Positions 1 to 59,907 of a stretch of DNA of 59,907 nt are shown one piece after another; within the stretch, counting starts at the first letter, position 1; every line of letters starts with the position of its first letter. The notes under the pieces are model-generated. The model had not been told where the DNA came from, did no database searches, and saw only the letters and a list, made by a program, of their open reading frames with translations. Position numbers and translations under genes: made by a program. This DNA comes from Bacteroidales bacterium (GTDB lineage Bacteria; Bacteroidota; Bacteroidia; Bacteroidales; UBA10428): positions 1 through 59,907 of the forward strand of contig JAFGOZ010000456.1 of the NCBI GenBank assembly GCA_016926235.1, given 5' to 3'.

Positions 1-82
1 ACACCGGCCTTATCAGGGAGCACTGCGCAAAAATACTCACGTTAGCTCGAAAATTCAACTGTTTTCTGGGACGGTAGGGTGA

Positions 83-1234
83 TTGCGTATAACAGCTGAT
101 CGGAAGTCGAAGTATATATATTTTAATGTATATATCTTTCCTGATCAATGGGATGAAGCAAATCAGAAAGTCCGGAAGAACCATACAAATGCCTCACAAA
201 TCAATACGTTGATTAAAAACAAATTGGCGGAAGCTCAACTCATTTATTTAGATCAGGAAATCCGAAAGAAACTTACCACTTCAACGGAACTTAAAAATCT
301 GATTAAACGGAAAAGAAATGGAATTACTTTTTTTAAATATGCACAGGAATACCTTAACGATCTTTATGGTTCAGGAAAAATTAAAGTATACAAATCTGAT
401 AAATCAAGGATCGAGAATTTCAAAAAGTTCATGAATAATAATGATCCGTTTTTTGAGGATATTTCCACAGAAGTATTGAAGCAATTTGTAAACTATCTGA
501 AAGGTAAAAAAAGTTTAAAACCTCGGAGTATTATCAATCATCTGATTCTTATACGAACACTTTACAATAAAGCCATCAGCGATAGTATAGTGGAGCAAAA
601 CTATTATCCTTATGGTCGGGGTAAACTTACTATACGAATTCCTGATAGCCAGAAAATAGGATTGGATGAAGTAGAGATAAAAAAAATTGAAAAACTTGGA
701 CTTCAGGAAAAGTCAATGCTTTGGCATACACGGAATGTATTTTTATTATCCTTCAATTTTGCCGGTATGCGCATTGGTGACTTGCTGCGGCTTAAATGGG
801 GCGATTTTAGGGATGGGAGACTTTTCTATGTAATGGGCAAGAATAACAAACCCGGAAGCATTAAAATCAATTTTAAAGCAACAGAAATTCTGGAACGCTA
901 TAAGCCTGAAAATCCTGATCCAAAAGACTATGTATTCCCTGAATTAAAACAAGCCAACCAAAAAGATCCGGTGGATATGGAACGAAAAGTTAACAATGCA
1001 ACTAAAAATTTCAACAAATCTTTAAAGACTATTGCCAAATTGGCTGGAATCAACAAAAACCTTTTTAACCACATCGCTAGGCATTCTTTCGGTTATATTG
1101 CCGGAGATAAAATTCCTATTCATATCCTTCAAAATCTATATCGGCATTCCTCCATTATTACAACAGCGAATTATCAGCAAAGTTTTACGAATAAAGAGAT
1201 TGATAATGCGATTGATAAAGTGTTGGATTTTTAG
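83..1234 (+). pseudogene. Tyrosine recombinase/integrase, 5'-truncated, catalytic domain complete
   Basis: Site-specific recombinase of the phage-integrase family in its Bacteroidetes form. The catalytic residues are all visible: R230 (in AGMRIGDLLRLKW), K253 in the beta-hairpin, H330-x-x-R333, H355 and the nucleophile Y364 (TTANYQQSF). Residues ~80-165 form the SAM-like core-binding domain. The protein opens directly inside the arm-binding motif (RITADRKSKYIY..DQWDE). Family members usually have about 20-25 more residues before this, and here an in-frame TGA at 80-82 sits immediately before the TTG used as start. The upstream bases in the same frame do not resemble an integrase. I infer that the 5' end was lost at a rearrangement junction, so the arm domain is damaged. 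It may still be expressed from the TTG, but activity is doubtful. Confidence 0.8.
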
Positions 1235-1519
1235 GCAATCCAAAATCTTAATAAATTTCAATAATGGGGTTACAATAAGTTCATAGATTTTGGCAAATGT
1301 TTAATCAGCCTTTACAATCATAAAATATTTTACTTAAGTATTGTTGAATGCATTAAGAAAATTAAATGAAAGCAAATCTCCTCTTATTTTTATTTCACTT
1401 AGCATTTTTTTTGATAGAATCATACAATTAATTACAAAACAATACATACGTTTCATTTATTCTTTATTAAAAAGAAACATTTAACAACTTCATTCAATTT
1501 GCATTTAGTATCATTGCTT
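1235..1519. other. AT-rich gap between convergent genes
   Basis: The 285 bases between the integrase and the convergent DUF5054 gene hold no recognisable gene, RNA or strong hairpin. They are simply AT-rich. Confidence 0.5.
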
Positions 1520-3955
1520 TTATTCTATTTCATTCAACCTCTTAAATGTAAAACGATCTTCCCTAGTTTTAGGATTTAACATTACACATGGGGGGAGATT
1601 ATACGTTCGGGTAATTTGAAAAGCCTCTTTCGAGGTTATTTGTCCGTCTTTCCAAATCAGATCGAAGTGAAACTGCATATCGCCCGGGCAATCGTGCTGA
1701 AAATTTACTTCCCACATATTGTTGTATACCATGGCAAGTATTTTATTAATATTGTCTGGTGGTGATTGCTGTTTTGATGCCAACTGAGGTGCAGAGAATG
1801 ATACCAGTGTTGCATCGCGGCTTGACCACAGCCAGCTTCCGGTTTGAGCCGCATAATTCACCCAGCCATCGATAGTAAAGAAATCGGTACAGGTGCCGGA
1901 TATCTGATCGATATATGGTCGGAATTCCTCTCCTCCGCTACTTGCAATAGGAAATGCATCTTCATCAGGCATAGGGAACTCGATATAAAATATCTCAGGA
2001 TTGGACGATGAATACCGATAAAACTCAATATCAAGGGAAACTCTCGGTTCATTTTTCCAGATTTCCAATGTTCGGGTGCCTTGTTTCAGTCTTGGATGGT
2101 AAAAACGTTGTGTGTAAATAATGCTGAAAGGTGTTTCTTTTTTTTGGACATTTTCATTTACGGTGGCAACTATTTGTTTTGTTGAATGTGATACCTTTTC
2201 CATTCTTTTCAGGCTGTCCTTTTCATTCCATATTTCGGGTTCAATACTTCGTCCAACTGTTGACTCCAGGGAAAAAAATTTCCCTGTTTCGCTGGTAAAA
2301 AGAGCTTGGTGCATTCCTTCCCATTGAACTGAATGAGGCCATCCATTTTCATCAACTTTAAGCTCCGGTCCCGGCAGGTTGTTTTCAACCAAAATAGAAT
2401 CCTCAGATAAAAGAAATCGTTTATACGAATTTGCTTTTAATTTATTAACCCAGAACTTAACTTTCTGATTGTCTGTAAAAATATTATTTGATTGGTCTGA
2501 GTCGGGTTCTTTCACAGATTTATAATCAACTTCCCGAAAACTTATCTTGTCCAGATCAATCCATCCGGTATACTCAGTATCCCCGGTATTAACCACGTAA
2601 AGTCCTTCCAGCTGGTTGGTAATAAGTTTTCGCATTCTTTGTGCTACCAACCATTTTGCCTGTTCATACGGACGATAGGCATAAATATTTTTTTCGACTA
2701 AATGCCCCTGGTTAAAAAAACCATACGGATTTGAGGTAGCCTCATTGGCAGCAAAAGTATGCTCATAGAACCTGCAAAGCAAACAATCAATTTCTTTTAC
2801 TTTATTCAATACGTTTTCATCGTTTCCTCCCCAAACAGGAGATAAAGCAGCCTCCACATAATTGCCGGCATGCCTTGAGGCTGCCAATTCCCGAGGCGAT
2901 GAAGCACCTCCGAAAGCCCACCAGTCTGGCCATTCTCCTTTAGCAATAGGGAGATTTTTCCCTACTCTCTTTTCGATTCGGGCCATTGCTTCCGATGCCG
3001 TTGTTAGCCTTAGTTTTGGGACCAGGTTTAGTTCGTTCCATTTTTTTATAAAATCTGTCAAAGGTGGGAAAGGTCCGTCGTTATCAATCCTCCATTGATT
3101 TGTGATTGAGACAGTAATAAAATCATAATTATAACCTTCCTCCTTCATTTTTTTTATCTTTTCCAGCAATATCGAATGGGTTTTACGAACAGACGCTTCA
3201 TCAGCCTGAAGGATGTCACCGATTCTCGGTGTCCGGAATTGTGTATTACTGGCATTGCTCTGGACATGCCGCCAGTCTCTTTCAGTAAGAAGGTTGTATC
3301 CAAACCAATAGGGAAACGATTGCCATACCAATATCTTTCTTCCATCCGGCATCTGCCACCAAAAACCTGATGGTTGAGGGAAAGGTGCACCACCCCAGTA
3401 TGTGTTAATGCCGTTCCAAATGTATTTCACTCCTTTATCCAGAAGCCGGGTTGCTGCAGCTCTTGAAAAACCATTGACATCATGCTGGATACCAATAGCA
3501 GGTTTAAATTCTTGCCACAATTCATTGGGAATCCAGTTTAAAGCAAGGTCCCACTGCCTGGCATTTAAAAAGGGATGAACATTAAAAGGCAAGGCAGAAA
3601 TATCTATTTGTCCGTTATTGATCAGGTTTTCCAATTCCAACCTTCTTTCAGGTGATGCTTTTACCCACCATTTATAAACCACGTCAAGAGCTTCGGCTGT
3701 CCAGTAAAACCTCTCGTCTTCAGGCAGATTGCTGGTTGCACTCGCTGCATCAATAGCAATATCCAGGAATTTTTGTTGAAGCTCTTCAACAATATATGGA
3801 TGGTCAGTGTAACCGTAATCGGTATGCGTACAATGAATGATGTCAATGTATTCAATTCCCGAAGTTCCATTAGAGTTTATAACTTTTTGTGCATTTGTAG
3901 CTATTCCTGAAGCAATAAACAGTAATAATGAATAAAATATGATATTATTTATCAT
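1520..3955 (-). CDS. Secreted GH38-like glycosidase (DUF5054 type)
   Basis: An 811-residue exported protein with a signal peptide (residues 1-23, ending in NAQ). The N-terminal half resembles the alpha-mannosidase (GH38) catalytic barrel. An H-x-D zinc motif lies at CTHTDYGYTDHP (about residues 42-53), and IQHDVNGFS (about 157-165) matches the region that carries the second metal/nucleophile Asp in GH38. The overall pattern fits the Bacteroidota DUF5054 family, whose substrate I do not know. The C-terminal half is beta-rich, as in GH38-like enzymes. It is the last gene of the long minus-strand array, 116 nt after the HExxH protein. A decayed copy of its 5' end lies at 27734-27955. Assignment to the GH38 fold is fairly secure; the sugar specificity is not. 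Confidence 0.65.
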   Translation of the reverse strand: MINNIIFYSLLLFIASGIATNAQKVINSNGTSGIEYIDIIHCTHTDYGYTDHPYIVEELQQKFLDIAIDAASATSNLPEDERFYWTAEALDVVYKWWVKASPERRLELENLINNGQIDISALPFNVHPFLNARQWDLALNWIPNELWQEFKPAIGIQHDVNGFSRAAATRLLDKGVKYIWNGINTYWGGAPFPQPSGFWWQMPDGRKILVWQSFPYWFGYNLLTERDWRHVQSNASNTQFRTPRIGDILQADEASVRKTHSILLEKIKKMKEEGYNYDFITVSITNQWRIDNDGPFPPLTDFIKKWNELNLVPKLRLTTASEAMARIEKRVGKNLPIAKGEWPDWWAFGGASSPRELAASRHAGNYVEAALSPVWGGNDENVLNKVKEIDCLLCRFYEHTFAANEATSNPYGFFNQGHLVEKNIYAYRPYEQAKWLVAQRMRKLITNQLEGLYVVNTGDTEYTGWIDLDKISFREVDYKSVKEPDSDQSNNIFTDNQKVKFWVNKLKANSYKRFLLSEDSILVENNLPGPELKVDENGWPHSVQWEGMHQALFTSETGKFFSLESTVGRSIEPEIWNEKDSLKRMEKVSHSTKQIVATVNENVQKKETPFSIIYTQRFYHPRLKQGTRTLEIWKNEPRVSLDIEFYRYSSSNPEIFYIEFPMPDEDAFPIASSGGEEFRPYIDQISGTCTDFFTIDGWVNYAAQTGSWLWSSRDATLVSFSAPQLASKQQSPPDNINKILAMVYNNMWEVNFQHDCPGDMQFHFDLIWKDGQITSKEAFQITRTYNLPPCVMLNPKTREDRFTFKRLNEIE

Positions 3956-4071
3956 TTTAGTTAAATTTTTATTTGAAAAAAGCTACTTCTTTATCCAGAG
4001 AATACTCTTTCATGGGTATCAGGACTTACACAGCCCAGGATAGTAGTCTAAGGGAAAGCAATAATTTCAGG

Positions 4072-6897
4072 TTACCGGATCACACTTACTTTGATCTTCG
4101 CCGGCTTGCTGCACCGGATGCCATCCAGTACCCAAAATCTATATTCGAGCTCACCAGGTTCATCGGGTGCCCTGACCTTAGCTACTGCTGATTGGGAAAG
4201 AGCATTGGTTAACCATACACCATCGGTACCCCAACGGTATATTAGCGGCTGCTCCTCAGGATCATAACTGCGGGAACCATCTATTTCGAAATTCTCACCG
4301 CATTTTACTTTCAGTCTTTTGGGTGCAACTGCCACAGGTTGCTTATTGATATATTGAATTTCTTTCGGAACCGGCTTATGGATTATTTCCGTTGGAATCT
4401 TCGGACTCAACAAACTGGTGCGTATTGTGTATTTTCCGCAAACCATATTACCGGAAAGAAATTCCGTATTGAACTGGGTCAGATCCATAAAGTAGTATTC
4501 GGACTGATCCCCGGCATTTATCCTGATGAGAAGAAGCCCTTCCACGCTCCAGACATTAGGCGTAAATGCTGTTCCGCTGGTTTTTGTACCAAACGGGTTC
4601 CATACTTCCACTGCCCCGTCCACTGTATCAGTCTCAGGATCATCCCAGTCATCATCAGTTATCCCCGGGAAGATAAATCTTCCTTCACCATCTGTCTGAC
4701 CAGTAAATTTCGGACGATCAGCAAAATATTTTTCTCCACTGTCTTCAACAGGAGCCTGCGAAACATGATAGACATAAACAGCCGCATTAATTAACGGCTG
4801 GTCATAGGCATCTTTGATCAGCAGCCAATTTGCCCTGGTAGGGATTAACATACCCTGGGTACCCCAGAACCGGTCCTGACGATATCCTTTGTAGTACATA
4901 ACATGACCGGCTTGTGACGGATGCAGCCATAGCTGACATCCATCCATCAGGGAAGGATAACCCACATAGCAAGGTATATTTATCCCTCCTGATGCCTGCA
5001 AGGTATTATCTCCGATTACCACAGGCATTACAGCAGTGCCTGCCACATAATTACCGCTATTATCCGTAATAAATACATTATTGCTCTTTACTGGATATCC
5101 GTAAAGGTCCGGCTGACTTAGAATTGTGTGTCCGAATTCATGAATTATGGCACAATCGATTGACATTAGGTCAATAGGTTCATTAACAGGAAAGCCTCCG
5201 TCATAATAAATCATTTTTTTATTGTACGGTTCCTCTTCCCATTCAACGCCAGTCAACTCTGTAAATGCATCAATCCGGTAAGTTTCTTCCACACCGTTGG
5301 GTCCGGTAGTTGGCCAAACAGCTTCATGGAGCATTACGTCCATACGTTGCTTTTCAGCTCTTAACCAGTCATAATAACTCAACGAACCCACATGGTTTAC
5401 CTTTTGTTCTGATAAACATGAGCGGAGAATATCACGTTTAAATCCTATCTGAATTGGCCTAGCATCGCACAGTTCGCTGATTGTATTGTTGACTTCACAA
5501 AGTTCATCGACTTTGTGGTCATAATCCAGCTCAAGTTTCATCCATGTTGAACGATTAGGGAAAGGATATTCGAATGACACCTCAGCTTCTTCTCCTATGT
5601 AAAGCGGCTGGTTAAATACTGATTCCATAACTTTTACCGGTTTTTCCGTTCGATCCAGGCGATAGTTCCTTATCGTATCAGGAAAAAGTGAAAGCCGGAT
5701 TCCTGTCCCCGGCTTTAACGGCTTATTTCCGAAATTTCCAAACCGTACATGAACTATTGTCGGTTCTCCCGGTTCAGGACGATTCTTTACGGCATTGTTC
5801 CTGTAAGATGGAGTGAGCTGCAAGCAAATAATCCCGACATCAGGCTTATCAGCAGAAATGACCGTAAGAGGGTAATGAACTTTCTGATTGTGAAATTCAG
5901 AGAATACCTTACACTGGCCGGGACGAAGAGCCTTAAGACGTCCATTACCATCGATTTTGGCAATTTTTGAATCACTGGTTGACCAACGAATCAGTGGTTT
6001 GGCATCAAAGTAGCCCCATTGGTCATAGCGCACTACATGTTCGATTACAGGTTCCCATATCCCCTGCTTACAAGCGAACAAACCAAACTGTTTTTCAAAT
6101 CCGGCTACAGCCCTCAAATCGGAGGGAACACGAGTCGGTTCCAAATCAATTTGCAAGGAATCGTAAGGTGCTGTCCGGAAGTAATCACGGTATACGCATG
6201 CTTTCATGCCATGATTTCCCTCAGCACTAAGGTCAGATCGTATGATCAGTTCATCGTAAACAACATTTCCTGAACCATCGCCCAAAGTGAGATTATCCGG
6301 TATTGCTAAAGGATCAAAAATACCATGTGGAGTTATAGGTCCGTCAACAGCTACTTTATCTATCCAAAGCGCCAGTCCTACTTGTTTTCCATTATTGCTT
6401 ACCCAGCCAACCGCAATATGATGCCATTCTCCCGATTTCCAGTTGTTTACGTTAGAACGTGCAACAGTCAGGCCTTCAGGGGTGGTAAGTTCTGCCCTAA
6501 GCATTCCAAGTTCAGATTTTTCGACAATCAATTGTCGCCCATTGACCTTGTTTGTGTGCCATAAATGGCGCTTTTTTTTGTCTGATCCACTCCACTGACA
6601 TTGAATCCAGACTTCAATCAGTCCTTCTGCCGGATTTAGATTCATGTTTGTCAGTGTAACTGGCCCGAGAGGCCGGATTCCTGTTCCTAGAGTTCCTGAA
6701 ACAAGAGATACCGACGGACTAGCAGAAAGTTTGGATGGCGTAACAGGAAACTGAGCATCAGTGAAGTATGCAGTTTGTATGGTATACTTTGTATTTATGC
6801 TACGGCTTCCGGAAAATAAGCATACAAGAATCATTAGTGCTGTAAAGATTAAGCTTTTTGAAGAAGTAAAATATCGCATAATTCTATGATTTACCAT
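4072..6897 (-). CDS. Large secreted multidomain protein with HEFGH metallopeptidase motif
   Basis: A 941-residue exported protein; the more typical start is Met7 (6879), which leads straight into the signal peptide. Visible order: a concanavalin/LamG-like module (~85-225, with WHHIAVGWVSNNGKQVGLALWID), a Big2-like Ig segment (~300-346, STSDSKIAKIDGNGRLKALRPG), a CARDB-like Ig segment (~355-475), a central region with HEFGH at 586-590 followed by D597 (H-E-x-x-H plus possible third zinc ligand), and a C-terminal PKD-like domain (~855-941, DGSRSYDPEEQPLIYRWG). This suggests a zinc peptidase carried on adhesion modules, perhaps acting on glycoprotein linked to the target glycan. It lies between a GH172 enzyme (17 nt upstream) and the GH38-like gene. 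I cannot name a MEROPS family, and the metallopeptidase activity is inferred from the motif alone. Confidence 0.55.
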   Translation of the reverse strand: MVNHRIMRYFTSSKSLIFTALMILVCLFSGSRSINTKYTIQTAYFTDAQFPVTPSKLSASPSVSLVSGTLGTGIRPLGPVTLTNMNLNPAEGLIEVWIQCQWSGSDKKKRHLWHTNKVNGRQLIVEKSELGMLRAELTTPEGLTVARSNVNNWKSGEWHHIAVGWVSNNGKQVGLALWIDKVAVDGPITPHGIFDPLAIPDNLTLGDGSGNVVYDELIIRSDLSAEGNHGMKACVYRDYFRTAPYDSLQIDLEPTRVPSDLRAVAGFEKQFGLFACKQGIWEPVIEHVVRYDQWGYFDAKPLIRWSTSDSKIAKIDGNGRLKALRPGQCKVFSEFHNQKVHYPLTVISADKPDVGIICLQLTPSYRNNAVKNRPEPGEPTIVHVRFGNFGNKPLKPGTGIRLSLFPDTIRNYRLDRTEKPVKVMESVFNQPLYIGEEAEVSFEYPFPNRSTWMKLELDYDHKVDELCEVNNTISELCDARPIQIGFKRDILRSCLSEQKVNHVGSLSYYDWLRAEKQRMDVMLHEAVWPTTGPNGVEETYRIDAFTELTGVEWEEEPYNKKMIYYDGGFPVNEPIDLMSIDCAIIHEFGHTILSQPDLYGYPVKSNNVFITDNSGNYVAGTAVMPVVIGDNTLQASGGINIPCYVGYPSLMDGCQLWLHPSQAGHVMYYKGYRQDRFWGTQGMLIPTRANWLLIKDAYDQPLINAAVYVYHVSQAPVEDSGEKYFADRPKFTGQTDGEGRFIFPGITDDDWDDPETDTVDGAVEVWNPFGTKTSGTAFTPNVWSVEGLLLIRINAGDQSEYYFMDLTQFNTEFLSGNMVCGKYTIRTSLLSPKIPTEIIHKPVPKEIQYINKQPVAVAPKRLKVKCGENFEIDGSRSYDPEEQPLIYRWGTDGVWLTNALSQSAVAKVRAPDEPGELEYRFWVLDGIRCSKPAKIKVSVIR

Positions 6898-6914
6898 ATT
6901 TGAGAAAAAAATAG

Positions 6915-8975
6915 TTATCGGGTAAATAAAAGCTTATCTATTCCCACCAAATTTGCGGGATTAGCTCTTTTGTCTCCTTCTATCATGATTAAAGTCAAAG
7001 TATTGTACCCTCCATGTAAAACATGAGTACCCAGATTAATCTTCGAAGTAGTGATTCCGGACGATTGATATCCATGAAATATCCCGGCTTTCTTATTGTT
7101 AATCAGTATCCGTACGGATCCGTAGTCTTCAGCCTTAGTGAATATACCCCATATATTGCATGTAACTTTTTCAGGTATTCTAAATCGAAATTCTGCTGTA
7201 TCGCCTTTCCCGCCATATCTCCAGTTTACCTGGCCGTAATCTTCTCCTTCTGATGTTCTCAGATAAGCGGCATCAGCGTTCCCGCCCGTTGTTCTGACTA
7301 TCTGCATATATTCACCTTCAAGAATACCCCGATCGTCTACTGTAGGATTATAGAAATCATCTTTCGATTTTATTACAGGTTGTTTAACATTTTCTATGTC
7401 CGGCATTATATTCACATTATAAGGAAATTGAACATACCAATATGCAGTCATAGCATAATTAATGCAAGTTGAATACCAGTGCCACATTTCAATATTTGAA
7501 CTGATTGATGTAGTAAACGGGATGGCATCCAGTGAACGATGACGCATATTAATTGTCATCTCCGGTACAAAATTGCCAGCTCCTGTCGGCTGTGAAATAA
7601 AAGGATGCGAAAATGGTTCCGGATGTCCGAATGCATATCCGTAATAATCTTCGGAACCCGTTCCAATGTTTGATGGAAATGTTTCGCCATCAACAAATAT
7701 TTTCTCATCGCCTTCGCCCCACCACGTATTTGCCATATTAAAGAGAGTAACCTGATCGCCAACATAAAGTCCTTTTCCTTCGATATCAATATAATTGACA
7801 TCAAAAAACCAACCTTTTTCATTTCTCGTTTTAACACGATTGTATTCATGCCAGGAGGCGCCGAAATACATACTATTTGCTTTCCAGATATAATCCGTAA
7901 GACCAATATTCCCTTCCAACCGGATTGTATCATTCCCGTAATTAATAAACGCAAGTTTGCATTTTTCCCGGAATGGCATTACCCATACCGATTGCATATT
8001 CCCTTCTTTTGTTGTTTTATTAACCCATGTTTTGTGAGGAAACATTTTATAACCTGTTCCAAAAAACTCACCTACCGGCACCCAAACTGTTTGCTGCCCA
8101 TCGAATGCAACTGATAATACAGTTGAACGTAATGCCTGTTCTTTATTGCGACTTTTGAGGACAACGTTTAAATAAGAAATAGCTGCATCTTTTTCATTAA
8201 TCAGTAAAAGTAATGAATCACCAGGCAGAATTTCCTGATTAAACGTTTCTGTTATTTTTTCAGAAGAAAAATCTGCTAATAAAATTACTTTTGTTTGGTC
8301 AAATAACTGTTTTGCTTTTTGAAGCGCTTCTATTGTAAATGTTTCTATTTTTGTCTCTTTTTCGTATTCCCGGTAGCAAATATTGTAAAATACATCAGGC
8401 CAGAAATTGTTAGCTTGTTCCCTGAGCGAATCACATTCGTAAGTTATTTTACAATGTTTGGCAAAAGGAATTGGGACATACAAATTATGCCCTCGTTCAT
8501 TTAAAGGGGCCTCATCGGGTACTGCCTGGCTAAAAGGGGCTTCAGTAAGCATCTGTCCGCTGATTACATCAAAGGGATGCCCCTCTATTTCAGGTATTGA
8601 ATCATTATCCAAATAAATCCGCAGGATACCGTTCTCTGCCTTCCAAAAGGTCATCCACCAACGTACCACAGCGCCAGGTCCATCATGGTCAAACATCACA
8701 AATTCCCTGCGATTGTTACTGCTGTCAACCCTGATGAAATATGACATATCGCCATTGGCATACCAGCCTCTCTCACCAATAGCAGTTGTCTCTCTGTTAT
8801 AACTGCTCGCCTGTTTAAGTTGGTATTTCTTTTCGGGAAAATATGTGAGTTGTTCCCTATCAGACATTTCCTTCAATAAGGATTTAATTGTCACAGGGTT
8901 GCTGCAACTATAACAAAAAAACAAGACAGTAATAAAAATACATCCGTTTAAAAATTTTGGTTTTCTTTTGTACAT
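6915..8975 (-). CDS. GH172 (DUF2961) glycosidase, lipoprotein, copy A
   Basis: A 686-residue lipoprotein (lipobox ..FCYSC near residue 24). It belongs to DUF2961, now GH172, whose studied members cleave alpha-D-fructofuranosides or D-arabinofuranosides. The diagnostic core is present: DGPGAVVRWWMTFW, then WWGEGDEKIFVD and GTGSEDYYGY. The Glu of WWGE and the Glu of GTGSE are 21 residues apart, the spacing I recall for the catalytic pair of the Bifidobacterium enzyme, so activity is likely retained. A C-terminal beta-sandwich (~555-686, with GEYMQIVRTTGGNADAAYLR and FRFRIPEKVTCNIWG) is absent from the close paralogue at 28798. It sits 20 nt after the SIAE-type esterase, consistent with one operon. 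Confidence 0.88.
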   Translation of the reverse strand: MYKRKPKFLNGCIFITVLFFCYSCSNPVTIKSLLKEMSDREQLTYFPEKKYQLKQASSYNRETTAIGERGWYANGDMSYFIRVDSSNNRREFVMFDHDGPGAVVRWWMTFWKAENGILRIYLDNDSIPEIEGHPFDVISGQMLTEAPFSQAVPDEAPLNERGHNLYVPIPFAKHCKITYECDSLREQANNFWPDVFYNICYREYEKETKIETFTIEALQKAKQLFDQTKVILLADFSSEKITETFNQEILPGDSLLLLINEKDAAISYLNVVLKSRNKEQALRSTVLSVAFDGQQTVWVPVGEFFGTGYKMFPHKTWVNKTTKEGNMQSVWVMPFREKCKLAFINYGNDTIRLEGNIGLTDYIWKANSMYFGASWHEYNRVKTRNEKGWFFDVNYIDIEGKGLYVGDQVTLFNMANTWWGEGDEKIFVDGETFPSNIGTGSEDYYGYAFGHPEPFSHPFISQPTGAGNFVPEMTINMRHRSLDAIPFTTSISSNIEMWHWYSTCINYAMTAYWYVQFPYNVNIMPDIENVKQPVIKSKDDFYNPTVDDRGILEGEYMQIVRTTGGNADAAYLRTSEGEDYGQVNWRYGGKGDTAEFRFRIPEKVTCNIWGIFTKAEDYGSVRILINNKKAGIFHGYQSSGITTSKINLGTHVLHGGYNTLTLIMIEGDKRANPANLVGIDKLLFTR

Positions 8976-8995
8976 TTGGTATAGATTTAGAATTA

Positions 8996-10909
8996 TTAAT
9001 TATTTAACTCAATTTGAAATGGCGAAGCCGGCAACATTTTGCTGTTGATTAAATTACATTCAGGATTATCAGCCCATGCATACCTGATTTTAACCGGCAC
9101 AGAAACATTTTCTGAAAAAACTATTACCGTATTGCCTTCTATTTGAGCTTCTGCCCAATGATATTTATTATCGTCTCCTGCCAGTGCAAATCCTTTAACG
9201 ACTCTGCCATCTTTAGTTTTTAGGCTATCAGCAATATGTTCAAATTTGATTTTAACTCTATTACCTGTTATTTCCCAAGAAATCGGTAAAGGTCCTGAAT
9301 AAACAATACCCTCATAACCATATGCCAACTTTAAAGCCTGCAGGCTCAGTCTTTGTCCCACGTCTTTTTTATTAAAAGGATGAATGTTTCGCGTCTCTCC
9401 AATATCAATTGTAACAGCCATACCAGTGTTTGGCAACACGAGGGAATTACGTTGTGCCTCCCTGATTTCAGCCCATTTGCTTTCAGTTGGTGCTTCATTA
9501 ATGTATAAATAATTAGCAAGTTGCACAAATAAGAACGGGAAATTACCCTGCTCCCAGCGCGTTCGCCAGTCCTGGATCATGGTCGTAAAAAGCGGGAAAT
9601 ATTCACTGTAATGATCAACATTCGATTCACCCTGGTACCAAATTGCTCCTTTAATGGAATATCCAATAAGGGGATTGATCATGGCATTAAAAATATAAGC
9701 GGGTTTTTGATTAAAATGGACTACATCAGGGATTGGAGGTTCAATATGATTGTTATATTTCCAACCGCCTTCTAGATTTATTTTTTCATTATCGGGAGTT
9801 GCAAGGTACATGGCATCCTTAAGCCCGATGTGCACCAGGTTCGACCAGGGGCTGGTTGCCCTTATTGCCAGTATATTTTCGCCATTTTTTACATCCGAAG
9901 CAAGAATTTTAATGTTCCGGACATCCTCATAGCTCAGTTTTGTACCGTTAAAATAAACGTCGTGAAAAATATATGCCTGTCCGATATTCAAGGTATATTG
10001 TTTTTTTTCACTCACCCAGTTTTTCTTAACATGGACATCAAAAACTTTCCTTACCCAAACCACATCACTCAAGTTAGTTTTGGGCAATTGAATTGTTTCC
10101 CAGGCCGAATCATCAAAACCGATGTCGGCATACCCATTCATAAAACCTTCCTCTGACTTAACAATATTACATTTTAACGATTCAAGTTTATCGGCTTCCT
10201 CAAATTTCCGTTCCCATTCTTTTTCTGTTAAAGTATTCAGTTTTAAAGCTTCATTCCTATAAAATGGCAAAGTCACTAGCATTTCCTGACTTGTCCATGC
10301 TTCAGCGGGAGTTGCTCCCCAGGTAACATCAATAATGGCTACCGGTACGTTAAGTTCATTGTATAAATTTTTAATAAAAAACCATGCAACTGCCGAAAAC
10401 TTTTTAATTGATTCATTAGTGCAAACAACCCATTGCCCTTCAGTAAAATTAATATGTGGAACAGAGGAAAGTTTATTTTTAACATGGAAATACCTAATGT
10501 TTGGAAAATTGCCGTTTGCCATTATACTATCGTACCGTCCATCGTTAATATCCATCATTCGAAATTCCATATTCGATTGTCCGGAAGCAATCCATATTTC
10601 GCCGAACATAACATTTTTAAACAAAATAATCGTATCTGACTTTACTTCAAGTGTGTAAGGTCCTCCGGCCTTATGAGGAGGTAAACAGGCGTTCCAGTTG
10701 CCATTTATATCGGCATAGGTATAGGTGGATTCACCGTCAATATTCAATATTACTTTTTCTAATGGATTTGCCCAACCCCAGACTTTACAGGGTACATTTC
10801 GCTGCAACACCATGTTATCGGCAAAGATACGGGGCAGGTTTAAACCGAAAGCAACTCCTTGTTTAAAAAGGAAAAGGATAAGGAATTTTATAACCAGCTT
10901 TTGTTTCAT
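8996..10909 (-). CDS. Sialate O-acetylesterase-type SGNH esterase
   Basis: A 637-residue exported esterase of the SIAE/DUF303 family, which removes acetyl groups from sugars. The SGNH block I motif GQSNMEF puts the nucleophile at S112. A typical late block follows at TIDIGETRNIHPFNKKDVGQR (Asp/His pair). Between them is the inserted beta-galactosidase-like jelly-roll common in bacterial SIAE proteins (~250-370, with FDVHVKKNW..YTLNIGQAYIFHDVYFNG). A signal peptide covers residues 1-22. It lies between the esterase pseudogene and GH172 copy A, so it is probably now the main deacetylase at this end of the PUL. Whether it acts on sialate or on another acetylated sugar cannot be told. Confidence 0.85.
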   Translation of the reverse strand: MKQKLVIKFLILFLFKQGVAFGLNLPRIFADNMVLQRNVPCKVWGWANPLEKVILNIDGESTYTYADINGNWNACLPPHKAGGPYTLEVKSDTIILFKNVMFGEIWIASGQSNMEFRMMDINDGRYDSIMANGNFPNIRYFHVKNKLSSVPHINFTEGQWVVCTNESIKKFSAVAWFFIKNLYNELNVPVAIIDVTWGATPAEAWTSQEMLVTLPFYRNEALKLNTLTEKEWERKFEEADKLESLKCNIVKSEEGFMNGYADIGFDDSAWETIQLPKTNLSDVVWVRKVFDVHVKKNWVSEKKQYTLNIGQAYIFHDVYFNGTKLSYEDVRNIKILASDVKNGENILAIRATSPWSNLVHIGLKDAMYLATPDNEKINLEGGWKYNNHIEPPIPDVVHFNQKPAYIFNAMINPLIGYSIKGAIWYQGESNVDHYSEYFPLFTTMIQDWRTRWEQGNFPFLFVQLANYLYINEAPTESKWAEIREAQRNSLVLPNTGMAVTIDIGETRNIHPFNKKDVGQRLSLQALKLAYGYEGIVYSGPLPISWEITGNRVKIKFEHIADSLKTKDGRVVKGFALAGDDNKYHWAEAQIEGNTVIVFSENVSVPVKIRYAWADNPECNLINSKMLPASPFQIELNN

Positions 10910-10926
10910 AACAGATTATATCTTTT

Positions 10927-12082
10927 TTAAGTAAATATTGCTTTAATTAATTCACCTTCCAGAAAAGACTTCAGCATTTCATCGACCATTTAATAATAAT
11001 TGTTTAACGTCACTTTCTGGCAAATTCTATTTTCAGCATCCCCGCTGGCATAAATTTCTTTAAGATCCTTGAATCCCAGTTCAACGGTTTTGTTATATGC
11101 CGCTGAATGGTTGCCAGGTCCTGGTGTATCCATTTCACCATAATGTAATATGCCTTGCCGGGGAACATTAAGTCCGGTTATATCGCTTCGATCTATCCAT
11201 TTCAGGATATCCGGGATACAGCGAGCCGGAGCATTGAAGCAGGTTGCAAAAATCTCATCAACTGATCCGGGTGATTCGCTGCAAAAAATATTATTCATAC
11301 ACTTTGAAAATACCGGATAATACAAAACAAGGTCACCTCGAAATGAAATACCTTCCACATCAACACTTTCACCATTATATGCATTTGTCATCCAGTTTTC
11401 CCTGGCAATCAGATCGGTAATGGTTTCGCCAAGCAGTGCTTTATCATGTTGAAATCCTTCTGTGACCAACGTAAATTGACGGCCAAGGGTGACCCAATAA
11501 TCAATGTTGTCAAATTCCATGTTACTGGCCAAATCACCTGAAGTACTGAATCCTCTTAATTCAGAATAAAAGATAAGGCATCCTTCTCTTATTAATTCCA
11601 AAGCATACCGGTGATGGCAATCATCTTCAATACCAGTTGATGATTCTACCGTGCTATGTCCTAGTACTGACATATCAATATTTTTCATTTTTATTCCCGG
11701 AGTAGGCAGATATGACCGGATTGACAACTGTGAATTAACCTCCATAACCAAACTGCAGTAAGTTATTCCTTCATTAATTATTGACCAAAGCTCCATGACT
11801 TTCCCTTGTAAGTTCATATACAAATAATTCTGAAAATCTATTCAGAACTTCAGTTTTCCAATGTTCACAGGCACTCATGTAATTTCTATATGAAATTTCC
11901 TGTTCAGTATTTAAGTATCTGAACTGAAGATTCAATTCATCTTTTTTTATCAGGGATTTTTCAAGTGCTGAAAATTCTTCCTTTGTTACATTTCCCTCTT
12001 CATTTCTCTGTCTGGTTAATATATTATCACATCCGGATAATAACATCCGCAGAAGTATTCCGAAATAAAACAGATTTTTCAT
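10927..12082 (-). pseudogene. Decayed alpha/beta-hydrolase esterase (paralogue of 33382-34530)
   Basis: Two overlapping fragments in different frames match consecutive parts of the intact esterase at 33382-34530. Fragment 11774-12082 supplies the lipoprotein signal and N-terminus (LNLQFRYLNTEQEISYRNYMS). Fragment 10990-11823 supplies the hydrolase core, so a frameshift lies near 11800. The catalytic machinery is also eroded: the oxyanion motif HGHG reads LGHS, GISYGG reads GISFRG, and the catalytic His-Glu of SYHEMD has become Tyr followed by a TAA stop. The same frame then continues for about 20 codons past that stop (VDEMLKSFLEGE) to 10927, which fixes the original 3' end. It lies between GH172 copy B and the SIAE esterase. 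Confidence 0.88.
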
Positions 12083-12132
12083 ATTTGAATTTTTATATTT
12101 ATGTTTGAAAATATAAACTAAGGCAGATAGGC

Positions 12133-14277
12133 TTATTGACTTTTTTGTATCCAGATAAAGTCGATACCAATGGGCAAATTCCCCTGATGAGAAGATTTCA
12201 GAATTAATTTTTGCATACCCTTTTTAAGTTCCACCTGGTTGGAATCAAACGTGCGGGATAGAATACCATGTTCAGTATGAAAATCAATATTGCTGCCTTT
12301 TTCCATGAAATCATATTCATTGATCCTTGCCCCACATGCGCCTGATTGATCTGTCAAACGGGCCGTAATGTATACTTTATATTTCCCATCCTCAGGAATC
12401 GGTAAATTAAGTACCAATTCATCGTTTAACGATTTCGGTTCCCATACTAACAATTGATTGCCAGACCAAAGCCTTCCCGAAACAAGTGAAAGATTATTCT
12501 TTTTTTCTGCAAGATCTTCGGCCTGGTAATATAATGCATCTGTAGGGCTTTTTCTGACTGGAATATATCTTTTTTCAGGTAAGATCAATTTTCGCACATC
12601 TCCCGGAGAAATTCTGATGTGATCATCATGCATGCCGGGAAAACCATAATGATAAACTATTCTTGCATAAATAAACCCAGGTATTGTTTTATGAGTAAGC
12701 AGTTCCATATAAAAACCAAACTGATTTTTATATGGAATGTCATCCAAAATATGCCAACGGTAGTTTGTTATAAAACCGCGGGTACCTGGCCCGTCATTGC
12801 AAGGCTGTCCACAGTATCCGTAGGCAAAAATATCAGATGAAGACCATGTATAATTGAAATAATCTTCAGAACCTGTACCAAAGAAAACAGGAAAACTGTT
12901 ATCATCCACAAATATTTTTTCATCCCCTTCTCCCCACCAGTCCCAGTAAACAGGTGGTACCTCAACAGGATTCATCAGATGAATAGCTGCACCAACATAC
13001 CGGCCTTTACCGCTAGTAAGAAGAAAAGGAATATCATAAGGACGTTCACCGGAGGCGATCAGATCATGATCGACCCTCCAGCGTGCCCTGAAATACATAG
13101 ACCTGTTATTAACCCATGCATATTTAGTTATATTTATACTACCTGTCAGAGTAATATCATTGTCTCCCAGATTTTCAATCTGAATGGTGGCTGATTCTTT
13201 GAATGGCATAAAAAAACGGCAAATCATTGAACCATCTTTTAATACGGTAAAAGGTAAAGACTGGTATGGATGAATTCCTGCAGCTGTACCAAAAAAATCA
13301 CCAACCGGTGATTGTACTTGGGGTTCGGAAGCATTATCGAAAGAAATATTCAGAACAGTTTGTCTCAATGCCGATGATAAGTCAGCCGCAAGCACTTTCA
13401 TTTCAAAATACCGAATGGCTTTATTACCGGTAACTTTAATAAGGTCCTTTATCTGTCCGCTTTCCACATTTAAAGCAAACTCTTGTATATCAGACTGGTT
13501 TAGTTCGAAATTGGCATCGGGGTCTTTTAATACTTCTGCCACCTGCCTTATTTGTTTGGTAAAGGTTTTTATATCGTCGGTTTTAAAAGTAATAACTCTT
13601 GTACCTTCTTCATATAACCGCACATTCACATGATAAAAATGCAGATCCATCAGATTACCAATCCATATAATCTTGCATCTTTTTGCAAACGGAATCGGAT
13701 AATAGCCAGCTGCGTATTGCGTAAATGTTCCATCAAATAAGGGATTATCAGATGAAGCGAGCACTTTGTAGGTATGTTGAAAAAAATCATTTGCATCCCC
13801 TTCATATATAGGAACTGTATTATCATCAAGATATAATTTTACTGTGCCGTAAATAGCTGCTGTCCAAAGCCTGACAATTGCTCCGGGACCTTTCACATCG
13901 CATACGAGATATTCTCCAATTCCTTTTTTATCAGGCTCTTTTAATACTTTCTCAAAACCGGGAATCGATTCACCTCCAAAACCATCAGAATTATCAAACC
14001 ATCCGGGAACATCCTGATTAATGCTCCTTCTGTCATATGATGAGAACTGAATAGTGTTATATGCAGGAGAAGGAAATTCCGCAAGGTTTTCCAGAGTAAT
14101 CATTTCCTGAAGTAAGGTTCCGGTAGTAACTTCCTGGCTTTTAGTAGAGTGCGGAAATCCCACAATGATATATAAAACAGCAATAATATACAATGAAGTT
14201 GTATTTGTTTGAGTACTTTTTTGTCTTAATTTATTTATTGTCATAAGATATTTATTATTTATAAGTAAAGTAATCAC
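12133..14277 (-). CDS. GH172 (DUF2961) glycosidase, secreted, copy B
   Basis: A 714-residue exported GH172 enzyme. The N-terminal hydrophobic segment lies at ~25-47 (internal Met starts are possible; ATG at the TINKLRQKS segment would shorten the leader). The core has GPGAIVRLWTAA, WWGEGDEKIFVD and FFGTGSEDYFNY, with the two catalytic Glu 21 residues apart. The C-terminal beta-sandwich (~600-714) ends in PIGIDFIWIQKSQ. This tail recurs in the 38234 copy and in the decayed fragment at 59414. Its 5' end and the upstream intergenic DNA match the scar at 16139-16338 and its upstream flank, marking it as one half of a duplicated GH27-GH172 block. Substrate is inferred as a furanosyl linkage. Confidence 0.88.
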   Translation of the reverse strand: MITLLINNKYLMTINKLRQKSTQTNTTSLYIIAVLYIIVGFPHSTKSQEVTTGTLLQEMITLENLAEFPSPAYNTIQFSSYDRRSINQDVPGWFDNSDGFGGESIPGFEKVLKEPDKKGIGEYLVCDVKGPGAIVRLWTAAIYGTVKLYLDDNTVPIYEGDANDFFQHTYKVLASSDNPLFDGTFTQYAAGYYPIPFAKRCKIIWIGNLMDLHFYHVNVRLYEEGTRVITFKTDDIKTFTKQIRQVAEVLKDPDANFELNQSDIQEFALNVESGQIKDLIKVTGNKAIRYFEMKVLAADLSSALRQTVLNISFDNASEPQVQSPVGDFFGTAAGIHPYQSLPFTVLKDGSMICRFFMPFKESATIQIENLGDNDITLTGSINITKYAWVNNRSMYFRARWRVDHDLIASGERPYDIPFLLTSGKGRYVGAAIHLMNPVEVPPVYWDWWGEGDEKIFVDDNSFPVFFGTGSEDYFNYTWSSSDIFAYGYCGQPCNDGPGTRGFITNYRWHILDDIPYKNQFGFYMELLTHKTIPGFIYARIVYHYGFPGMHDDHIRISPGDVRKLILPEKRYIPVRKSPTDALYYQAEDLAEKKNNLSLVSGRLWSGNQLLVWEPKSLNDELVLNLPIPEDGKYKVYITARLTDQSGACGARINEYDFMEKGSNIDFHTEHGILSRTFDSNQVELKKGMQKLILKSSHQGNLPIGIDFIWIQKSQ

Positions 14278-14368
14278 TTATATCTTCCAAAAAAATCTAT
14301 TCGCTTCACAAACAGAAGCCTGGTATTTATTACGTCTTGATTTTCAGTTTCTTTTTGTTTCAATTCAG

Positions 14369-14671
14369 TTATGTGCATTTTTCTATAAACCTATACATTT
14401 TAACCACATGAAGAAGAATTCTCTCAAAACTGCGGTTAAAGAAACGTTCTGCCATCATAGGTGGAATTTGATATCCGAAACCAATTTCTAAGAAATGTCT
14501 GAACAATAAGGGACTGGTGAGTTTTCGGACAGTGGTCTCAGGTGTTATTTTGAAGTAATAATCGGGCTGGGATAGCGATTGGCAACCCTTTAACACAAAT
14601 AAGAAAAACTGTAACAAAAAAAATCTGTTTTTCCCCTCAATACAAACATATTTAGATTTTAGATTTTTCAT
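14369..14671 (-). pseudogene. Chimeric scar: GH51 5' end joined to GH27 3' end
   Basis: A 100-codon open frame made of two unrelated pieces. Residues ~1-80 match the start of the GH51 enzyme at 55423-57600 (HFLEIGFGYQIPPMMAERFFNRSFE against QFIEIGFGYQIAPMQAELFFNRSFE, compared segment by segment). The last ~18 residues match the C-terminus of the GH27 enzymes (RILLHVVKMYRFIEK against RIPPHSVKMYRFIKK). The join falls directly after RSFE. The DNA downstream of the stop also matches the DNA downstream of the GH27 gene at 16431. I infer a deletion that removed most of a GH51 gene, anything between, and most of a GH27 gene, leaving both outer ends. No catalytic residue of either family remains. Confidence 0.85.
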
Positions 14672-14743
14672 TTGATATTCTTAAATTTGTAAAAGCAGAA
14701 CCAAGTTATTCATGGTGGAAAAACCGAGCTTCAAAAAAATAAC

Positions 14744-15898
14744 TTAAAGATTTGATATAGTAGGTTCTATGCTAAAATGATACCTTGTAATCGTACTATA
14801 AATTTTATTTGGATAAAGTATTACTGATGGAAAACCCGGTTGGTTTGGTGAGTCGGGAAAATGCTGTGTTTCCAAGACAAAAGATTCCCTAAAACGAAAT
14901 GGCTTACCATATTTTCCGGTATCTGAACCATTCATAAAATTACCACCATAAAACTGTAAACCCGGTTCCTGGGTAAAAATATCCATTCTCCGCCCACTTT
15001 CCGGTTCAATAACGCTTGCCGCCATCGACATAACTTTGTGTCCAGGTTTGTTTAGTACAAAGTTGTGATCGTATCCCAAACCATGTTGCAACTGTTTATT
15101 TTCTTCCTGTAAGTCCAGGTCTTGTCCGATAGGTTTTGATTCCCTGAAATCGAAGGGAGTGCCTTCAACCGCTTCATTCCGACCAAAAGGGATCAAGGTT
15201 GAGTCAACCGGGGTGTAATAATCGGCATTGATTGTAAGAAGATGGTTGTTGATAGTACCTTTTACTTCACCAGTAAGGTTGAAAAAGGCGTGATTAGTAA
15301 GATTGACCGGCGTTGATTTATCGGTAATTGCTTTATATTTAATTATCAATTCATTCATACTGGTTAATACATACTGTACCTCTACCGCGAGATTTCCGGG
15401 GTAACCCATTTCACCATCTTTTGACAAATATGTAAGGACAAGGGATGAATCAGTAACCGACTTTACATCCCAAACAACATTGTGAAAGCCGCCCGGACCG
15501 CCATGTAAGTGATTGGGTCCATTATTCAGTGGCAATATATATTCTACTCCTTCTAATTTGAATGTTCCTTTAGCTATACGGTTGCCAACCCGGCCAATTA
15601 AAGCGCCATGATACTTTCCTGTTGCCTTAAGATAAGTATTAATGTTGCTGAAGCCAAGTACAATATCCCCGGATTCTCCATTCCGGTCAGGAACGCATAA
15701 ACTCACAATCCTGCCGCCATAGTTGGTAATAGCGGAAGAAATATTTCCATTTTTCAAAAAATAAAGATCGGTTTGTTTGTTATTGATTGTAGTTATGAAA
15801 TTCGTCCTTCGCAGATCAGAATTATTTAATGATGTTCTTTTTTGGTCGCATCCCAGTTGGAATAGGAGAATAGCAGCTGATAAATAAAGAATTTTCAT
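14744..15898 (-). CDS. galM: Aldose 1-epimerase (galactose mutarotase family), lipoprotein
   Basis: A 384-residue lipoprotein (lipobox LGC at residue 17) of the GalM family, which interconverts alpha and beta anomers of free aldoses. Family landmarks are NYGGRIVSLCVPD, the conserved GRVGNRIAKG, NHLHGG (H130/H132), LTNHAFFNL (H203, likely acid) and VLETQHFPD (E343, likely base). Length is usual for an exported Bacteroidota GalM. Lipid anchoring places it in the periplasm or on the outer membrane, where it would handle sugars released by the neighbouring retaining glycosidases. It lies between two chimeric scars, so the flanking genes it once accompanied are gone. Confidence 0.9.
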   Translation of the reverse strand: MKILYLSAAILLFQLGCDQKRTSLNNSDLRRTNFITTINNKQTDLYFLKNGNISSAITNYGGRIVSLCVPDRNGESGDIVLGFSNINTYLKATGKYHGALIGRVGNRIAKGTFKLEGVEYILPLNNGPNHLHGGPGGFHNVVWDVKSVTDSSLVLTYLSKDGEMGYPGNLAVEVQYVLTSMNELIIKYKAITDKSTPVNLTNHAFFNLTGEVKGTINNHLLTINADYYTPVDSTLIPFGRNEAVEGTPFDFRESKPIGQDLDLQEENKQLQHGLGYDHNFVLNKPGHKVMSMAASVIEPESGRRMDIFTQEPGLQFYGGNFMNGSDTGKYGKPFRFRESFVLETQHFPDSPNQPGFPSVILYPNKIYSTITRYHFSIEPTISNL

Positions 15899-15954
15899 AT
15901 ATTAAATATTTAAATTAAAGAAATTGTCAATAATTTTTTGCCCATGCTTTTTAA

Positions 15955-16187
15955 TCATTTCTGGTTCTCTTTCCGGGTATGTCTCATTGCTTTAACTAAT
16001 AATGTAAGTTAATTAGCTGTTTAAAAGGCTCACACTCTTCATTCTATTTGAAATGAGTAATCTGCAGATTTTGAGAATAAAATTATTTCCTTCATTCGTA
16101 AAAAAATTTTTAATGTTTTTGATAAATAAACTATCCTACTGAACTTTCAGTATTTTATTAACCACGGTTTTTCCTTCTCCCGCAGAC
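15955..16187. repeat. ~230-bp direct repeat, copy 1 (partner 17731-17966)
   Basis: This stretch and 17731-17966 align along their whole length with scattered substitutions and small indels. They share, for example, TAGCTGTTTAAAAGGCTCA and CTGCAGATTTTGAGAATAAA. Each copy contains the last codons of a T9SS-tailed protein (on the minus strand) plus about 190 bases downstream of it. It marks a segmental duplication. Confidence 0.85.
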
Positions 16188-16338
16188 TTTTGGCAGAGCA
16201 AGGAAATCGCACAAAGACAAATAAAACAGGAACAATACACAGTAAAGTTGCATATGTTTGAGAACTTTTTTGTTTTAATGAATTTGTTGTCAAAAAAATA
16301 TTTTCTGTTGATAAATAAAATAATTTCTCATATATCAT
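16139..16338 (-). pseudogene. Chimeric scar: GH172 5' end joined to T9SS-tail 3' end
   Basis: Residues 1-~47 of the open frame (16147-16338) match the leader of GH172 copy B: SLKQKSSQTYATLLCIVPVL against KLRQKSTQTNTTSLYIIAVL, then FPCSAKS against FPHSTKS. After KS the match stops. From about 16186 the next frame reads SAGEGKTVVNKILKVQ and stop, matching the end of the T9SS protein at 17914 (STGDGNTVVNKIVKVQ). The two parts are out of frame, so the translated product ends in an unrelated tail at 16147. Interior sequence of both parent genes is absent. I infer deletion after duplication. The piece cannot encode a working enzyme. Confidence 0.85.
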
Positions 16339-16390
16339 TCCGAAAAAGCCAACTCCATTTTCACTGCCAAAAGTTAGGTGCTTGCTATAT

Positions 16391-16482
16391 TTTGATTTTT
16401 AGCATCTTTTTGTTTCATATCAGTTAAACATCATTTCTTAATAAACCTGTACATTTTCACTGAATGTGGTGGAATTCTGAGA
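16391..16482. repeat. Duplicated GH27 3' end and downstream flank (partner 14337-14425)
   Basis: The final codons of the GH27 gene at 16431 and the bases just downstream resemble 14337-14425 (shared TTTTTGTTTCA, ATAAACCTxTACATTTT and GAATTCT blocks in the same order). In both places the next gene downstream on the minus strand is, or was, GH172. This supports duplication of a GH27-GH172 block. Confidence 0.7.
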
Positions 16483-17606
16483 CTGCTTATATTAGTCTTC
16501 AGCTTTATATCGTTATGTTCCCACAAATCCCTTACCTTGTAATCTTCTAATTTATATGGGTCAGAAGACCAGTAACTATTATTTACACAAAGAAGAAACG
16601 CATAATCAACCTGTACATTCTTTATCTCATCGCTTCTGTTAAGTAAACAGACTGCTTTTTCATTATTAGTTAATTCTTTTACCCATATTTCAAAATCCCC
16701 GTTATCTCTGTAGCAAAATCCCTGTTTCCCTAGTTTATCCTGATTGACATCAATAACTTCATTATTGGTGAGAATTCCCTTGATTTCAGGAGTCATTTCC
16801 CTCACATCATTACCTGCTATAAGCGGAGCAGCTAACATACACCAGAGTGAAAAATGAGTCTTATACTCATCTGTTGTCATTCCTCCATTTCCTACCTCCA
16901 ACATGTCAGGATCGTTCCAATGACCCGGGCCGGCATAATCAGCCAAATTTCTTTGCATATCGAAATTATACATCATGGCATCCCACCTGTCGACTATGTC
17001 TATTGTTGTACGCCATAAATGCCCAACGTCCTTCCCCCATTCCCATGGTTTGTGGTTTCCATGTTCGCACACGCTCAACACGATAGGTCTGCCTGCCTTA
17101 TATAAAGCATCCCTCATTATTTCATAAGAAGCCTGAGCATCCTGTGTAGTTGTGTAACACCAGTCATATTTTATATAATCTACTCCCCATTGTGCATAAG
17201 TACGGGCATCCTGAAATTCATAACCACGGCTTCCTGGCCGTCCTCCACAGGTTTGTGTGCCCGCACATGAATAAATACCAAATTTCAACCCTTTTGAATG
17301 TATGTAATCAGCAAGATATTTCATTCCATTCGGAAATCTATCTTTGTCAGCAAGTATATTCCCGTTTTCATCCCTGCTGACCTGCCAGTAATCGTCAAGT
17401 ACTATGTACTCATAACCAGCTTCTGTCATTCCATTTTTTGCCATGGCATCGGCAATTGATATAATCAGTTTTTCACTGACTTCGGGTCCGAATTTATTCC
17501 AGCTATTCCAGCCCATTGGCGGGGTCTGTGCAAGTTTGTCAAATTTCTGCGCCGAAACATCCAGAAACAAAATTATGAGTAATGGTAATATCATTTGTTT
17601 TTTCAT
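16431..17606 (-). CDS. GH27 alpha-galactosidase-type enzyme, copy A
   Basis: A 391-residue exported clan GH-D enzyme with a signal peptide at 1-19. GH27 hallmarks are TPPMGWNSWNKFG, the active-site pair at YIVLDDYWQ, the nucleophile D148 in YIKYDWCY and the acid/base D203 in RTTIDIVDRWD. The C-terminal beta domain ends in SVKMYRFIKK. GH27 enzymes remove terminal alpha-galactose (sometimes alpha-GalNAc), and some relatives act on beta-L-arabinopyranose, so specificity is not settled by sequence reading alone. It is closely similar to copy B at 44724, with catalytic residues at identical positions. It lies between the T9SS protein and a GH172 scar in a duplicated segment. Confidence 0.92.
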   Translation of the reverse strand: MKKQMILPLLIILFLDVSAQKFDKLAQTPPMGWNSWNKFGPEVSEKLIISIADAMAKNGMTEAGYEYIVLDDYWQVSRDENGNILADKDRFPNGMKYLADYIHSKGLKFGIYSCAGTQTCGGRPGSRGYEFQDARTYAQWGVDYIKYDWCYTTTQDAQASYEIMRDALYKAGRPIVLSVCEHGNHKPWEWGKDVGHLWRTTIDIVDRWDAMMYNFDMQRNLADYAGPGHWNDPDMLEVGNGGMTTDEYKTHFSLWCMLAAPLIAGNDVREMTPEIKGILTNNEVIDVNQDKLGKQGFCYRDNGDFEIWVKELTNNEKAVCLLNRSDEIKNVQVDYAFLLCVNNSYWSSDPYKLEDYKVRDLWEHNDIKLKTNISSLRIPPHSVKMYRFIKK

Positions 17607-17913
17607 AGTAATTATGTTTTATTGATTCATTTATTATTCTCCTTTATTCCAGAATTTAATACTTTTCAACCTCATTCCCATTCAACAGTAGTTAACTTTT
17701 AATTTTCTTTTCTATTCTTTCATCTGGAAATCATTTCTGGTTCTCCTTCCGGGTATGTTACATTGCCTTACCTAATAATGTAATTTAATTAGCTGTTTAA
17801 AAGGCTCATATACTTCATTCTAATTGAAATGAGAAAACTGCAGATTTTGAGAATAAAATAATTTCCTTCGGTCGTAAAAAAATTCTTAATGTTTTTGATA
17901 AAAAAAACCTATC
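17607..17913. other. Intergenic region dominated by the duplicated segment
   Basis: About 307 bases between the T9SS protein (upstream) and GH27 copy A. Apart from repeat copy 2 (17731 onward) it is AT-rich and I see no gene or clear promoter. Confidence 0.5.
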
Positions 17914-17966
17914 CTACTGAACTTTCACTATTTTATTAACCACAGTATTTCCATCTCCTGTAGATG
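17731..17966. repeat. ~230-bp direct repeat, copy 2 (partner 15955-16187)
   Basis: This is the copy attached to the intact T9SS gene; its last 53 bases are the 3' end of that gene. Both copies have the same orientation, about 1.8 kb apart, with the GH27 gene between them. They could recombine and delete GH27 copy A. Confidence 0.85.
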
Positions 17967-20607
17967 AATTAATAAAATAGATACCAGATGGAATATGTTG
18001 TAAATCTATTTCTATCTCGTTTTCACCTGCTATTAAAAGCTTTTTAATACCTGATACTAATCCTTTGCCTTGAATATCTAATATAGAAATATTAATTTCT
18101 GAAGGATTGGTTATATATATATTTAATTTTACTTTATCTCTGCATGGATTCGGGTACACCTTCGTAATCTGAAAAGTTGAAGATTCCTGAATAATAGGAT
18201 TTATATTTACTGAATTATTCTCAATAGCAAAATCCCAAATACCACGACCATAGGTTCCAAATCTGGCTAACTTTAGTTCTTCAATATATTCAACACACCA
18301 ATAAGTTTGGTCAGGAGCTGTCAAACCATCTAATTCATACCACATATCTTCAGAAGGAAAGTAAACATAAGGTCCCACTTCAGTTGCAGCAAATACCATA
18401 GATTCGTCAGGGTTGCAATCTAATTCGAAAACCAGTGTATTTGGCAAACCATTATTTATTGGACTGAATGTTACACCATGATCATTGGAAACATATACCG
18501 GAGAATTTGAATAGCCACTCCCGCTAATATATACCCTTTCTTTATTTACAGGAGAAGGCAAAATACATGTACCATACATATGATTGGGTGTAGGTCCTGT
18601 AAAATTTTGTGTTTTTTCCCATATTTCCCACCCCGTTGAGTAAAAAAAGTTACCTGTTGATGTTAATACAAACTTGTAATCATTGTCTAAGTCTGAAATG
18701 GCAATAGCTGATATACTGGCATAAGCTCCATTGGATGCTTCTTCGCTTGTCCTGAAATTAAATGGCAATTCTTTGCCGGTAATATCAGAACCCGTATATT
18801 TTAACTCAATAAGATGCGCATCTCCATTATTATCGAAAGAACCACCACCAATATAAATCATGTTTGCTATTATTCCGTCCATCGATGGTAATGCACAAGT
18901 TGGAGGAATCCAAATATATCCACCTCCTTGAAATCCCCACCCTAATATATTTTCACCGAAACCTGAGTACTCAGCATCAGAAAAGAAATATGCAGCACCC
19001 GGATAAATTGCCCAAAGGGTTTTCCCTTTATCTGTTGATACCATTGAACCATAATCACCAGTCCAAATCTGGTCAAATTCCCTTTTCCCATTGTTTTCAT
19101 TATTACTTCGCTGCAATCCCTGATCCTGGCTGCCGGCAAAAATTACCTCCGTGTTACTTTCGCTGGTATACAAGGAATAATACTGGCTTACGTTTTGACC
19201 CGATAGCGAAATATTCTTCACTGTTTGTAATTGATCATAGCTTATATAAGAACCACCGTCAGTTGATATAATGGCAAATTCCCTTCCTACATTATCAATA
19301 AATGAATTTATTCCAGGTATATCCCAGTGTAATTCAGTTGCAGCTGAATTAATATACTCATATTTCCCAAAATCGCGCCATGTGGTACCTCCATCAGTAC
19401 TAACAAAACATGGCGTTGCCCCCCAGTAAACCACATTAGTGTTTAAGGCCGATACCTCTAAACTGTTTAAATAAAATGGCAGATGATCAACATTTCCTCT
19501 TTTTTCCCAGTTTAGCCCACCATCTATAGACCGGTAAAACCATGTATTATTTGATGTATTACTAGAAAAAGCGACATACAAGTGTATATTAGTACCGCTT
19601 AACCTGCCATTGAGCAACACATTACCAAGTTTTTCAACAATATCAACTTTTGAAATAAATTGTAGCTCTCCTTCACTAAATTTATACAGGCTATCAGTCA
19701 CCATTGCATATAAATCAGTACTTGAATAATCATCAGTCCATATATCAACATTATTAAGTTCTCCTTCTGAAAATTCGCATACGTTCTGAAAATCCGCTCC
19801 ACCATTAACCGACTTATACAGTACAGTAACTGTCTTCCATTCTGTAAAATTCCATTGAGCAGCTAAAACATATACCGTATTATCTTCATCATTCAACACA
19901 ACTCCTCTTTTTATTGTTCCCCATTCTTCAACACCGCTAAGGCCGATGGCATCATTCCATGTTCCTCCTTCATTATCGCTATAGCTTACAAAACCATGGT
20001 ATTTATCACCATGAAAAACAAGTATACGGGTAGTATTATCCTGCTTTAATAATCGTATTGATTTTATATCATCAAATCTGGTAAGATCGTTCAAAGATTG
20101 CCAATTGCCATTTAAATCTGATCTCCAAATCACGCCCCCGGCCGAAGCGGAATATATAAATTTTTTTTCACTATCATAGTCAGCCAGCATCATTCGACCT
20201 GCCAAATTTTTACTGCCCTTTTCATGCCATGTACCTGTAATTTTACCATCGGCAAAGCTTTCAATAGTCCCACTTTTTAAAAAGTTGCCCGATTCAATTA
20301 TCCTTTGTTTTTTAAGAAATTTTAATTTTCTGGTTTTGGCATCCATTTCTTTCCAGTCAACATCTGGTGCGGCCCGGTGCATTTGTTCAATATATGCATC
20401 ACGATCTATGTGCTTATTTTTTCGCTTTCTAAAGTCAACAGGCTTAGGAGGCAATATTTGTGACCCTGTTCCTGAATTTTCTGAATTTTTATTTCCGGGA
20501 TTATTAAAATAAAGACTCAAAAACAAAATACATAAAGCTACCAGCACATATTTAATTTTAAATAATTTGTGTATCATTTTTACTTGTTGTTGGATTTGCG
20601 ATACCAT
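17914..20607 (-). CDS. Secreted BNR/Vps10-like beta-propeller protein with T9SS sorting tail
   Basis: An 897-residue protein with an N-terminal hydrophobic signal at ~17-33 (Met11, 20577, is an equally good start). Residues ~110-760 contain repeated BNR/Asp-box-like units such as SYSDNEGGTWNDA, KSVNGGADF, RSIDGGLNWEKRG, STDGGTTWRDFG and SNDHGVTFSP, as in sortilin/sialidase/GH74-type propellers. The last ~80 residues (PNPCRDKVKLNIYITNP..GIYFINSSTGDGNTVVNKIVKVQ in pieces) form a type A T9SS sorting domain, so it should be exported by the type IX system and attached to the surface. It follows the SusC/SusD/fasciclin/DUF5007 genes and is likely part of the surface glycan-handling apparatus. No catalytic residues can be named, so a binding role is as likely as an enzymatic one. 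Confidence 0.8.
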   Translation of the reverse strand: MVSQIQQQVKMIHKLFKIKYVLVALCILFLSLYFNNPGNKNSENSGTGSQILPPKPVDFRKRKNKHIDRDAYIEQMHRAAPDVDWKEMDAKTRKLKFLKKQRIIESGNFLKSGTIESFADGKITGTWHEKGSKNLAGRMMLADYDSEKKFIYSASAGGVIWRSDLNGNWQSLNDLTRFDDIKSIRLLKQDNTTRILVFHGDKYHGFVSYSDNEGGTWNDAIGLSGVEEWGTIKRGVVLNDEDNTVYVLAAQWNFTEWKTVTVLYKSVNGGADFQNVCEFSEGELNNVDIWTDDYSSTDLYAMVTDSLYKFSEGELQFISKVDIVEKLGNVLLNGRLSGTNIHLYVAFSSNTSNNTWFYRSIDGGLNWEKRGNVDHLPFYLNSLEVSALNTNVVYWGATPCFVSTDGGTTWRDFGKYEYINSAATELHWDIPGINSFIDNVGREFAIISTDGGSYISYDQLQTVKNISLSGQNVSQYYSLYTSESNTEVIFAGSQDQGLQRSNNENNGKREFDQIWTGDYGSMVSTDKGKTLWAIYPGAAYFFSDAEYSGFGENILGWGFQGGGYIWIPPTCALPSMDGIIANMIYIGGGSFDNNGDAHLIELKYTGSDITGKELPFNFRTSEEASNGAYASISAIAISDLDNDYKFVLTSTGNFFYSTGWEIWEKTQNFTGPTPNHMYGTCILPSPVNKERVYISGSGYSNSPVYVSNDHGVTFSPINNGLPNTLVFELDCNPDESMVFAATEVGPYVYFPSEDMWYELDGLTAPDQTYWCVEYIEELKLARFGTYGRGIWDFAIENNSVNINPIIQESSTFQITKVYPNPCRDKVKLNIYITNPSEINISILDIQGKGLVSGIKKLLIAGENEIEIDLQHIPSGIYFINSSTGDGNTVVNKIVKVQ

Positions 20608-20639
20608 TACTTAGCTTTGTTAAACAGCTTTTTGATTAG

Positions 20640-20671
20640 GTGGCTGTTTGAATAGTTATTCAAACAGCCAC
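20640..20671 (-). terminator. Perfect 15-bp hairpin downstream of the SusCD operon
   Basis: Arms GTGGCTGTTTGAATA and TATTCAAACAGCCAC flank a 2-nt centre, giving a perfect inverted repeat between the DUF5007-like gene and the T9SS gene. On the minus strand it is not followed by a clear T run, so it may be a weak terminator, an RNA-processing site or a 3'-end stabiliser that separates SusCD expression from downstream genes. Confidence 0.6.
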
Positions 20672-20689
20672 TTTCATCTATTTTCCAAC

Positions 20690-21796
20690 CTAATCTTTGG
20701 TAATAAACGGAAACCGGTATTCTATTCTCCATGTTCCGGGAGTTAATATCCGGAACCCTGTTCTGATGCTTAGATAAAATCCTATATATTCGTTAAAATC
20801 GTCAGGACGCCGGTCTTCAGGTATTATACTATTTCTCGGATCACTAAATAACGCTGTTGTATCAATCTGTGACATTGGGAAATTTTCGGAAATATAGTAC
20901 GACAAACCAACATCCCACATATAATTTGCAGCAGGCCATGGTACCATAGGAAAATTGAATTCCAACTCTGTTTCAGATACTATGGTATTAACCGAATTAT
21001 CACCATAATGAGGCAATATATCACCGTTCCATGGTCTTAATAAAATTTCGTCTCCTTGGAAAGGATTCCCGTTTTTATCTATGAATTGGAAATATACTTT
21101 CACTCCCACTGTTGGCTCATCGCTTAATTTTGATATCCTGACAAAATCGGCCGTCCCCTCTTCTATACTTGTCATTTTTTCAGTATTGTCATAGTAGAAA
21201 CTAAACGCAGTTTTCGCCTTTCCTTCATCACCACGAAGAACATAAGCAATTGATGTTGAATTTAGGTTTACCTCAAAAGGTTTTCCTCCGGAAGATAATT
21301 TTACAACAACATAATCTTTAAGTTCTTTCTCCCCTGCAATATTTGACACATTAAGATCGATATTAAAAACATCTGCTTCATCAACATATTTCGTAGCCGT
21401 AGTAAATTGCATAATACCGGTCAAAGGATTTATTATTACAGGAGTTACCAAAGTATCTACCAATTTTGCCATTACTTGTGCTTCGGTTGTATCTTCCCTT
21501 GGGATAAAAGCATCGGTCCAAAGCCTTACTTCCTTTTCTTCGGTCATCTGCGTGCTTACCGTATTATCCTCAGTTCTTATTTCAACAATAGAAAAGTGAT
21601 ACGGACGGGTTGAAAGATCATAAAAAGGAGCTTGAGACGTTGTTGATATGCCTCGCTCAATAAAAATAGTATCCACCTTGGATACAATATTGTCGCTTAA
21701 GAAACCATATTCTTCCGGTTCCTTACAAGACATCACACATAGCAATAATATTATGCCAGTGATTGGTTTTATTTTAATTATTTGGACAAATTTCAT
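20690..21796 (-). CDS. SusCD-associated lipoprotein, DUF5007-like
   Basis: A lipoprotein (lipobox CVMSC) best started at the internal ATG at 21796, which gives a normal leader; a longer frame opens at 21832. The sequence after the Cys (EPEEYGFLSDNIVSKVDTIFIERG) and its alternating Ig-like beta pattern fit the DUF5007 family, found next to SusD in Bacteroidota PULs. I know no biochemical role; a surface glycan-binding protein is the usual inference. It follows the fasciclin lipoprotein by about 135 nt and precedes the hairpin at 20640, so it is probably the last gene of the SusC-SusD-fasciclin transcript. Confidence 0.6.
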   Translation of the reverse strand: MKFVQIIKIKPITGIILLLCVMSCKEPEEYGFLSDNIVSKVDTIFIERGISTTSQAPFYDLSTRPYHFSIVEIRTEDNTVSTQMTEEKEVRLWTDAFIPREDTTEAQVMAKLVDTLVTPVIINPLTGIMQFTTATKYVDEADVFNIDLNVSNIAGEKELKDYVVVKLSSGGKPFEVNLNSTSIAYVLRGDEGKAKTAFSFYYDNTEKMTSIEEGTADFVRISKLSDEPTVGVKVYFQFIDKNGNPFQGDEILLRPWNGDILPHYGDNSVNTIVSETELEFNFPMVPWPAANYMWDVGLSYYISENFPMSQIDTTALFSDPRNSIIPEDRRPDDFNEYIGFYLSIRTGFRILTPGTWRIEYRFPFITKD

Positions 21797-21931
21797 ACCT
21801 AATTGTTTTAATTTATTAATATATCGGGCCAATACAGTTGATAAACCAAGAAACCTTACATCCTCATGCGGGGTTATGCAATCGTCTACAGATTTGTTGA
21901 TTCATCAACATGTCCGGCCCATAATTCTTTA

Positions 21932-22645
21932 TTATATACCCGACCCACTATCACCTTTACGGAATAACATCGGATGCATTCCATCCAATACATGAACTAT
22001 CCCCGTGGTTGTAATGATACCTGATGTCCTGGTTTTTGTTTTTACATCAGTTTCCCTTTCACGTTCGTCCTCATCCACAATAGTTACCGGATTAAAATCC
22101 CATTCATCAAAATCAGATCCTCGTTTACGGCTAAACCATATTATCTCAGGAAGCTCTCGCATAAAATCGGAATAACTGTAACCGTAGTGCACTTCATCCA
22201 TTGGTGTTAGATAAACCTTTATTGAATCGTTGAAGTACGTTGTATAAATAGTTCCTTCTTTTCTCAAGTCATCCCGCTCAATTTTTTGTTCTACAATATA
22301 CATACGTAAAGAATCCAACGAAGATTGAGGAATACTGTCAACCGTAAACTCTGGTGCATTAGGATCAGCTGCTCTTCTATAGTTGTTGATCATTCTCAGA
22401 TATATTCTTACCGAGTAATCGGTACAGGCAAACAACGTAACATCGGGGCTGTTTACGACATCCTGTAATCCTGCTCTTTCAATAATATAAGCAAAAGTAT
22501 CCAATTCAGGATGCGAGCTTAAAAAATCAAAGGTTGTTTTATCAACGTAGGGTGAGTGGACCCCTCCATCAATTAAATAATCATTTTCCTCGCATGAAAT
22601 CAATACCAGGAAAAACAAGCCAATTAGTATACTATATTTTTTCAT
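21932..22645 (-). CDS. Fasciclin (FAS1)-domain lipoprotein
   Basis: A 237-residue lipoprotein (lipobox LISC, residues 15-18). A FAS1 domain runs across ~40-230: an initial TTFDFLSSHPELDTFAYIIE helix, then DVTLFACTDYSVR (the FAS1 box that usually reads TVFAPTDEAF), and a closing TGIVHVLDGMHPML block. FAS1 lipoproteins are frequent accessory genes after SusD in Bacteroidota and are thought to take part in surface binding. It begins 12 nt after the SusD stop, so co-translation is likely. No enzymatic residues are expected. Confidence 0.85.
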   Translation of the reverse strand: MKKYSILIGLFFLVLISCEENDYLIDGGVHSPYVDKTTFDFLSSHPELDTFAYIIERAGLQDVVNSPDVTLFACTDYSVRIYLRMINNYRRAADPNAPEFTVDSIPQSSLDSLRMYIVEQKIERDDLRKEGTIYTTYFNDSIKVYLTPMDEVHYGYSYSDFMRELPEIIWFSRKRGSDFDEWDFNPVTIVDEDERERETDVKTKTRTSGIITTTGIVHVLDGMHPMLFRKGDSGSGI

Positions 22646-22657
22646 TTTCTTCTGTTT

Positions 22658-24247
22658 TTATTCAGTTATTTCAGGAACTTTGCCTTTCCAATAAGGCTGT
22701 TGTATTAATGCTTTGTTGGTCAACGTAAGTTTGTAAGCTATAGGCCAATAGTATCCTTTCCCTGCTATTCTGGCGTCATCCATACTCGTCATTCCGTCGA
22801 AATAGTTGTTTCGTATTCTATCAAAATAACTATGTCCTTCTCCTACAAGTTCACGAGCCCGTTCTCTTATAATTTCAACGATCAGCTCATCATCGGAGCC
22901 TAAAAAATCGGCTATCCCGCAGCGGTTCAGGCTTTCATTTAAAGCTGTTCGTGCTTCGCCAAACCTGTTGACTTTTGCGAATACTTCGGCTTTTAAAAGT
23001 TTTAGCCCGCTTAATCTGAATATCGGTATGGAGGCATTTACAAAATATGCATCTTCTACTAATGGATCTTCTTTATCATCATGGGTGAAGAATCCATATT
23101 TATGCACTGTTGTACCTGTCCATTCTCCGGGTTCGTTGCCTGGGTTATTGTTTTCAGACCGTGGCTTGCCACGTTCCCAATTAAAGAAAAATGCTTGTCT
23201 CTTATCATCCATATTATACAAGGCATTCCTATCTTCATTATAGATCTGGAATACAGACCTATAATTGGTTAGATCAGGTAAAAGGGTAAGAAGATCAAAA
23301 TCACCGGATTCACATCGAAATGATTCGTTATCTGCTGCGGAAATGTAAATTTCAAAAATACTTTCCGTTGAGCCGCCTTTGAACATGTTTCTCATGGCAT
23401 CGGCATCGTCGTAATTTATTAAAGTATATCCTCCCTGGGTTTCAACCGAATCAATACATTGAATTGCCTCATTTAATAAGGTTGTTTTATTCGCATCATC
23501 TCTGTTCGCTAACCAGGTGTTTACATGAGCTTTTAATGTCTGAGCGCTTGCTTTGTTTGCATGGATCGCCCATGTTTGAGAACCGGGATTGTCATATTCC
23601 AAATACGAAATAGCTTTTGCTAAATCTTCTTGTATAAAATGTAATACATCTATTTCAGATGATGCCGCCAAATCTTTGGTTTCTCCATTGTCGTTTACCA
23701 AGTCCGAAGAAGATTCTATTCCTTCTTTATAAATTGGAACATCGCCCCATATTCGTACCATATAGAAGTAGGTAAATGCGCGCAGGAAATAAGCTTCTCC
23801 CAGATATTTGTTTTTCTGTTTGGTAGCTTCGGTAAGGTTTTTGCCAAATTCTTCAACAGGCATTGCTTCCGTATGTTTAATTAGAATATTAGCTGAACTT
23901 ACCGCTTTATAGTAAACAGACCAATTACGATACTTATCCAACCGCTCGTGATTATATGTCCGGTCGTTTTCAGTATCTATTTCGGTGACTGGAAAGTACA
24001 CCCACCATGACCATGAGTTCCAACGTACTGTAAATTCAGAAGCCAGATCACCATAGATAATCCATCTTCCATCGGCAAAAGGATCTCTTAAATTTGCATA
24101 TACCCCTGCCAATGCTTTCTCAACAGCTACTTCTCCTTCTTCCCAAAACAGGTCTCCGCTGTTCATTGATACAGGATCTATATCCAAAATATCTGTACAG
24201 GCAGATATCCAGAAAAGAACTGCCAGTAATAATAATATCTTTTTCAT
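22658..24247 (-). CDS. RagB/SusD-family surface glycan-binding lipoprotein
   Basis: The lid partner of SusC, which captures oligosaccharide at the cell surface. I place the start at the ATG at 24247, because it directly precedes the lipoprotein leader (lipobox ISAC) and falls 11 nt after the SusC stop; a longer frame opens at 24271 and would overlap SusC. Family landmarks are TDILDIDP after the Cys, YLGEAYFLRAFTYFYMVRIWGDVPI (TPR region), and the C-terminal block EIIRERARELVGEGHSYFDRIRN with YYWPI. Length (529 residues) is normal. With the upstream SusC it forms the only intact SusCD pair in the window. Confidence 0.95.
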   Translation of the reverse strand: MKKILLLLAVLFWISACTDILDIDPVSMNSGDLFWEEGEVAVEKALAGVYANLRDPFADGRWIIYGDLASEFTVRWNSWSWWVYFPVTEIDTENDRTYNHERLDKYRNWSVYYKAVSSANILIKHTEAMPVEEFGKNLTEATKQKNKYLGEAYFLRAFTYFYMVRIWGDVPIYKEGIESSSDLVNDNGETKDLAASSEIDVLHFIQEDLAKAISYLEYDNPGSQTWAIHANKASAQTLKAHVNTWLANRDDANKTTLLNEAIQCIDSVETQGGYTLINYDDADAMRNMFKGGSTESIFEIYISAADNESFRCESGDFDLLTLLPDLTNYRSVFQIYNEDRNALYNMDDKRQAFFFNWERGKPRSENNNPGNEPGEWTGTTVHKYGFFTHDDKEDPLVEDAYFVNASIPIFRLSGLKLLKAEVFAKVNRFGEARTALNESLNRCGIADFLGSDDELIVEIIRERARELVGEGHSYFDRIRNNYFDGMTSMDDARIAGKGYYWPIAYKLTLTNKALIQQPYWKGKVPEITE

Positions 24248-24257
24248 AGTCAATAAA

Positions 24258-27200
24258 TTAAAATTTAACATTTACTCCAAAAATGAAATTTCTTGAGAGC
24301 GGGTAACCATTCCCATAATCGTAACCCCTTGCGTCAACCATGGATGCATCGGGTACACTTGATTTTTGGAACTGGCATACATTATAAACTGTTGCATAAA
24401 CTCTGACATCCCCGATCTTCATTTTCTTAATAAACGGTTGATCGAAAGTATATGACAAGGTTATATCGCTAATTTTCAAGTAATCACCTTTCTCAAGGAA
24501 TAACGAAGATTGTGGAAACTGATTATACCCTCCTACATCAAGCATACCAGTAATAAACATGGGGTAAGTAGTATTATCCCCCGGTTGTTTCCAGAATTCA
24601 TCCGGAAGTACATAAGACGCCTTGGGCAACCAAGGTCCGAAATTTGAATCAGCACTATATTTGCTTAACCGTTCGAACATAGTCCTGTTAAAAATATAAT
24701 GTCCAAATGCATAGGAGGCATTAACTCTCAGGTTCCATTTTTTATACTTCAGTACTGTACTAATTCCGCCGACAACCTTAGGATTTGACGTTTTACCGGT
24801 AATGAAAGCATAATCTGTATCATCAAAAGTTTTGAGTATATAATTTCCATCCAGGTCATTATATAAAGCCATCCCGGGAAAATATTGCCCATCTGAATAA
24901 AGGTATGACCACTCATTTTTCAGTCTTTCCCCGGTAAAAGGATTAACCGGTATGTCATTAATATCCTGCACCGGCCCCATGTATTCATACATCCAGGGTA
25001 CATTTAACGGATAACCTAAAACATAGGCGTAGTTTTTTTCCTTATTCAGGAAATCCCTCCCACCATAAGGTAACTTGGCTATGTAGTTATCGTTATGTGC
25101 AAAATTAAGGATCAATTCCCATTGAAAATTCCCGGATCTCGGGAAAAGATGCCCATCTATCGACAATTCCCATCCCTGGTTTACAACATCGATCAGATTA
25201 GCCTTAGCCGAAGTATATCCTGAGTAGGAGGGAAAATTAATATCAAATACCAGTCCATCGGTGTACTTATGATAAGCATCGAAGGTTATGTATAACCTGT
25301 TGGTAAATCCGGTGATTTCAACTCCGATATCCCATTGTTTTGTTTCTTCCCAACCTAAGTTTGAATTGGCAATTTTATTGAAATCAGGAGTAATGGCGGT
25401 TGTTCCGCCATACGTTTTGACATCCATATTCGGGTTCCACAAATTGATACCGGCGGTGGTATATTCATTAAAGCGCAAGTAATCATCGGGGTATTGCGTG
25501 CCGTTTATTCCGTAACTGACTTTCATTTTAGCATAAGTAACTACTTGTGACAGCGGTTTCCAAAACGATTCATCAGACATAACCCAACCTGCCGAAATAG
25601 CGGGAAAATTACCCCAGCGTTTGTCTTTTCCAAAACGGGAAGATGCTTCACGGCGGTAGTTAATATCCAATAAATATCGGTCTTTAATCGCATATCCGGC
25701 TCTTAACCAGTATGACAACATGGCATTTGAAGAAACATCACTATAACCATCGATATTTTCTTTTTTGTACCCAACTATCGTTTTAATGCCATCGCTGGAG
25801 CCATCCTCTCCTGTCAGGCTCAGGTATTCGTATTGGTTGTAAGTAATTGCATGACCAGCCAATATACTTAACTGGTGATTTTTAAAGATTTTTTTATCGT
25901 ACGTTGCATAGGTTTCGACACTGATCCCATATCTTAATCCTTGTTCCGATAACCCGGAAGATTGTTCGTTTTCATGTATAACCGAGGGTCCGAAAAAGTT
26001 CTTTTTACTCTGATAATATGAGAGTCCTATTTGTGAATTCAATTTAAGCCCTTCGAATAAATCGATCTGCAACAGGTTGCTTAGCTGTGTCTCCATCACC
26101 CTGTTTTTATTGTATACTTTGTTTAGCTTTCCAACAAGGGCATCCAGTTCTTCCTGACTTTTATACAAATAGGAGGCTGGCAGACTAATTGGCTCAATTG
26201 GAAACGTTTTTTCAGGATCGGCCTCACCTAAGCCGGTTTCCCTGTCCATAAAGGTTGCCCGTACCGTTAAATCATTTAACACCTTTGATGAAAAATTGTT
26301 GCGAATATTGGTGTTAAACGTATACCTTTTATAACTGTTGGCAGTCACAATCCCTTGTTCATTATAATATCCTAATCCAAGTCTGTAATTGGTAGCCTGT
26401 GTACCTCCGGTTACATTAAAATCGCAGTTATTCACGGTTCCCTGCCTGTAAAACATGTCTTGAAAATCATAGTTGTTATTGAACGACGGATTTAAACTAT
26501 CGGTAAGTTCTAATGGCATTAACCTTGCCCTGGCTTCAGAATAAGGTCCCCATTGAGTATATTCCGGTATTTCATTCTCTATCAGTTGCAGCTTAAACCT
26601 TCTGTCTGCTGCACCTGTATAAACTTTGAACAAGGCGGGTCTGACAGTAATTCCTGAATATGCATTAAAATGGAATTCCGGTTCTCCTACCTGTCCTTTT
26701 TTTGTCGTAATAAGAATAACCCCATTCGCACCTCTCGATCCATATATTGCAGCTGCGGAAGCATCTTTTAAAATATCTATTGATTCAATATCGGCAGGAT
26801 TCAATGATGACAAATAGTCGGTATTCGTAGCATCATATCCGGCCAGATCTTCCAGTGTTGTGGGAATACCGTCTATTACATATAGCGGTGAGCTAAGGCC
26901 ATTTACCAGGTCCATATCGCTGGATACATATGAGTTCCCTCTGATTAAGAGTCCACCTCCGCTCATACCCGGAGCACCAGAACGAACCAGATTTTGTACC
27001 CCAGCAGCTTTACCTGCCAGCAATGTGGAGATAGAAGCCGCAGGTATTTCTGACAGCACTTCGGAAGGAACGCTCACGACAGATGCTGTAACCCTTTTTT
27101 TATGCACTGCCTGGTAGCCTATGACTACCATTTCTTCCAGTTCAGTTATACTCGGCACCAGTTGAACATTTAAATTTGTATTGCTTCCGACCGCTATATT

Positions 27201-27716
27201 TTCAGTAACATATCCTACAGACGAAAATACCAGGGTAACAGCTGTATCCGGAACAGATATAGAATAATTTCCGGCTAAATCCGTGATAGTACCGGACATA
27301 GTTCCAGCAATTAATATATTAACCCCGGGTAATGCTTCGCCATTTACAACATCGGTTACTTTTCCTTTAATTACTCTTTCTTGCTGTAAATTATTGATTA
27401 CCTTATTATTCCCTTCTTTTTGAGAATACAAGATGTTTTCATCGGGCCCATCTTTCTGAAAGGGTCCATTTTGATCGGAGAGAGGATTTGTTTTACTATG
27501 AACAAATCCTATGTCCGTTCTGTTCTCTGTAACGAAGAACAAATCGTCAGTGAAAGTGTTACCACGATCAAGGTTAATTTTCTTCGAAACATCTGGATTT
27601 GCCCATACAACTGTAGACAAACATAGTAAAAGGACATGTATTTGCATCATAAAAAGCAACGACTTTTTAAAATGATTCCATATCCCCATTTTCATAAAAA
27701 GTAATTTTTTCTTCAT
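24258..27716 (-). CDS. SusC/RagA-type TonB-dependent outer-membrane transporter
   Basis: A 1152-residue TonB-dependent transporter that would import oligosaccharides across the outer membrane with the adjacent SusD. After a signal peptide (~1-40) comes an unusual ~75-residue segment that weakly resembles an STN domain (LFFVTENRTDIGFVHSKTN). A carboxypeptidase-like domain follows (~113-195, VIKGKVTDVVNGEALPGVNI), then the plug domain with PLYVIDGIP and the SusC signature SIDILKDASAAAIYGSRGANG, then the barrel to the C-terminal aromatic end (FIFGVNVKF). If the STN-like part is real, control by a sigma/anti-sigma pair is possible, but none is encoded in the window. Confidence 0.95.
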   Translation of the reverse strand: MKKKLLFMKMGIWNHFKKSLLFMMQIHVLLLCLSTVVWANPDVSKKINLDRGNTFTDDLFFVTENRTDIGFVHSKTNPLSDQNGPFQKDGPDENILYSQKEGNNKVINNLQQERVIKGKVTDVVNGEALPGVNILIAGTMSGTITDLAGNYSISVPDTAVTLVFSSVGYVTENIAVGSNTNLNVQLVPSITELEEMVVIGYQAVHKKRVTASVVSVPSEVLSEIPAASISTLLAGKAAGVQNLVRSGAPGMSGGGLLIRGNSYVSSDMDLVNGLSSPLYVIDGIPTTLEDLAGYDATNTDYLSSLNPADIESIDILKDASAAAIYGSRGANGVILITTKKGQVGEPEFHFNAYSGITVRPALFKVYTGAADRRFKLQLIENEIPEYTQWGPYSEARARLMPLELTDSLNPSFNNNYDFQDMFYRQGTVNNCDFNVTGGTQATNYRLGLGYYNEQGIVTANSYKRYTFNTNIRNNFSSKVLNDLTVRATFMDRETGLGEADPEKTFPIEPISLPASYLYKSQEELDALVGKLNKVYNKNRVMETQLSNLLQIDLFEGLKLNSQIGLSYYQSKKNFFGPSVIHENEQSSGLSEQGLRYGISVETYATYDKKIFKNHQLSILAGHAITYNQYEYLSLTGEDGSSDGIKTIVGYKKENIDGYSDVSSNAMLSYWLRAGYAIKDRYLLDINYRREASSRFGKDKRWGNFPAISAGWVMSDESFWKPLSQVVTYAKMKVSYGINGTQYPDDYLRFNEYTTAGINLWNPNMDVKTYGGTTAITPDFNKIANSNLGWEETKQWDIGVEITGFTNRLYITFDAYHKYTDGLVFDINFPSYSGYTSAKANLIDVVNQGWELSIDGHLFPRSGNFQWELILNFAHNDNYIAKLPYGGRDFLNKEKNYAYVLGYPLNVPWMYEYMGPVQDINDIPVNPFTGERLKNEWSYLYSDGQYFPGMALYNDLDGNYILKTFDDTDYAFITGKTSNPKVVGGISTVLKYKKWNLRVNASYAFGHYIFNRTMFERLSKYSADSNFGPWLPKASYVLPDEFWKQPGDNTTYPMFITGMLDVGGYNQFPQSSLFLEKGDYLKISDITLSYTFDQPFIKKMKIGDVRVYATVYNVCQFQKSSVPDASMVDARGYDYGNGYPLSRNFIFGVNVKF

Positions 27717-27733
27717 AAGGTTTTTTTTAAAAG

Positions 27734-27955
27734 TTAAACAATAGTTAATTGTATATTTGTTTTGAGTTTTTTATAAGCTTGTTTATTCCGAAATACTATA
27801 TAAAGATGATCCTTGTTACCGTAGTTGGAATGCCTACAAGGAAAAATATTTATCAATTCATTTTCTAATGGTTTTTTTGTGCTTAATTCTGTTTGCGAGT
27901 AAATAACTATTCCGAAATCCGGAAACAGTTGCATAAACAATATGTTTTTATTCAT
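27734..27955 (-). pseudogene. Remnant of a DUF5054 (GH38-like) gene, 5' end only
   Basis: A 73-codon frame between the nitrilase and SusC. Its middle matches the active-site start of the GH38-like protein at 1520: INIFPCRHSNYGNKDHLYIV against IDIIHCTHTDYGYTDHPYIV, and the leaders begin alike (MNKNILF / MINNIIF). The metal motif H-x-D is destroyed (HSN), and similarity fades after DHLYIV. I infer a leftover of a second DUF5054 gene whose body has been deleted. It starts only 9 nt after the nitrilase stop, as an intact operon gene would. Confidence 0.75.
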
Positions 27956-27964
27956 TTTTGGATT

Positions 27965-28798
27965 TTATTTTAATTCGATAACGATTATTTCTTTATCCCT
28001 GTCCTTGCATCTTGCATGCACATTTGTATGTTGATCAACAACAATACTTTGCCCGCCGTAAACCATACCTTGCCAGGGGCTATGTGAGATTTCCCCAACT
28101 AGGTCAGTTCCGATCAACGGGCACGTTATTAATTCGTCAGCAGGTTGTACAACACGCTGTAATTCTTTTGCGTGGCTTGGCCATGCTTTTTCACCAGCAT
28201 CCCATCCATAAGGGATAATGACAAAATCAGGTTCCTGTTTTTTTATCTTTAACAATAAATCATCCTGAAAAGAATCTGCACAAATCATCACCCCGATTCT
28301 TCCCAGACAGGTATCAACGGCTTCTATTTTTTCTCCTTTAGAATAAGGTGGAGACATTAGTTCAGTAAGGATATTGATTTTCCGGCGTTTTAAAAGGATA
28401 TTCCCCTCATCGTCAATAAGTATGGCTGAATCGAACAGTTTATCACCTGTTTTTTCTGCCAATCCAATGTTGATAAATATTTTGTACTTCTTCGCTAAAA
28501 CACACAGCTTATCTGAATCCGTCCCGGGAATTTGGAATGCTCTTTCTTGCGCATCGGGATTTACCCAGCCAAGAATAGAAGTTTCAGGAAAAGTAATAAT
28601 CTCAGCCCCTTTTTCTCTGGCTTTAATAATTGCTTTTTCGATCCGTACAAAGTTGCCTGAACGGTCACCGCCTAAACAAAATTTTTGGGCCATGGCAACT
28701 TTAACACTACCATTTTGCGCGAACGTTTTAAATGAGTAGTTCAAGCTTAATCCTATTATATTAAAAAGGACTAAAAAGTGATTTGATCCTTGTTTCAT
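27965..28798 (-). CDS. Exported carbon-nitrogen hydrolase (nitrilase superfamily)
   Basis: A 277-residue member of the nitrilase/amidase superfamily with the Glu-Lys-Cys triad: E72 in FPETS, K140 in KRRKIN and C173 in MICADSF. Unusually for this mostly cytoplasmic family, it begins with an N-terminal hydrophobic signal (~7-27, ending FAQ), so it is probably periplasmic. Its ATG overlaps the stop of the preceding GH172 gene by one base (TAATG), which implies translational coupling. Substrate unknown; an amide on a modified sugar or peptide is possible. Exported nitrilase homologues do occur in Bacteroidota PULs. Confidence 0.85.
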   Translation of the reverse strand: MKQGSNHFLVLFNIIGLSLNYSFKTFAQNGSVKVAMAQKFCLGGDRSGNFVRIEKAIIKAREKGAEIITFPETSILGWVNPDAQERAFQIPGTDSDKLCVLAKKYKIFINIGLAEKTGDKLFDSAILIDDEGNILLKRRKINILTELMSPPYSKGEKIEAVDTCLGRIGVMICADSFQDDLLLKIKKQEPDFVIIPYGWDAGEKAWPSHAKELQRVVQPADELITCPLIGTDLVGEISHSPWQGMVYGGQSIVVDQHTNVHARCKDRDKEIIVIELK

Positions 28799-30468
28799 TA
28801 TTCGTTAATTTTTTTAATCGAAAAGCATTCCTTATCAGCTTCTAAAACATAGAAATTTTCCTTGGTAGTAGCAACTGGGCGTTGTACACTTTTAATATCC
28901 GGCTTAATGTTTATTTCAAACGGACGTTGGATGTAATAGTACGAGGTCAAAGCATAATTTATACAGGTTGAATCCCAGTGCCACATTTCGATATTTGAAC
29001 TGATCGATGTGTTAAACGGTATTGCATCCAGTGAACGATGGCGCATGTTCACCGTCATTTCAGGCATAAAATTACCTGCTCCTGTTGGCTGCGAAATAAA
29101 AGGATGCGAAAATGGTTCGGGGTGGCACCATGCATAGCCGTAATAATCTTCGCTGCCCGTCCCAATGCTTGACGGAAATCTTTCGCCATCAACAAAAATC
29201 TTTTCATCCCCTTCTCCCCACCAGCCATTGGACATGTTGAACAGGGTAACCTGGTCGCCAACATAAAGTCCTTTTCCTTTGATATCAATATAATTGATAT
29301 CGAAAAACCAATCTTTTTTATTACGTGTTTTTAAATGGTGGTATTCATGCCAATATGCGCCAAAGTACATGCTGTTTGGTTCCCATGCGTAGTCTGATAA
29401 GCCTATTTCTCCTTGCAAACGAATGGTGTCTTTCCCGTAATTAATATATGCTATCCTGCATATTTCCCGGAAGGGCATTTCCCATGATGATTGCATCTGC
29501 CCTTCTTTTGTTGTGGCATTGATCCATGTTTTATGAGGAAACATTTTATAACCTGTTCCGAAAAAATCGCCTACTGGTGCCCAAACTGTTTGTGTTCCAT
29601 CAAATGATGCGGATAAAACAGTTGAACGTAAAGCCTGTTCCAGATTCTGGCTTTTAACAGCCACGTTTAAATAAGAAACAGCCGCGTCTTTTTCATTCAA
29701 TAGAATGTCTAAAGAATCACCTGGCAGGATTTCCTGATCAAATGTTATTATTGTTCTTTCAGGAGAAATATCTGCAAGTAAAATCTCTTTAGTCTGATCA
29801 AATGCCTGTTTCGATTTTTGAAGCACTTTTGTCGAAAATGTTTTCACCCTCGTCCCTTCTTTATATTCGCGGTAGCATATATTATAATATACATCCGGCC
29901 AATAATGGTTGTCTTTTAACCTTAGTGAATCACATTCGTAAGTTATTTTGCAGTGTTTGGCAAAAGGGATAGGGACATACAAATTATGCCCCCGTTCATT
30001 TAAAGGGGCTTCATCGGGCACTGATTGACTAAAAGGGGTCTCAGCAAGCATCTGTCCGCTGATTATATCAAAGGGATGCCCTTCTATTTCAGGTATTGAA
30101 TCATTATCCAGATAAATTCTCAGAGTCCCGTTCTCTGCCTTCCAAAAAGTCATCCACCAACGTACAATAGCGCCTGGCCCCTCCTGGTCGAGAAGCACAA
30201 ACTCACGACGATTATTGGTATTTTCAACCCTTACAAAATAAGACTTATCATCATTGGCATACCAGCCTTTATCTCCAATGGCAACCGTTTCGCGGTCATA
30301 ACTACTGAACTGCTTAAGTTTATACTGCTTGTCGGGAAAATATGAAAGGTGTTCCCTGTCTGACATTTCCTGAAGTAGCGATTCCATGGTCACTGAACTG
30401 TTGCAGGCACATCCCAAAAGTAACAGGACAATAAAGATGACAGATTTTGTTTTATACTTTATTACCAT
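28798..30468 (-). CDS. GH172 (DUF2961) glycosidase lipoprotein, short form, copy C
   Basis: A 556-residue lipoprotein (lipobox LLLGC) very close to copy A at 6915 across the catalytic region, including GPGAIVRWWMTFW, WWGEGDEKIFVD and GTGSEDYYGY with the catalytic Glu pair 21 residues apart. It stops about 130 residues earlier: after RPVATTKENFYV the C-terminal beta-sandwich of copy A is absent and a short unrelated tail (ADKECFSIKKINE) ends the protein. The catalytic fold may be complete, but loss of the tail domain could alter binding or trimer assembly. Its ATG overlaps the stop of the sulfatase scar, and its stop overlaps the nitrilase start. Confidence 0.85.
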   Translation of the reverse strand: MVIKYKTKSVIFIVLLLLGCACNSSVTMESLLQEMSDREHLSYFPDKQYKLKQFSSYDRETVAIGDKGWYANDDKSYFVRVENTNNRREFVLLDQEGPGAIVRWWMTFWKAENGTLRIYLDNDSIPEIEGHPFDIISGQMLAETPFSQSVPDEAPLNERGHNLYVPIPFAKHCKITYECDSLRLKDNHYWPDVYYNICYREYKEGTRVKTFSTKVLQKSKQAFDQTKEILLADISPERTIITFDQEILPGDSLDILLNEKDAAVSYLNVAVKSQNLEQALRSTVLSASFDGTQTVWAPVGDFFGTGYKMFPHKTWINATTKEGQMQSSWEMPFREICRIAYINYGKDTIRLQGEIGLSDYAWEPNSMYFGAYWHEYHHLKTRNKKDWFFDINYIDIKGKGLYVGDQVTLFNMSNGWWGEGDEKIFVDGERFPSSIGTGSEDYYGYAWCHPEPFSHPFISQPTGAGNFMPEMTVNMRHRSLDAIPFNTSISSNIEMWHWDSTCINYALTSYYYIQRPFEINIKPDIKSVQRPVATTKENFYVLEADKECFSIKKINE

Positions 30469-30842
30469 TTTAGTACTTGTTTATTAGATTTCCGCTTAGT
30501 TTTTTTACCACATATGCCGCTTTGGTATGATTCAAAAAAAACTTCTAAAAGAGCTTTTAACTCGTTTACCTTATCGGAACGCACCTTACACAGAATAATT
30601 TTTTGAGCCAGATCCGAATCCAAATCATAAAGCTGGCAGGGAGGGACGTTGGCCTTAATTTTGCCATATTCGATATCACCGTATCCCAAATCATTAGCAT
30701 GTACAATTATCACATTTGGATTATCAAAGTTTTCAGGTTTTTTGAATCTGGTACAACTGAAATTGAGCGTTAGCCCTATAATATAGATAATCTGCAAAGT
30801 AAATTGAATCGTTTTTTTATTATTTTTTATATTGATTTGCAT
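30462..30842 (-). pseudogene. Sulfatase with internal deletion (both ends kept)
   Basis: A 126-codon open frame that begins like a family S1 sulfatase after a signal peptide (NPNVIIVHANDLGYGDIEYG, where functional enzymes read DDLGYGD). It then jumps to the typical sulfatase C-terminal block CQLYDLDSDLAQK..VNELKALLE. The intervening ~350-400 residues, including the formylglycine motif C/S-x-P-S-R, are missing, and the first metal Asp has become Asn. The frame stays open across the junction, and its stop still overlaps the next gene start. It cannot be an active sulfatase. It shows that the ancestral PUL could process a sulfated substrate. Confidence 0.9.
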
Positions 30843-30894
30843 GTGTTTTTAGATCATAACAACCTGATATAAAGCATGCTATTTTGTTTGTGAA

Positions 30895-33381
30895 CTATTT
30901 CAACTCAAGAAGTATTTTTTTCCTGTAATCCGGATAAGCGGTTATCCAGACTTCAGGTTTAAATTCTGTGGTTCCATTTTTCAGTCCAAGAATAAATACC
31001 TGTATTTTTTTTCCAATGTAATCTGATTTCAATGGGAAATAATAAGTGTAATCGCTTTCACTGTCCACGTTGAAATATTCCCATGTATTGCTGGGAAATG
31101 AAACGGCACGGTCAGGTGCGCCTATATATTCTCCATCTATTTTTAATGCTGCGCAGGCTCCTTCATTGCCATGTTTTCCATTCAGAGCAACAGCTATGTA
31201 GCTGTTTGATGCTAACTCTTCCAATGTAAAATCAAGTTTCCAAGCTGATGTCGCAGGATTTTTAGAGTAATTTCCGAACAAATTGGATGCACGCCAGTTT
31301 TTCCTTCCTACCTCTTGCCCATTGTGGTAAGCTTCTATTTCTGCAATACGCCTGGGAGCCCCGGTGATACGCAGATATCGAACCGGCTTACTGTTGTCTA
31401 GGCATATGCGTGCAATAGTTCCTTCACCTTTGTAATCCATTCTCACTGTATCCCACCTGATAAGGTCACTGGATACTTCAGCACTGGCTTGTTTCGAGAA
31501 AGAATTCATTTCGGGATTCAGATTATATTCCTGCCTGTCGCGGATCTTAATTATAATCTCGTCCAATACTTGAACCTTCCCCATATCAAGTCTGAACATT
31601 TTGCCTTTTAACCTGGAAATAAAAAATGTATTAAGATCACTATCAAAAAGGTTTTTGTCCCAAATTCCACGGTTTACAAACATGGATTTATTGAAAAAAT
31701 TTTGACGACAGGCATTCACTTCCGGAATGTTTGAATCTCCTGAACGCTGGATGCACCTTACCTCAAGGGCGTTGTTGTCGGCAGCAAAATAAGTAGCTTC
31801 AAATAATGCTTCAGCATCGTCAGGGACTTTCGTTAAAAGCGAAGGGTCCCCAATTTTCCGGTGCGGTTCATATTTAAGTTTTTTCCCTGAGAATAAAACC
31901 TCTACGCCTTTTTCAAGTTTTTTAATCGGGAATTCTATACCATTGATTGTACCTTCAGAAAATGTTCTTTGACCAGGATTAATTTTGATATTAGCATCGA
32001 GTCCGGGAGCTCCAAGTAACAAGGCCTGAGTGTTTATCCCCGGAGTATCCCGGATTATTTCATAATCACATCCAATGACTGAAATTTCATTTTCTTTTTT
32101 GGAACTCACTTTTAGGAGGCAGGAGCGGAAAGGTTCCACTTTTACTGATATAGTTTTCCCCCATTTATGGCTTCCCAAAACCAGTTCTGTTGGGTGATAT
32201 TGTTTTACGCGTATTTTTGAAGCCTTTTCTAAACCAATGGATGCATCTAAATTGATTTTGTAGGTTTTTGGTTCCCATGACAAATTTCGCAAAGTAATCA
32301 GCCGTGTGTTACTATCTCCCCTCGACATAGCATACGGTCCATACTGTTGTTCGGGTAACGCAATCCCACTAACGAGAATATCGCGGTATTTATGGTGCAG
32401 GTTGATCAACCGGGCAAATCGTGGGTATTCGTCATCACGAAGGAACCAGGGATTTCCATAAAACTGGGGCGCTAAGATCAAACTGCGGTTAAACATCTGG
32501 AGGACTAAATCGTCTTCCCAGTAGTCTATGCACGAAGAAAAACATACCCCATGGTCGCCGTACTTGCGGCTCAAATTCGGAGTTAACTTTCTTCCCAGCG
32601 ATCCTGCCCGGTGGTGGGAGGCGGTTGAATGGTTTTTAATGAATACATCAATATATGTTTCTTCACCTTCCCACAGATGATGCGTAATATAAGGCTCAGC
32701 TTCGCCAAAATCGACCCTTTGAGAGCTGACTATCAGGTCGGGGGTATATTCCCGACACTTCTTTAATGTTTCGATCAGAACCCCGGCTTTCTCTTTCCTG
32801 AATGAACCAGCAACAGCATCAAGCTTGAATAAATGGAAGTTATAATCACGACAAAGGCTTACCATTAAATCTATTCTCGTTTTTTCTTCTTCCTGAGTTA
32901 TCCCAAACCCATCTGGTCCCATCCATAAACCCAGCCTGCAACCAAATGAGTCTGCTTTCGCTACTAACGGAGCAAATCCGTTTGGAAATTGTTTTTTAAA
33001 CTCTTTTGATTCCATCGACCCATAGTGGTAGTTGATTAACCTGCCTACTCCTGCCGTGTAGGGGCCGTCATCTATATTTCCGACATCTAATGAATAGATG
33101 TCGAGTTTCATCCTGTACTCTTTGTTCAGCCAATGGAAAAAGTCGAGGTTATCAAGGGTTTGTTGCTCTGTTGATCCCTCATATTGGCTGTTTATCCAAT
33201 CGAAATAATGCGAATGGGAAGGGGTTAATGAGTCTGCTCCTGCTAAAGGATAAGTTTGGTTTTGTCCATTTGTAATTTGTCCATTCAATATTAGAAGAAT
33301 AAAACCACAACTGATATTTTTAATTATTTTGTACAAAAATAATTGAGTTAACTTGTTTTTCATCTGTACTGAATTTTTCAT
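30895..33381 (-). CDS. Clan GH-D (GH36/GH27-like) glycosidase with F5/8C-like C-terminal domain
   Basis: An 828-residue exported protein; Met7 (33363) is a likely alternative start. The N-terminal ~380 residues form an alpha-galactosidase-like barrel with LDIYSLDVGNIDDG, GCRLGLWMGPDGFG and the probable nucleophile Asp in HLFKLDAVAG. A second carboxylate is not assignable with certainty (candidate region SSCIDYWEDD). Residues ~380-430 form a beta domain. Residues ~540-690 look like an F5/8-type C (discoidin) module (RLDMGKVQVLDEIIIKIRDRQ..VRYLRITG in pieces), and a further beta domain closes the protein. It is a remote member of the clan and may not fall in a named CAZy family. It lies between the esterase and the sulfatase scar. 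Confidence 0.65.
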   Translation of the reverse strand: MKNSVQMKNKLTQLFLYKIIKNISCGFILLILNGQITNGQNQTYPLAGADSLTPSHSHYFDWINSQYEGSTEQQTLDNLDFFHWLNKEYRMKLDIYSLDVGNIDDGPYTAGVGRLINYHYGSMESKEFKKQFPNGFAPLVAKADSFGCRLGLWMGPDGFGITQEEEKTRIDLMVSLCRDYNFHLFKLDAVAGSFRKEKAGVLIETLKKCREYTPDLIVSSQRVDFGEAEPYITHHLWEGEETYIDVFIKNHSTASHHRAGSLGRKLTPNLSRKYGDHGVCFSSCIDYWEDDLVLQMFNRSLILAPQFYGNPWFLRDDEYPRFARLINLHHKYRDILVSGIALPEQQYGPYAMSRGDSNTRLITLRNLSWEPKTYKINLDASIGLEKASKIRVKQYHPTELVLGSHKWGKTISVKVEPFRSCLLKVSSKKENEISVIGCDYEIIRDTPGINTQALLLGAPGLDANIKINPGQRTFSEGTINGIEFPIKKLEKGVEVLFSGKKLKYEPHRKIGDPSLLTKVPDDAEALFEATYFAADNNALEVRCIQRSGDSNIPEVNACRQNFFNKSMFVNRGIWDKNLFDSDLNTFFISRLKGKMFRLDMGKVQVLDEIIIKIRDRQEYNLNPEMNSFSKQASAEVSSDLIRWDTVRMDYKGEGTIARICLDNSKPVRYLRITGAPRRIAEIEAYHNGQEVGRKNWRASNLFGNYSKNPATSAWKLDFTLEELASNSYIAVALNGKHGNEGACAALKIDGEYIGAPDRAVSFPSNTWEYFNVDSESDYTYYFPLKSDYIGKKIQVFILGLKNGTTEFKPEVWITAYPDYRKKILLELK

Positions 33382-34530
33382 TTAATAATTATCTGATAAA
33401 AAATCCTTAAGTAATTCGTTATCCATTTCGTGGTAACTGTTTGATGTCACCCTCAGGTACACTTTATCCTCTGCTTTCTCATTGGCATAAATCGCTTTAA
33501 GTTCGCTGATTGCCGGTTCAACGGTTTTGTTATACGATGCTGAATGGTTGTCCGGACCCGGTGTATCCAGTTCACCATAGTGCAACATAATTGGTCGTGG
33601 AGCATTAAGCCCTGTAATATCACTTCGGTCCATCCATTCTAAAATACCGGGGATACAATGGGCAGGTGCATTGTAGCTGGTAGCAAAAATCCCTTCGAAC
33701 GACCCTAATGAACCACTGCAAAAGATTTTATTTACCCGTTTCGAAAATACCGGGTAATACAAAACCAGATCGCCACCATAGGATATGCCTGCTACATCAA
33801 AACTCTTGACATTATAAGCTTTTGCCCACCAGGTTTCCCAGGCGACCAAATCAGCGATTGTTTCACCAATTAAGGTCTTTCCATGCTGAAACCCTTCAGT
33901 GATTAATGTAAACTGTCTGCCATGATAAACCCAGTAGTCGAGGTTGTCGAGTTCGATATTGCTGGATAAATCACCCAAAGTACTAAAACCCCTGAGTTCG
34001 GGGCAAAGTACCATGTAGCCCGCTTTTGCCAATTCATAAGCATAACGGTGGTGGTAATCATCAGTAGTACCGATAACCGGTTCAACCATTCCATGCCCGT
34101 GCACTGCCATCACCTTCCCTTTTAAAGCTCCTTCGGGAACAAGTAAATAAGCAGGAATTGTCAATTGCGAGCTGACCTGCATTACAAGAGCATGATACGT
34201 AATGCCTCCATAAATCATCTTACGTAATTCTGTTACCTCCTTATCCTGTGGCGGTTCATACGCAATAAGTTCAGCAAATTTTTGCAACACTTCCTTTTTC
34301 CACTCAGGATAATTTCCTTTGTAATTCTTATATGAAAACTTTCGTTCCGGATTAGTATATTTAAAACTGAGATTCAATTCTTCCTTTGTGATAAGGAACT
34401 TTTTAATTTCTAAGACCAACTGCTGGTTGTTGTTTTCGTCCTCTTTATTCTGACCAGTTGATATACTGCTAAAGGACGAAATTCCTAATAAAAAGGCTAC
34501 TAAATATACTTTAATGATCAATTTAATCAT
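33382..34530 (-). CDS. Secreted alpha/beta-hydrolase esterase
   Basis: A 382-residue exported alpha/beta hydrolase resembling the acetyl-xylan-esterase/dienelactone-hydrolase type proteins of PULs. The oxyanion-hole motif HGHG lies at 144-147, the nucleophile is S250 in GISYGGD, the acid D322 is in GELDTPGP and the histidine H367 is in SYHEMD. This complete triad contrasts with the eroded paralogue at 10927-12082. The start codon follows the stop of the GH51-like gene by 3 nt, so the two are probably co-translated, which suggests removal of ester groups from arabinofuranosyl-decorated glycan. The acyl group is unknown. Confidence 0.85.
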   Translation of the reverse strand: MIKLIIKVYLVAFLLGISSFSSISTGQNKEDENNNQQLVLEIKKFLITKEELNLSFKYTNPERKFSYKNYKGNYPEWKKEVLQKFAELIAYEPPQDKEVTELRKMIYGGITYHALVMQVSSQLTIPAYLLVPEGALKGKVMAVHGHGMVEPVIGTTDDYHHRYAYELAKAGYMVLCPELRGFSTLGDLSSNIELDNLDYWVYHGRQFTLITEGFQHGKTLIGETIADLVAWETWWAKAYNVKSFDVAGISYGGDLVLYYPVFSKRVNKIFCSGSLGSFEGIFATSYNAPAHCIPGILEWMDRSDITGLNAPRPIMLHYGELDTPGPDNHSASYNKTVEPAISELKAIYANEKAEDKVYLRVTSNSYHEMDNELLKDFLSDNY

Positions 34531-34533
34531 TGC

Positions 34534-36138
34534 TTAAAGTTTTTTCAATTGAAGTTCGATAACATTGACTGAAGCAGGTTGAATGGTTAATTCAGAAGTA
34601 TCTGCAATTTTTTTATCAACCGGTTTAAATGTATCATGTCTGGTATCGTCAACATAGGCCATCTTATTAGAAGGGGCAATTTCATGTGCTGAAGCTGAAG
34701 AAATGGAATAGCCATCAATCTGTACATTTATTTTAACCGGATTGGAAAAATGAGTATTCAGGATATGCAGAAATATCTTGTCACCTTTCCGAGTTGCAGC
34801 CACATCTAGTTCTGCAGGAGATTCAGTTACAACTACACCTTTATCGCCTCCATGTTTTTTATACAATTTCATGATTGTTCCAATAGGGAGGAGGTAAGAC
34901 TCACCCTTTGGAACGGGGAGCTTAACAGCATTAACCGTCCAGCGCGTACCGAAGAAATCGGCACCAGTGCAGATTGAAACCCTGTCAGCATTGCGCAGGT
35001 AAGTATTCAATGTCCGGGCATGGTAGGCCGCCGAAAGCCAACTTTGAAGAATTGTATTAGTATTATGTGGAGACAATGACAAATGACCTTCAGTAACTGC
35101 AATTTTTGTTTCACAGCCAATATTCTGCAAAATCCCTTTCAATTTTGACAGACGGTATTCAGCTATTTTTGCCAGTTCTAAAAATTCATTCCATGCTTCT
35201 TCAGGATAATTAAAATACTCAAATCCTATAAGTGCTCTGGTTTTTTCAGGATTAACTCCCATCATGTGAATCGCAATCATATCCAAAAAATCGCCATTTT
35301 CCTGAATCATTTTTGATGCCCAGAATTCATTATCCTCTTCGCCTTTATTTCCCTTCAATCTCCCGATATCGGGGACATCGCCCCAGCCGATCAGTTTTAT
35401 GGAGGGGTCACGCTTTCTCATTGCTTTTGCAAATTCGCGGGTGTGGACAATGGCCTGATCAAGGGTAAAGCCATAATTACCGCCATACGATGTTTCATTC
35501 CCTATTTGCCAGTATTTTACACTGAATGGATTTACTTCACCGTTCTTTTTACGATCCCGGTTATCCGGGTCGTTGCAATAGGAAACCCATTCGGCTGCTT
35601 CATCCACAGTGCCATAACGATCTTGTCCGTGAGATATTTTGAACTCCTTAAAACCATCGCTCATGAAATTGATGCATATCAAGGGTTCTGCTTCAACCCT
35701 GCGACAGAAATCCATGAACTCGTGCGTCCCGACCCGGTTGGTTTCTTTTCCTCCCCAATCACAGTTGTACAGCCAGGGGCGTTTTTCTGCCGGGCCAATA
35801 CCTTCCCTCCATTTGTAATAACGGGTGTAATTTCCGCCCCAGCGGATCATTCCCGGCGATAAATCAGCGACGCATTTAACCAGGTCTTCCCTCCAATTAT
35901 CCTTTCCGTAGTCCCAAGCTGCTTCGATGGCTGAATCAGTGATCCCAAGTGGTTCGAGAAATTGCATAAACAGGGTAGGAGCAATTTCAAACCGGGGGGT
36001 AGGGTCAATACGGAGAATTCCTTTTTTCGCTTCAGTGGGTTTGACAGTGCATGACAGGAGTGTATTCCCTGCCAGAGCAGAACCAACAGACGTTAAAGCC
36101 CCCGCTTTTATAAAATTTCTGCGTGAATACGATTTCAT
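34534..36138 (-). CDS. GH51-like alpha-L-arabinofuranosidase, Tat signal
   Basis: A 534-residue enzyme resembling GH51 and related GH-A arabinofuranosidases. The twin-arginine leader SRRNFIKAG (residues 5-13) with a following Cys at 30 suggests Tat export and possibly lipidation. Active-site motifs are RWGGNYTRYYKWREGIGP (substrate-binding loop), the acid/base E215 in WQIGNETSYG and the nucleophile E350 in IAVTEGHLS. The C-terminal beta domain closes with VNVIELQLKK. It is a close relative of 57830-59368, which uses an ordinary leader instead. Family knowledge predicts removal of alpha-linked arabinofuranose; the D or L configuration cannot be read from sequence. Confidence 0.85.
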   Translation of the reverse strand: MKSYSRRNFIKAGALTSVGSALAGNTLLSCTVKPTEAKKGILRIDPTPRFEIAPTLFMQFLEPLGITDSAIEAAWDYGKDNWREDLVKCVADLSPGMIRWGGNYTRYYKWREGIGPAEKRPWLYNCDWGGKETNRVGTHEFMDFCRRVEAEPLICINFMSDGFKEFKISHGQDRYGTVDEAAEWVSYCNDPDNRDRKKNGEVNPFSVKYWQIGNETSYGGNYGFTLDQAIVHTREFAKAMRKRDPSIKLIGWGDVPDIGRLKGNKGEEDNEFWASKMIQENGDFLDMIAIHMMGVNPEKTRALIGFEYFNYPEEAWNEFLELAKIAEYRLSKLKGILQNIGCETKIAVTEGHLSLSPHNTNTILQSWLSAAYHARTLNTYLRNADRVSICTGADFFGTRWTVNAVKLPVPKGESYLLPIGTIMKLYKKHGGDKGVVVTESPAELDVAATRKGDKIFLHILNTHFSNPVKINVQIDGYSISSASAHEIAPSNKMAYVDDTRHDTFKPVDKKIADTSELTIQPASVNVIELQLKKL

Positions 36139-36148
36139 AATTACTGGG

Positions 36149-38215
36149 TTATTGTTTATATGATATTTTCCATTGAACTGTATTTTGCTTCGGGCTTTTT
36201 AAGTGAACTTCGCGGAGCTTGTCTTTCATTGTTGAATCCAAAACTTCTGCCCCTTTGCACTTGATTTCAGAAAAACGGTATCCTTCAGGTTCCAGAATAT
36301 AAATCACATACTCATCATTCTCCACGAGTTCACTTTCGCCAATGAGTTGATTTTCTTGCCACGACACATTTTTGAGTTCAAGTGCACCACATGAAATGTG
36401 CCTGTTGGTCGCTACCAGTTGTGGGTGTTGTTCCTCTTTTCGTATACAAAAAACCTGGCAATTGTAAGTTGAATCAATACTTCCCGGAGCAAACTCTTTG
36501 TTAAAACTTCCCAAGTACTTTTTATGCCAGAAATCGAATACCAGGTAGTTCTCATAGCGATCCAGTCCAAGCCGTTCAAACTCGATGTGTTTTACACGTT
36601 CACCTGTCCGTCCAAGAATCATCCAGTTTTCATAAGACTTATTAATCTCCAGGAGAAAAAGGTCATTGAATGATGTACGGCTGGCATCAAAAATTCGTTC
36701 ACCGCTTCCTGATATCTCCGAATCCACCCGGTCAAGGTACATGGAGCGGGTCGGATCGACATCGTAAATCTGCCCGGGTTGTGTACGAAGTACCGGTATG
36801 GTGCGGATAATGGGGTCAAGGTTGCCGGTTTCATAATCTTCCGGTTTGTCGGTAATCATATACAACGAACCGGTTATGGAAGTGGCCATACAATCGCGAT
36901 ACGCAAAATCTCCAAATGCCTCAATATGGTCAGGGTCGTTTTGCCAAACCACATTGTTAAACGAATTATACTGGGACAAACCTCCAAGTCCATATCCATC
37001 GGTACCAATACGGCACGCGTCAGCAATACCAATAAGCTCCGGACGAACTCCCCAGCAGGCCAGTATGTAATTATCAGGGCCAATTTCTTCACGAACCGCT
37101 TTGACAACATTGCGGAATGCTTCTGTGCGAGAAACACCTTTGCTTCTGAAAAAATCAGGGTAGCTGTTGTATCCGTCATATCTCAGGTGGCGCAGGGCAT
37201 CAACCTTAAAATATTTCCATCCCATTTTATTAAATCCGGCGTATATCGGACGAATAAGCTTGTCAATGGTTTTTAGGTTTGAACCGTCCATACAATATTC
37301 AACCCACTTACCAACTGCAAGATTTCCGTCATTATCAAGCACAAATAATTCTTTATTGGCTTGAGCTGCTTCTTTATTATGAAAACTCATGTAAGTCCAG
37401 ATGCCCGGAATCATATCTTTCTCTTTGATGTAACTGGCAAGATTTTCCATGCCATTCGGAAACTTTTCATTGGGTACCAGCCAGGTTTCTGGCCACCCTC
37501 CTGGTTCACGCTGATAGCCATCGTCAATTTGCAGGTATTCCAATCCATAAGGAACCAACTTTTCCGATAAAACATCTGCCGTCCGGTGAATATCATCTTC
37601 AGTTACACGGTTCCAGAATGCAAACCACGAACACCAACCAACCACCGGCTTTTTCGGAAGTTGGTATTCCCAAGGTTTATAGTATTCCAATCCCCGATGC
37701 TTTTGATAAAAGTGTGGGCGGAAGCGGAGGCATATTTCGTTACCCTGGATATTGATCTTGAATTTACCCTTACTAACAGGAATAATATTCACTCTTGAAC
37801 CCTGTTCATCAACCGATAAAACCCAATCGGACTGCCGGTCGTAAACAGCCCTGTTTAAAAAGCTATGGCTTAATCCAACACTATGCCTCACCAAGTCATA
37901 ATTGGTTGAAATACTTCTATCTGCCTCGCATGAGAAGGCCTGTTCGCTTCCTGAAATTTCGCCTTCGATAACAATATCGTTCCCATGAAACATCATCGTT
38001 TGGTTTATTTTTTCACCCTTTTCAAATGAAACTTCATTTTGTTTTACAGGCTGTGCTGATGTAATTTTACCAGTGAATATGGTTTTGCCATCATACCGGA
38101 TTAATATTTGATTGCGATCTACCGATACTTCAGATGGAAGATTGGATGGTTCTGGTTGTGCCAAAGCTATTCCCGTGGTCAATAGATAGGATAATATCAG
38201 TATAATTGTTTTCAT
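36149..38215 (-). CDS. GH36-type alpha-galactosidase-like enzyme
   Basis: A 688-residue exported clan GH-D enzyme with signal peptide 1-19 (ending LAQ). A beta-supersandwich N-domain runs to ~180. The barrel follows with VGWCSWFAFWNRVTEDD, YLQIDDGYQ, WTYMSFHN, the nucleophile D339 in KYFKVDALRH and the likely acid/base D406 in CRIGTDGYG. The closing beta domain extends to the C-terminus. GH36-type enzymes mostly hydrolyse alpha-galactosides, though the clan also includes raffinose-synthase-like proteins. It starts 18 nt after GH172 copy D and precedes the GH51-like gene by 11 nt, so it belongs to a tight operon of debranching enzymes. Confidence 0.85.
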   Translation of the reverse strand: MKTIILILSYLLTTGIALAQPEPSNLPSEVSVDRNQILIRYDGKTIFTGKITSAQPVKQNEVSFEKGEKINQTMMFHGNDIVIEGEISGSEQAFSCEADRSISTNYDLVRHSVGLSHSFLNRAVYDRQSDWVLSVDEQGSRVNIIPVSKGKFKINIQGNEICLRFRPHFYQKHRGLEYYKPWEYQLPKKPVVGWCSWFAFWNRVTEDDIHRTADVLSEKLVPYGLEYLQIDDGYQREPGGWPETWLVPNEKFPNGMENLASYIKEKDMIPGIWTYMSFHNKEAAQANKELFVLDNDGNLAVGKWVEYCMDGSNLKTIDKLIRPIYAGFNKMGWKYFKVDALRHLRYDGYNSYPDFFRSKGVSRTEAFRNVVKAVREEIGPDNYILACWGVRPELIGIADACRIGTDGYGLGGLSQYNSFNNVVWQNDPDHIEAFGDFAYRDCMATSITGSLYMITDKPEDYETGNLDPIIRTIPVLRTQPGQIYDVDPTRSMYLDRVDSEISGSGERIFDASRTSFNDLFLLEINKSYENWMILGRTGERVKHIEFERLGLDRYENYLVFDFWHKKYLGSFNKEFAPGSIDSTYNCQVFCIRKEEQHPQLVATNRHISCGALELKNVSWQENQLIGESELVENDEYVIYILEPEGYRFSEIKCKGAEVLDSTMKDKLREVHLKSPKQNTVQWKISYKQ

Positions 38216-38233
38216 TATAGTTTAATCTTCATA

Positions 38234-40336
38234 TTATCTTTTCTGTATCCAGATAAAATCGATGCCGATGGGTTTGCCAGGTTGGCTGGATTCCAGTGTT
38301 AATTTTTGCAATCCTTGTTTTAAATTGAAAATGCCAGAACTAAATGTACGGGATAAAATACCGCGATCCGTTTTCAGGTCAATTACACCACCTTCTTGGG
38401 TAAAGATCGAGTCGTTTATTTTGGCATGAATTGAACCTGAAGAATCAGTTAACCGGGCTGTAATATAAACCATGTAGTTTCCTTCTTCTGAAATAGGGAG
38501 GTTTAATTCTAATTTTTCGTCGACTTTTTTAGGCATCCATTCAAGCAACTGCCCCCCTGCCCATATTCTGCCCGAAACGAGACTGGTATTCTCATTTCCG
38601 GAAATGATATCCTCAGTTTGATAAAACACTGAGTTGGCAGAACCTTTCTTTCCAACCGGGAACCATTTTTCAGGCAATTTTACAGGTCTCACATCCCCTT
38701 TTGATATCCGGTTATTATCATCGTGCATTCCCCTGAACCCATAGTGATAAATAATCCGGGCATATGAAAAACCGGGAACCGGTTCGTGGCTCAACAATTC
38801 CATGTAAAATGCAAATTGATTTTTAAAAGGGATGTTGTCGATAATATGCCAGCGGTAGTTTGTAACAAACCCTTTTGTGCCGGGTCCATCGTTGCGTGGT
38901 TGCCCACAATAGGCATAATTAAAAATATCGGGTGATGACCATGCATAGTTAAAGTAATCTTCGGAACCAGTGCCAAAAAATACAGGAAACTGGTTATCGT
39001 CTACAAATATCTTTTCATCACCTTCACCCCACCAGTTGCCATAAGTAGAAGGCACATTCGATGGGTTCATCATGTGAGCTGCTGCCCCCACACAAACGCC
39101 TTTCCCACTGGTAAGCAAATAGGCAATATCACTGGGTTGTTCATACGACGATAACAGATCATGCCCAACTCTCCAACGCGCCCTAAAATACATAGAGCGT
39201 CCTTCATTCCACTTGTATTTTTCAGTGATAACTTTCCCGGCTAATGCAACTTCTTTATCTCCCAAATTTTCAATTTTTATGGATGCTGATTCTTTAAAAG
39301 GCATAAAAAAGCGACAGATCAGTTTTCCATTTTCTGTCACAGTTAAAGGGAGCGACCGATAAGGATTTACCCCACTGGCTGTACCGAAAAAATCACCCAC
39401 TGGCGACTGAATCTGTGGGTCAGAAGCACCATCGAACGAGATTCGCAAAACTGTTTGTCTGAGTGCGGTTTCCAAATTGGCATCCAGTATTTGCATCTCA
39501 AAATAATTGATTCCTTTACTTCCCGAGAGGTTCAGTATCTCCTCTTCCTTTCCGCTTTTTATAGTTGCCGCAAAAGCTGTTGGTTCTGCATTGACTGTAA
39601 CTAAGTTATTGTCCGGATCGGAAAGTATTTTTTCTGCATTTTCGATTTCTTTTGAATAGGCTTTAATATCAGCGGATTTGAAAGTTGTTAACCTTGTTCC
39701 TTTTTCGTATTGCCTGATATTTACATGGTAAAAATGCAGACCTTTTATATCGCCTTCCCATATTATTTTACACCTTTTTTCAAACGGTATCGGATAATAA
39801 CCTGCCATGTTCTGGGTAAACGAACCATTTAAATCAATGGTAGTTTTCGGAGCAATGGCATAGTATGTTTTGGTAAAAAAAGAAGTTGCATCTCCATCGT
39901 AAACCGGCTTTGATTGTCCATCAAGGTACATCCTGATATTGCCATTTATAGCAGCGGTCCAAAGTCTGACAATGGCGCCTGGCCCTTCTACATCACAAAT
40001 CAGGTATTCACCAATTCCATTTTCACCTGGTTCTTTTAACACTTTCTCGAACCCTGGGATCAGTTCACCGCCAAATCCATCCGAATTTTCAAACCAGCCT
40101 GGGGCATCGGGGAAAGTACTGCGCCGGTCGTACGATGAAAACTGGATGGTGTTGTATGAAGGTGAAGGATATTCTGCCAGGTTTTTCAGATTAATCATCT
40201 CGTTGATTAGTGTCCCTGTTGTTACTTGTGCATTAATACGTAGCGATGATAATAACAAAAAGATAACTGTTAGGAACAAGGCAAAATTTATTTTCAATAG
40301 GTTCTGGTTTGAATATTTTTTTACTCTTGAATTCAT
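38234..40336 (-). CDS. GH172 (DUF2961) glycosidase, secreted, copy D
   Basis: A 700-residue exported GH172 enzyme with a signal peptide at ~14-37 (ending NAQ). It is closely related to copy B, sharing TGTLINEMINLKNLAEYPSP, GPGAIVRLWTAA, WWGEGDEKIFVDDNQFP and FFGTGSEDYFNY; the catalytic Glu pair is 21 residues apart. The C-terminal beta-sandwich ends PIGIDFIWIQKR. It lies directly after a GH101-like enzyme (11 nt) and before the GH36-type gene. Retention of four active-site-complete GH172 copies in one locus, in two subgroups (A/C and B/D), suggests several furanosyl linkages or positions are addressed. Confidence 0.9.
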   Translation of the reverse strand: MNSRVKKYSNQNLLKINFALFLTVIFLLLSSLRINAQVTTGTLINEMINLKNLAEYPSPSYNTIQFSSYDRRSTFPDAPGWFENSDGFGGELIPGFEKVLKEPGENGIGEYLICDVEGPGAIVRLWTAAINGNIRMYLDGQSKPVYDGDATSFFTKTYYAIAPKTTIDLNGSFTQNMAGYYPIPFEKRCKIIWEGDIKGLHFYHVNIRQYEKGTRLTTFKSADIKAYSKEIENAEKILSDPDNNLVTVNAEPTAFAATIKSGKEEEILNLSGSKGINYFEMQILDANLETALRQTVLRISFDGASDPQIQSPVGDFFGTASGVNPYRSLPLTVTENGKLICRFFMPFKESASIKIENLGDKEVALAGKVITEKYKWNEGRSMYFRARWRVGHDLLSSYEQPSDIAYLLTSGKGVCVGAAAHMMNPSNVPSTYGNWWGEGDEKIFVDDNQFPVFFGTGSEDYFNYAWSSPDIFNYAYCGQPRNDGPGTKGFVTNYRWHIIDNIPFKNQFAFYMELLSHEPVPGFSYARIIYHYGFRGMHDDNNRISKGDVRPVKLPEKWFPVGKKGSANSVFYQTEDIISGNENTSLVSGRIWAGGQLLEWMPKKVDEKLELNLPISEEGNYMVYITARLTDSSGSIHAKINDSIFTQEGGVIDLKTDRGILSRTFSSGIFNLKQGLQKLTLESSQPGKPIGIDFIWIQKR

Positions 40337-40347
40337 ATTGATTGTTT

Positions 40348-42333
40348 TTATTGATTAATAATTTTTGAATCGAAGAAAATGGCTGAAAAACCTGCATCAG
40401 GTGATTTTTGATATCGCTGTGTCCAAACATTAGTGATACGGCACTGAAGTTTCCCTTTCATCTTATAATTAAGATAAATGCCCTGAGCATAATTAGTTAA
40501 GTTGTACGAGTGTAATACCTTTCGAGAATCCGGATCAATGATATCTACTATGGTCCATCGGGCTTTTCGATCCCAGTCAAGAAAATAAATTGCCACCTCG
40601 TGTTCTTTTCCATCGTTAAAACTGAAGTCAACAATTTCATGTAATGGATGCGATCTGGCTGCCGCGATATTTACCTCTCCATCAGGATTTTCAAGTGCCT
40701 GAATATCCTGAGTTTCGTTTTCCCATATGTGTGTTTCGCCGTTAATAAAGTTGATTTTTGTTTTCTCAGGAATTTTTTCTCCTGCACCGGAAATAAAATA
40801 CCCTTCCGAACCATATTTCCCCTGCCATAAACCTTTGGTTTGTTTATCAATTCCAGTAAAAGTTATTTCACCTGAATCCACTTTTTTTATTTCGTTATTC
40901 GGGTCTGTTCCAGATGGGACAATAGCTACACCTTCATCAGTATTAAGTGATAGTTTTAAATTTCCACCAGGAAAAATATTTATATCCTGACTTTTCAACT
41001 TAAGTCCATCGGTTGTTATGGTGTATATATCAATTTTTTCAACATTTCTCCATGTATCTGGGAGTTTCCATGTTTTTGATTTATACCCGGTTTCGCTGTA
41101 AGCAATTATTTCATTGTGCATTTTCCAGAGTGCCGGAATAAATACATCACTGCCATCCTGTAATAATTCGCCATTTTGTTTGATGACTATTTTCCCTGGA
41201 TAAGTTACAACCACATGATTTGAGAACCAGACTGTATCACCATTGAAATTGTCTCGTAATTGCCGATTGAGAAAATACCAGGGCAAAGTACGGGTGGCAA
41301 ATGATTTTAACCCACCCGGAATTGTATAAGTATTTTCATTGATTTCAGATTCAAAAGTTGAGCTTTGCCCAAAAAATTTGCCTTGATCCGATAATTCTCC
41401 ACTACCCCATAAAAAGGCATCGCCGCCTGTCAAAAAATAGGAGGGTATTTTCATTGGGTCGGGCGGATTTTGCGAATTCCACCCTATGTGCCATATCATG
41501 GGGTGGTAAAGCACAAAATCTTCTCCTTTGGGTCTCCCCCAATCAAATTCTGTTGTAAGATCTACATTGTATTTTTCGCGAACATAAACGGTCATTTCCC
41601 GCATAGCCAGACAATCATCGTATTTATTAAGCTGGTAATAAGGATTGTCAGTGTTGTACCAGGCATCAGGATGCAAGGAGCCACTCATTCTTAATTCGGG
41701 TATCAATTCAAATAATGGGTCGACCTGCTCTTTTCGAAAAGTTCCCTGGTACCAATTCCGATAGTTGCTTGCCCGGTAAGCCATGTGTTCGTTCCAGATA
41801 TAACCCTGCCTATGTCTGCCGTCGGTTTCCCTGACTAAAATATCACGTTCACGGTATTTAGGGCCAAGCTGGTTGTCATCGAGATAGCAATCAGAGAAAT
41901 TGAGGTGAAGCGAAACCAGTGTATGAAATTTTGGCGCTTCCCGCATCAACCAGCGTAAGCTTGCCAATGCAGTGCTATCATTCTCTCGTTTTAGTACCTG
42001 ATTTATATTTAAGAATGAAGGATAGCCTGTATCGTGTCCGGTATATTGCCAGCCGACTATGTAAACGATTTTCGGGATTCCCTGGGTGAGATTATCTATT
42101 CGTTCAATTACCTGCAAAACTTCAAAAGCATTTAGTTTTTTAATTTCACTGGATTTCCCGTAATCCACACCGATTTTATAGGTTAATGTTTGATCATAAT
42201 CGTGCACGTAGGGGTATAGCATATCACCATAGCCACCTTTCGCTGCTTTTTGCTGAGCGTAAAGTGCTGAAACTAAAAGTATACTTGTCAAAAGGATCAA
42301 TATTCGCAGGTAATATATTTGTTTTGTTTGCAT
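40348..42333 (-). CDS. GH101-like secreted glycosidase, copy A
   Basis: A 661-residue exported protein (signal 1-26) whose barrel resembles endo-alpha-N-acetylgalactosaminidase (GH101) relatives: YIVGWQYTGHDTGYPSF, TLVSLHLNFSDCYLDD, then SLHPDAWY (D223, candidate nucleophile) and DLTTEFDWGRP (E262, candidate acid/base). A central beta domain and a C-terminal carbohydrate-binding-like domain (~510-661, with YGSEGYFISG and EVAIYFLDWDRKARW) follow. It is a tandem paralogue of the next gene upstream. I base the family on pattern memory. It may equally be an unclassified family related to GH101, and the position of the catalytic pair is inferred from both copies conserving it. Confidence 0.55.
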   Translation of the reverse strand: MQTKQIYYLRILILLTSILLVSALYAQQKAAKGGYGDMLYPYVHDYDQTLTYKIGVDYGKSSEIKKLNAFEVLQVIERIDNLTQGIPKIVYIVGWQYTGHDTGYPSFLNINQVLKRENDSTALASLRWLMREAPKFHTLVSLHLNFSDCYLDDNQLGPKYRERDILVRETDGRHRQGYIWNEHMAYRASNYRNWYQGTFRKEQVDPLFELIPELRMSGSLHPDAWYNTDNPYYQLNKYDDCLAMREMTVYVREKYNVDLTTEFDWGRPKGEDFVLYHPMIWHIGWNSQNPPDPMKIPSYFLTGGDAFLWGSGELSDQGKFFGQSSTFESEINENTYTIPGGLKSFATRTLPWYFLNRQLRDNFNGDTVWFSNHVVVTYPGKIVIKQNGELLQDGSDVFIPALWKMHNEIIAYSETGYKSKTWKLPDTWRNVEKIDIYTITTDGLKLKSQDINIFPGGNLKLSLNTDEGVAIVPSGTDPNNEIKKVDSGEITFTGIDKQTKGLWQGKYGSEGYFISGAGEKIPEKTKINFINGETHIWENETQDIQALENPDGEVNIAAARSHPLHEIVDFSFNDGKEHEVAIYFLDWDRKARWTIVDIIDPDSRKVLHSYNLTNYAQGIYLNYKMKGKLQCRITNVWTQRYQKSPDAGFSAIFFDSKIINQ

Positions 42334-42361
42334 GTTAACAATAATTTTACATCGGATTCAT

Positions 42362-44350
42362 TTAATTGGCTTTGTCAAAAAATATCGCTGAAAAACCTGT
42401 ATCCTCCGATTTGGTATATCGATCGGTGTAAACATTGGTTATTCGGAACTGGATTCTCCCGCTGCACTTATATTTCAGGTAAACACCACTTCCAAAATCG
42501 GTTATATTTTGTGTGTCGATCCGTTTGTGTGAGTCAGCATCGATTACATCAACCACCGTCCATCGGCCAGTCCGTTCCCAATCAAGCAGGTATAATGAGA
42601 CCAAGTGATTTTTTCCATCATTGAAATCAAGTTCAACTATTTCATGTAAATCCGCATATCGTTGAGAAGCGATGCGTAAATCACCATCAGGTTGTTGGAG
42701 AGCTTCAATGTCATCAGTGGTTGTGGTCCAAATCCGATTGGCTCCATTGATAAATTTTACAGAAGCATAATCAGGGATTTTTTCCTGGGTTCCGATAATT
42801 GACCATCCTTCACTGCCATAATTCCCTTTCCAGTCTCCCTGGGTTTTGGTATCTGTTCCAATAAATTTAACTTCACCCGAAATAGGTTGTACATTCTGGT
42901 CGTCCGGATTAGTGCCTGCAGGAACAATAAAAACAGCCTCATCAGGAGCAAGGGACAAGATAATAGCATTATTTTTTATCCTGACAGCTTTGTGTTTTTG
43001 CTGATAGCCTTCAAACGTAATCTTATAAATATCTGTTTTTTGAATTTTTTCCCAGCTAGGAGGCAATTGCCATCTCCTGTTTTTATAGCCTGCTGCACTG
43101 TAAGCAATAATCTCAAGGTGCGATTTCCATAGAGCGGGAATAAAAACATCACCGCCATCCTGCAAATATGAGTTACCTGTTTTTATAGTATATTTTTTCG
43201 GATAACTTGAAACAATATCGTCGGTAAAAAGGGCTTTATTCCCATCAAATGAAACACGAAGTTTGCGGTTCAGAAAATACCACGGAAGTGTTCGTGTGGC
43301 AAATTCTTTTAACACCCCGGGGATATTTTCCGGATCCAATTTTATTTTTCCTTCGAAATCCCCTATTTCCCCAAAAAATTTAGACTGAATCGTTTCGGTA
43401 CCACTGCTCCAGGTTTTGGCATTAACCCCGGTTTGAAAATAAGACGGTATTTTCATGGGATCGGGAGGTGTTCGCTCATCCCATGCAATATGCCATAGTA
43501 AGGGATGGAACAGTACAAAATCAACACCTTTGGGTCTTCGCCTGTCAAATTCAGTAGTGATATCAACATTGTATTCCTGCCGCATCCAGATCGTCATTTC
43601 ACGCATAGCCATACAATCCTCTTCATCCGAAATCCGGTAATAAGGATTGGATGTATTGTACCAGGCATCAGGATGTAAGGAGCCGCTTTCGAGCAATTCA
43701 GGAATTAACTCAAACAAAGGTTTTATCTGTTCATTTTGAAATGTCCCCTGATTCCAGTTACGATAATTACTCGCGCGATAAGCCATGTGTTCACACCAAT
43801 TATAGCCTTCATGGTAATCACCGTTTCCCCATCTGACTATTATGTCACGGTCTTTATACATCGGCCCCAGCTTGTTATCATCCAAATAAACATCCGAGAA
43901 ATTTACATGCAATGATATCACAGTATTGTATTTCGAGGCTTGTTTTATTAACCACTTGAGACTTTCAAGGGCTGAATTGTCATCTGGATTTTTAAGGGCT
44001 TGGTTCACCTCACTAAAAGAAGGGTATCCGGTATCGTGTCCCCTGTATTGCCAGCCAACCAAGTAAACCATTTTAGGCATTCCTCGTGAAATGTTATCGA
44101 TTTTCCGAATGACATCAAGCACTTGCATCGCATTTAACTCTGATGAACTGTCGGCAGGGCAGTAGTCTACTCCGATTTTATATACAAAAGTTTGATCGTA
44201 TTCGTGTATATATGGATAAAGCATGCAACCATATTCGCCTTTTGCAACCTCATTTTGTGCAAACCCCAAATTGGCTATTGAAATTGATAATAAAAGAAAT
44301 AGTAAACTGATTCTGCTTCCTTTTATCATATTATTGTTATTCATTATCAT
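42362..44350 (-). CDS. GH101-like secreted glycosidase, copy B
   Basis: A 662-residue exported paralogue of the preceding entry with the same architecture: VYLVGWQYRGHDTGYPSF, SLHPDAWY with D228 and DITTEFDRRRP with E267, at the same 39-residue spacing as in copy A. Met8 is another possible start. The two proteins differ throughout while keeping the proposed active site, so this is an old duplication with both copies under selection. It lies 28 nt upstream of copy A and follows the small lipoprotein gene. Confidence 0.55.
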   Translation of the reverse strand: MIMNNNNMIKGSRISLLFLLLSISIANLGFAQNEVAKGEYGCMLYPYIHEYDQTFVYKIGVDYCPADSSSELNAMQVLDVIRKIDNISRGMPKMVYLVGWQYRGHDTGYPSFSEVNQALKNPDDNSALESLKWLIKQASKYNTVISLHVNFSDVYLDDNKLGPMYKDRDIIVRWGNGDYHEGYNWCEHMAYRASNYRNWNQGTFQNEQIKPLFELIPELLESGSLHPDAWYNTSNPYYRISDEEDCMAMREMTIWMRQEYNVDITTEFDRRRPKGVDFVLFHPLLWHIAWDERTPPDPMKIPSYFQTGVNAKTWSSGTETIQSKFFGEIGDFEGKIKLDPENIPGVLKEFATRTLPWYFLNRKLRVSFDGNKALFTDDIVSSYPKKYTIKTGNSYLQDGGDVFIPALWKSHLEIIAYSAAGYKNRRWQLPPSWEKIQKTDIYKITFEGYQQKHKAVRIKNNAIILSLAPDEAVFIVPAGTNPDDQNVQPISGEVKFIGTDTKTQGDWKGNYGSEGWSIIGTQEKIPDYASVKFINGANRIWTTTTDDIEALQQPDGDLRIASQRYADLHEIVELDFNDGKNHLVSLYLLDWERTGRWTVVDVIDADSHKRIDTQNITDFGSGVYLKYKCSGRIQFRITNVYTDRYTKSEDTGFSAIFFDKAN

Positions 44351-44387
44351 CCATTGCTTTTTTTATGGTTTCAAGTTCGTCTTCAGG

Positions 44388-44696
44388 TTAGGATTGACTG
44401 ACATCTTCACCTGAGAATTTAGTGAGCTTTTCAAAGAAAATACAGTTACTTTTGTTATAGCCTCCTCCTTCTAAGCATTCATATACTTTAGTGTTTGTAT
44501 TCCCACATTCTTTTTCCCATATGGAATTCGCATTATTGAAATCCACATTCTTATCAAAACAAGCATTTATAATGGGATTGTCAGAAGGTATATTGCCCGG
44601 ATTAATACTGCTATTGCTGCAACCATAAAACAAAGAGACAAGTATCCATGAAAATAGAAGTACCCTATGTATATTAATAATTCGATTGCTGTGCAT
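44388..44696 (-). CDS. Small Cys-rich lipoprotein of unknown function, probably shortened by a stop
   Basis: A 102-residue predicted lipoprotein (lipobox LFYGC) with several further Cys residues; I recognise no family. The start is supported by an AGGAGG-type ribosome site about 10 nt upstream (minus strand, complement near 44705-44712), unusual in Bacteroidota, where such sites are rare. After its TAA the same frame stays open for 16 more codons (PEDELETIKKAMDDNE) to a second TAA overlapping the start of the next gene. A premature stop, or an alternative end, is therefore likely. It lies between GH27 copy B and the GH101-like pair. Confidence 0.5.
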   Translation of the reverse strand: MHSNRIINIHRVLLFSWILVSLFYGCSNSSINPGNIPSDNPIINACFDKNVDFNNANSIWEKECGNTNTKVYECLEGGGYNKSNCIFFEKLTKFSGEDVSQS

Positions 44697-44723
44697 AGTA
44701 TCACACCTCCTGTTAAGAAAAAA

Positions 44724-45896
44724 TTAATTCTTTATGAATTGGTATACTTTAATTGAATGTGGAGACAATGTGATATTCATTATATTCCCCGACTTTATAT
44801 TTTGGTGTTCCCATAAATCTCTTATGCTATAGTCTTTCATTTTGTATGGATCAGCCGCCCAGTAATTCTCATTCGCTTTTAGAAGAACCGAGGGGTTGAT
44901 TTCAACGGTTTTAACTTCGTCTCCGCGGTTTAAAAGACAAACAGCTTTTTCTTTTCCAGACAGTTGTTTAACCCATATCTCATAATCACCATTATCACGA
45001 AAACAAAATGCCTGTTTGCCTAATGTATCCTGGTTAATTGCAATCATTTCGTTGTTGGTTAAAATGTCAAGGGTTTCTTTCGACATGTCCCGAAGATCGT
45101 TTCCTGCCATCAGTGGCGCAGCAAGTATACACCAGAGCGAGAAGTGTGTTTTGTATTCTTCGGTTGTCATTCCGTCATTTCCGACTTCAAGCATATCAGG
45201 ATCGTTCCAATGACCGGGACCGGCATATTTATTCAAATTTTTTTGTGCATCGAAAATGGCCATCATCGCATCCCAACGGTCAACAATGTCACCAGTTGTT
45301 CGCCATAGATGACCAACATCATTTGCCCATTCCCAGGGTTTTGATTGCCCCCATTCACAAAGGCTGAATACTATCGGACGACCTGCTACATATAACGCAT
45401 CCCGCATTATTTCATAAGAAGTCTGTGCATTTTGGGTTGTAGAGTAACACCAGTCGTATTTTAAATAGTCGACCCCCCATCTGGCGTAGGTCCGGGCATC
45501 TTGGAATTCATAACCACGACCGCCAGGACGTCCCTGGCATGTTTTTGTTCCAGCACATGAATAAATGCCAAATTTTAGGCCTTTTGAATGAATATAATCG
45601 GCAAGGTATTTCATGCCATTCGGGAAACGGTCTTTATCAACAACAACCTCTCCGCTTTCATCACGATCAACCTGCCAGCAGTCATCAATCACGACATATT
45701 CGTACCCGGCATCTGCCATCCCGCTGGATGCCATGGCATCGGCTATCTCCATGATCAGTTTTTCACTAACATCGCATCCGAATTTGTTCCAACTGTTCCA
45801 GCCCATTGGCGGGGTATTCGCAATTTGAGTAAATTTTTGGGCATTCAGATTGAAAAAAAGAATGAGCAGTAGTTTGATTAAAAATATGTGTTTCAT
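44724..45896 (-). CDS. GH27 alpha-galactosidase-type enzyme, copy B
   Basis: A 390-residue exported GH27 enzyme with signal peptide 1-19. Motifs are TPPMGWNSWNKFG, YVVIDDCWQ, nucleophile D148 in YLKYDWCY and acid/base D203 in RTTGDIVDRWD, all in register with copy A at 16431. It is the first intact gene downstream of the PHP/SusD scar, about 255 nt away, beyond an imperfect hairpin. As for copy A, alpha-galactose is the most likely target but GH27 relatives acting on other pyranosides exist. Confidence 0.92.
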   Translation of the reverse strand: MKHIFLIKLLLILFFNLNAQKFTQIANTPPMGWNSWNKFGCDVSEKLIMEIADAMASSGMADAGYEYVVIDDCWQVDRDESGEVVVDKDRFPNGMKYLADYIHSKGLKFGIYSCAGTKTCQGRPGGRGYEFQDARTYARWGVDYLKYDWCYSTTQNAQTSYEIMRDALYVAGRPIVFSLCEWGQSKPWEWANDVGHLWRTTGDIVDRWDAMMAIFDAQKNLNKYAGPGHWNDPDMLEVGNDGMTTEEYKTHFSLWCILAAPLMAGNDLRDMSKETLDILTNNEMIAINQDTLGKQAFCFRDNGDYEIWVKQLSGKEKAVCLLNRGDEVKTVEINPSVLLKANENYWAADPYKMKDYSIRDLWEHQNIKSGNIMNITLSPHSIKVYQFIKN

Positions 45897-46026
45897 GATA
45901 ATTGTTTTTATTATATGCAGTTTTTATTGTATGTGGAAAAATTAAAAATTAATAAGAGTTAACAAATACTAAATTATATGTAAAAGGATATTATTAAATT
46001 TTAAGTTTCTGCGAATTTTTACATTC

Positions 46027-46066
46027 CCTCCCTCCCCGATCCGTATGCTCGGAAAGAGAAGGGAGG
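46027..46066 (-). terminator. Imperfect GC-rich hairpin downstream of the SusD scar
   Basis: CCTCCC and GGGAGG arms enclose a smaller TCCG/CGGA stem in an otherwise AT-rich gap. It lies between the remnant SusD 3' end and GH27 copy B, where PUL transcripts often carry an attenuating or stabilising hairpin. No clear T run follows. Confidence 0.45.
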
Positions 46067-46151
46067 TAAATGAAACTATTAAATCCATGAAAAAAACCTA
46101 ACTACTATTAAAGAACCTAAAATTTTCACTAAATAAGCATTACAAGTAATG

Positions 46152-46895
46152 CTAATACCCTGAATTTTGTTCTAAAATCTGCTTTGTGAAGTTCGTACTA
46201 TGAGATTGGTTGCAAAAGTACTTTGCAGGAAAAATCTGTTGCTCGTACTCAAATACGTTATATACTTTAGTGTCTGAATTCTTATCTTTATCAATACGAA
46301 TACCCCGGTCTGGTTTAATGAATCCCTCCTTGGCAATTTTCCAACGGCGTGCATCATAGAAACGATGTGCTTCGAGGCACAACTCAATCCTGCACTCATG
46401 GCTGATGATTCCAATATAAAGGCGCCTTTTATATGAGCTTCGTTGAAAACTTTCGTCACATTGTTCTGTAACCAGCTTGTCTGCATTTTCAATAAACAAG
46501 ACATTACAGTGTCCCGATGGGGTTTCTCGTGTTGTTTCAATCGTAGGGATGACAATCAATCCTTTATTTTCTTCAAATGTTGATGCAATTTCATTAATAC
46601 TATTATGCCCTAGATTTACATATTTTTTATTAGGTTGATATTCAATATGGTCTGTTATTGCCTTTGCGTCAAGTCCATATCTCAGTGCTTCATTTTCCCG
46701 AATTGTTGGCCAGACCAAACCATCAAAAAAAACAGTATGAGTGTGAAAATCACATTCTAATGTGTGGTAATCGGGTAAATCTGGTATTACAATACGTTGA
46801 GTCTCTTTGTATCCTTGCCCGTTGATGGCTAATGTACAGGTTATCTCCAGGCAACAAAATGCAATAAATAATATTTTTTTAGAAACCATAAACAT
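46152..46895 (-). pseudogene. Chimeric scar: PHP-domain protein 5' part joined to SusD 3' end
   Basis: After a signal peptide, residues ~30-145 are a PHP phosphoesterase-like domain (ECDFHTHTVFFDG, AKAITDHIEYQP, IPTIETTRETPSGHCNVLF). Around residue 145 the PHP similarity moves to the next frame (VFNEAHIKGAFI, where intact proteins continue GAFxFWNHPGW), so a frameshift lies just before. Immediately afterwards the main frame becomes the C-terminus of a SusD protein: ISHECRIELCLEAHRFYDARRWKIA, then EQQIFPAKYF and EQNSGY. The rest of the PHP gene and the body of SusD, perhaps with a SusC between, are missing. Substitutions in the usually invariant RHERRIEL and IPQ motifs indicate long decay. The promoter and operator upstream are still well formed. 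Confidence 0.88.
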
Positions 46896-46913
46896 ATCTT
46901 GTTAAGAGATTCA

Positions 46914-46943
46914 CAAATATATGCTAAAATGATTTAGCACAAA
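46914..46943 (-). promoter_or_regulatory. Predicted Bacteroidetes promoter of the minus-strand array
   Basis: On the minus strand, TTTG (46940-46943) and TATATTTG (46914-46921) match the Bacteroidetes -33/-7 consensus with an 18-nt gap. A 16-bp palindrome fills that gap. Transcription would start about 10-15 nt before the ATG of the PHP/SusD scar. Confidence 0.7.
46923..46938. promoter_or_regulatory. LacI-type operator 1 (between -33 and -7)
   Basis: GCTAAAATGATTTAGC has perfect 6-bp arms around a 4-bp centre. Read on the minus strand it is GCTAAATCATTTTAGC, one base from the fucI site core. Binding here would block RNA polymerase directly. Confidence 0.72.
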
Positions 46944-47207
46944 ATTTATTTTAACTTTTTTTTAAAAAATTTTCATTTATTTTTTGTATATATTTAAATA
47001 TCTGTATATTATATTGTGTAATTGGATTGACTGTGATAGTTGACAATAACCTCTGCATCCTTTTCTGATAATTTTAATATTTATCGTTGTCATTGTTGAT
47101 TCTTACTATGGGTCTGCTTTTAATTTTATTTTTTATTTGCTTAATAATCTTGTATTTACACATTTTTGGCTTACTGGATTTTTTAAAATCAGTTTTAATT
47201 CTTAAAT

Positions 47208-47223
47208 TTAGAAACGTTTTAGC
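47208..47223. promoter_or_regulatory. LacI-type operator 3 (upstream, weaker)
   Basis: TTAGAAACGTTTTAGC keeps the central CG and a perfect right half (CGTTTTAGC) of the other two sites, with a diverged left half. It could be an auxiliary site for DNA looping, or act on the regulator's own transcription. Confidence 0.5.
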
Positions 47224-47552
47224 ATATATTATTTATAAAATGAACAATAAATAAAATAATATGGTACATTTATTTGGTCACTATTATTCAAAATCTGGAT
47301 AGTCATAATAAATCCCTGTGAATATTTCAATTTTTAAATCCATAGGTTAAAAAAGACTTCCTAAACGAAACATTTATATATAAATTATTTTTTTCTCATG
47401 AAGATTAATTGAGTTTCACGAATAAAAAAACAAAAGATAACGGATTGTGATAAAATCTACTTTTCAATATAACCTTTCAAAAAAAAATCACATAAATTAT
47501 ATATTAGCCTTTGTAATCTTGAACGAATGGGGCTTTATCCCTTATGTAAGCT

Positions 47553-47579
47553 ACTCATGTCTGCAAGAATTACATGAGT
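47553..47579. repeat. Inverted repeat in the regulatory gap
   Basis: ACTCATGT and ACATGAGT are perfect 8-bp arms separated by 11 bases. It is unrelated to the GCTAAA/TTTAGC sites, so it may be a different protein site or an RNA hairpin. Confidence 0.4.
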
Positions 47580-47805
47580 GTTATAATAGTAAAGAAATTT
47601 TACTTAATTCAGAATGAATCGTTAATACAGAAAATCATTCTATAAATGTTAGTGAAGCAAGTTGTAATTAAATATTTATCAAAATACCATTGTTGAAATT
47701 AGTTGTGTAAAAAATGACAAAATTGTATTAAAATCATTTTATAATCTGATCAATAAGAAGACTTATTCTCATGACTCTTAGGAGTAATTTTAATAATGTA
47801 AATAC

Positions 47806-47813
47806 TAATTTTG
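47806..47813 (+). promoter_or_regulatory. Possible -7 element for the LacI-family gene
   Basis: TAATTTTG fits TAnnTTTG about 110 nt before the regulator ATG. No good TTTG lies at the expected -33 distance, so this is tentative. Confidence 0.3.
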
Positions 47814-47923
47814 TAAAATCCCTTTTGTCAGGTTCGATTTTCATCTTTTTAACAAAATTAGAATTTTCAGTATTTTCAAGACAATCTTTAAAATATTAGT
47901 TTTATGAATGAATTCAACATATT

Positions 47924-48934
47924 ATGAAATCAAAAGTTACACTAACCGACATAGCTCAACATCTAAACGTATCTGTTGCCGTAATTTCATTAGTTCTCAG
48001 GAATAAATGGAAAGAAAACAGGATCAGTAAGGAGTTAGCTAAAAAAGTAAAAGAGGCTGCCGAACAACTAGGTTACAAACCGAATGTCTTGGCCCAATCT
48101 CTCCGTACTGGTAAATCCGGAATAATAGGCCTTATTATTGCAGATATCTCAAATCCTTTTTATGGTAAAATTGCTGGGGTTATTGAAAACGAGGCAGAAA
48201 AATCAGGTTATGAAGTAATGTTTGGAAGCAGTGAGGAAAACCTGAATAAATTCATAAAGGTAGGAGAGACATTAATATCCAGGCAAGTTGACGGATTAAT
48301 AGTGGTGCCGGTTGCTGGTTCAGATGCAATTCTTACAGATTGGAAAGCTAGGAATATTCCCATAATTTCCATTGACCGATTTGTTCCTAATCTTGATATT
48401 CCTTATGTTGTCAGTGATAATTATCAGGGTAGTTTGTTGGTTACTGATTTCATGATTAAAAAGGGATATAGAAAAATTGTTTTTGTAACAAACGATAGTG
48501 ACTTGTCGACCTATAAGGAAAGAGAAAATGGCTTCCTGGATGCTGTAAAAAAAAGCACTGTAACTAATATTTCCCACACAGTCTTTAAATTAAATCACAA
48601 GAACTGGAAAATAGAACTCAGAAATTTAATGCCATTAATATTGAAAATGGAAACGGAAATTATCTATTTTCCACAAAACATGCTTGGGATTGAAGGGATT
48701 CGAATTTTTAAAGAAATGAATATCAATATACCGAATGATATTTCTGTTGTATGTTATGATAATTCTGAAATATTTGAACTTTATAAGCCAGGGATTACCT
48801 GCTATGAGCAACCTATTTCCGAAATGGCGACGGATGCTACATCCCTTTTAATTAAAAAATTAACAAAAAATATAGCTATCGATAAATACAGAAAAAAAAT
48901 ATTAGGTAATTTAATTATCAGAGAATCATGCTAA
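47924..48934 (+). CDS. LacI-family transcriptional regulator
   Basis: A 336-residue LacI/GalR repressor. Residues 3-50 form the helix-turn-helix and hinge helix (VTLTDIAQHLNVSVAVISLVLRN, then YKPNVLAQSLRTGKSGIIG, shown in parts). The remainder is a periplasmic-binding-protein-like effector domain with IGLIIADISNPFYGKIAGVIE and RQVDGLIVVPV. It lies directly upstream of, and co-directional with, fucI-DUF6786-fucP, the standard layout for a local sugar repressor. Palindromes with a central CG or its variant occur at the fucI promoter and at the minus-strand promoter, as expected for this family. L-fucose, D-arabinose or a derivative is the obvious candidate inducer. Confidence 0.93.
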   Translation: MKSKVTLTDIAQHLNVSVAVISLVLRNKWKENRISKELAKKVKEAAEQLGYKPNVLAQSLRTGKSGIIGLIIADISNPFYGKIAGVIENEAEKSGYEVMFGSSEENLNKFIKVGETLISRQVDGLIVVPVAGSDAILTDWKARNIPIISIDRFVPNLDIPYVVSDNYQGSLLVTDFMIKKGYRKIVFVTNDSDLSTYKERENGFLDAVKKSTVTNISHTVFKLNHKNWKIELRNLMPLILKMETEIIYFPQNMLGIEGIRIFKEMNINIPNDISVVCYDNSEIFELYKPGITCYEQPISEMATDATSLLIKKLTKNIAIDKYRKKILGNLIIRESC

Positions 48935-48968
48935 TGCATACAAACTTTAAATTAATTTAATGCTGGGC

Positions 48969-48998
48969 TTTGGAATTAAATAATTTTTTATAGCTTTG
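48969..48998 (+). promoter_or_regulatory. Predicted fucI operon promoter
   Basis: TTTG (48969-48972), an 18-nt gap and TAGCTTTG (48991-48998) match the Bacteroidetes -33/-7 consensus. The gap is the same length as in the minus-strand promoter at 46914. Transcription would begin around 49004, leaving a leader of about 80 nt. Confidence 0.72.
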
Positions 48999-49013
48999 CT
49001 AAATCGTTTTAGT
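48998..49013. promoter_or_regulatory. LacI-type operator 2 at the fucI transcription start
   Basis: GCTAAATCGTTTTAGT is a near-perfect palindrome with the central CG typical of LacI-family operators. It starts at the last base of the -7 element and would cover the start of transcription. Confidence 0.75.
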
Positions 49014-49086
49014 TAAATGTTAAATTTTAATTATAAAAAAAACTATAGGAAATAAACCCCAAATCCTAAAATTAAATTTAAAAGAT

Positions 49087-50874
49087 ATGAGTACTAGATT
49101 AATAGGAACTTTGCCCAAAGTAGGTATCCGACCTGTTATTGACGGACGAGAACGAGGAGTCCGTGAATCACTTGAAAAACAAGTGATGAACATGGCAAAG
49201 GAAGCCGCACGGTTAATTGAAGATAACTTACAGTTCCCCAGCGGGGAAAAGATAGAATGTGTTATTGCAGATACATGTATTGGAGGAGTTGCAGAAGCTG
49301 CTATGTGTGCCGATTTGTTTCAGAGGAAAGGAGTTGGCGTATCCTTAACTGTAACACCTTGTTGGTGTTATGGAACTGAAGTAATGGATACGGATCCATT
49401 AATCCCCAAAGCAGTATGGGGCTTTAATGGTACGGAGAGACCCGGAGCAGTTTATCTGGCAGCAGCATTAGCTGGTTATGCACAGAAAGGACTTCCGGCT
49501 TTCGGTATTTACGGACGTGATGTACAGGATGCCAATGATATCAAAATTCCGGAAGATGTAAAGGAAAAAGTGCTTCGCTTTGTTAAAGCAGGTTTGGCCG
49601 TCTCACAGATGAAAGGAAATTCATACCTGTCAATTGGATATAGTTCAATGGGTATTGCCGGTTCAATGGTTGATTCCAATTTTTTCCAAGATTACCTTGG
49701 AATTCGCACTGAATTTGTGGATTCAACAGAAATACTCCGCCGTATTGACGAAGAGATATACGATAAAGACGAATTTAAAAAAGCATTGGCATGGACCAAA
49801 GACAATTGCAAAGAAGGGAAAGACTATAATAATCTTGAAAAACAAGAAAATGAAGCCAGAAAACTGAAAGAGTGGGAAATTGTAGTAAAAATGACTCTTA
49901 TCTGTCGCGATATGATGATTGGTAATTCCAAACTAATAGAAATGGGATACCGCGAAGAAGGGTTGGGAAGAAACGCTATTTTGGGAGGATTTCAGGGCCA
50001 ACGTCAATGGACTGATTATCAGCCTAATGCAGATTTTACTGAAGCAATTCTAAATTCCTCATTTGATTGGAATGGAGTACGCCAGGCTTTCATTTTTGCT
50101 ACTGAGAACGATAGTCTGAACGGGGTTTCCATGTTGTTCGGTCATCTTCTCACAAATACCGCACAAATTTTCTCGGATGTCCGTACTTTTTGGAGTCCTG
50201 AGGCTGTAAAACGTGTAACCGGAAAAGAATTAACAGGAATAGCCAAAAACGGAATTATTCATCTTATTAATTCCGGCTCAACCACTTTAGATGCAACGGC
50301 ACAGCAACAGGATGCAAATGGCAATCCGGTTATGAAACCTTACTGGGAGATTACAGAAGAGGAGGTTCAGAAATGTTTGGAAAATACAACATGGCCCCAA
50401 GCCATACGTGAGTATTTTCGTGGAGGTGGGTACTCTTCACAGTTTAAAACTGCAGGAAAAATGCCGGTAACTATGTCGCGCATAAATCTGATAAAAGGAA
50501 TCGGACCGGTTCTTCAAATTGCTGAAGGATGGACTGTTGAATTGCCTGAAGATATTCACAAATTGCTTGACGAAAGAACTGATCCAACTTGGCCCACAAC
50601 CTGGTTTGTTCCCAGAACAACAAGTATAGGTGCCTTTAAAGATGTATACACAGTAATGAATAACTGGGGAGCCAATCATGGTGCAATCAGTTATGGACAT
50701 ATCGGTGCTGATCTAATAACCCTTGCATCTATGCTTCGCATTCCCGTAAATATGCACAATGTTTCATTGGACAAAGTCTTCCGTCCAGCGGTATGGGCAT
50801 CTTTCGGAGAGGATAAAGAGGGTGCTGATTTCAGGGCATGTAATACATATGGACCATTATACGGCATTAAATAA
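49087..50874 (+). CDS. fucI: L-fucose isomerase (also acts on D-arabinose)
   Basis: A 595-residue cytoplasmic ketol isomerase converting L-fucose to L-fuculose; the family also interconverts D-arabinose and D-ribulose. It is similar to E. coli FucI along its whole length (591 residues there), with [20 protein letters not shown] at the N-terminus and NTYGPLYG at the C-terminus. The metal/catalytic residues correspond to E340 (FATENDS), D364 ([12 protein letters not shown]) and H531 (GANHGAIS), each three positions from E. coli E337, D361 and H528. It needs Mn2+ by family knowledge. No fuculokinase, ribulokinase or aldolase gene is in the window, so the pathway must be completed elsewhere. Confidence 0.97.
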
Positions 50875-50930
50875 TTGCAACTTTCAACCTGTTGTTTTTT
50901 GGGAATAGTAAATCTTCAATTATACAACTT

Positions 50931-52178
50931 ATGAAAAAGAGAATAACAATACTTGTGATTTTAACGGTTATACTAACTGGCAGCATGCTTGTCTGCTGTA
51001 AGATTAAAACGATAAAGAACAATAATAGAAAAATGGAAACTTTCAGCAAAGGAACGTATGGTTTTGATAAGCAATTTCTAGAAAACCATCTAAATGTTAT
51101 AGAATTAAAAAGTGGAAATGCATCAATAGCCATTATACCTGCTTTACAAGGACGTGTAATAACTTCAACCTGTGAAGGGGATAAGGGATTTAGTTTTGGA
51201 TGGATCAATTATGATCTTATTGAATCAGGAGAAAAACTCGAACATTTTAACCCATATGGAGGTGAAGAGCGGTTTTGGATCGGGCCTGAAGGTGGACAAT
51301 TCTCTATTTATTTTAAAAAAGGGGAAGAGTTTATTTTTGATAATTGGTTTGTCCCTTCACAGATTGATACAGAACCTTTTGATTTGATCAGAAAAGATAG
51401 TACTAGCACTCAATTTTATAAAGAAATTGCGCTTCAGAATTATTCTGGCACAAAATTTACCATGGAAGTAAACCGTAATATAATCTTATTATCCAATAAG
51501 CAAATAGGGGAATTATTAAATCTTCCTGAAAATAATCTTTCGATGGTTGCATATGAATCATCAAATACTATTAAAAACAAAGGAAAGCATTCCTGGACTA
51601 AAGAAACAGGGTTACCATCTGTGTGGATGTTGAGTATGTTGATCCCCTCACCTGAAGTTACTGTTGTAATTCCAATTAAACCTGGTGATGTTAAAGAAAT
51701 GGGAGTGAAATTCAACGATGATTATTTTGGCAAAATTAAAGATGACCGACTTAAGGTAGTAAATAATATTGTTTTTTTCAAAGCTGATGGGAAAAGTCGA
51801 GGGAAAATAGGTATTCCTCCTTTACGAGCTGCACAGTTCATGGGTAGTTATGATTCTCAAAATAAAGCATTGACTATTTTAGAATGTATTCTACCTGAAA
51901 ATAATACTGATTATGTCAATTCTGCATGGGAAATACAAGATAATCCGTATGGAGGTGATGCATTTAATTCATATAATGATGGACCACTTGAAGATGGTTC
52001 GCAAATGGGGCCATTTTTTGAATTGGAAAGTTCTTCACCAGCATTGGAATTAAAACCGGAACAATCGTATACCCACTTGCAGCGGATTTATCATTTTAAA
52101 GGCGATAAAGAAGAACTTAACAGGATAACTGAAAAAGTACTTCATGTTTCAATCGAGCAAATTGAAACAATTTTTTAG
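50931..52178 (+). CDS. DUF6786-type lipoprotein, mutarotase-like
   Basis: A lipoprotein of about 415 residues. I choose the ATG at 50931 because it opens directly into the leader MKKRITILVILTV with lipobox LVC; a frame from 50892 has no leader. The sequence pattern KGTYGFDKQFLE..GGEERFWIGPEGGQFSIYF..WFVPSQIDTEPF (in pieces) matches what I recall as DUF6786, a beta-sandwich family related to aldose mutarotases. It lies between fucI and fucP, 57 nt and 24 nt away, so it probably acts on the same sugar in the periplasm, for example interconverting anomers before uptake by the permease. That role is inference from fold and context only. Confidence 0.65.
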   Translation: MKKRITILVILTVILTGSMLVCCKIKTIKNNNRKMETFSKGTYGFDKQFLENHLNVIELKSGNASIAIIPALQGRVITSTCEGDKGFSFGWINYDLIESGEKLEHFNPYGGEERFWIGPEGGQFSIYFKKGEEFIFDNWFVPSQIDTEPFDLIRKDSTSTQFYKEIALQNYSGTKFTMEVNRNIILLSNKQIGELLNLPENNLSMVAYESSNTIKNKGKHSWTKETGLPSVWMLSMLIPSPEVTVVIPIKPGDVKEMGVKFNDDYFGKIKDDRLKVVNNIVFFKADGKSRGKIGIPPLRAAQFMGSYDSQNKALTILECILPENNTDYVNSAWEIQDNPYGGDAFNSYNDGPLEDGSQMGPFFELESSSPALELKPEQSYTHLQRIYHFKGDKEELNRITEKVLHVSIEQIETIF

Positions 52179-52201
52179 TTGGTGAAAAATTATAAAACTT
52201 A

Positions 52202-53545
52202 ATGACTGTGAAAGAAAAAGAGAGAATTATTCCGAAAGGGATACTATTGCCATTTGTGCTGATTACATCATTATTCTTTTTATGGGGATTAGCAAATAAT
52301 ATGACAGATACACTTTTGGCCGCTTTTAAGAGGATAATGAGCATGTCCGATTCAAGGACTGCACTTATTCAAATTTCTTGCTACGGATTGGGATATTTTA
52401 TCTTTGCACTCCCGGCAGCCATATTTATAAAGAAATATTCCTATAAATCTGGCATTCTATTGGGATTAGGACTTTATTTAATCGGTTGTCTCCTGTTTTT
52501 CCCTGCAAAGCTGACCGGAAATTATTTTCATTTTCTTGGCGCTTTATGGATTTTATTTGGTGGGTTATCCATTCTGGAAACTGCTGCCAATCCTTACATT
52601 ATTTCTATGGGACCAGAAGAAACGGGTACAAGACGCTTAAATTTTGCTCAATCATTTAATCCCATTGGATCGATTATGGGTGTTGTGCTGAGTCAGGTTT
52701 TTATCCTGGCATCATTAAATAAAGCCGGAGCGACAGAAAGAGCAGCAATGAATCCTGAACAATTACAAATGATACAATCCATCGAGTTAAATTCTGTTAC
52801 TTCTACATATGTATCTATTGGTGCATTATTGTTGGTTTTATGGTTGGTGATTTATTTTATGAAAATGCCTAAAACTGTTGAATCAAGCGGAAAAGTTGAT
52901 CTGGGTCCTACTATAAAACGCCTTTTGAAAAATAAAAATTATACCATGGGCGTTGCTGCGCAGTTTTTTTATGTTGGAGCTCAAATTGGCATTTGGTCTT
53001 TTACAATTCGTTATGCTATGCAGGAATTAAGACTTGAAGAGATCACATTACTTACAGGAGAAACAGCAGAACAAATTGCGGCGAACTATTATATTGCCTC
53101 ACTTATTTTGTTTGTTATTTCAAGATTTATTTGTACCGGTTTAATGAGATTTGTCAAACCTGGAAAATTACTTACATATTTATCCTTCTTGGCAGTAGGA
53201 CTTACCCTGATTGTAGTATTTGTTGGTGGCAGGATTGGAGTATATTCCTTAGTAAGTATTTCAGGCTGTATGTCTTTAATGTTCCCCACAATTTTCGGTA
53301 TTTCAGTAAAAGGTCTGGGTGAGGATACAAAAATAGCAGGATCAGGACATATTATGGCTATTGTTGGAGGAGCAGTAATTACTCAGCTTCAGGGTCTTGT
53401 TTCGACTTCAGTTGACAATATCCGTGCAGGTTTCTCTATTAATATACCGAGCGGTATTAATATGGCATACCTTATCCCTTTCGTCTGCTTTTTGTTTATC
53501 GCCTATTATGCTTTTAAAACTACAGGTAGGATTTTATCTAAATAA
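52202..53545 (+). CDS. fucP: FucP-type sugar/H+ symporter (MFS, FHS family)
   Basis: A 447-residue major-facilitator protein with 12 predicted membrane helices, similar to E. coli FucP (438 residues). Landmarks are LITSLFFLWGLANNMTDTLL in helix 1, LIQISCYGLGYFIFALPA in helix 2, ETAANPYIISMGPEETGTRRLNFAQSFNPIGS (in parts) and the C-terminal half with YVGAQIGIWSFTIRY. FucP relatives import L-fucose with protons and can also carry D-arabinose and L-galactose. It is the last gene of the operon controlled by the predicted operator at 48998. Confidence 0.93.
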   Translation: MTVKEKERIIPKGILLPFVLITSLFFLWGLANNMTDTLLAAFKRIMSMSDSRTALIQISCYGLGYFIFALPAAIFIKKYSYKSGILLGLGLYLIGCLLFFPAKLTGNYFHFLGALWILFGGLSILETAANPYIISMGPEETGTRRLNFAQSFNPIGSIMGVVLSQVFILASLNKAGATERAAMNPEQLQMIQSIELNSVTSTYVSIGALLLVLWLVIYFMKMPKTVESSGKVDLGPTIKRLLKNKNYTMGVAAQFFYVGAQIGIWSFTIRYAMQELRLEEITLLTGETAEQIAANYYIASLILFVISRFICTGLMRFVKPGKLLTYLSFLAVGLTLIVVFVGGRIGVYSLVSISGCMSLMFPTIFGISVKGLGEDTKIAGSGHIMAIVGGAVITQLQGLVSTSVDNIRAGFSINIPSGINMAYLIPFVCFLFIAYYAFKTTGRILSK

Positions 53546-53786
53546 AGGATAAAATTTAATTCCTGTAATATTTTACTACTACTTTATTATATACAATTTT
53601 TGATTGTTGGAATCTTTTATTTAATAAGATATCAATTCTTGTGAATGGTATACTTATGGAAAAGTACAAGTTAATATTTGACTAGGCAGCTTTGTATACC
53701 TCTAATGTTTTTACTTTGTTATATTGTCAATAATTCCATAAGGAAAGATTACAACTTTTTTCCTTTTTGGTTTTAGTTTGCCCGGG

Positions 53787-55166
53787 TTAGGGAATATTAA
53801 TTTCAACAGTAGCGTAGCCCTTAATACCGGGTATAATATTTATAATCACATCTTTAGAAGAATATTTATTATATTTACCATCACCTTTGGGAGCATAATA
53901 AAAATCTGCACTTGTAATCGTAGCATTACTACCTGCTGAAGATTTTACAAATAATTCAACAAAAACCTGTATAGGAATCCCATTCTTAATTAAATGGGTT
54001 CCACCAGATAAATCAATAACAATACAATTCGCATCAGAAATAGGGATTTCTCCGGAATCGGTTAGTTCAATTACTTCCGGACCAACGAAATCTGGTGAAT
54101 TAACCGAACCAATACCACCTGTAAGTTTAAGCATATTCCGTTTACTATGATTGATACCTACCACCGCATACAGCGACGGTATGTAATCTGGCTGATCATC
54201 GTGGTAATAAATTGTGGGATAAGGCGCATTGTCAAAACAAGGGTCCGTGTACGGATTATCGTCGTGGTCATATAAGCCGAATTCACCTTCAATGAACATA
54301 TTATAAGCGACCCAGAGAAAACCTTTGGTACCGGTTCCGGTGCTGTTGTAACTACCCCAGTCCTGTCCCTCGCTATTTGCAATGAGGAAGGCGCCTGAAT
54401 AGGTCTGTCCATCCCGATCATCAATATACGAACGCTCATCGTCATAACCACAGATGCATAACGAGTGTCGCAGCCAATTTTCTCCTACTTTCGCATACAT
54501 GACGCCATTGTTGATCCCCAGCCCAGAGGCACTGGCTCCATAAGCTGGGTAATTCGCCTTAAACAATCCCCTTGTAACGGCGCAACCGCCATTGGCTATA
54601 TGTTGTTTTACTGTTTCGAGACCATCAGTATTATCAACACGAATCTTATGAAGCTGACCAGTACGATTCCGAAGAGCGGCAATCCGCGCCTCCTCGCCCG
54701 GCCATTCCGTCCAATGCGAATCCATAGAGTATTTAGAAACCGATGCACAGCCTACATCCGAAAGGCGTTCCATAGCATGTTCTGTACACTCGGCTCCCAT
54801 TGTTCCCTGGGAAATCAGAGAAAATAAAAACCGCGGGCTACAGACAACTTCTGGATCACCGGTCGATGCAACCAGATCATGATCCCGTGCCTGAGTATAG
54901 GTGTTATAATAATAACATGATGACCAGCACGTACAATCCCCAATTTTTTGTTGCCCGATCGGTGGAAAGTATTTCGTCATGCTGTTATCAACAGCTGTAG
55001 GTCGTTCGTCAGCGTTGACATCCTTTTCTTTATGCTTATTACAACTCGAATTACAGGTTAAGTTTATCAGAGCGAAGCAAACCAATAGAGCATTAAAAGT
55101 TGCTCCGACAAAAAAATGAATCAAAGATTTTTTATAATCAAATTTTCCTTTCATTTTGTATTCCAA
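53787..55166 (-). CDS. Exported papain-like (C1) cysteine peptidase
   Basis: A 459-residue exported protein; Met5 (55154) is an equally good start. After a hydrophobic leader and a Cys-rich linker, residues ~60-300 form a C1 peptidase: GQQKIGDCTCWS carries the oxyanion Gln and the catalytic Cys (C78 by spacing, possibly C80), LRHSLCICGYDD the His and FLIANSEGQDWG the Asn. The C-terminal ~150 residues (from ~310) are a beta-rich domain of unknown function. It is convergent with fucP and is followed upstream by the GH51 genes on the same strand. A PUL-linked peptidase could open glycoprotein or proteoglycan substrate. Confidence 0.8.
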   Translation of the reverse strand: MEYKMKGKFDYKKSLIHFFVGATFNALLVCFALINLTCNSSCNKHKEKDVNADERPTAVDNSMTKYFPPIGQQKIGDCTCWSSCYYYNTYTQARDHDLVASTGDPEVVCSPRFLFSLISQGTMGAECTEHAMERLSDVGCASVSKYSMDSHWTEWPGEEARIAALRNRTGQLHKIRVDNTDGLETVKQHIANGGCAVTRGLFKANYPAYGASASGLGINNGVMYAKVGENWLRHSLCICGYDDERSYIDDRDGQTYSGAFLIANSEGQDWGSYNSTGTGTKGFLWVAYNMFIEGEFGLYDHDDNPYTDPCFDNAPYPTIYYHDDQPDYIPSLYAVVGINHSKRNMLKLTGGIGSVNSPDFVGPEVIELTDSGEIPISDANCIVIDLSGGTHLIKNGIPIQVFVELFVKSSAGSNATITSADFYYAPKGDGKYNKYSSKDVIINIIPGIKGYATVEINIP

Positions 55167-55298
55167 TTAATATTTATTATTCCATGAATAGTTTTCAAAT
55201 CATGCATCGGTATAGATAAATACCTGGCTATATCTTTTATTGTTACTTGGGTTTTTGCCAATTTTATTTACTTTCACTTTTTATAACACTAGTCTATG

Positions 55299-55308
55299 CA
55301 AACGTTTG
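55299..55308. promoter_or_regulatory. CAAACGTTTG palindrome upstream of the peptidase
   Basis: A perfect 10-bp palindrome with central CG, about 130 nt upstream of the peptidase start. It shares AACGTT with LacI-family sites but lacks the GCTAAA/TTTAGC arms, so it may belong to another regulator or be chance. Confidence 0.35.
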
Positions 55309-55422
55309 ATATATACTACAGATCTACAATTACTTTCAAGAATAAGTAGAGTATTTTTCCAAACAAGGGAGGCTATTTTTTAAGCCTAATCAACTATATA
55401 AATATTTTACCGTTCAATAACA

Positions 55423-57600
55423 TTATTTTGGTAGTAAAATAGCTTGAATGAACGAACGTGGTGGACAATGAATGAGTAATTTGTTACCACTACTCTTTTC
55501 TATCCAGTCTTTCCTGCGAATTTCATTTGGCATATCAATCTTATTCCGGGCAAAAATATCATCGGCATCAAGCATTGATATTTTAACTGATGAAAACTCT
55601 TTTTCTAATAATGAACAATCAAATTCTACTACTTTCGCAGAATCGGTTCGATTGAGTGTATAAACCACCAAGGTGTCTTTTTTTAGACTATAAGCTGCCT
55701 GGACCTGAAACAGGTCATCACGATGTGCTCTATACTCCTCGATTTCAAGTGGCCAGCGAGCAGATGTTCGGGATAGTAATTCATAAACCTTACCCGGAGC
55801 CGTAAGATAGGCTCCTTCTTTGGGTGTTTCAATTACAGCTTGTCCGTGTGTATTAGAGAAATTATTAAAATTAATAAAATCTACAATACTACCTTTTCTC
55901 TGCCAATTCATAAGGTATCCGGCTGCCTTTAAACCACAAAACCATGTTCCCAATACCATAGACCTTTTAATCTGTGTCTTATGTCCATACAGGAAACGTT
56001 CATCGACTTTTTCTTTTGGGTTTTTTGCTCCATATAAATGAACCTGCCATTCGGTATCGCAATACTTAATTTCGGTACCATTGGCACTGTTAAAATCATT
56101 AATAATTTTTAACATTCGATCCAAACGACCCTCTTCTTCATCATCTCTGTCTGCAAAAAAATCAATAAACATACCTGCAATTTTTAACATTTCAGGAATT
56201 TTATCGCTATAATAATCATACGTGATCATACCGATTTTAATAGTTGGATCAACTGCTTTCATTGCCTTGGAATAATTGACTACTTCTTTGGCATAGTCTT
56301 CTGCAGAAATCCAACGGTAGGCTTCGTTGTCTATTTCCCAATATTTTACATCAAAAGGTTTCTTATATCCATTTTTCACCCGCCAATCAGCCATAGGATT
56401 TTCGCCCGCCTTCAGATTACAATAAGCTACCCAATCCGCAGCATTCCGTGCACCCTGTTCGGGATCAGTAAATTGGCTTAGTTTGTAGGATGGAAACTGA
56501 CTTTTGTAATGCTCTCTATTGAAATAATTCTTTTTATTCGGATTATAGAGATTCACACATAGCATCATCTGCGAACCAATTTTTTTACAAAACATGGAAA
56601 ATTCATCAGTTCCCAGATCATTGTTATTCAGACCACCCCAATAAAAAGAAGGCTCCGGCTGACGTGAATCCTTATCTCCCACTGCATCCTTCCAGTCATA
56701 GGAAGAGGCAAAACATCCGCCGGGAAACCGGATTAAACCGGGTTTGACTTTTTCAGCCGCTTCAACAGTCGATTTTTTCCATCCATAAAAATTATCTACA
56801 GGCATTAAAGAAAAGGCGTCCGCCTCAATACTACTTTGAGGAGCAATAAAAACTGCAAAAGTCACTTGGGCTGTCGGTCCTGAATAAGGAATTTCACATG
56901 TGTACTTTTTATATTCCCTGGTCAGTATGATTTCTTTTGAGAACAGAGGTTGTTCCCAATTTCCTTCGTGATATAATCGGATTTCGACCTTTTTACTGCC
57001 GGAAATAGATTTCAGAAACCCGCTAAAATGATATGTCTTTCCTCGTTCCAGATACTTCCCATCCTGAGCCAATCCTCCCCATTTCTTGCGTTCATTATTA
57101 ATAACACGGACACTCTGCACTCCATGACCGCACCCACCTTTCTCTTCTGGTTGAATAAGAACATCAATTATGGGCGATTCGTTTATAAAAAACGTGGATT
57201 CGTCCGTTATGATTGCCGGATTATTTGCAATGCCTGGGGCAGCAAACCAACTATTATGTTCATAACCACTATGATACCATGCTTCGTTACTCCAATCGGT
57301 AATATAATTGTCCCCTTTAAGCAGTAATCCAAATGAATTTTTAGTATTACCATTATAAGGTATAAATGGTTCAAAACTACGATTAAAAAACAGTTCCGCT
57401 TGCATCGGTGCAATCTGATAGCCAAAACCAATTTCAATAAACTGACTGTATAGCAATTGACTAATTGGAGTAGTTGCCGTGGTTTGATCGGTAATCCGAT
57501 AGCTAAGATCAGCAGTCTGAGCAAAACAGTGAAAAGACAGTACTACTAATAAAACTATTATGGAATTAAAAGATATCCTTTGTTTAGAATTTCGCTTCAT
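55423..57600 (-). CDS. GH51 alpha-L-arabinofuranosidase with carbohydrate-binding insert
   Basis: A 725-residue exported enzyme (signal ~10-28, ending FAQ). A split N-terminal strand region (FIEIGFGYQIAPMQAELFFNRSFE) leads into a carbohydrate-binding-like beta-sandwich (~125-268). The GH51 barrel follows with RFPGGCFASSYDWKDAVG, acid/base E426 in WEIDNEAYRW and nucleophile E517 in YCDTEWQVH, then a C-terminal beta domain. This is the standard architecture of secreted Bacteroidota GH51 arabinofuranosidases. A second GH51 of the same type once existed in the main array; its first ~80 codons survive at 14369-14671. It is separated from the other GH51-like gene by 229 nt and from the peptidase by 256 nt. 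Confidence 0.9.
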   Translation of the reverse strand: MKRNSKQRISFNSIIVLLVVLSFHCFAQTADLSYRITDQTTATTPISQLLYSQFIEIGFGYQIAPMQAELFFNRSFEPFIPYNGNTKNSFGLLLKGDNYITDWSNEAWYHSGYEHNSWFAAPGIANNPAIITDESTFFINESPIIDVLIQPEEKGGCGHGVQSVRVINNERKKWGGLAQDGKYLERGKTYHFSGFLKSISGSKKVEIRLYHEGNWEQPLFSKEIILTREYKKYTCEIPYSGPTAQVTFAVFIAPQSSIEADAFSLMPVDNFYGWKKSTVEAAEKVKPGLIRFPGGCFASSYDWKDAVGDKDSRQPEPSFYWGGLNNNDLGTDEFSMFCKKIGSQMMLCVNLYNPNKKNYFNREHYKSQFPSYKLSQFTDPEQGARNAADWVAYCNLKAGENPMADWRVKNGYKKPFDVKYWEIDNEAYRWISAEDYAKEVVNYSKAMKAVDPTIKIGMITYDYYSDKIPEMLKIAGMFIDFFADRDDEEEGRLDRMLKIINDFNSANGTEIKYCDTEWQVHLYGAKNPKEKVDERFLYGHKTQIKRSMVLGTWFCGLKAAGYLMNWQRKGSIVDFINFNNFSNTHGQAVIETPKEGAYLTAPGKVYELLSRTSARWPLEIEEYRAHRDDLFQVQAAYSLKKDTLVVYTLNRTDSAKVVEFDCSLLEKEFSSVKISMLDADDIFARNKIDMPNEIRRKDWIEKSSGNKLLIHCPPRSFIQAILLPK

Positions 57601-57829
57601 CTTTTTTCATTTTTAGTTATTTATACAAATGTTTAAACCTTATTTTTCCCAAAACGAAATCTCTTCGGGACACAGAGCTTTGTTTAATCTCAATCCCTAA
57701 TTTCGACGGGAATATCGGAATTCTTTAAATAAAGTGTCTTAAAATTCAGCCCCCTCTCATTTTTATTTTCCATTTTTACCATCTATTTTTTTACTGCTTT
57801 ATTTTCTAGATAATCCGAATATTCCAGTG

Positions 57830-59368
57830 TCACATGATTTCTAGTTCAACTGCACTAACAGATGCCGCCGGGAATGTTAATTTATTATTTTTCGAAATTG
57901 AAGATTCCTTTGGAGATGTATGATCAGGTTCATATTGATAAATTTCATGAGCAGGATCAAGGGCAATGCAAAATACTTTACCGGATTTGACTTTCTTTCC
58001 CTGAATAGTTAGCTCAGTAGAAACAGGTTCCGTTCGATTAATATTAATAACATGTAAATAAATTCGATCACCCGTCCGACTTGCAGTAATGTCAAGGTCT
58101 TCAGTGTCAGTATAGACATTGATAGATTTTTGTCCAACATGTTTCCGATAAAGGCTCATAATCATTGCGACGGGCATCATAAACGATTGACCGGATGGTG
58201 TCGGGATTATAATAGCGTTGTTCTGCCAGACAGTACCGCAAAAATCAGCAAGTGTTGCAATTTTCAGTATGTCGCCATTTCTTTCATACATGTTCAAGAT
58301 TCTGGCGTTCGACACTCCGGCAGCCCAGGTGGAAAGAGCTTCATTTCGATTTCGGCCAGGCAGAAAGAAGTGACCTTCTGTGATGGCTAACGGGATGCCC
58401 AGATTAGCGACATCATTCCGCATTTTAAATAAATCCGCTTCGGGTTGCTTGTAGGAATTCATGAAATATTTCCAGGATTTATCCCAATCCTTCCGATATT
58501 CAATCCCTCTCAAGGGTGAATCATCACCTCCGGGGCCATAACCCTGATGAAATGCCAGATACTGAAGTTCCTCGCCTGCGACTTCAGCCATTCGTTTTGC
58601 CCAGCCACTTTGTCCCCATCCGATGATTTTAATAGTCGAATCGGCCTTCCGCATAGCTTTGGCGAAAGCTAGTGTTTTCTCTGCGGCTGTCTCGACATCG
58701 AAATCATTACCATAGGATGTTTCGTTCCCGATCTGCCAGAGTTTTACATTATAGGGCTCTTTGACTCCATTTTTGATTCTTTCAGCATTATTGGGATTAT
58801 TGCAATAATCAACCCATTCGGCGGCTTCCTCAGCCGTTCCACAACGAATCTCGCCCTTGGGTGATTTTGCCCAATTTGCCCGGCCGTCAGATTCAAAATT
58901 AATTGTAAGCAGAGGATCAGCCCCAACCTGGTTGCAGAAATCAACAAATTCATGAGTACCCACTTGGTTTCTATAGATTCCACCCCATAAAAGGTTGTAC
59001 ATCGGTTTACGGTTTTCCATCGGTCCGACTCCCTCTTTCCAGTGATAGTATGAAGAGAAACAACCACCCCAACGAATAAGTGTCGGAGCCAACTCTTTGG
59101 TAATATCAATGACATCCTGCCGCCAGCGGTCTTCTATAAAATCCCAGGCAGCGTCAACCGATCCATCCGTGATCCCCAGGGGTTCCATAAACTGCATATA
59201 CAAATATGGAGATAGATCAAATTGCGTTTGAGGATCAATGGAAATAACGGACAAATCGTTATCCGATTTTGAACAGGAAAATAAACTAAATATAGATAAC
59301 AATACCAGGCCGACAGCTAATATTCCACAGCCTGATATCAGGTTCTTGTAGGCATTTTTATACGTCAT
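57830..59368 (-). CDS. GH51-like alpha-L-arabinofuranosidase
   Basis: A 512-residue exported enzyme, likely a lipoprotein (FSLFSC at 27-32), closely related to 34534-36138 (shared YMQFMEPLGITDGSVDAAWD pattern and GTHEFVDFC). Active-site motifs are IRWGGCFSSYYHWKEGVGP, acid/base E216 in WQIGNETSYG and nucleophile E331 in LAITEGHFF. C-terminal beta domain ends SAVELEIM. Unlike its relative it lacks a twin-arginine leader, so the two paralogues use different export routes. Expected to release arabinofuranose or a similar furanoside. Confidence 0.85.
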   Translation of the reverse strand: MTYKNAYKNLISGCGILAVGLVLLSIFSLFSCSKSDNDLSVISIDPQTQFDLSPYLYMQFMEPLGITDGSVDAAWDFIEDRWRQDVIDITKELAPTLIRWGGCFSSYYHWKEGVGPMENRKPMYNLLWGGIYRNQVGTHEFVDFCNQVGADPLLTINFESDGRANWAKSPKGEIRCGTAEEAAEWVDYCNNPNNAERIKNGVKEPYNVKLWQIGNETSYGNDFDVETAAEKTLAFAKAMRKADSTIKIIGWGQSGWAKRMAEVAGEELQYLAFHQGYGPGGDDSPLRGIEYRKDWDKSWKYFMNSYKQPEADLFKMRNDVANLGIPLAITEGHFFLPGRNRNEALSTWAAGVSNARILNMYERNGDILKIATLADFCGTVWQNNAIIIPTPSGQSFMMPVAMIMSLYRKHVGQKSINVYTDTEDLDITASRTGDRIYLHVININRTEPVSTELTIQGKKVKSGKVFCIALDPAHEIYQYEPDHTSPKESSISKNNKLTFPAASVSAVELEIM

Positions 59369-59413
59369 TACTTACCTTTTTTTGTTTATAATATTTAAAA
59401 TTATTGCATTTTC

Positions 59414-59667
59414 TACCAAGTTGACTTCTGAATCCAAATGATATCGATACCAATTTCAGGATCTGTAATATCCATTGTTGGTCCTCTGTATTCCAATGTC
59501 AGAATATTTTCTCCTTTGGTCAAATTAAATGGTTTCAGTTTAAAATACACAACAGGGTACGATAAAATCAATAGTATGGGATTTATTCAATGGCGTACCT
59601 GCTGACTATCAAACATTACACTTAATGTGCCTGATTGCGTCATTAGCACTACTGTAATTTTGATCAT
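59414..59667 (-). pseudogene. Decayed 3' end of a GH172-like gene
   Basis: Reading the minus strand, three short stretches in different frames follow one another: KITVVLMTQSGTLSVMFDSQ, then GTPLNKSHTIDFIVP, then FKLKPFNLTKGENILTLEYR followed by IGIDIIWIQKSTW and stop. The last matches the end of GH172 copies B and D (IGIDFIWIQK). At least two frameshifts separate them. I infer the beta-sandwich tail of a dead GH172 gene; similar tails occur in other exported enzymes, so the parent family is probable rather than certain. The remaining bases to 59907 show no gene. Confidence 0.7.
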
Positions 59668-59907
59668 TGTTATTGAGTTACTTATAATATTGGTCCTTCA
59701 CTTGTGTATCTATAAGTTTTAATCGACAGAATATAAGAAATCAATTCTTCATTATTGTGAAATGAAAATAACTTCTATCACCACAAGCCATTTGAAATTT
59801 ATTTTCGACTTCATATCTCACACCATTACTGTCCCATTAAAATCTAAAAAAGTTCTTTGAAATATTTGAAATTTAGTTCGATACAGGCATTTTTCGAGCG
59901 AACGGAC

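Follow-up and report, generated by a model that had tools for sequence, protein, structure and literature searches.

RESULTS

Two predicted operators and two promoters around a LacI-family gene

We propose that the LacI-family protein encoded in the window (the whole stretch of 59,907 nucleotides analysed here, from an uncultured member of the Bacteroidota) is probably a local repressor that acts at CTAAA-class operators in the promoters of a glycan-degradation array and of fucI, with D-arabinose or D-ribulose as its probable effector. At its core stands a single LacI-type palindrome that would act at the two promoters and would belong to the intervening LacI gene. This reading is supported at the level of sequence because of a motif obtained with the window held out, the geometry of the promoters, the covariation of a regulator residue with the operator and the repetition of the arrangement in another genome. 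The same lines of evidence back the preliminary description, which had assigned the sites to this regulator as an inference.

The gene (47924–48934, plus strand) encodes a LacI/GalR-family regulator of 336 aa, with matches to PF00356 and PF13377/PF00532 above the curated cut-offs, and it lies between the two promoters, as had been described. It remained below the cut-off for all 23 NCBIfam LacI families listed (RbsR, CcpA, GalR, PurR and others), the best equivalog score being that of RbsR (191.6 against a cut-off of 382). Its Leu23 presumably occupies the recognition-helix position equivalent to residue 22 of E. coli LacI. The latter protein carries a tetramerisation helix in a region beyond the end of the window protein; as the 336-aa protein stops before this region, we judged tetramer looping between distant operators unlikely. 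The hinge residues A57 and L60 were the same in all 40 sequences aligned, and their spacing of 3 residues is that of AA-51 and AA-54, of which the leucine inserts in the operator centre (PMC2978694).

By direct reading, operator 1 is GCTAAATCATTTTAGC at 46923–46938 on the minus strand and operator 2 is GCTAAATCGTTTTAGT at 48998–49013 on the plus strand, exactly where two shared 16-bp palindromes had been placed before. Both predicted sites fit the palindromic motif of the family; operator 1 lacks the central CG and has a CA/TG centre instead. A 16-mer identical to operator 1 is present directly upstream of a LacI relative at another locus (L066). The array promoter, TTTG-N18-TATATTTG (46914–46943, minus strand, read from 46943 to 46914), holds the whole of this palindrome in the 18-nt spacer between its −33 and −7 elements. 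In the fucI promoter, TTTG-N18-TAGCTTTG (48969–48998, plus strand), the last G of the −7 element is the first base of operator 2. Both placements had been claimed earlier and were exact on re-reading.

Intergenic strings of the form TTTG-N17-20-TAnnTTTG occur in the window only at these two places, both of which bear an operator; one further string lies within a coding region, and mononucleotide shuffles gave 0.74 per strand. In the array promoter the −7 element begins 17 bases past the start of the palindrome, which is the commonest offset in relatives (8 cases), and the offset of the fucI promoter was found again at 6 relatives' sites; the two window geometries are the two commonest ones in relatives. 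Of 85 distinct relatives' sites, 29 had a TAnnTTTG element nearby; the figure for shuffled flanks was 9.8, and none of 200 shuffles exceeded 17. These geometries also bear on the sign of the regulation. Some members of the LacI family activate transcription or act dually, and the regulator might act as an activator, for example by binding together with the sugar. We consider this most improbable, since one site lies in the −33/−7 spacer and the other over the expected transcription start, where either would block the polymerase, and since both arrangements recur in relatives.

A third copy had been proposed at 47208–47223 (plus strand, TTAGAAACGTTTTAGC). Its single half-site, AAACGTTTTAGC, is indeed kept, but we rejected the operator itself: it scored 8.7 bits with the 20-site matrix described below, a background level at which 1.9 positions are expected per shuffled window, and ranked 16 in the window by the family motif. 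No operator lies directly upstream of lacI in the window; many relatives have one.

A motif from relatives ranks the two sites first and second

We performed a de novo search for a palindromic motif in the DNA flanking lacI in 80 named relatives, leaving the window out. It yielded GCTTAAACGTTTAAGC, with a log-likelihood of 759.9; about 40 starts on shuffled input reached 32.3 at most. Among the 59,892 positions of the window, this motif placed operator 2 first and operator 1 second. A second matrix, made from 20 relatives' sites of the window regulator's recognition-residue class and again without the window, gave 23.6 bits for the fucI operator and 20.8 for the array operator, the next-best position having 8.8. 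In 200 shuffled windows the fucI score was reached nowhere, and the array score by 0.005 positions per window on average.

Counts of the bare pattern in the window do not exceed chance: at 3 mismatches there were 7 matches where 3.7 are expected (12 of 100 shuffles reached 7), and CTAAA-N3-TTTAG occurred 5 times against 4.3 expected. What speaks against chance is the two exact matches as scored by the held-out matrix, and not the pattern count. In a scan of 13 genomes that allowed 1 mismatch, there were 25 matches to the pattern and 7 to its reverse; at 2 mismatches six genomes showed no excess over the reversed control (47 versus 72); the genome scan is thus informative at the 1-mismatch level only.

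For 33 of the 109 regulators examined there was no site within 2 mismatches. These include the fucI-linked loci L142 and L099, whose FucI, DUF6786 and FucP proteins are 82, 66 and 80% identical to those of the window; a palindrome search in the L142 gaps gave nothing convincing. The gap of L147, another locus without a good site, has a 2-mismatch T-class site upstream of lacI.

An operator base that varies with a recognition-helix residue

The remaining 76 of the 109 regulators had a best site with at most 2 mismatches within 300 bp. All 55 Tyr regulators among them had T at the variable base in both half-sites (CTTAA class), while the non-Tyr regulators had 13 A-class (CTAAA), 7 mixed and no T-class sites. 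The window regulator, having Leu and A-class sites, is consistent with this association. The few exceptions were at weaker or more distant sites. When 3 mismatches were allowed, 32 non-Tyr regulators had a site, of which 4 were T-class, one of these regulators heading the D-arabinan-type PUL of genome G236, and 1 of 58 Tyr regulators was mixed; at 400 bp, a perfect A-class site accompanies one Tyr regulator (L134). In the tree, the residue switches 3 times, and the 2 pairs with support both agree with the rule (sign test p 0.5), too few independent changes for such a test.

It is conceivable that the two sites are bound by another LacI paralogue whose gene lies in a different part of the genome, the operator class being common to several of them. 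Sites of the same A class adjoin ROK-kinase operons run by LacI paralogues (L131, L137), and therefore the motif is not specific to fucI. Flavisolibacter (G004) has a perfect A-class site between GH172 and lacI. This lacI, at a distance of some 360 bp, is of the Tyr type, and the site looks as though it were served by the Leu-type paralogue on another contig. However, a single lacI gene stands between the two window sites, the recognition residue of its product fits the A class, and no further regulator family was matched among the window ORFs scanned. We thus find it very improbable that a regulator other than the one between the sites is responsible.

The array promoter and its reach

Downstream of operator 1, a co-directional glycan-degradation array extends over 45896–1520 on the minus strand. 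It includes a GH27-type gene (44724–45896), a SusC gene (24258–27716), a SusD gene (22658–24271; above cut-off for Pfam SusD_RagB and SusD-like_3, below the NCBIfam cut-offs) and four GH172 (DUF2961) genes (38234–40336, 28798–30468, 12133–14277 and 6915–8975), all on the minus strand. The catalytic-type motifs GEGD and GTGSED are present in all four GH172 copies, 21 residues apart as are E233 and E254. Neither Rfam, at its gathering threshold, nor a tRNA scan gave a match in the window.

Ahead of this stretch, the first ORF of the array (46152–46895, minus strand) is a decayed remnant of a PHP/Sb-PDE gene fused to a SusD C-terminus. This remnant, the long gaps within the array (466, 532, 307 and 248 nt, besides 255 nt ahead of it) and the distance of about 19 kb from the promoter to SusC would all fit a site that is a relic of a promoter formerly serving a PHP gene and a SusCD pair, now decayed, the present array being driven from other promoters. 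We regard this as unlikely: the promoter and operator are intact, and a second minus-strand promoter of full consensus is absent from the array gaps. Moreover, the contigs reported for an intact PHP homologue (P0122) and for the 85% LacI relative (P0002) both measure 11,291 bp, which suggests that the two are neighbours. It had been proposed that one palindrome controls both a 45-kb array and fucI-fucP; we argue for probable control of the promoter at the array head and of the fucI promoter, and not of the full 45 kb.

D-arabinose as the more probable sugar

The fucI operon, on the plus strand, consists of fucI (49087–50874; L-fucose/D-arabinose isomerase, best PDB match 3a9r, a D-arabinose isomerase), a DUF6786 gene (50892–52178, likelier start ATG 50931) and a fucP-type MFS permease gene (52202–53545; above the cut-off for TIGR00885, below that for NF007524). 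The DUF6786 protein is predicted to have a galactose-mutarotase-like fold in a model built from 24 sequences; a single-sequence model was useless (pLDDT 34).

The names of FucI and FucP, and the L-fucose models that they pass, would suit an L-fucose regulon in which an L-fucose-responsive, LacI-type counterpart of FucR couples a fucose-glycan PUL to fucI-fucP. Enzymes of the FucI family act on L-fucose and D-arabinose alike. The window ORFs scanned had no Pfam kinase or aldolase match, hence no kinase gene for the sugar, and the regulator is of the LacI family, so the window does not have the make-up of a Bacteroides FucR (GntR)-type regulon. GH172 is encoded four times in the array, where a Pfam match to a fucosidase is lacking, although some of its ORFs match no family at all. 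In relatives, the lacI-fucI operons have a ribulokinase instead: 5 of 5 kinases scanned beside lacI-fucI passed the ribulokinase model NF003154.

Genome G005 (a Marinilabiliaceae MAG) displays both situations. One site is located between lacI and ribulokinase-fucI, and another before a PUL composed of ECF sigma, FecR, SusCD, GH85 and GH172 genes. Its complete L-fucose operon (fucI, L-fuculokinase, fucP, aldolase and lactaldehyde reductase) lacks a site even when 2 mismatches are allowed, and a LacI homologue is absent from 16 kb there. Together, these data make an L-fucose regulon quite improbable. The four GH172 genes, the best match of FucI, the ribulokinases of relatives and genome G236, where a lacI-fucI pair heads a D-arabinan-type PUL (lacI-fucI-GH172-SusCD-DUF4185-GH172-GH172), suggest that D-arabinose is the likelier effector sugar.

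DISCUSSION

From these features we infer the following mode of action. The LacI protein, as a dimer, would bind the CTAAA-class palindrome at both promoters, occupying operator 1 within the −33/−7 spacer of the minus-strand array promoter and operator 2 across the −7 end and the predicted transcription start of fucI-DUF6786-fucP, and would thereby deny RNA polymerase access to either promoter. The regulator may then be released by a sugar in the cytoplasm, for which D-arabinose and D-ribulose are the likeliest candidates. In this way one sugar signal would induce the degradation and import of a glycan that contains D-arabinofuranose (GH172 enzymes, SusCD) and, at the same time, the uptake, mutarotation and isomerisation of the D-arabinose set free (FucP, DUF6786 and FucI).

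The proposed regulator would be a new member of a kind already known, that of sugar-responsive repressors which link the catabolism of a monosaccharide to a PUL. In Bacteroides, BtAraR (BT0354) governs an L-arabinose/arabinan regulon, its binding and effector having been shown experimentally; it is likewise a cytoplasmic monosaccharide regulator of an isomerase/permease/mutarotase operon, with predicted control of SusCD glycan loci as well, but it belongs to the NrtR family, has a Nudix effector domain, responds to L-arabinose and uses another operator, according to the excerpted text (PMC4666351). Judged from sequence, AraR-like coupling is predicted for both the window and G005, where predicted operators stand at the sugar operon and at the PUL. 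Control of SusCD by a LacI protein had been called less usual; this precedent of a cytoplasmic monosaccharide regulator, and a SusC homologue in the fetched flank of 44 of the 80 named LacI relatives, qualify that statement. FucR (BT1272) of B. thetaiotaomicron also controls fucI and fucP homologues, but is a GntR-family protein with a single target operon, a complete cytoplasmic pathway and a regulon without a PUL, as far as the excerpts describe it (PMC3878776).

Polymers of D-arabinose characterise the walls of mycobacteria and related organisms, and enzymes with which bacteria degrade these polymers were reported in 2023 (PMC10115798, PMC10509167). PUL42 of D. gadei, which acts on D-arabinan, combines DUF2961/GH172 with a fucose isomerase in one locus and also encodes DUF4185/GH183 endo-D-arabinanases; the excerpted text has no occurrence of a LacI regulator (PMC10115798). 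The window has GH172 with catalytic Glu motifs, a fucose/D-arabinose isomerase and a SusC/SusD pair, but none of its ORFs scanned matched DUF4185/GH183 (PF13810), and we have therefore not filed it as of the PUL42 type. The G236 locus shares parts with PUL42 (PMC10115798). Searches of the open-licence literature brought up no LacI protein described as regulating D-arabinose, GH172 or D-arabinan in Bacteroidota.

More broadly, there may be a Bacteroidota-wide LacI class, one for which the open-licence literature searched gave no description, that is a dedicated D-arabinose sensor, a proposition for which we see nearly even chances. It would act over D-arabinose catabolism (fucI, ribulokinase, a mutarotase-like DUF6786 lipoprotein and FucP) and GH172 PULs, the recognition-helix residue largely setting the operator, and in some species it would stand above an ECF sigma/anti-sigma pair, with inside and outside sensing in series. 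The predicted regulator and its defined operator could serve as a search tool for D-arabinose-polymer loci across Bacteroidota, and the operator could separate D-arabinose operons from L-fucose operons, both of which have fucI.

The HTH and hinge leucine, the palindrome of the predicted sites (CG-centred except in operator 1) and the residue-base rules resemble those of known LacI regulons and their recognition code. The published code, as excerpted, concerns the TVSR set, has Arg at AA-20 and uses AA-15 and AA-16 (PMC4052901, PMC2978694). In our own alignment, the AA-20 position is Tyr or one of Leu, Phe, Ile, Met and Cys and varies with the base that lies five positions from the centre, which extends the residue-base association past the TVSR set.

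Predicted palindromic operators in the two promoters

Both palindromes of the preliminary description were present at the coordinates it claimed: operator 1, GCTAAATCATTTTAGC, at 46923-46938 on the minus strand, and operator 2, GCTAAATCGTTTTAGT, at 48998-49013 on the plus strand. Each is associated with a Bacteroidota-type promoter having an 18-nt spacer. In the array promoter (46943-46914, minus strand; TTTG-N18-TATATTTG) the spacer contains the entire palindrome, and in the fucI promoter (48969-48998, plus strand; TTTG-N18-TAGCTTTG) the final G is base 1 of the palindrome. Scanning the 59.9-kb window for TTTG-N17-20-TAnnTTTG gave two intergenic matches and one within a coding region (shuffled sequences, 0.74 per strand), and hence the sole two full-consensus intergenic promoters are the ones that carry the palindromes. 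There was no adjacent operator upstream of the window lacI gene (47924-48934, plus strand), in contrast to many of its relatives. The stretch from the array promoter to lacI (46944-47923) is ~1 kb of AT-rich DNA with no ORF of at least 100 aa, and was blank in Rfam at the gathering threshold.

A loose pattern count in the window (up to three mismatches) was unimpressive, 7 matches against 3.7 expected; therefore, the motif was tested independently of the window. We selected 80 named loci whose LacI proteins are related to the regulator (33-47% identity over the best segment) and ran a palindromic EM search on the 250 bp flanking lacI at each end, which gave 78 upstream and 79 downstream stretches. 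The resulting family motif, GCTTAAACGTTTAAGC, had a log-likelihood of 759.9, compared with a best of 32.3 for shuffled input (about 40 starts). The matrix of this motif ranked 48998 first (15.6) and 46923 second (10.0) in the window, the third position following by a narrow margin (9.2).

We then used a class matrix made of 20 sites whose neighbouring regulators share the recognition class of the window's regulator, excluding the window; one of these sites (L097) adjoins a regulator found solely via the genome pattern search. Operator 2 scored 23.6 bits, operator 1 20.8 bits and the next position 8.8. When the window was dinucleotide-shuffled 200 times, the scores of operators 2 and 1 were reached by an average of 0.0 and 0.005 positions, respectively. 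The matrix of the other class failed to single out the operators (48998 came second at 6.5 bits, a score that 1.4 positions per shuffled window are expected to reach). A third, half-conserved copy proposed at 47208 is not supported: with the class matrix it scored 8.7, which 1.9 positions per shuffled window are expected to reach.

Independent comparative evidence thus supports the core reading, that one LacI-type palindrome would serve both promoters through the adjacent LacI-family regulator. In AraR-type coupling a monosaccharide operon is likewise tied to a PUL; in the window, the regulator belongs to the LacI family. We saw no description of such a LacI-family regulator in a search of open-licence papers.

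Recognition residue and operator class

The regulator of the window has Leu at position 23, which we take to correspond to residue 22 in the LacI protein of E. coli. Each regulator was assigned a class from its best site (up to two mismatches, within 300 bp); 76 of the 109 regulators, counting the window's, had such a site and 33 had none. Excluding the window from the class counts, all 55 regulators that had such a site and Tyr at this position show T as the variable base in each half-site (CTTAA, T-class). Among those with Leu, Phe, Ile, Met or Cys, 13 have A-class (CTAAA) sites, one of them with G on one half, 7 have mixed sites and none is T-class. Both sites of the window's Leu regulator are A-class.

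Exceptions appeared at wider limits among 110 relatives, the window excluded. At three mismatches, 4 of the 32 non-Tyr regulators with a site were T-class and 1 of 58 Tyr regulators was mixed, and the Tyr regulator of L134 had a perfect A-class site when the limit was 400 bp. In a rapid tree from which the DNA-binding domain was left out, the residue switched three times; in both supported independent pairs the site class changes along with it, a concordant result from a number of pairs too small for a sign test. Given these exceptions and the few switches, operator class tracks the recognition-helix residue strongly but not absolutely. Residue-base rules have been worked out for TVSR-type LacI members (PMC2978694), and the window's regulator group falls outside that set.

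Sites in related genomes

Thirteen genomes, picked for possessing the regulator, yielded 25 matches at up to one mismatch versus 7 with the reversed pattern, and 11 of the 13 were positive. Twenty matches adjoin lacI, fucI, GH172 or a SusC operon on gene maps read by eye, two of these being probably a single site present on two contig ends in G002. The remaining five precede an Omp28-like gene, uvrB and a further gene in G008, or lie in small ORFs of G003 and G004. At two mismatches, there was no excess in six genomes (47 matches versus 72 reversed). Across 393 genomes of the order, the regulator was found in 55 at E 1e-50, and loci were retrieved for 30 of these matches.

The Marinilabiliaceae MAG G005 (the genome of L002) has five sites at up to one mismatch. 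One separates lacI from a ribulokinase-fucI pair (L130), whose fucI is 84% identical to that of the window, and another is in a second copy of this arrangement (L146). A third is upstream of an ECF sigma/FecR/SusCD/GH85/GH172 cluster (L129:522), a fourth is at the start of a GH172 gene within that cluster, and the fifth is ahead of another ECF sigma/FecR/SusC set (L144:4809). LacI-class sites precede the ECF sigma/FecR pairs of SusC(D) operons at L129:522 and L144:4809, which suggests that a LacI-type regulator and ECF sigma/FecR may act as two regulators in series in G005.

In Flavisolibacter longurius (G004), the lacI-susC gap holds two perfect tandem sites, and one perfect site separates another lacI from a GH172 gene. 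A perfect site precedes lacI-fucI in L003, and L066 has a 16-mer identical to operator 1 directly upstream of its own lacI. Paralogous LacI regulators with operators of the CTAAA class lie ahead of ROK sugar-kinase genes in L131 and L137; judged from these loci, this is another pathway with an almost identical operator.

Mode of action and reach of the array promoter

Lying inside the -33/-7 spacer, operator 1 would allow repression of the array promoter through occlusion; operator 2, which extends from the -7 end across the expected start, would do the same at the fucI promoter. Both placements fit occlusion-type repression by the regulator, which from its length of 336 aa is expected to be a dimer without looping. 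We inspected 85 distinct sites that differ from the family pattern by at most one mismatch in the loci examined; because some come from close relatives, the counts are partly dependent. TAnnTTTG was present between -40 and +50 in 29 (flanks shuffled 200 times: mean 9.8, maximum 17) and absent from 56. The commonest offsets of the -7 element were +17 (8 cases), the geometry of the array, and -7 (6 cases), that of fucI.

The same promoter scan found no full-consensus promoter in the gaps of the array (1520-45896, minus strand). This is compatible with one long transcript, and the gaps of 248-532 nt could hide weaker promoters. The first ORF, 46152-46895 on the minus strand, is a decayed remnant with frame changes, its N-terminal half matching PHP/Sb-PDE proteins (P0122, 374 aa) and its C-terminal part SusD (P0185); the array promoter therefore formerly headed another gene order. 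The intact PHP homologue P0122 and an 85% identical LacI relative, P0002, each come from an 11,291-bp contig, and so may be neighbours. At the far end of the array, 83-1234 on the plus strand encodes a tyrosine recombinase of the phage-integrase family with Arm-DNA-bind_5, a hint that the PUL possibly moved.

Probable sugar and effector

FucI acts on D-arabinose as well as L-fucose, the two sugars considered in the preliminary description. We re-read the sugar of the regulon as probably D-arabinose. All five kinases scanned beside lacI-fucI (L130, L135, L136, L138 and L146) pass the ribulokinase model NF003154 and fail the fuculokinase model; the kinase scanned from L171, the L-fucose operon without lacI, passes the latter. 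The third fucI of G005 (82% identical) is part of an L-fucose operon that is complete, with genes for L-fuculokinase, FucP, an aldolase and a lactaldehyde-reductase-like protein. In the 16 kb there, we found neither a LacI homologue (E 1e-5, ORFs of at least 110 aa) nor an operator site at up to two mismatches. The best match of the window FucI is a solved D-arabinose isomerase (970 bits versus 881 for the next).

In the fetched flanks of the 80 named loci, we observed FucI in 24, GH172 in 26, DUF6786 in 28, FucP in 25 and SusC in 44, and 39 loci have one or more of FucI, GH172, DUF6786 and ribulokinase. The window has four GH172 genes, all with catalytic-type motifs, for which E233/E254 of DgGH172c served as reference (PMC10115798). 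G236 has the order lacI-fucI, GH172, SusC, SusD, transposase, DUF4185, GH172, GH172, and the first of its GH172 proteins is closely homologous to the D. gadei enzyme with structure 8ah3 (622 bits). The lacI-fucI gap of G236 holds a 14-bp perfect palindrome, GTTAAACGTTTAAC, missed by the counts because it has three mismatches to the family pattern; this T-class site beside a Leu regulator is among the wider-limit exceptions. In G066, a LacI relative is directly followed by DUF4185 and GH172 genes. Proteomics of D-arabinan-grown D. gadei identified PUL42, in which a fucose isomerase is the most abundant carbohydrate-active enzyme and which also has DUF2961 and DUF4185 enzymes (PMC10115798). Taken together, the ribulokinases, the FucI match, GH172, the G236 and G066 loci and PUL42 favour D-arabinose or D-ribulose as the putative effector. 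A transposase gene lies inside a D-arabinan-type PUL at L194:8904-10148, with SusD on one side and DUF4185 on the other.

DUF4185 is absent from the window, and where its GH172 proteins were compared with solved structures (two of the four), their similarity to characterised ones was remote (62-90 bits); its glycan may therefore differ from mycobacterial D-arabinan. A GH38-type (alpha-mannosidase family) gene is located at the end of the array (1520-3955, minus strand); speculatively, its combination with GH172 would be consistent with a glycan resembling arabinomannan. The DUF6786 protein of the fucI operon (50892-52178, plus strand) adopts a galactose-mutarotase-like fold and probably carries a lipoprotein signal.
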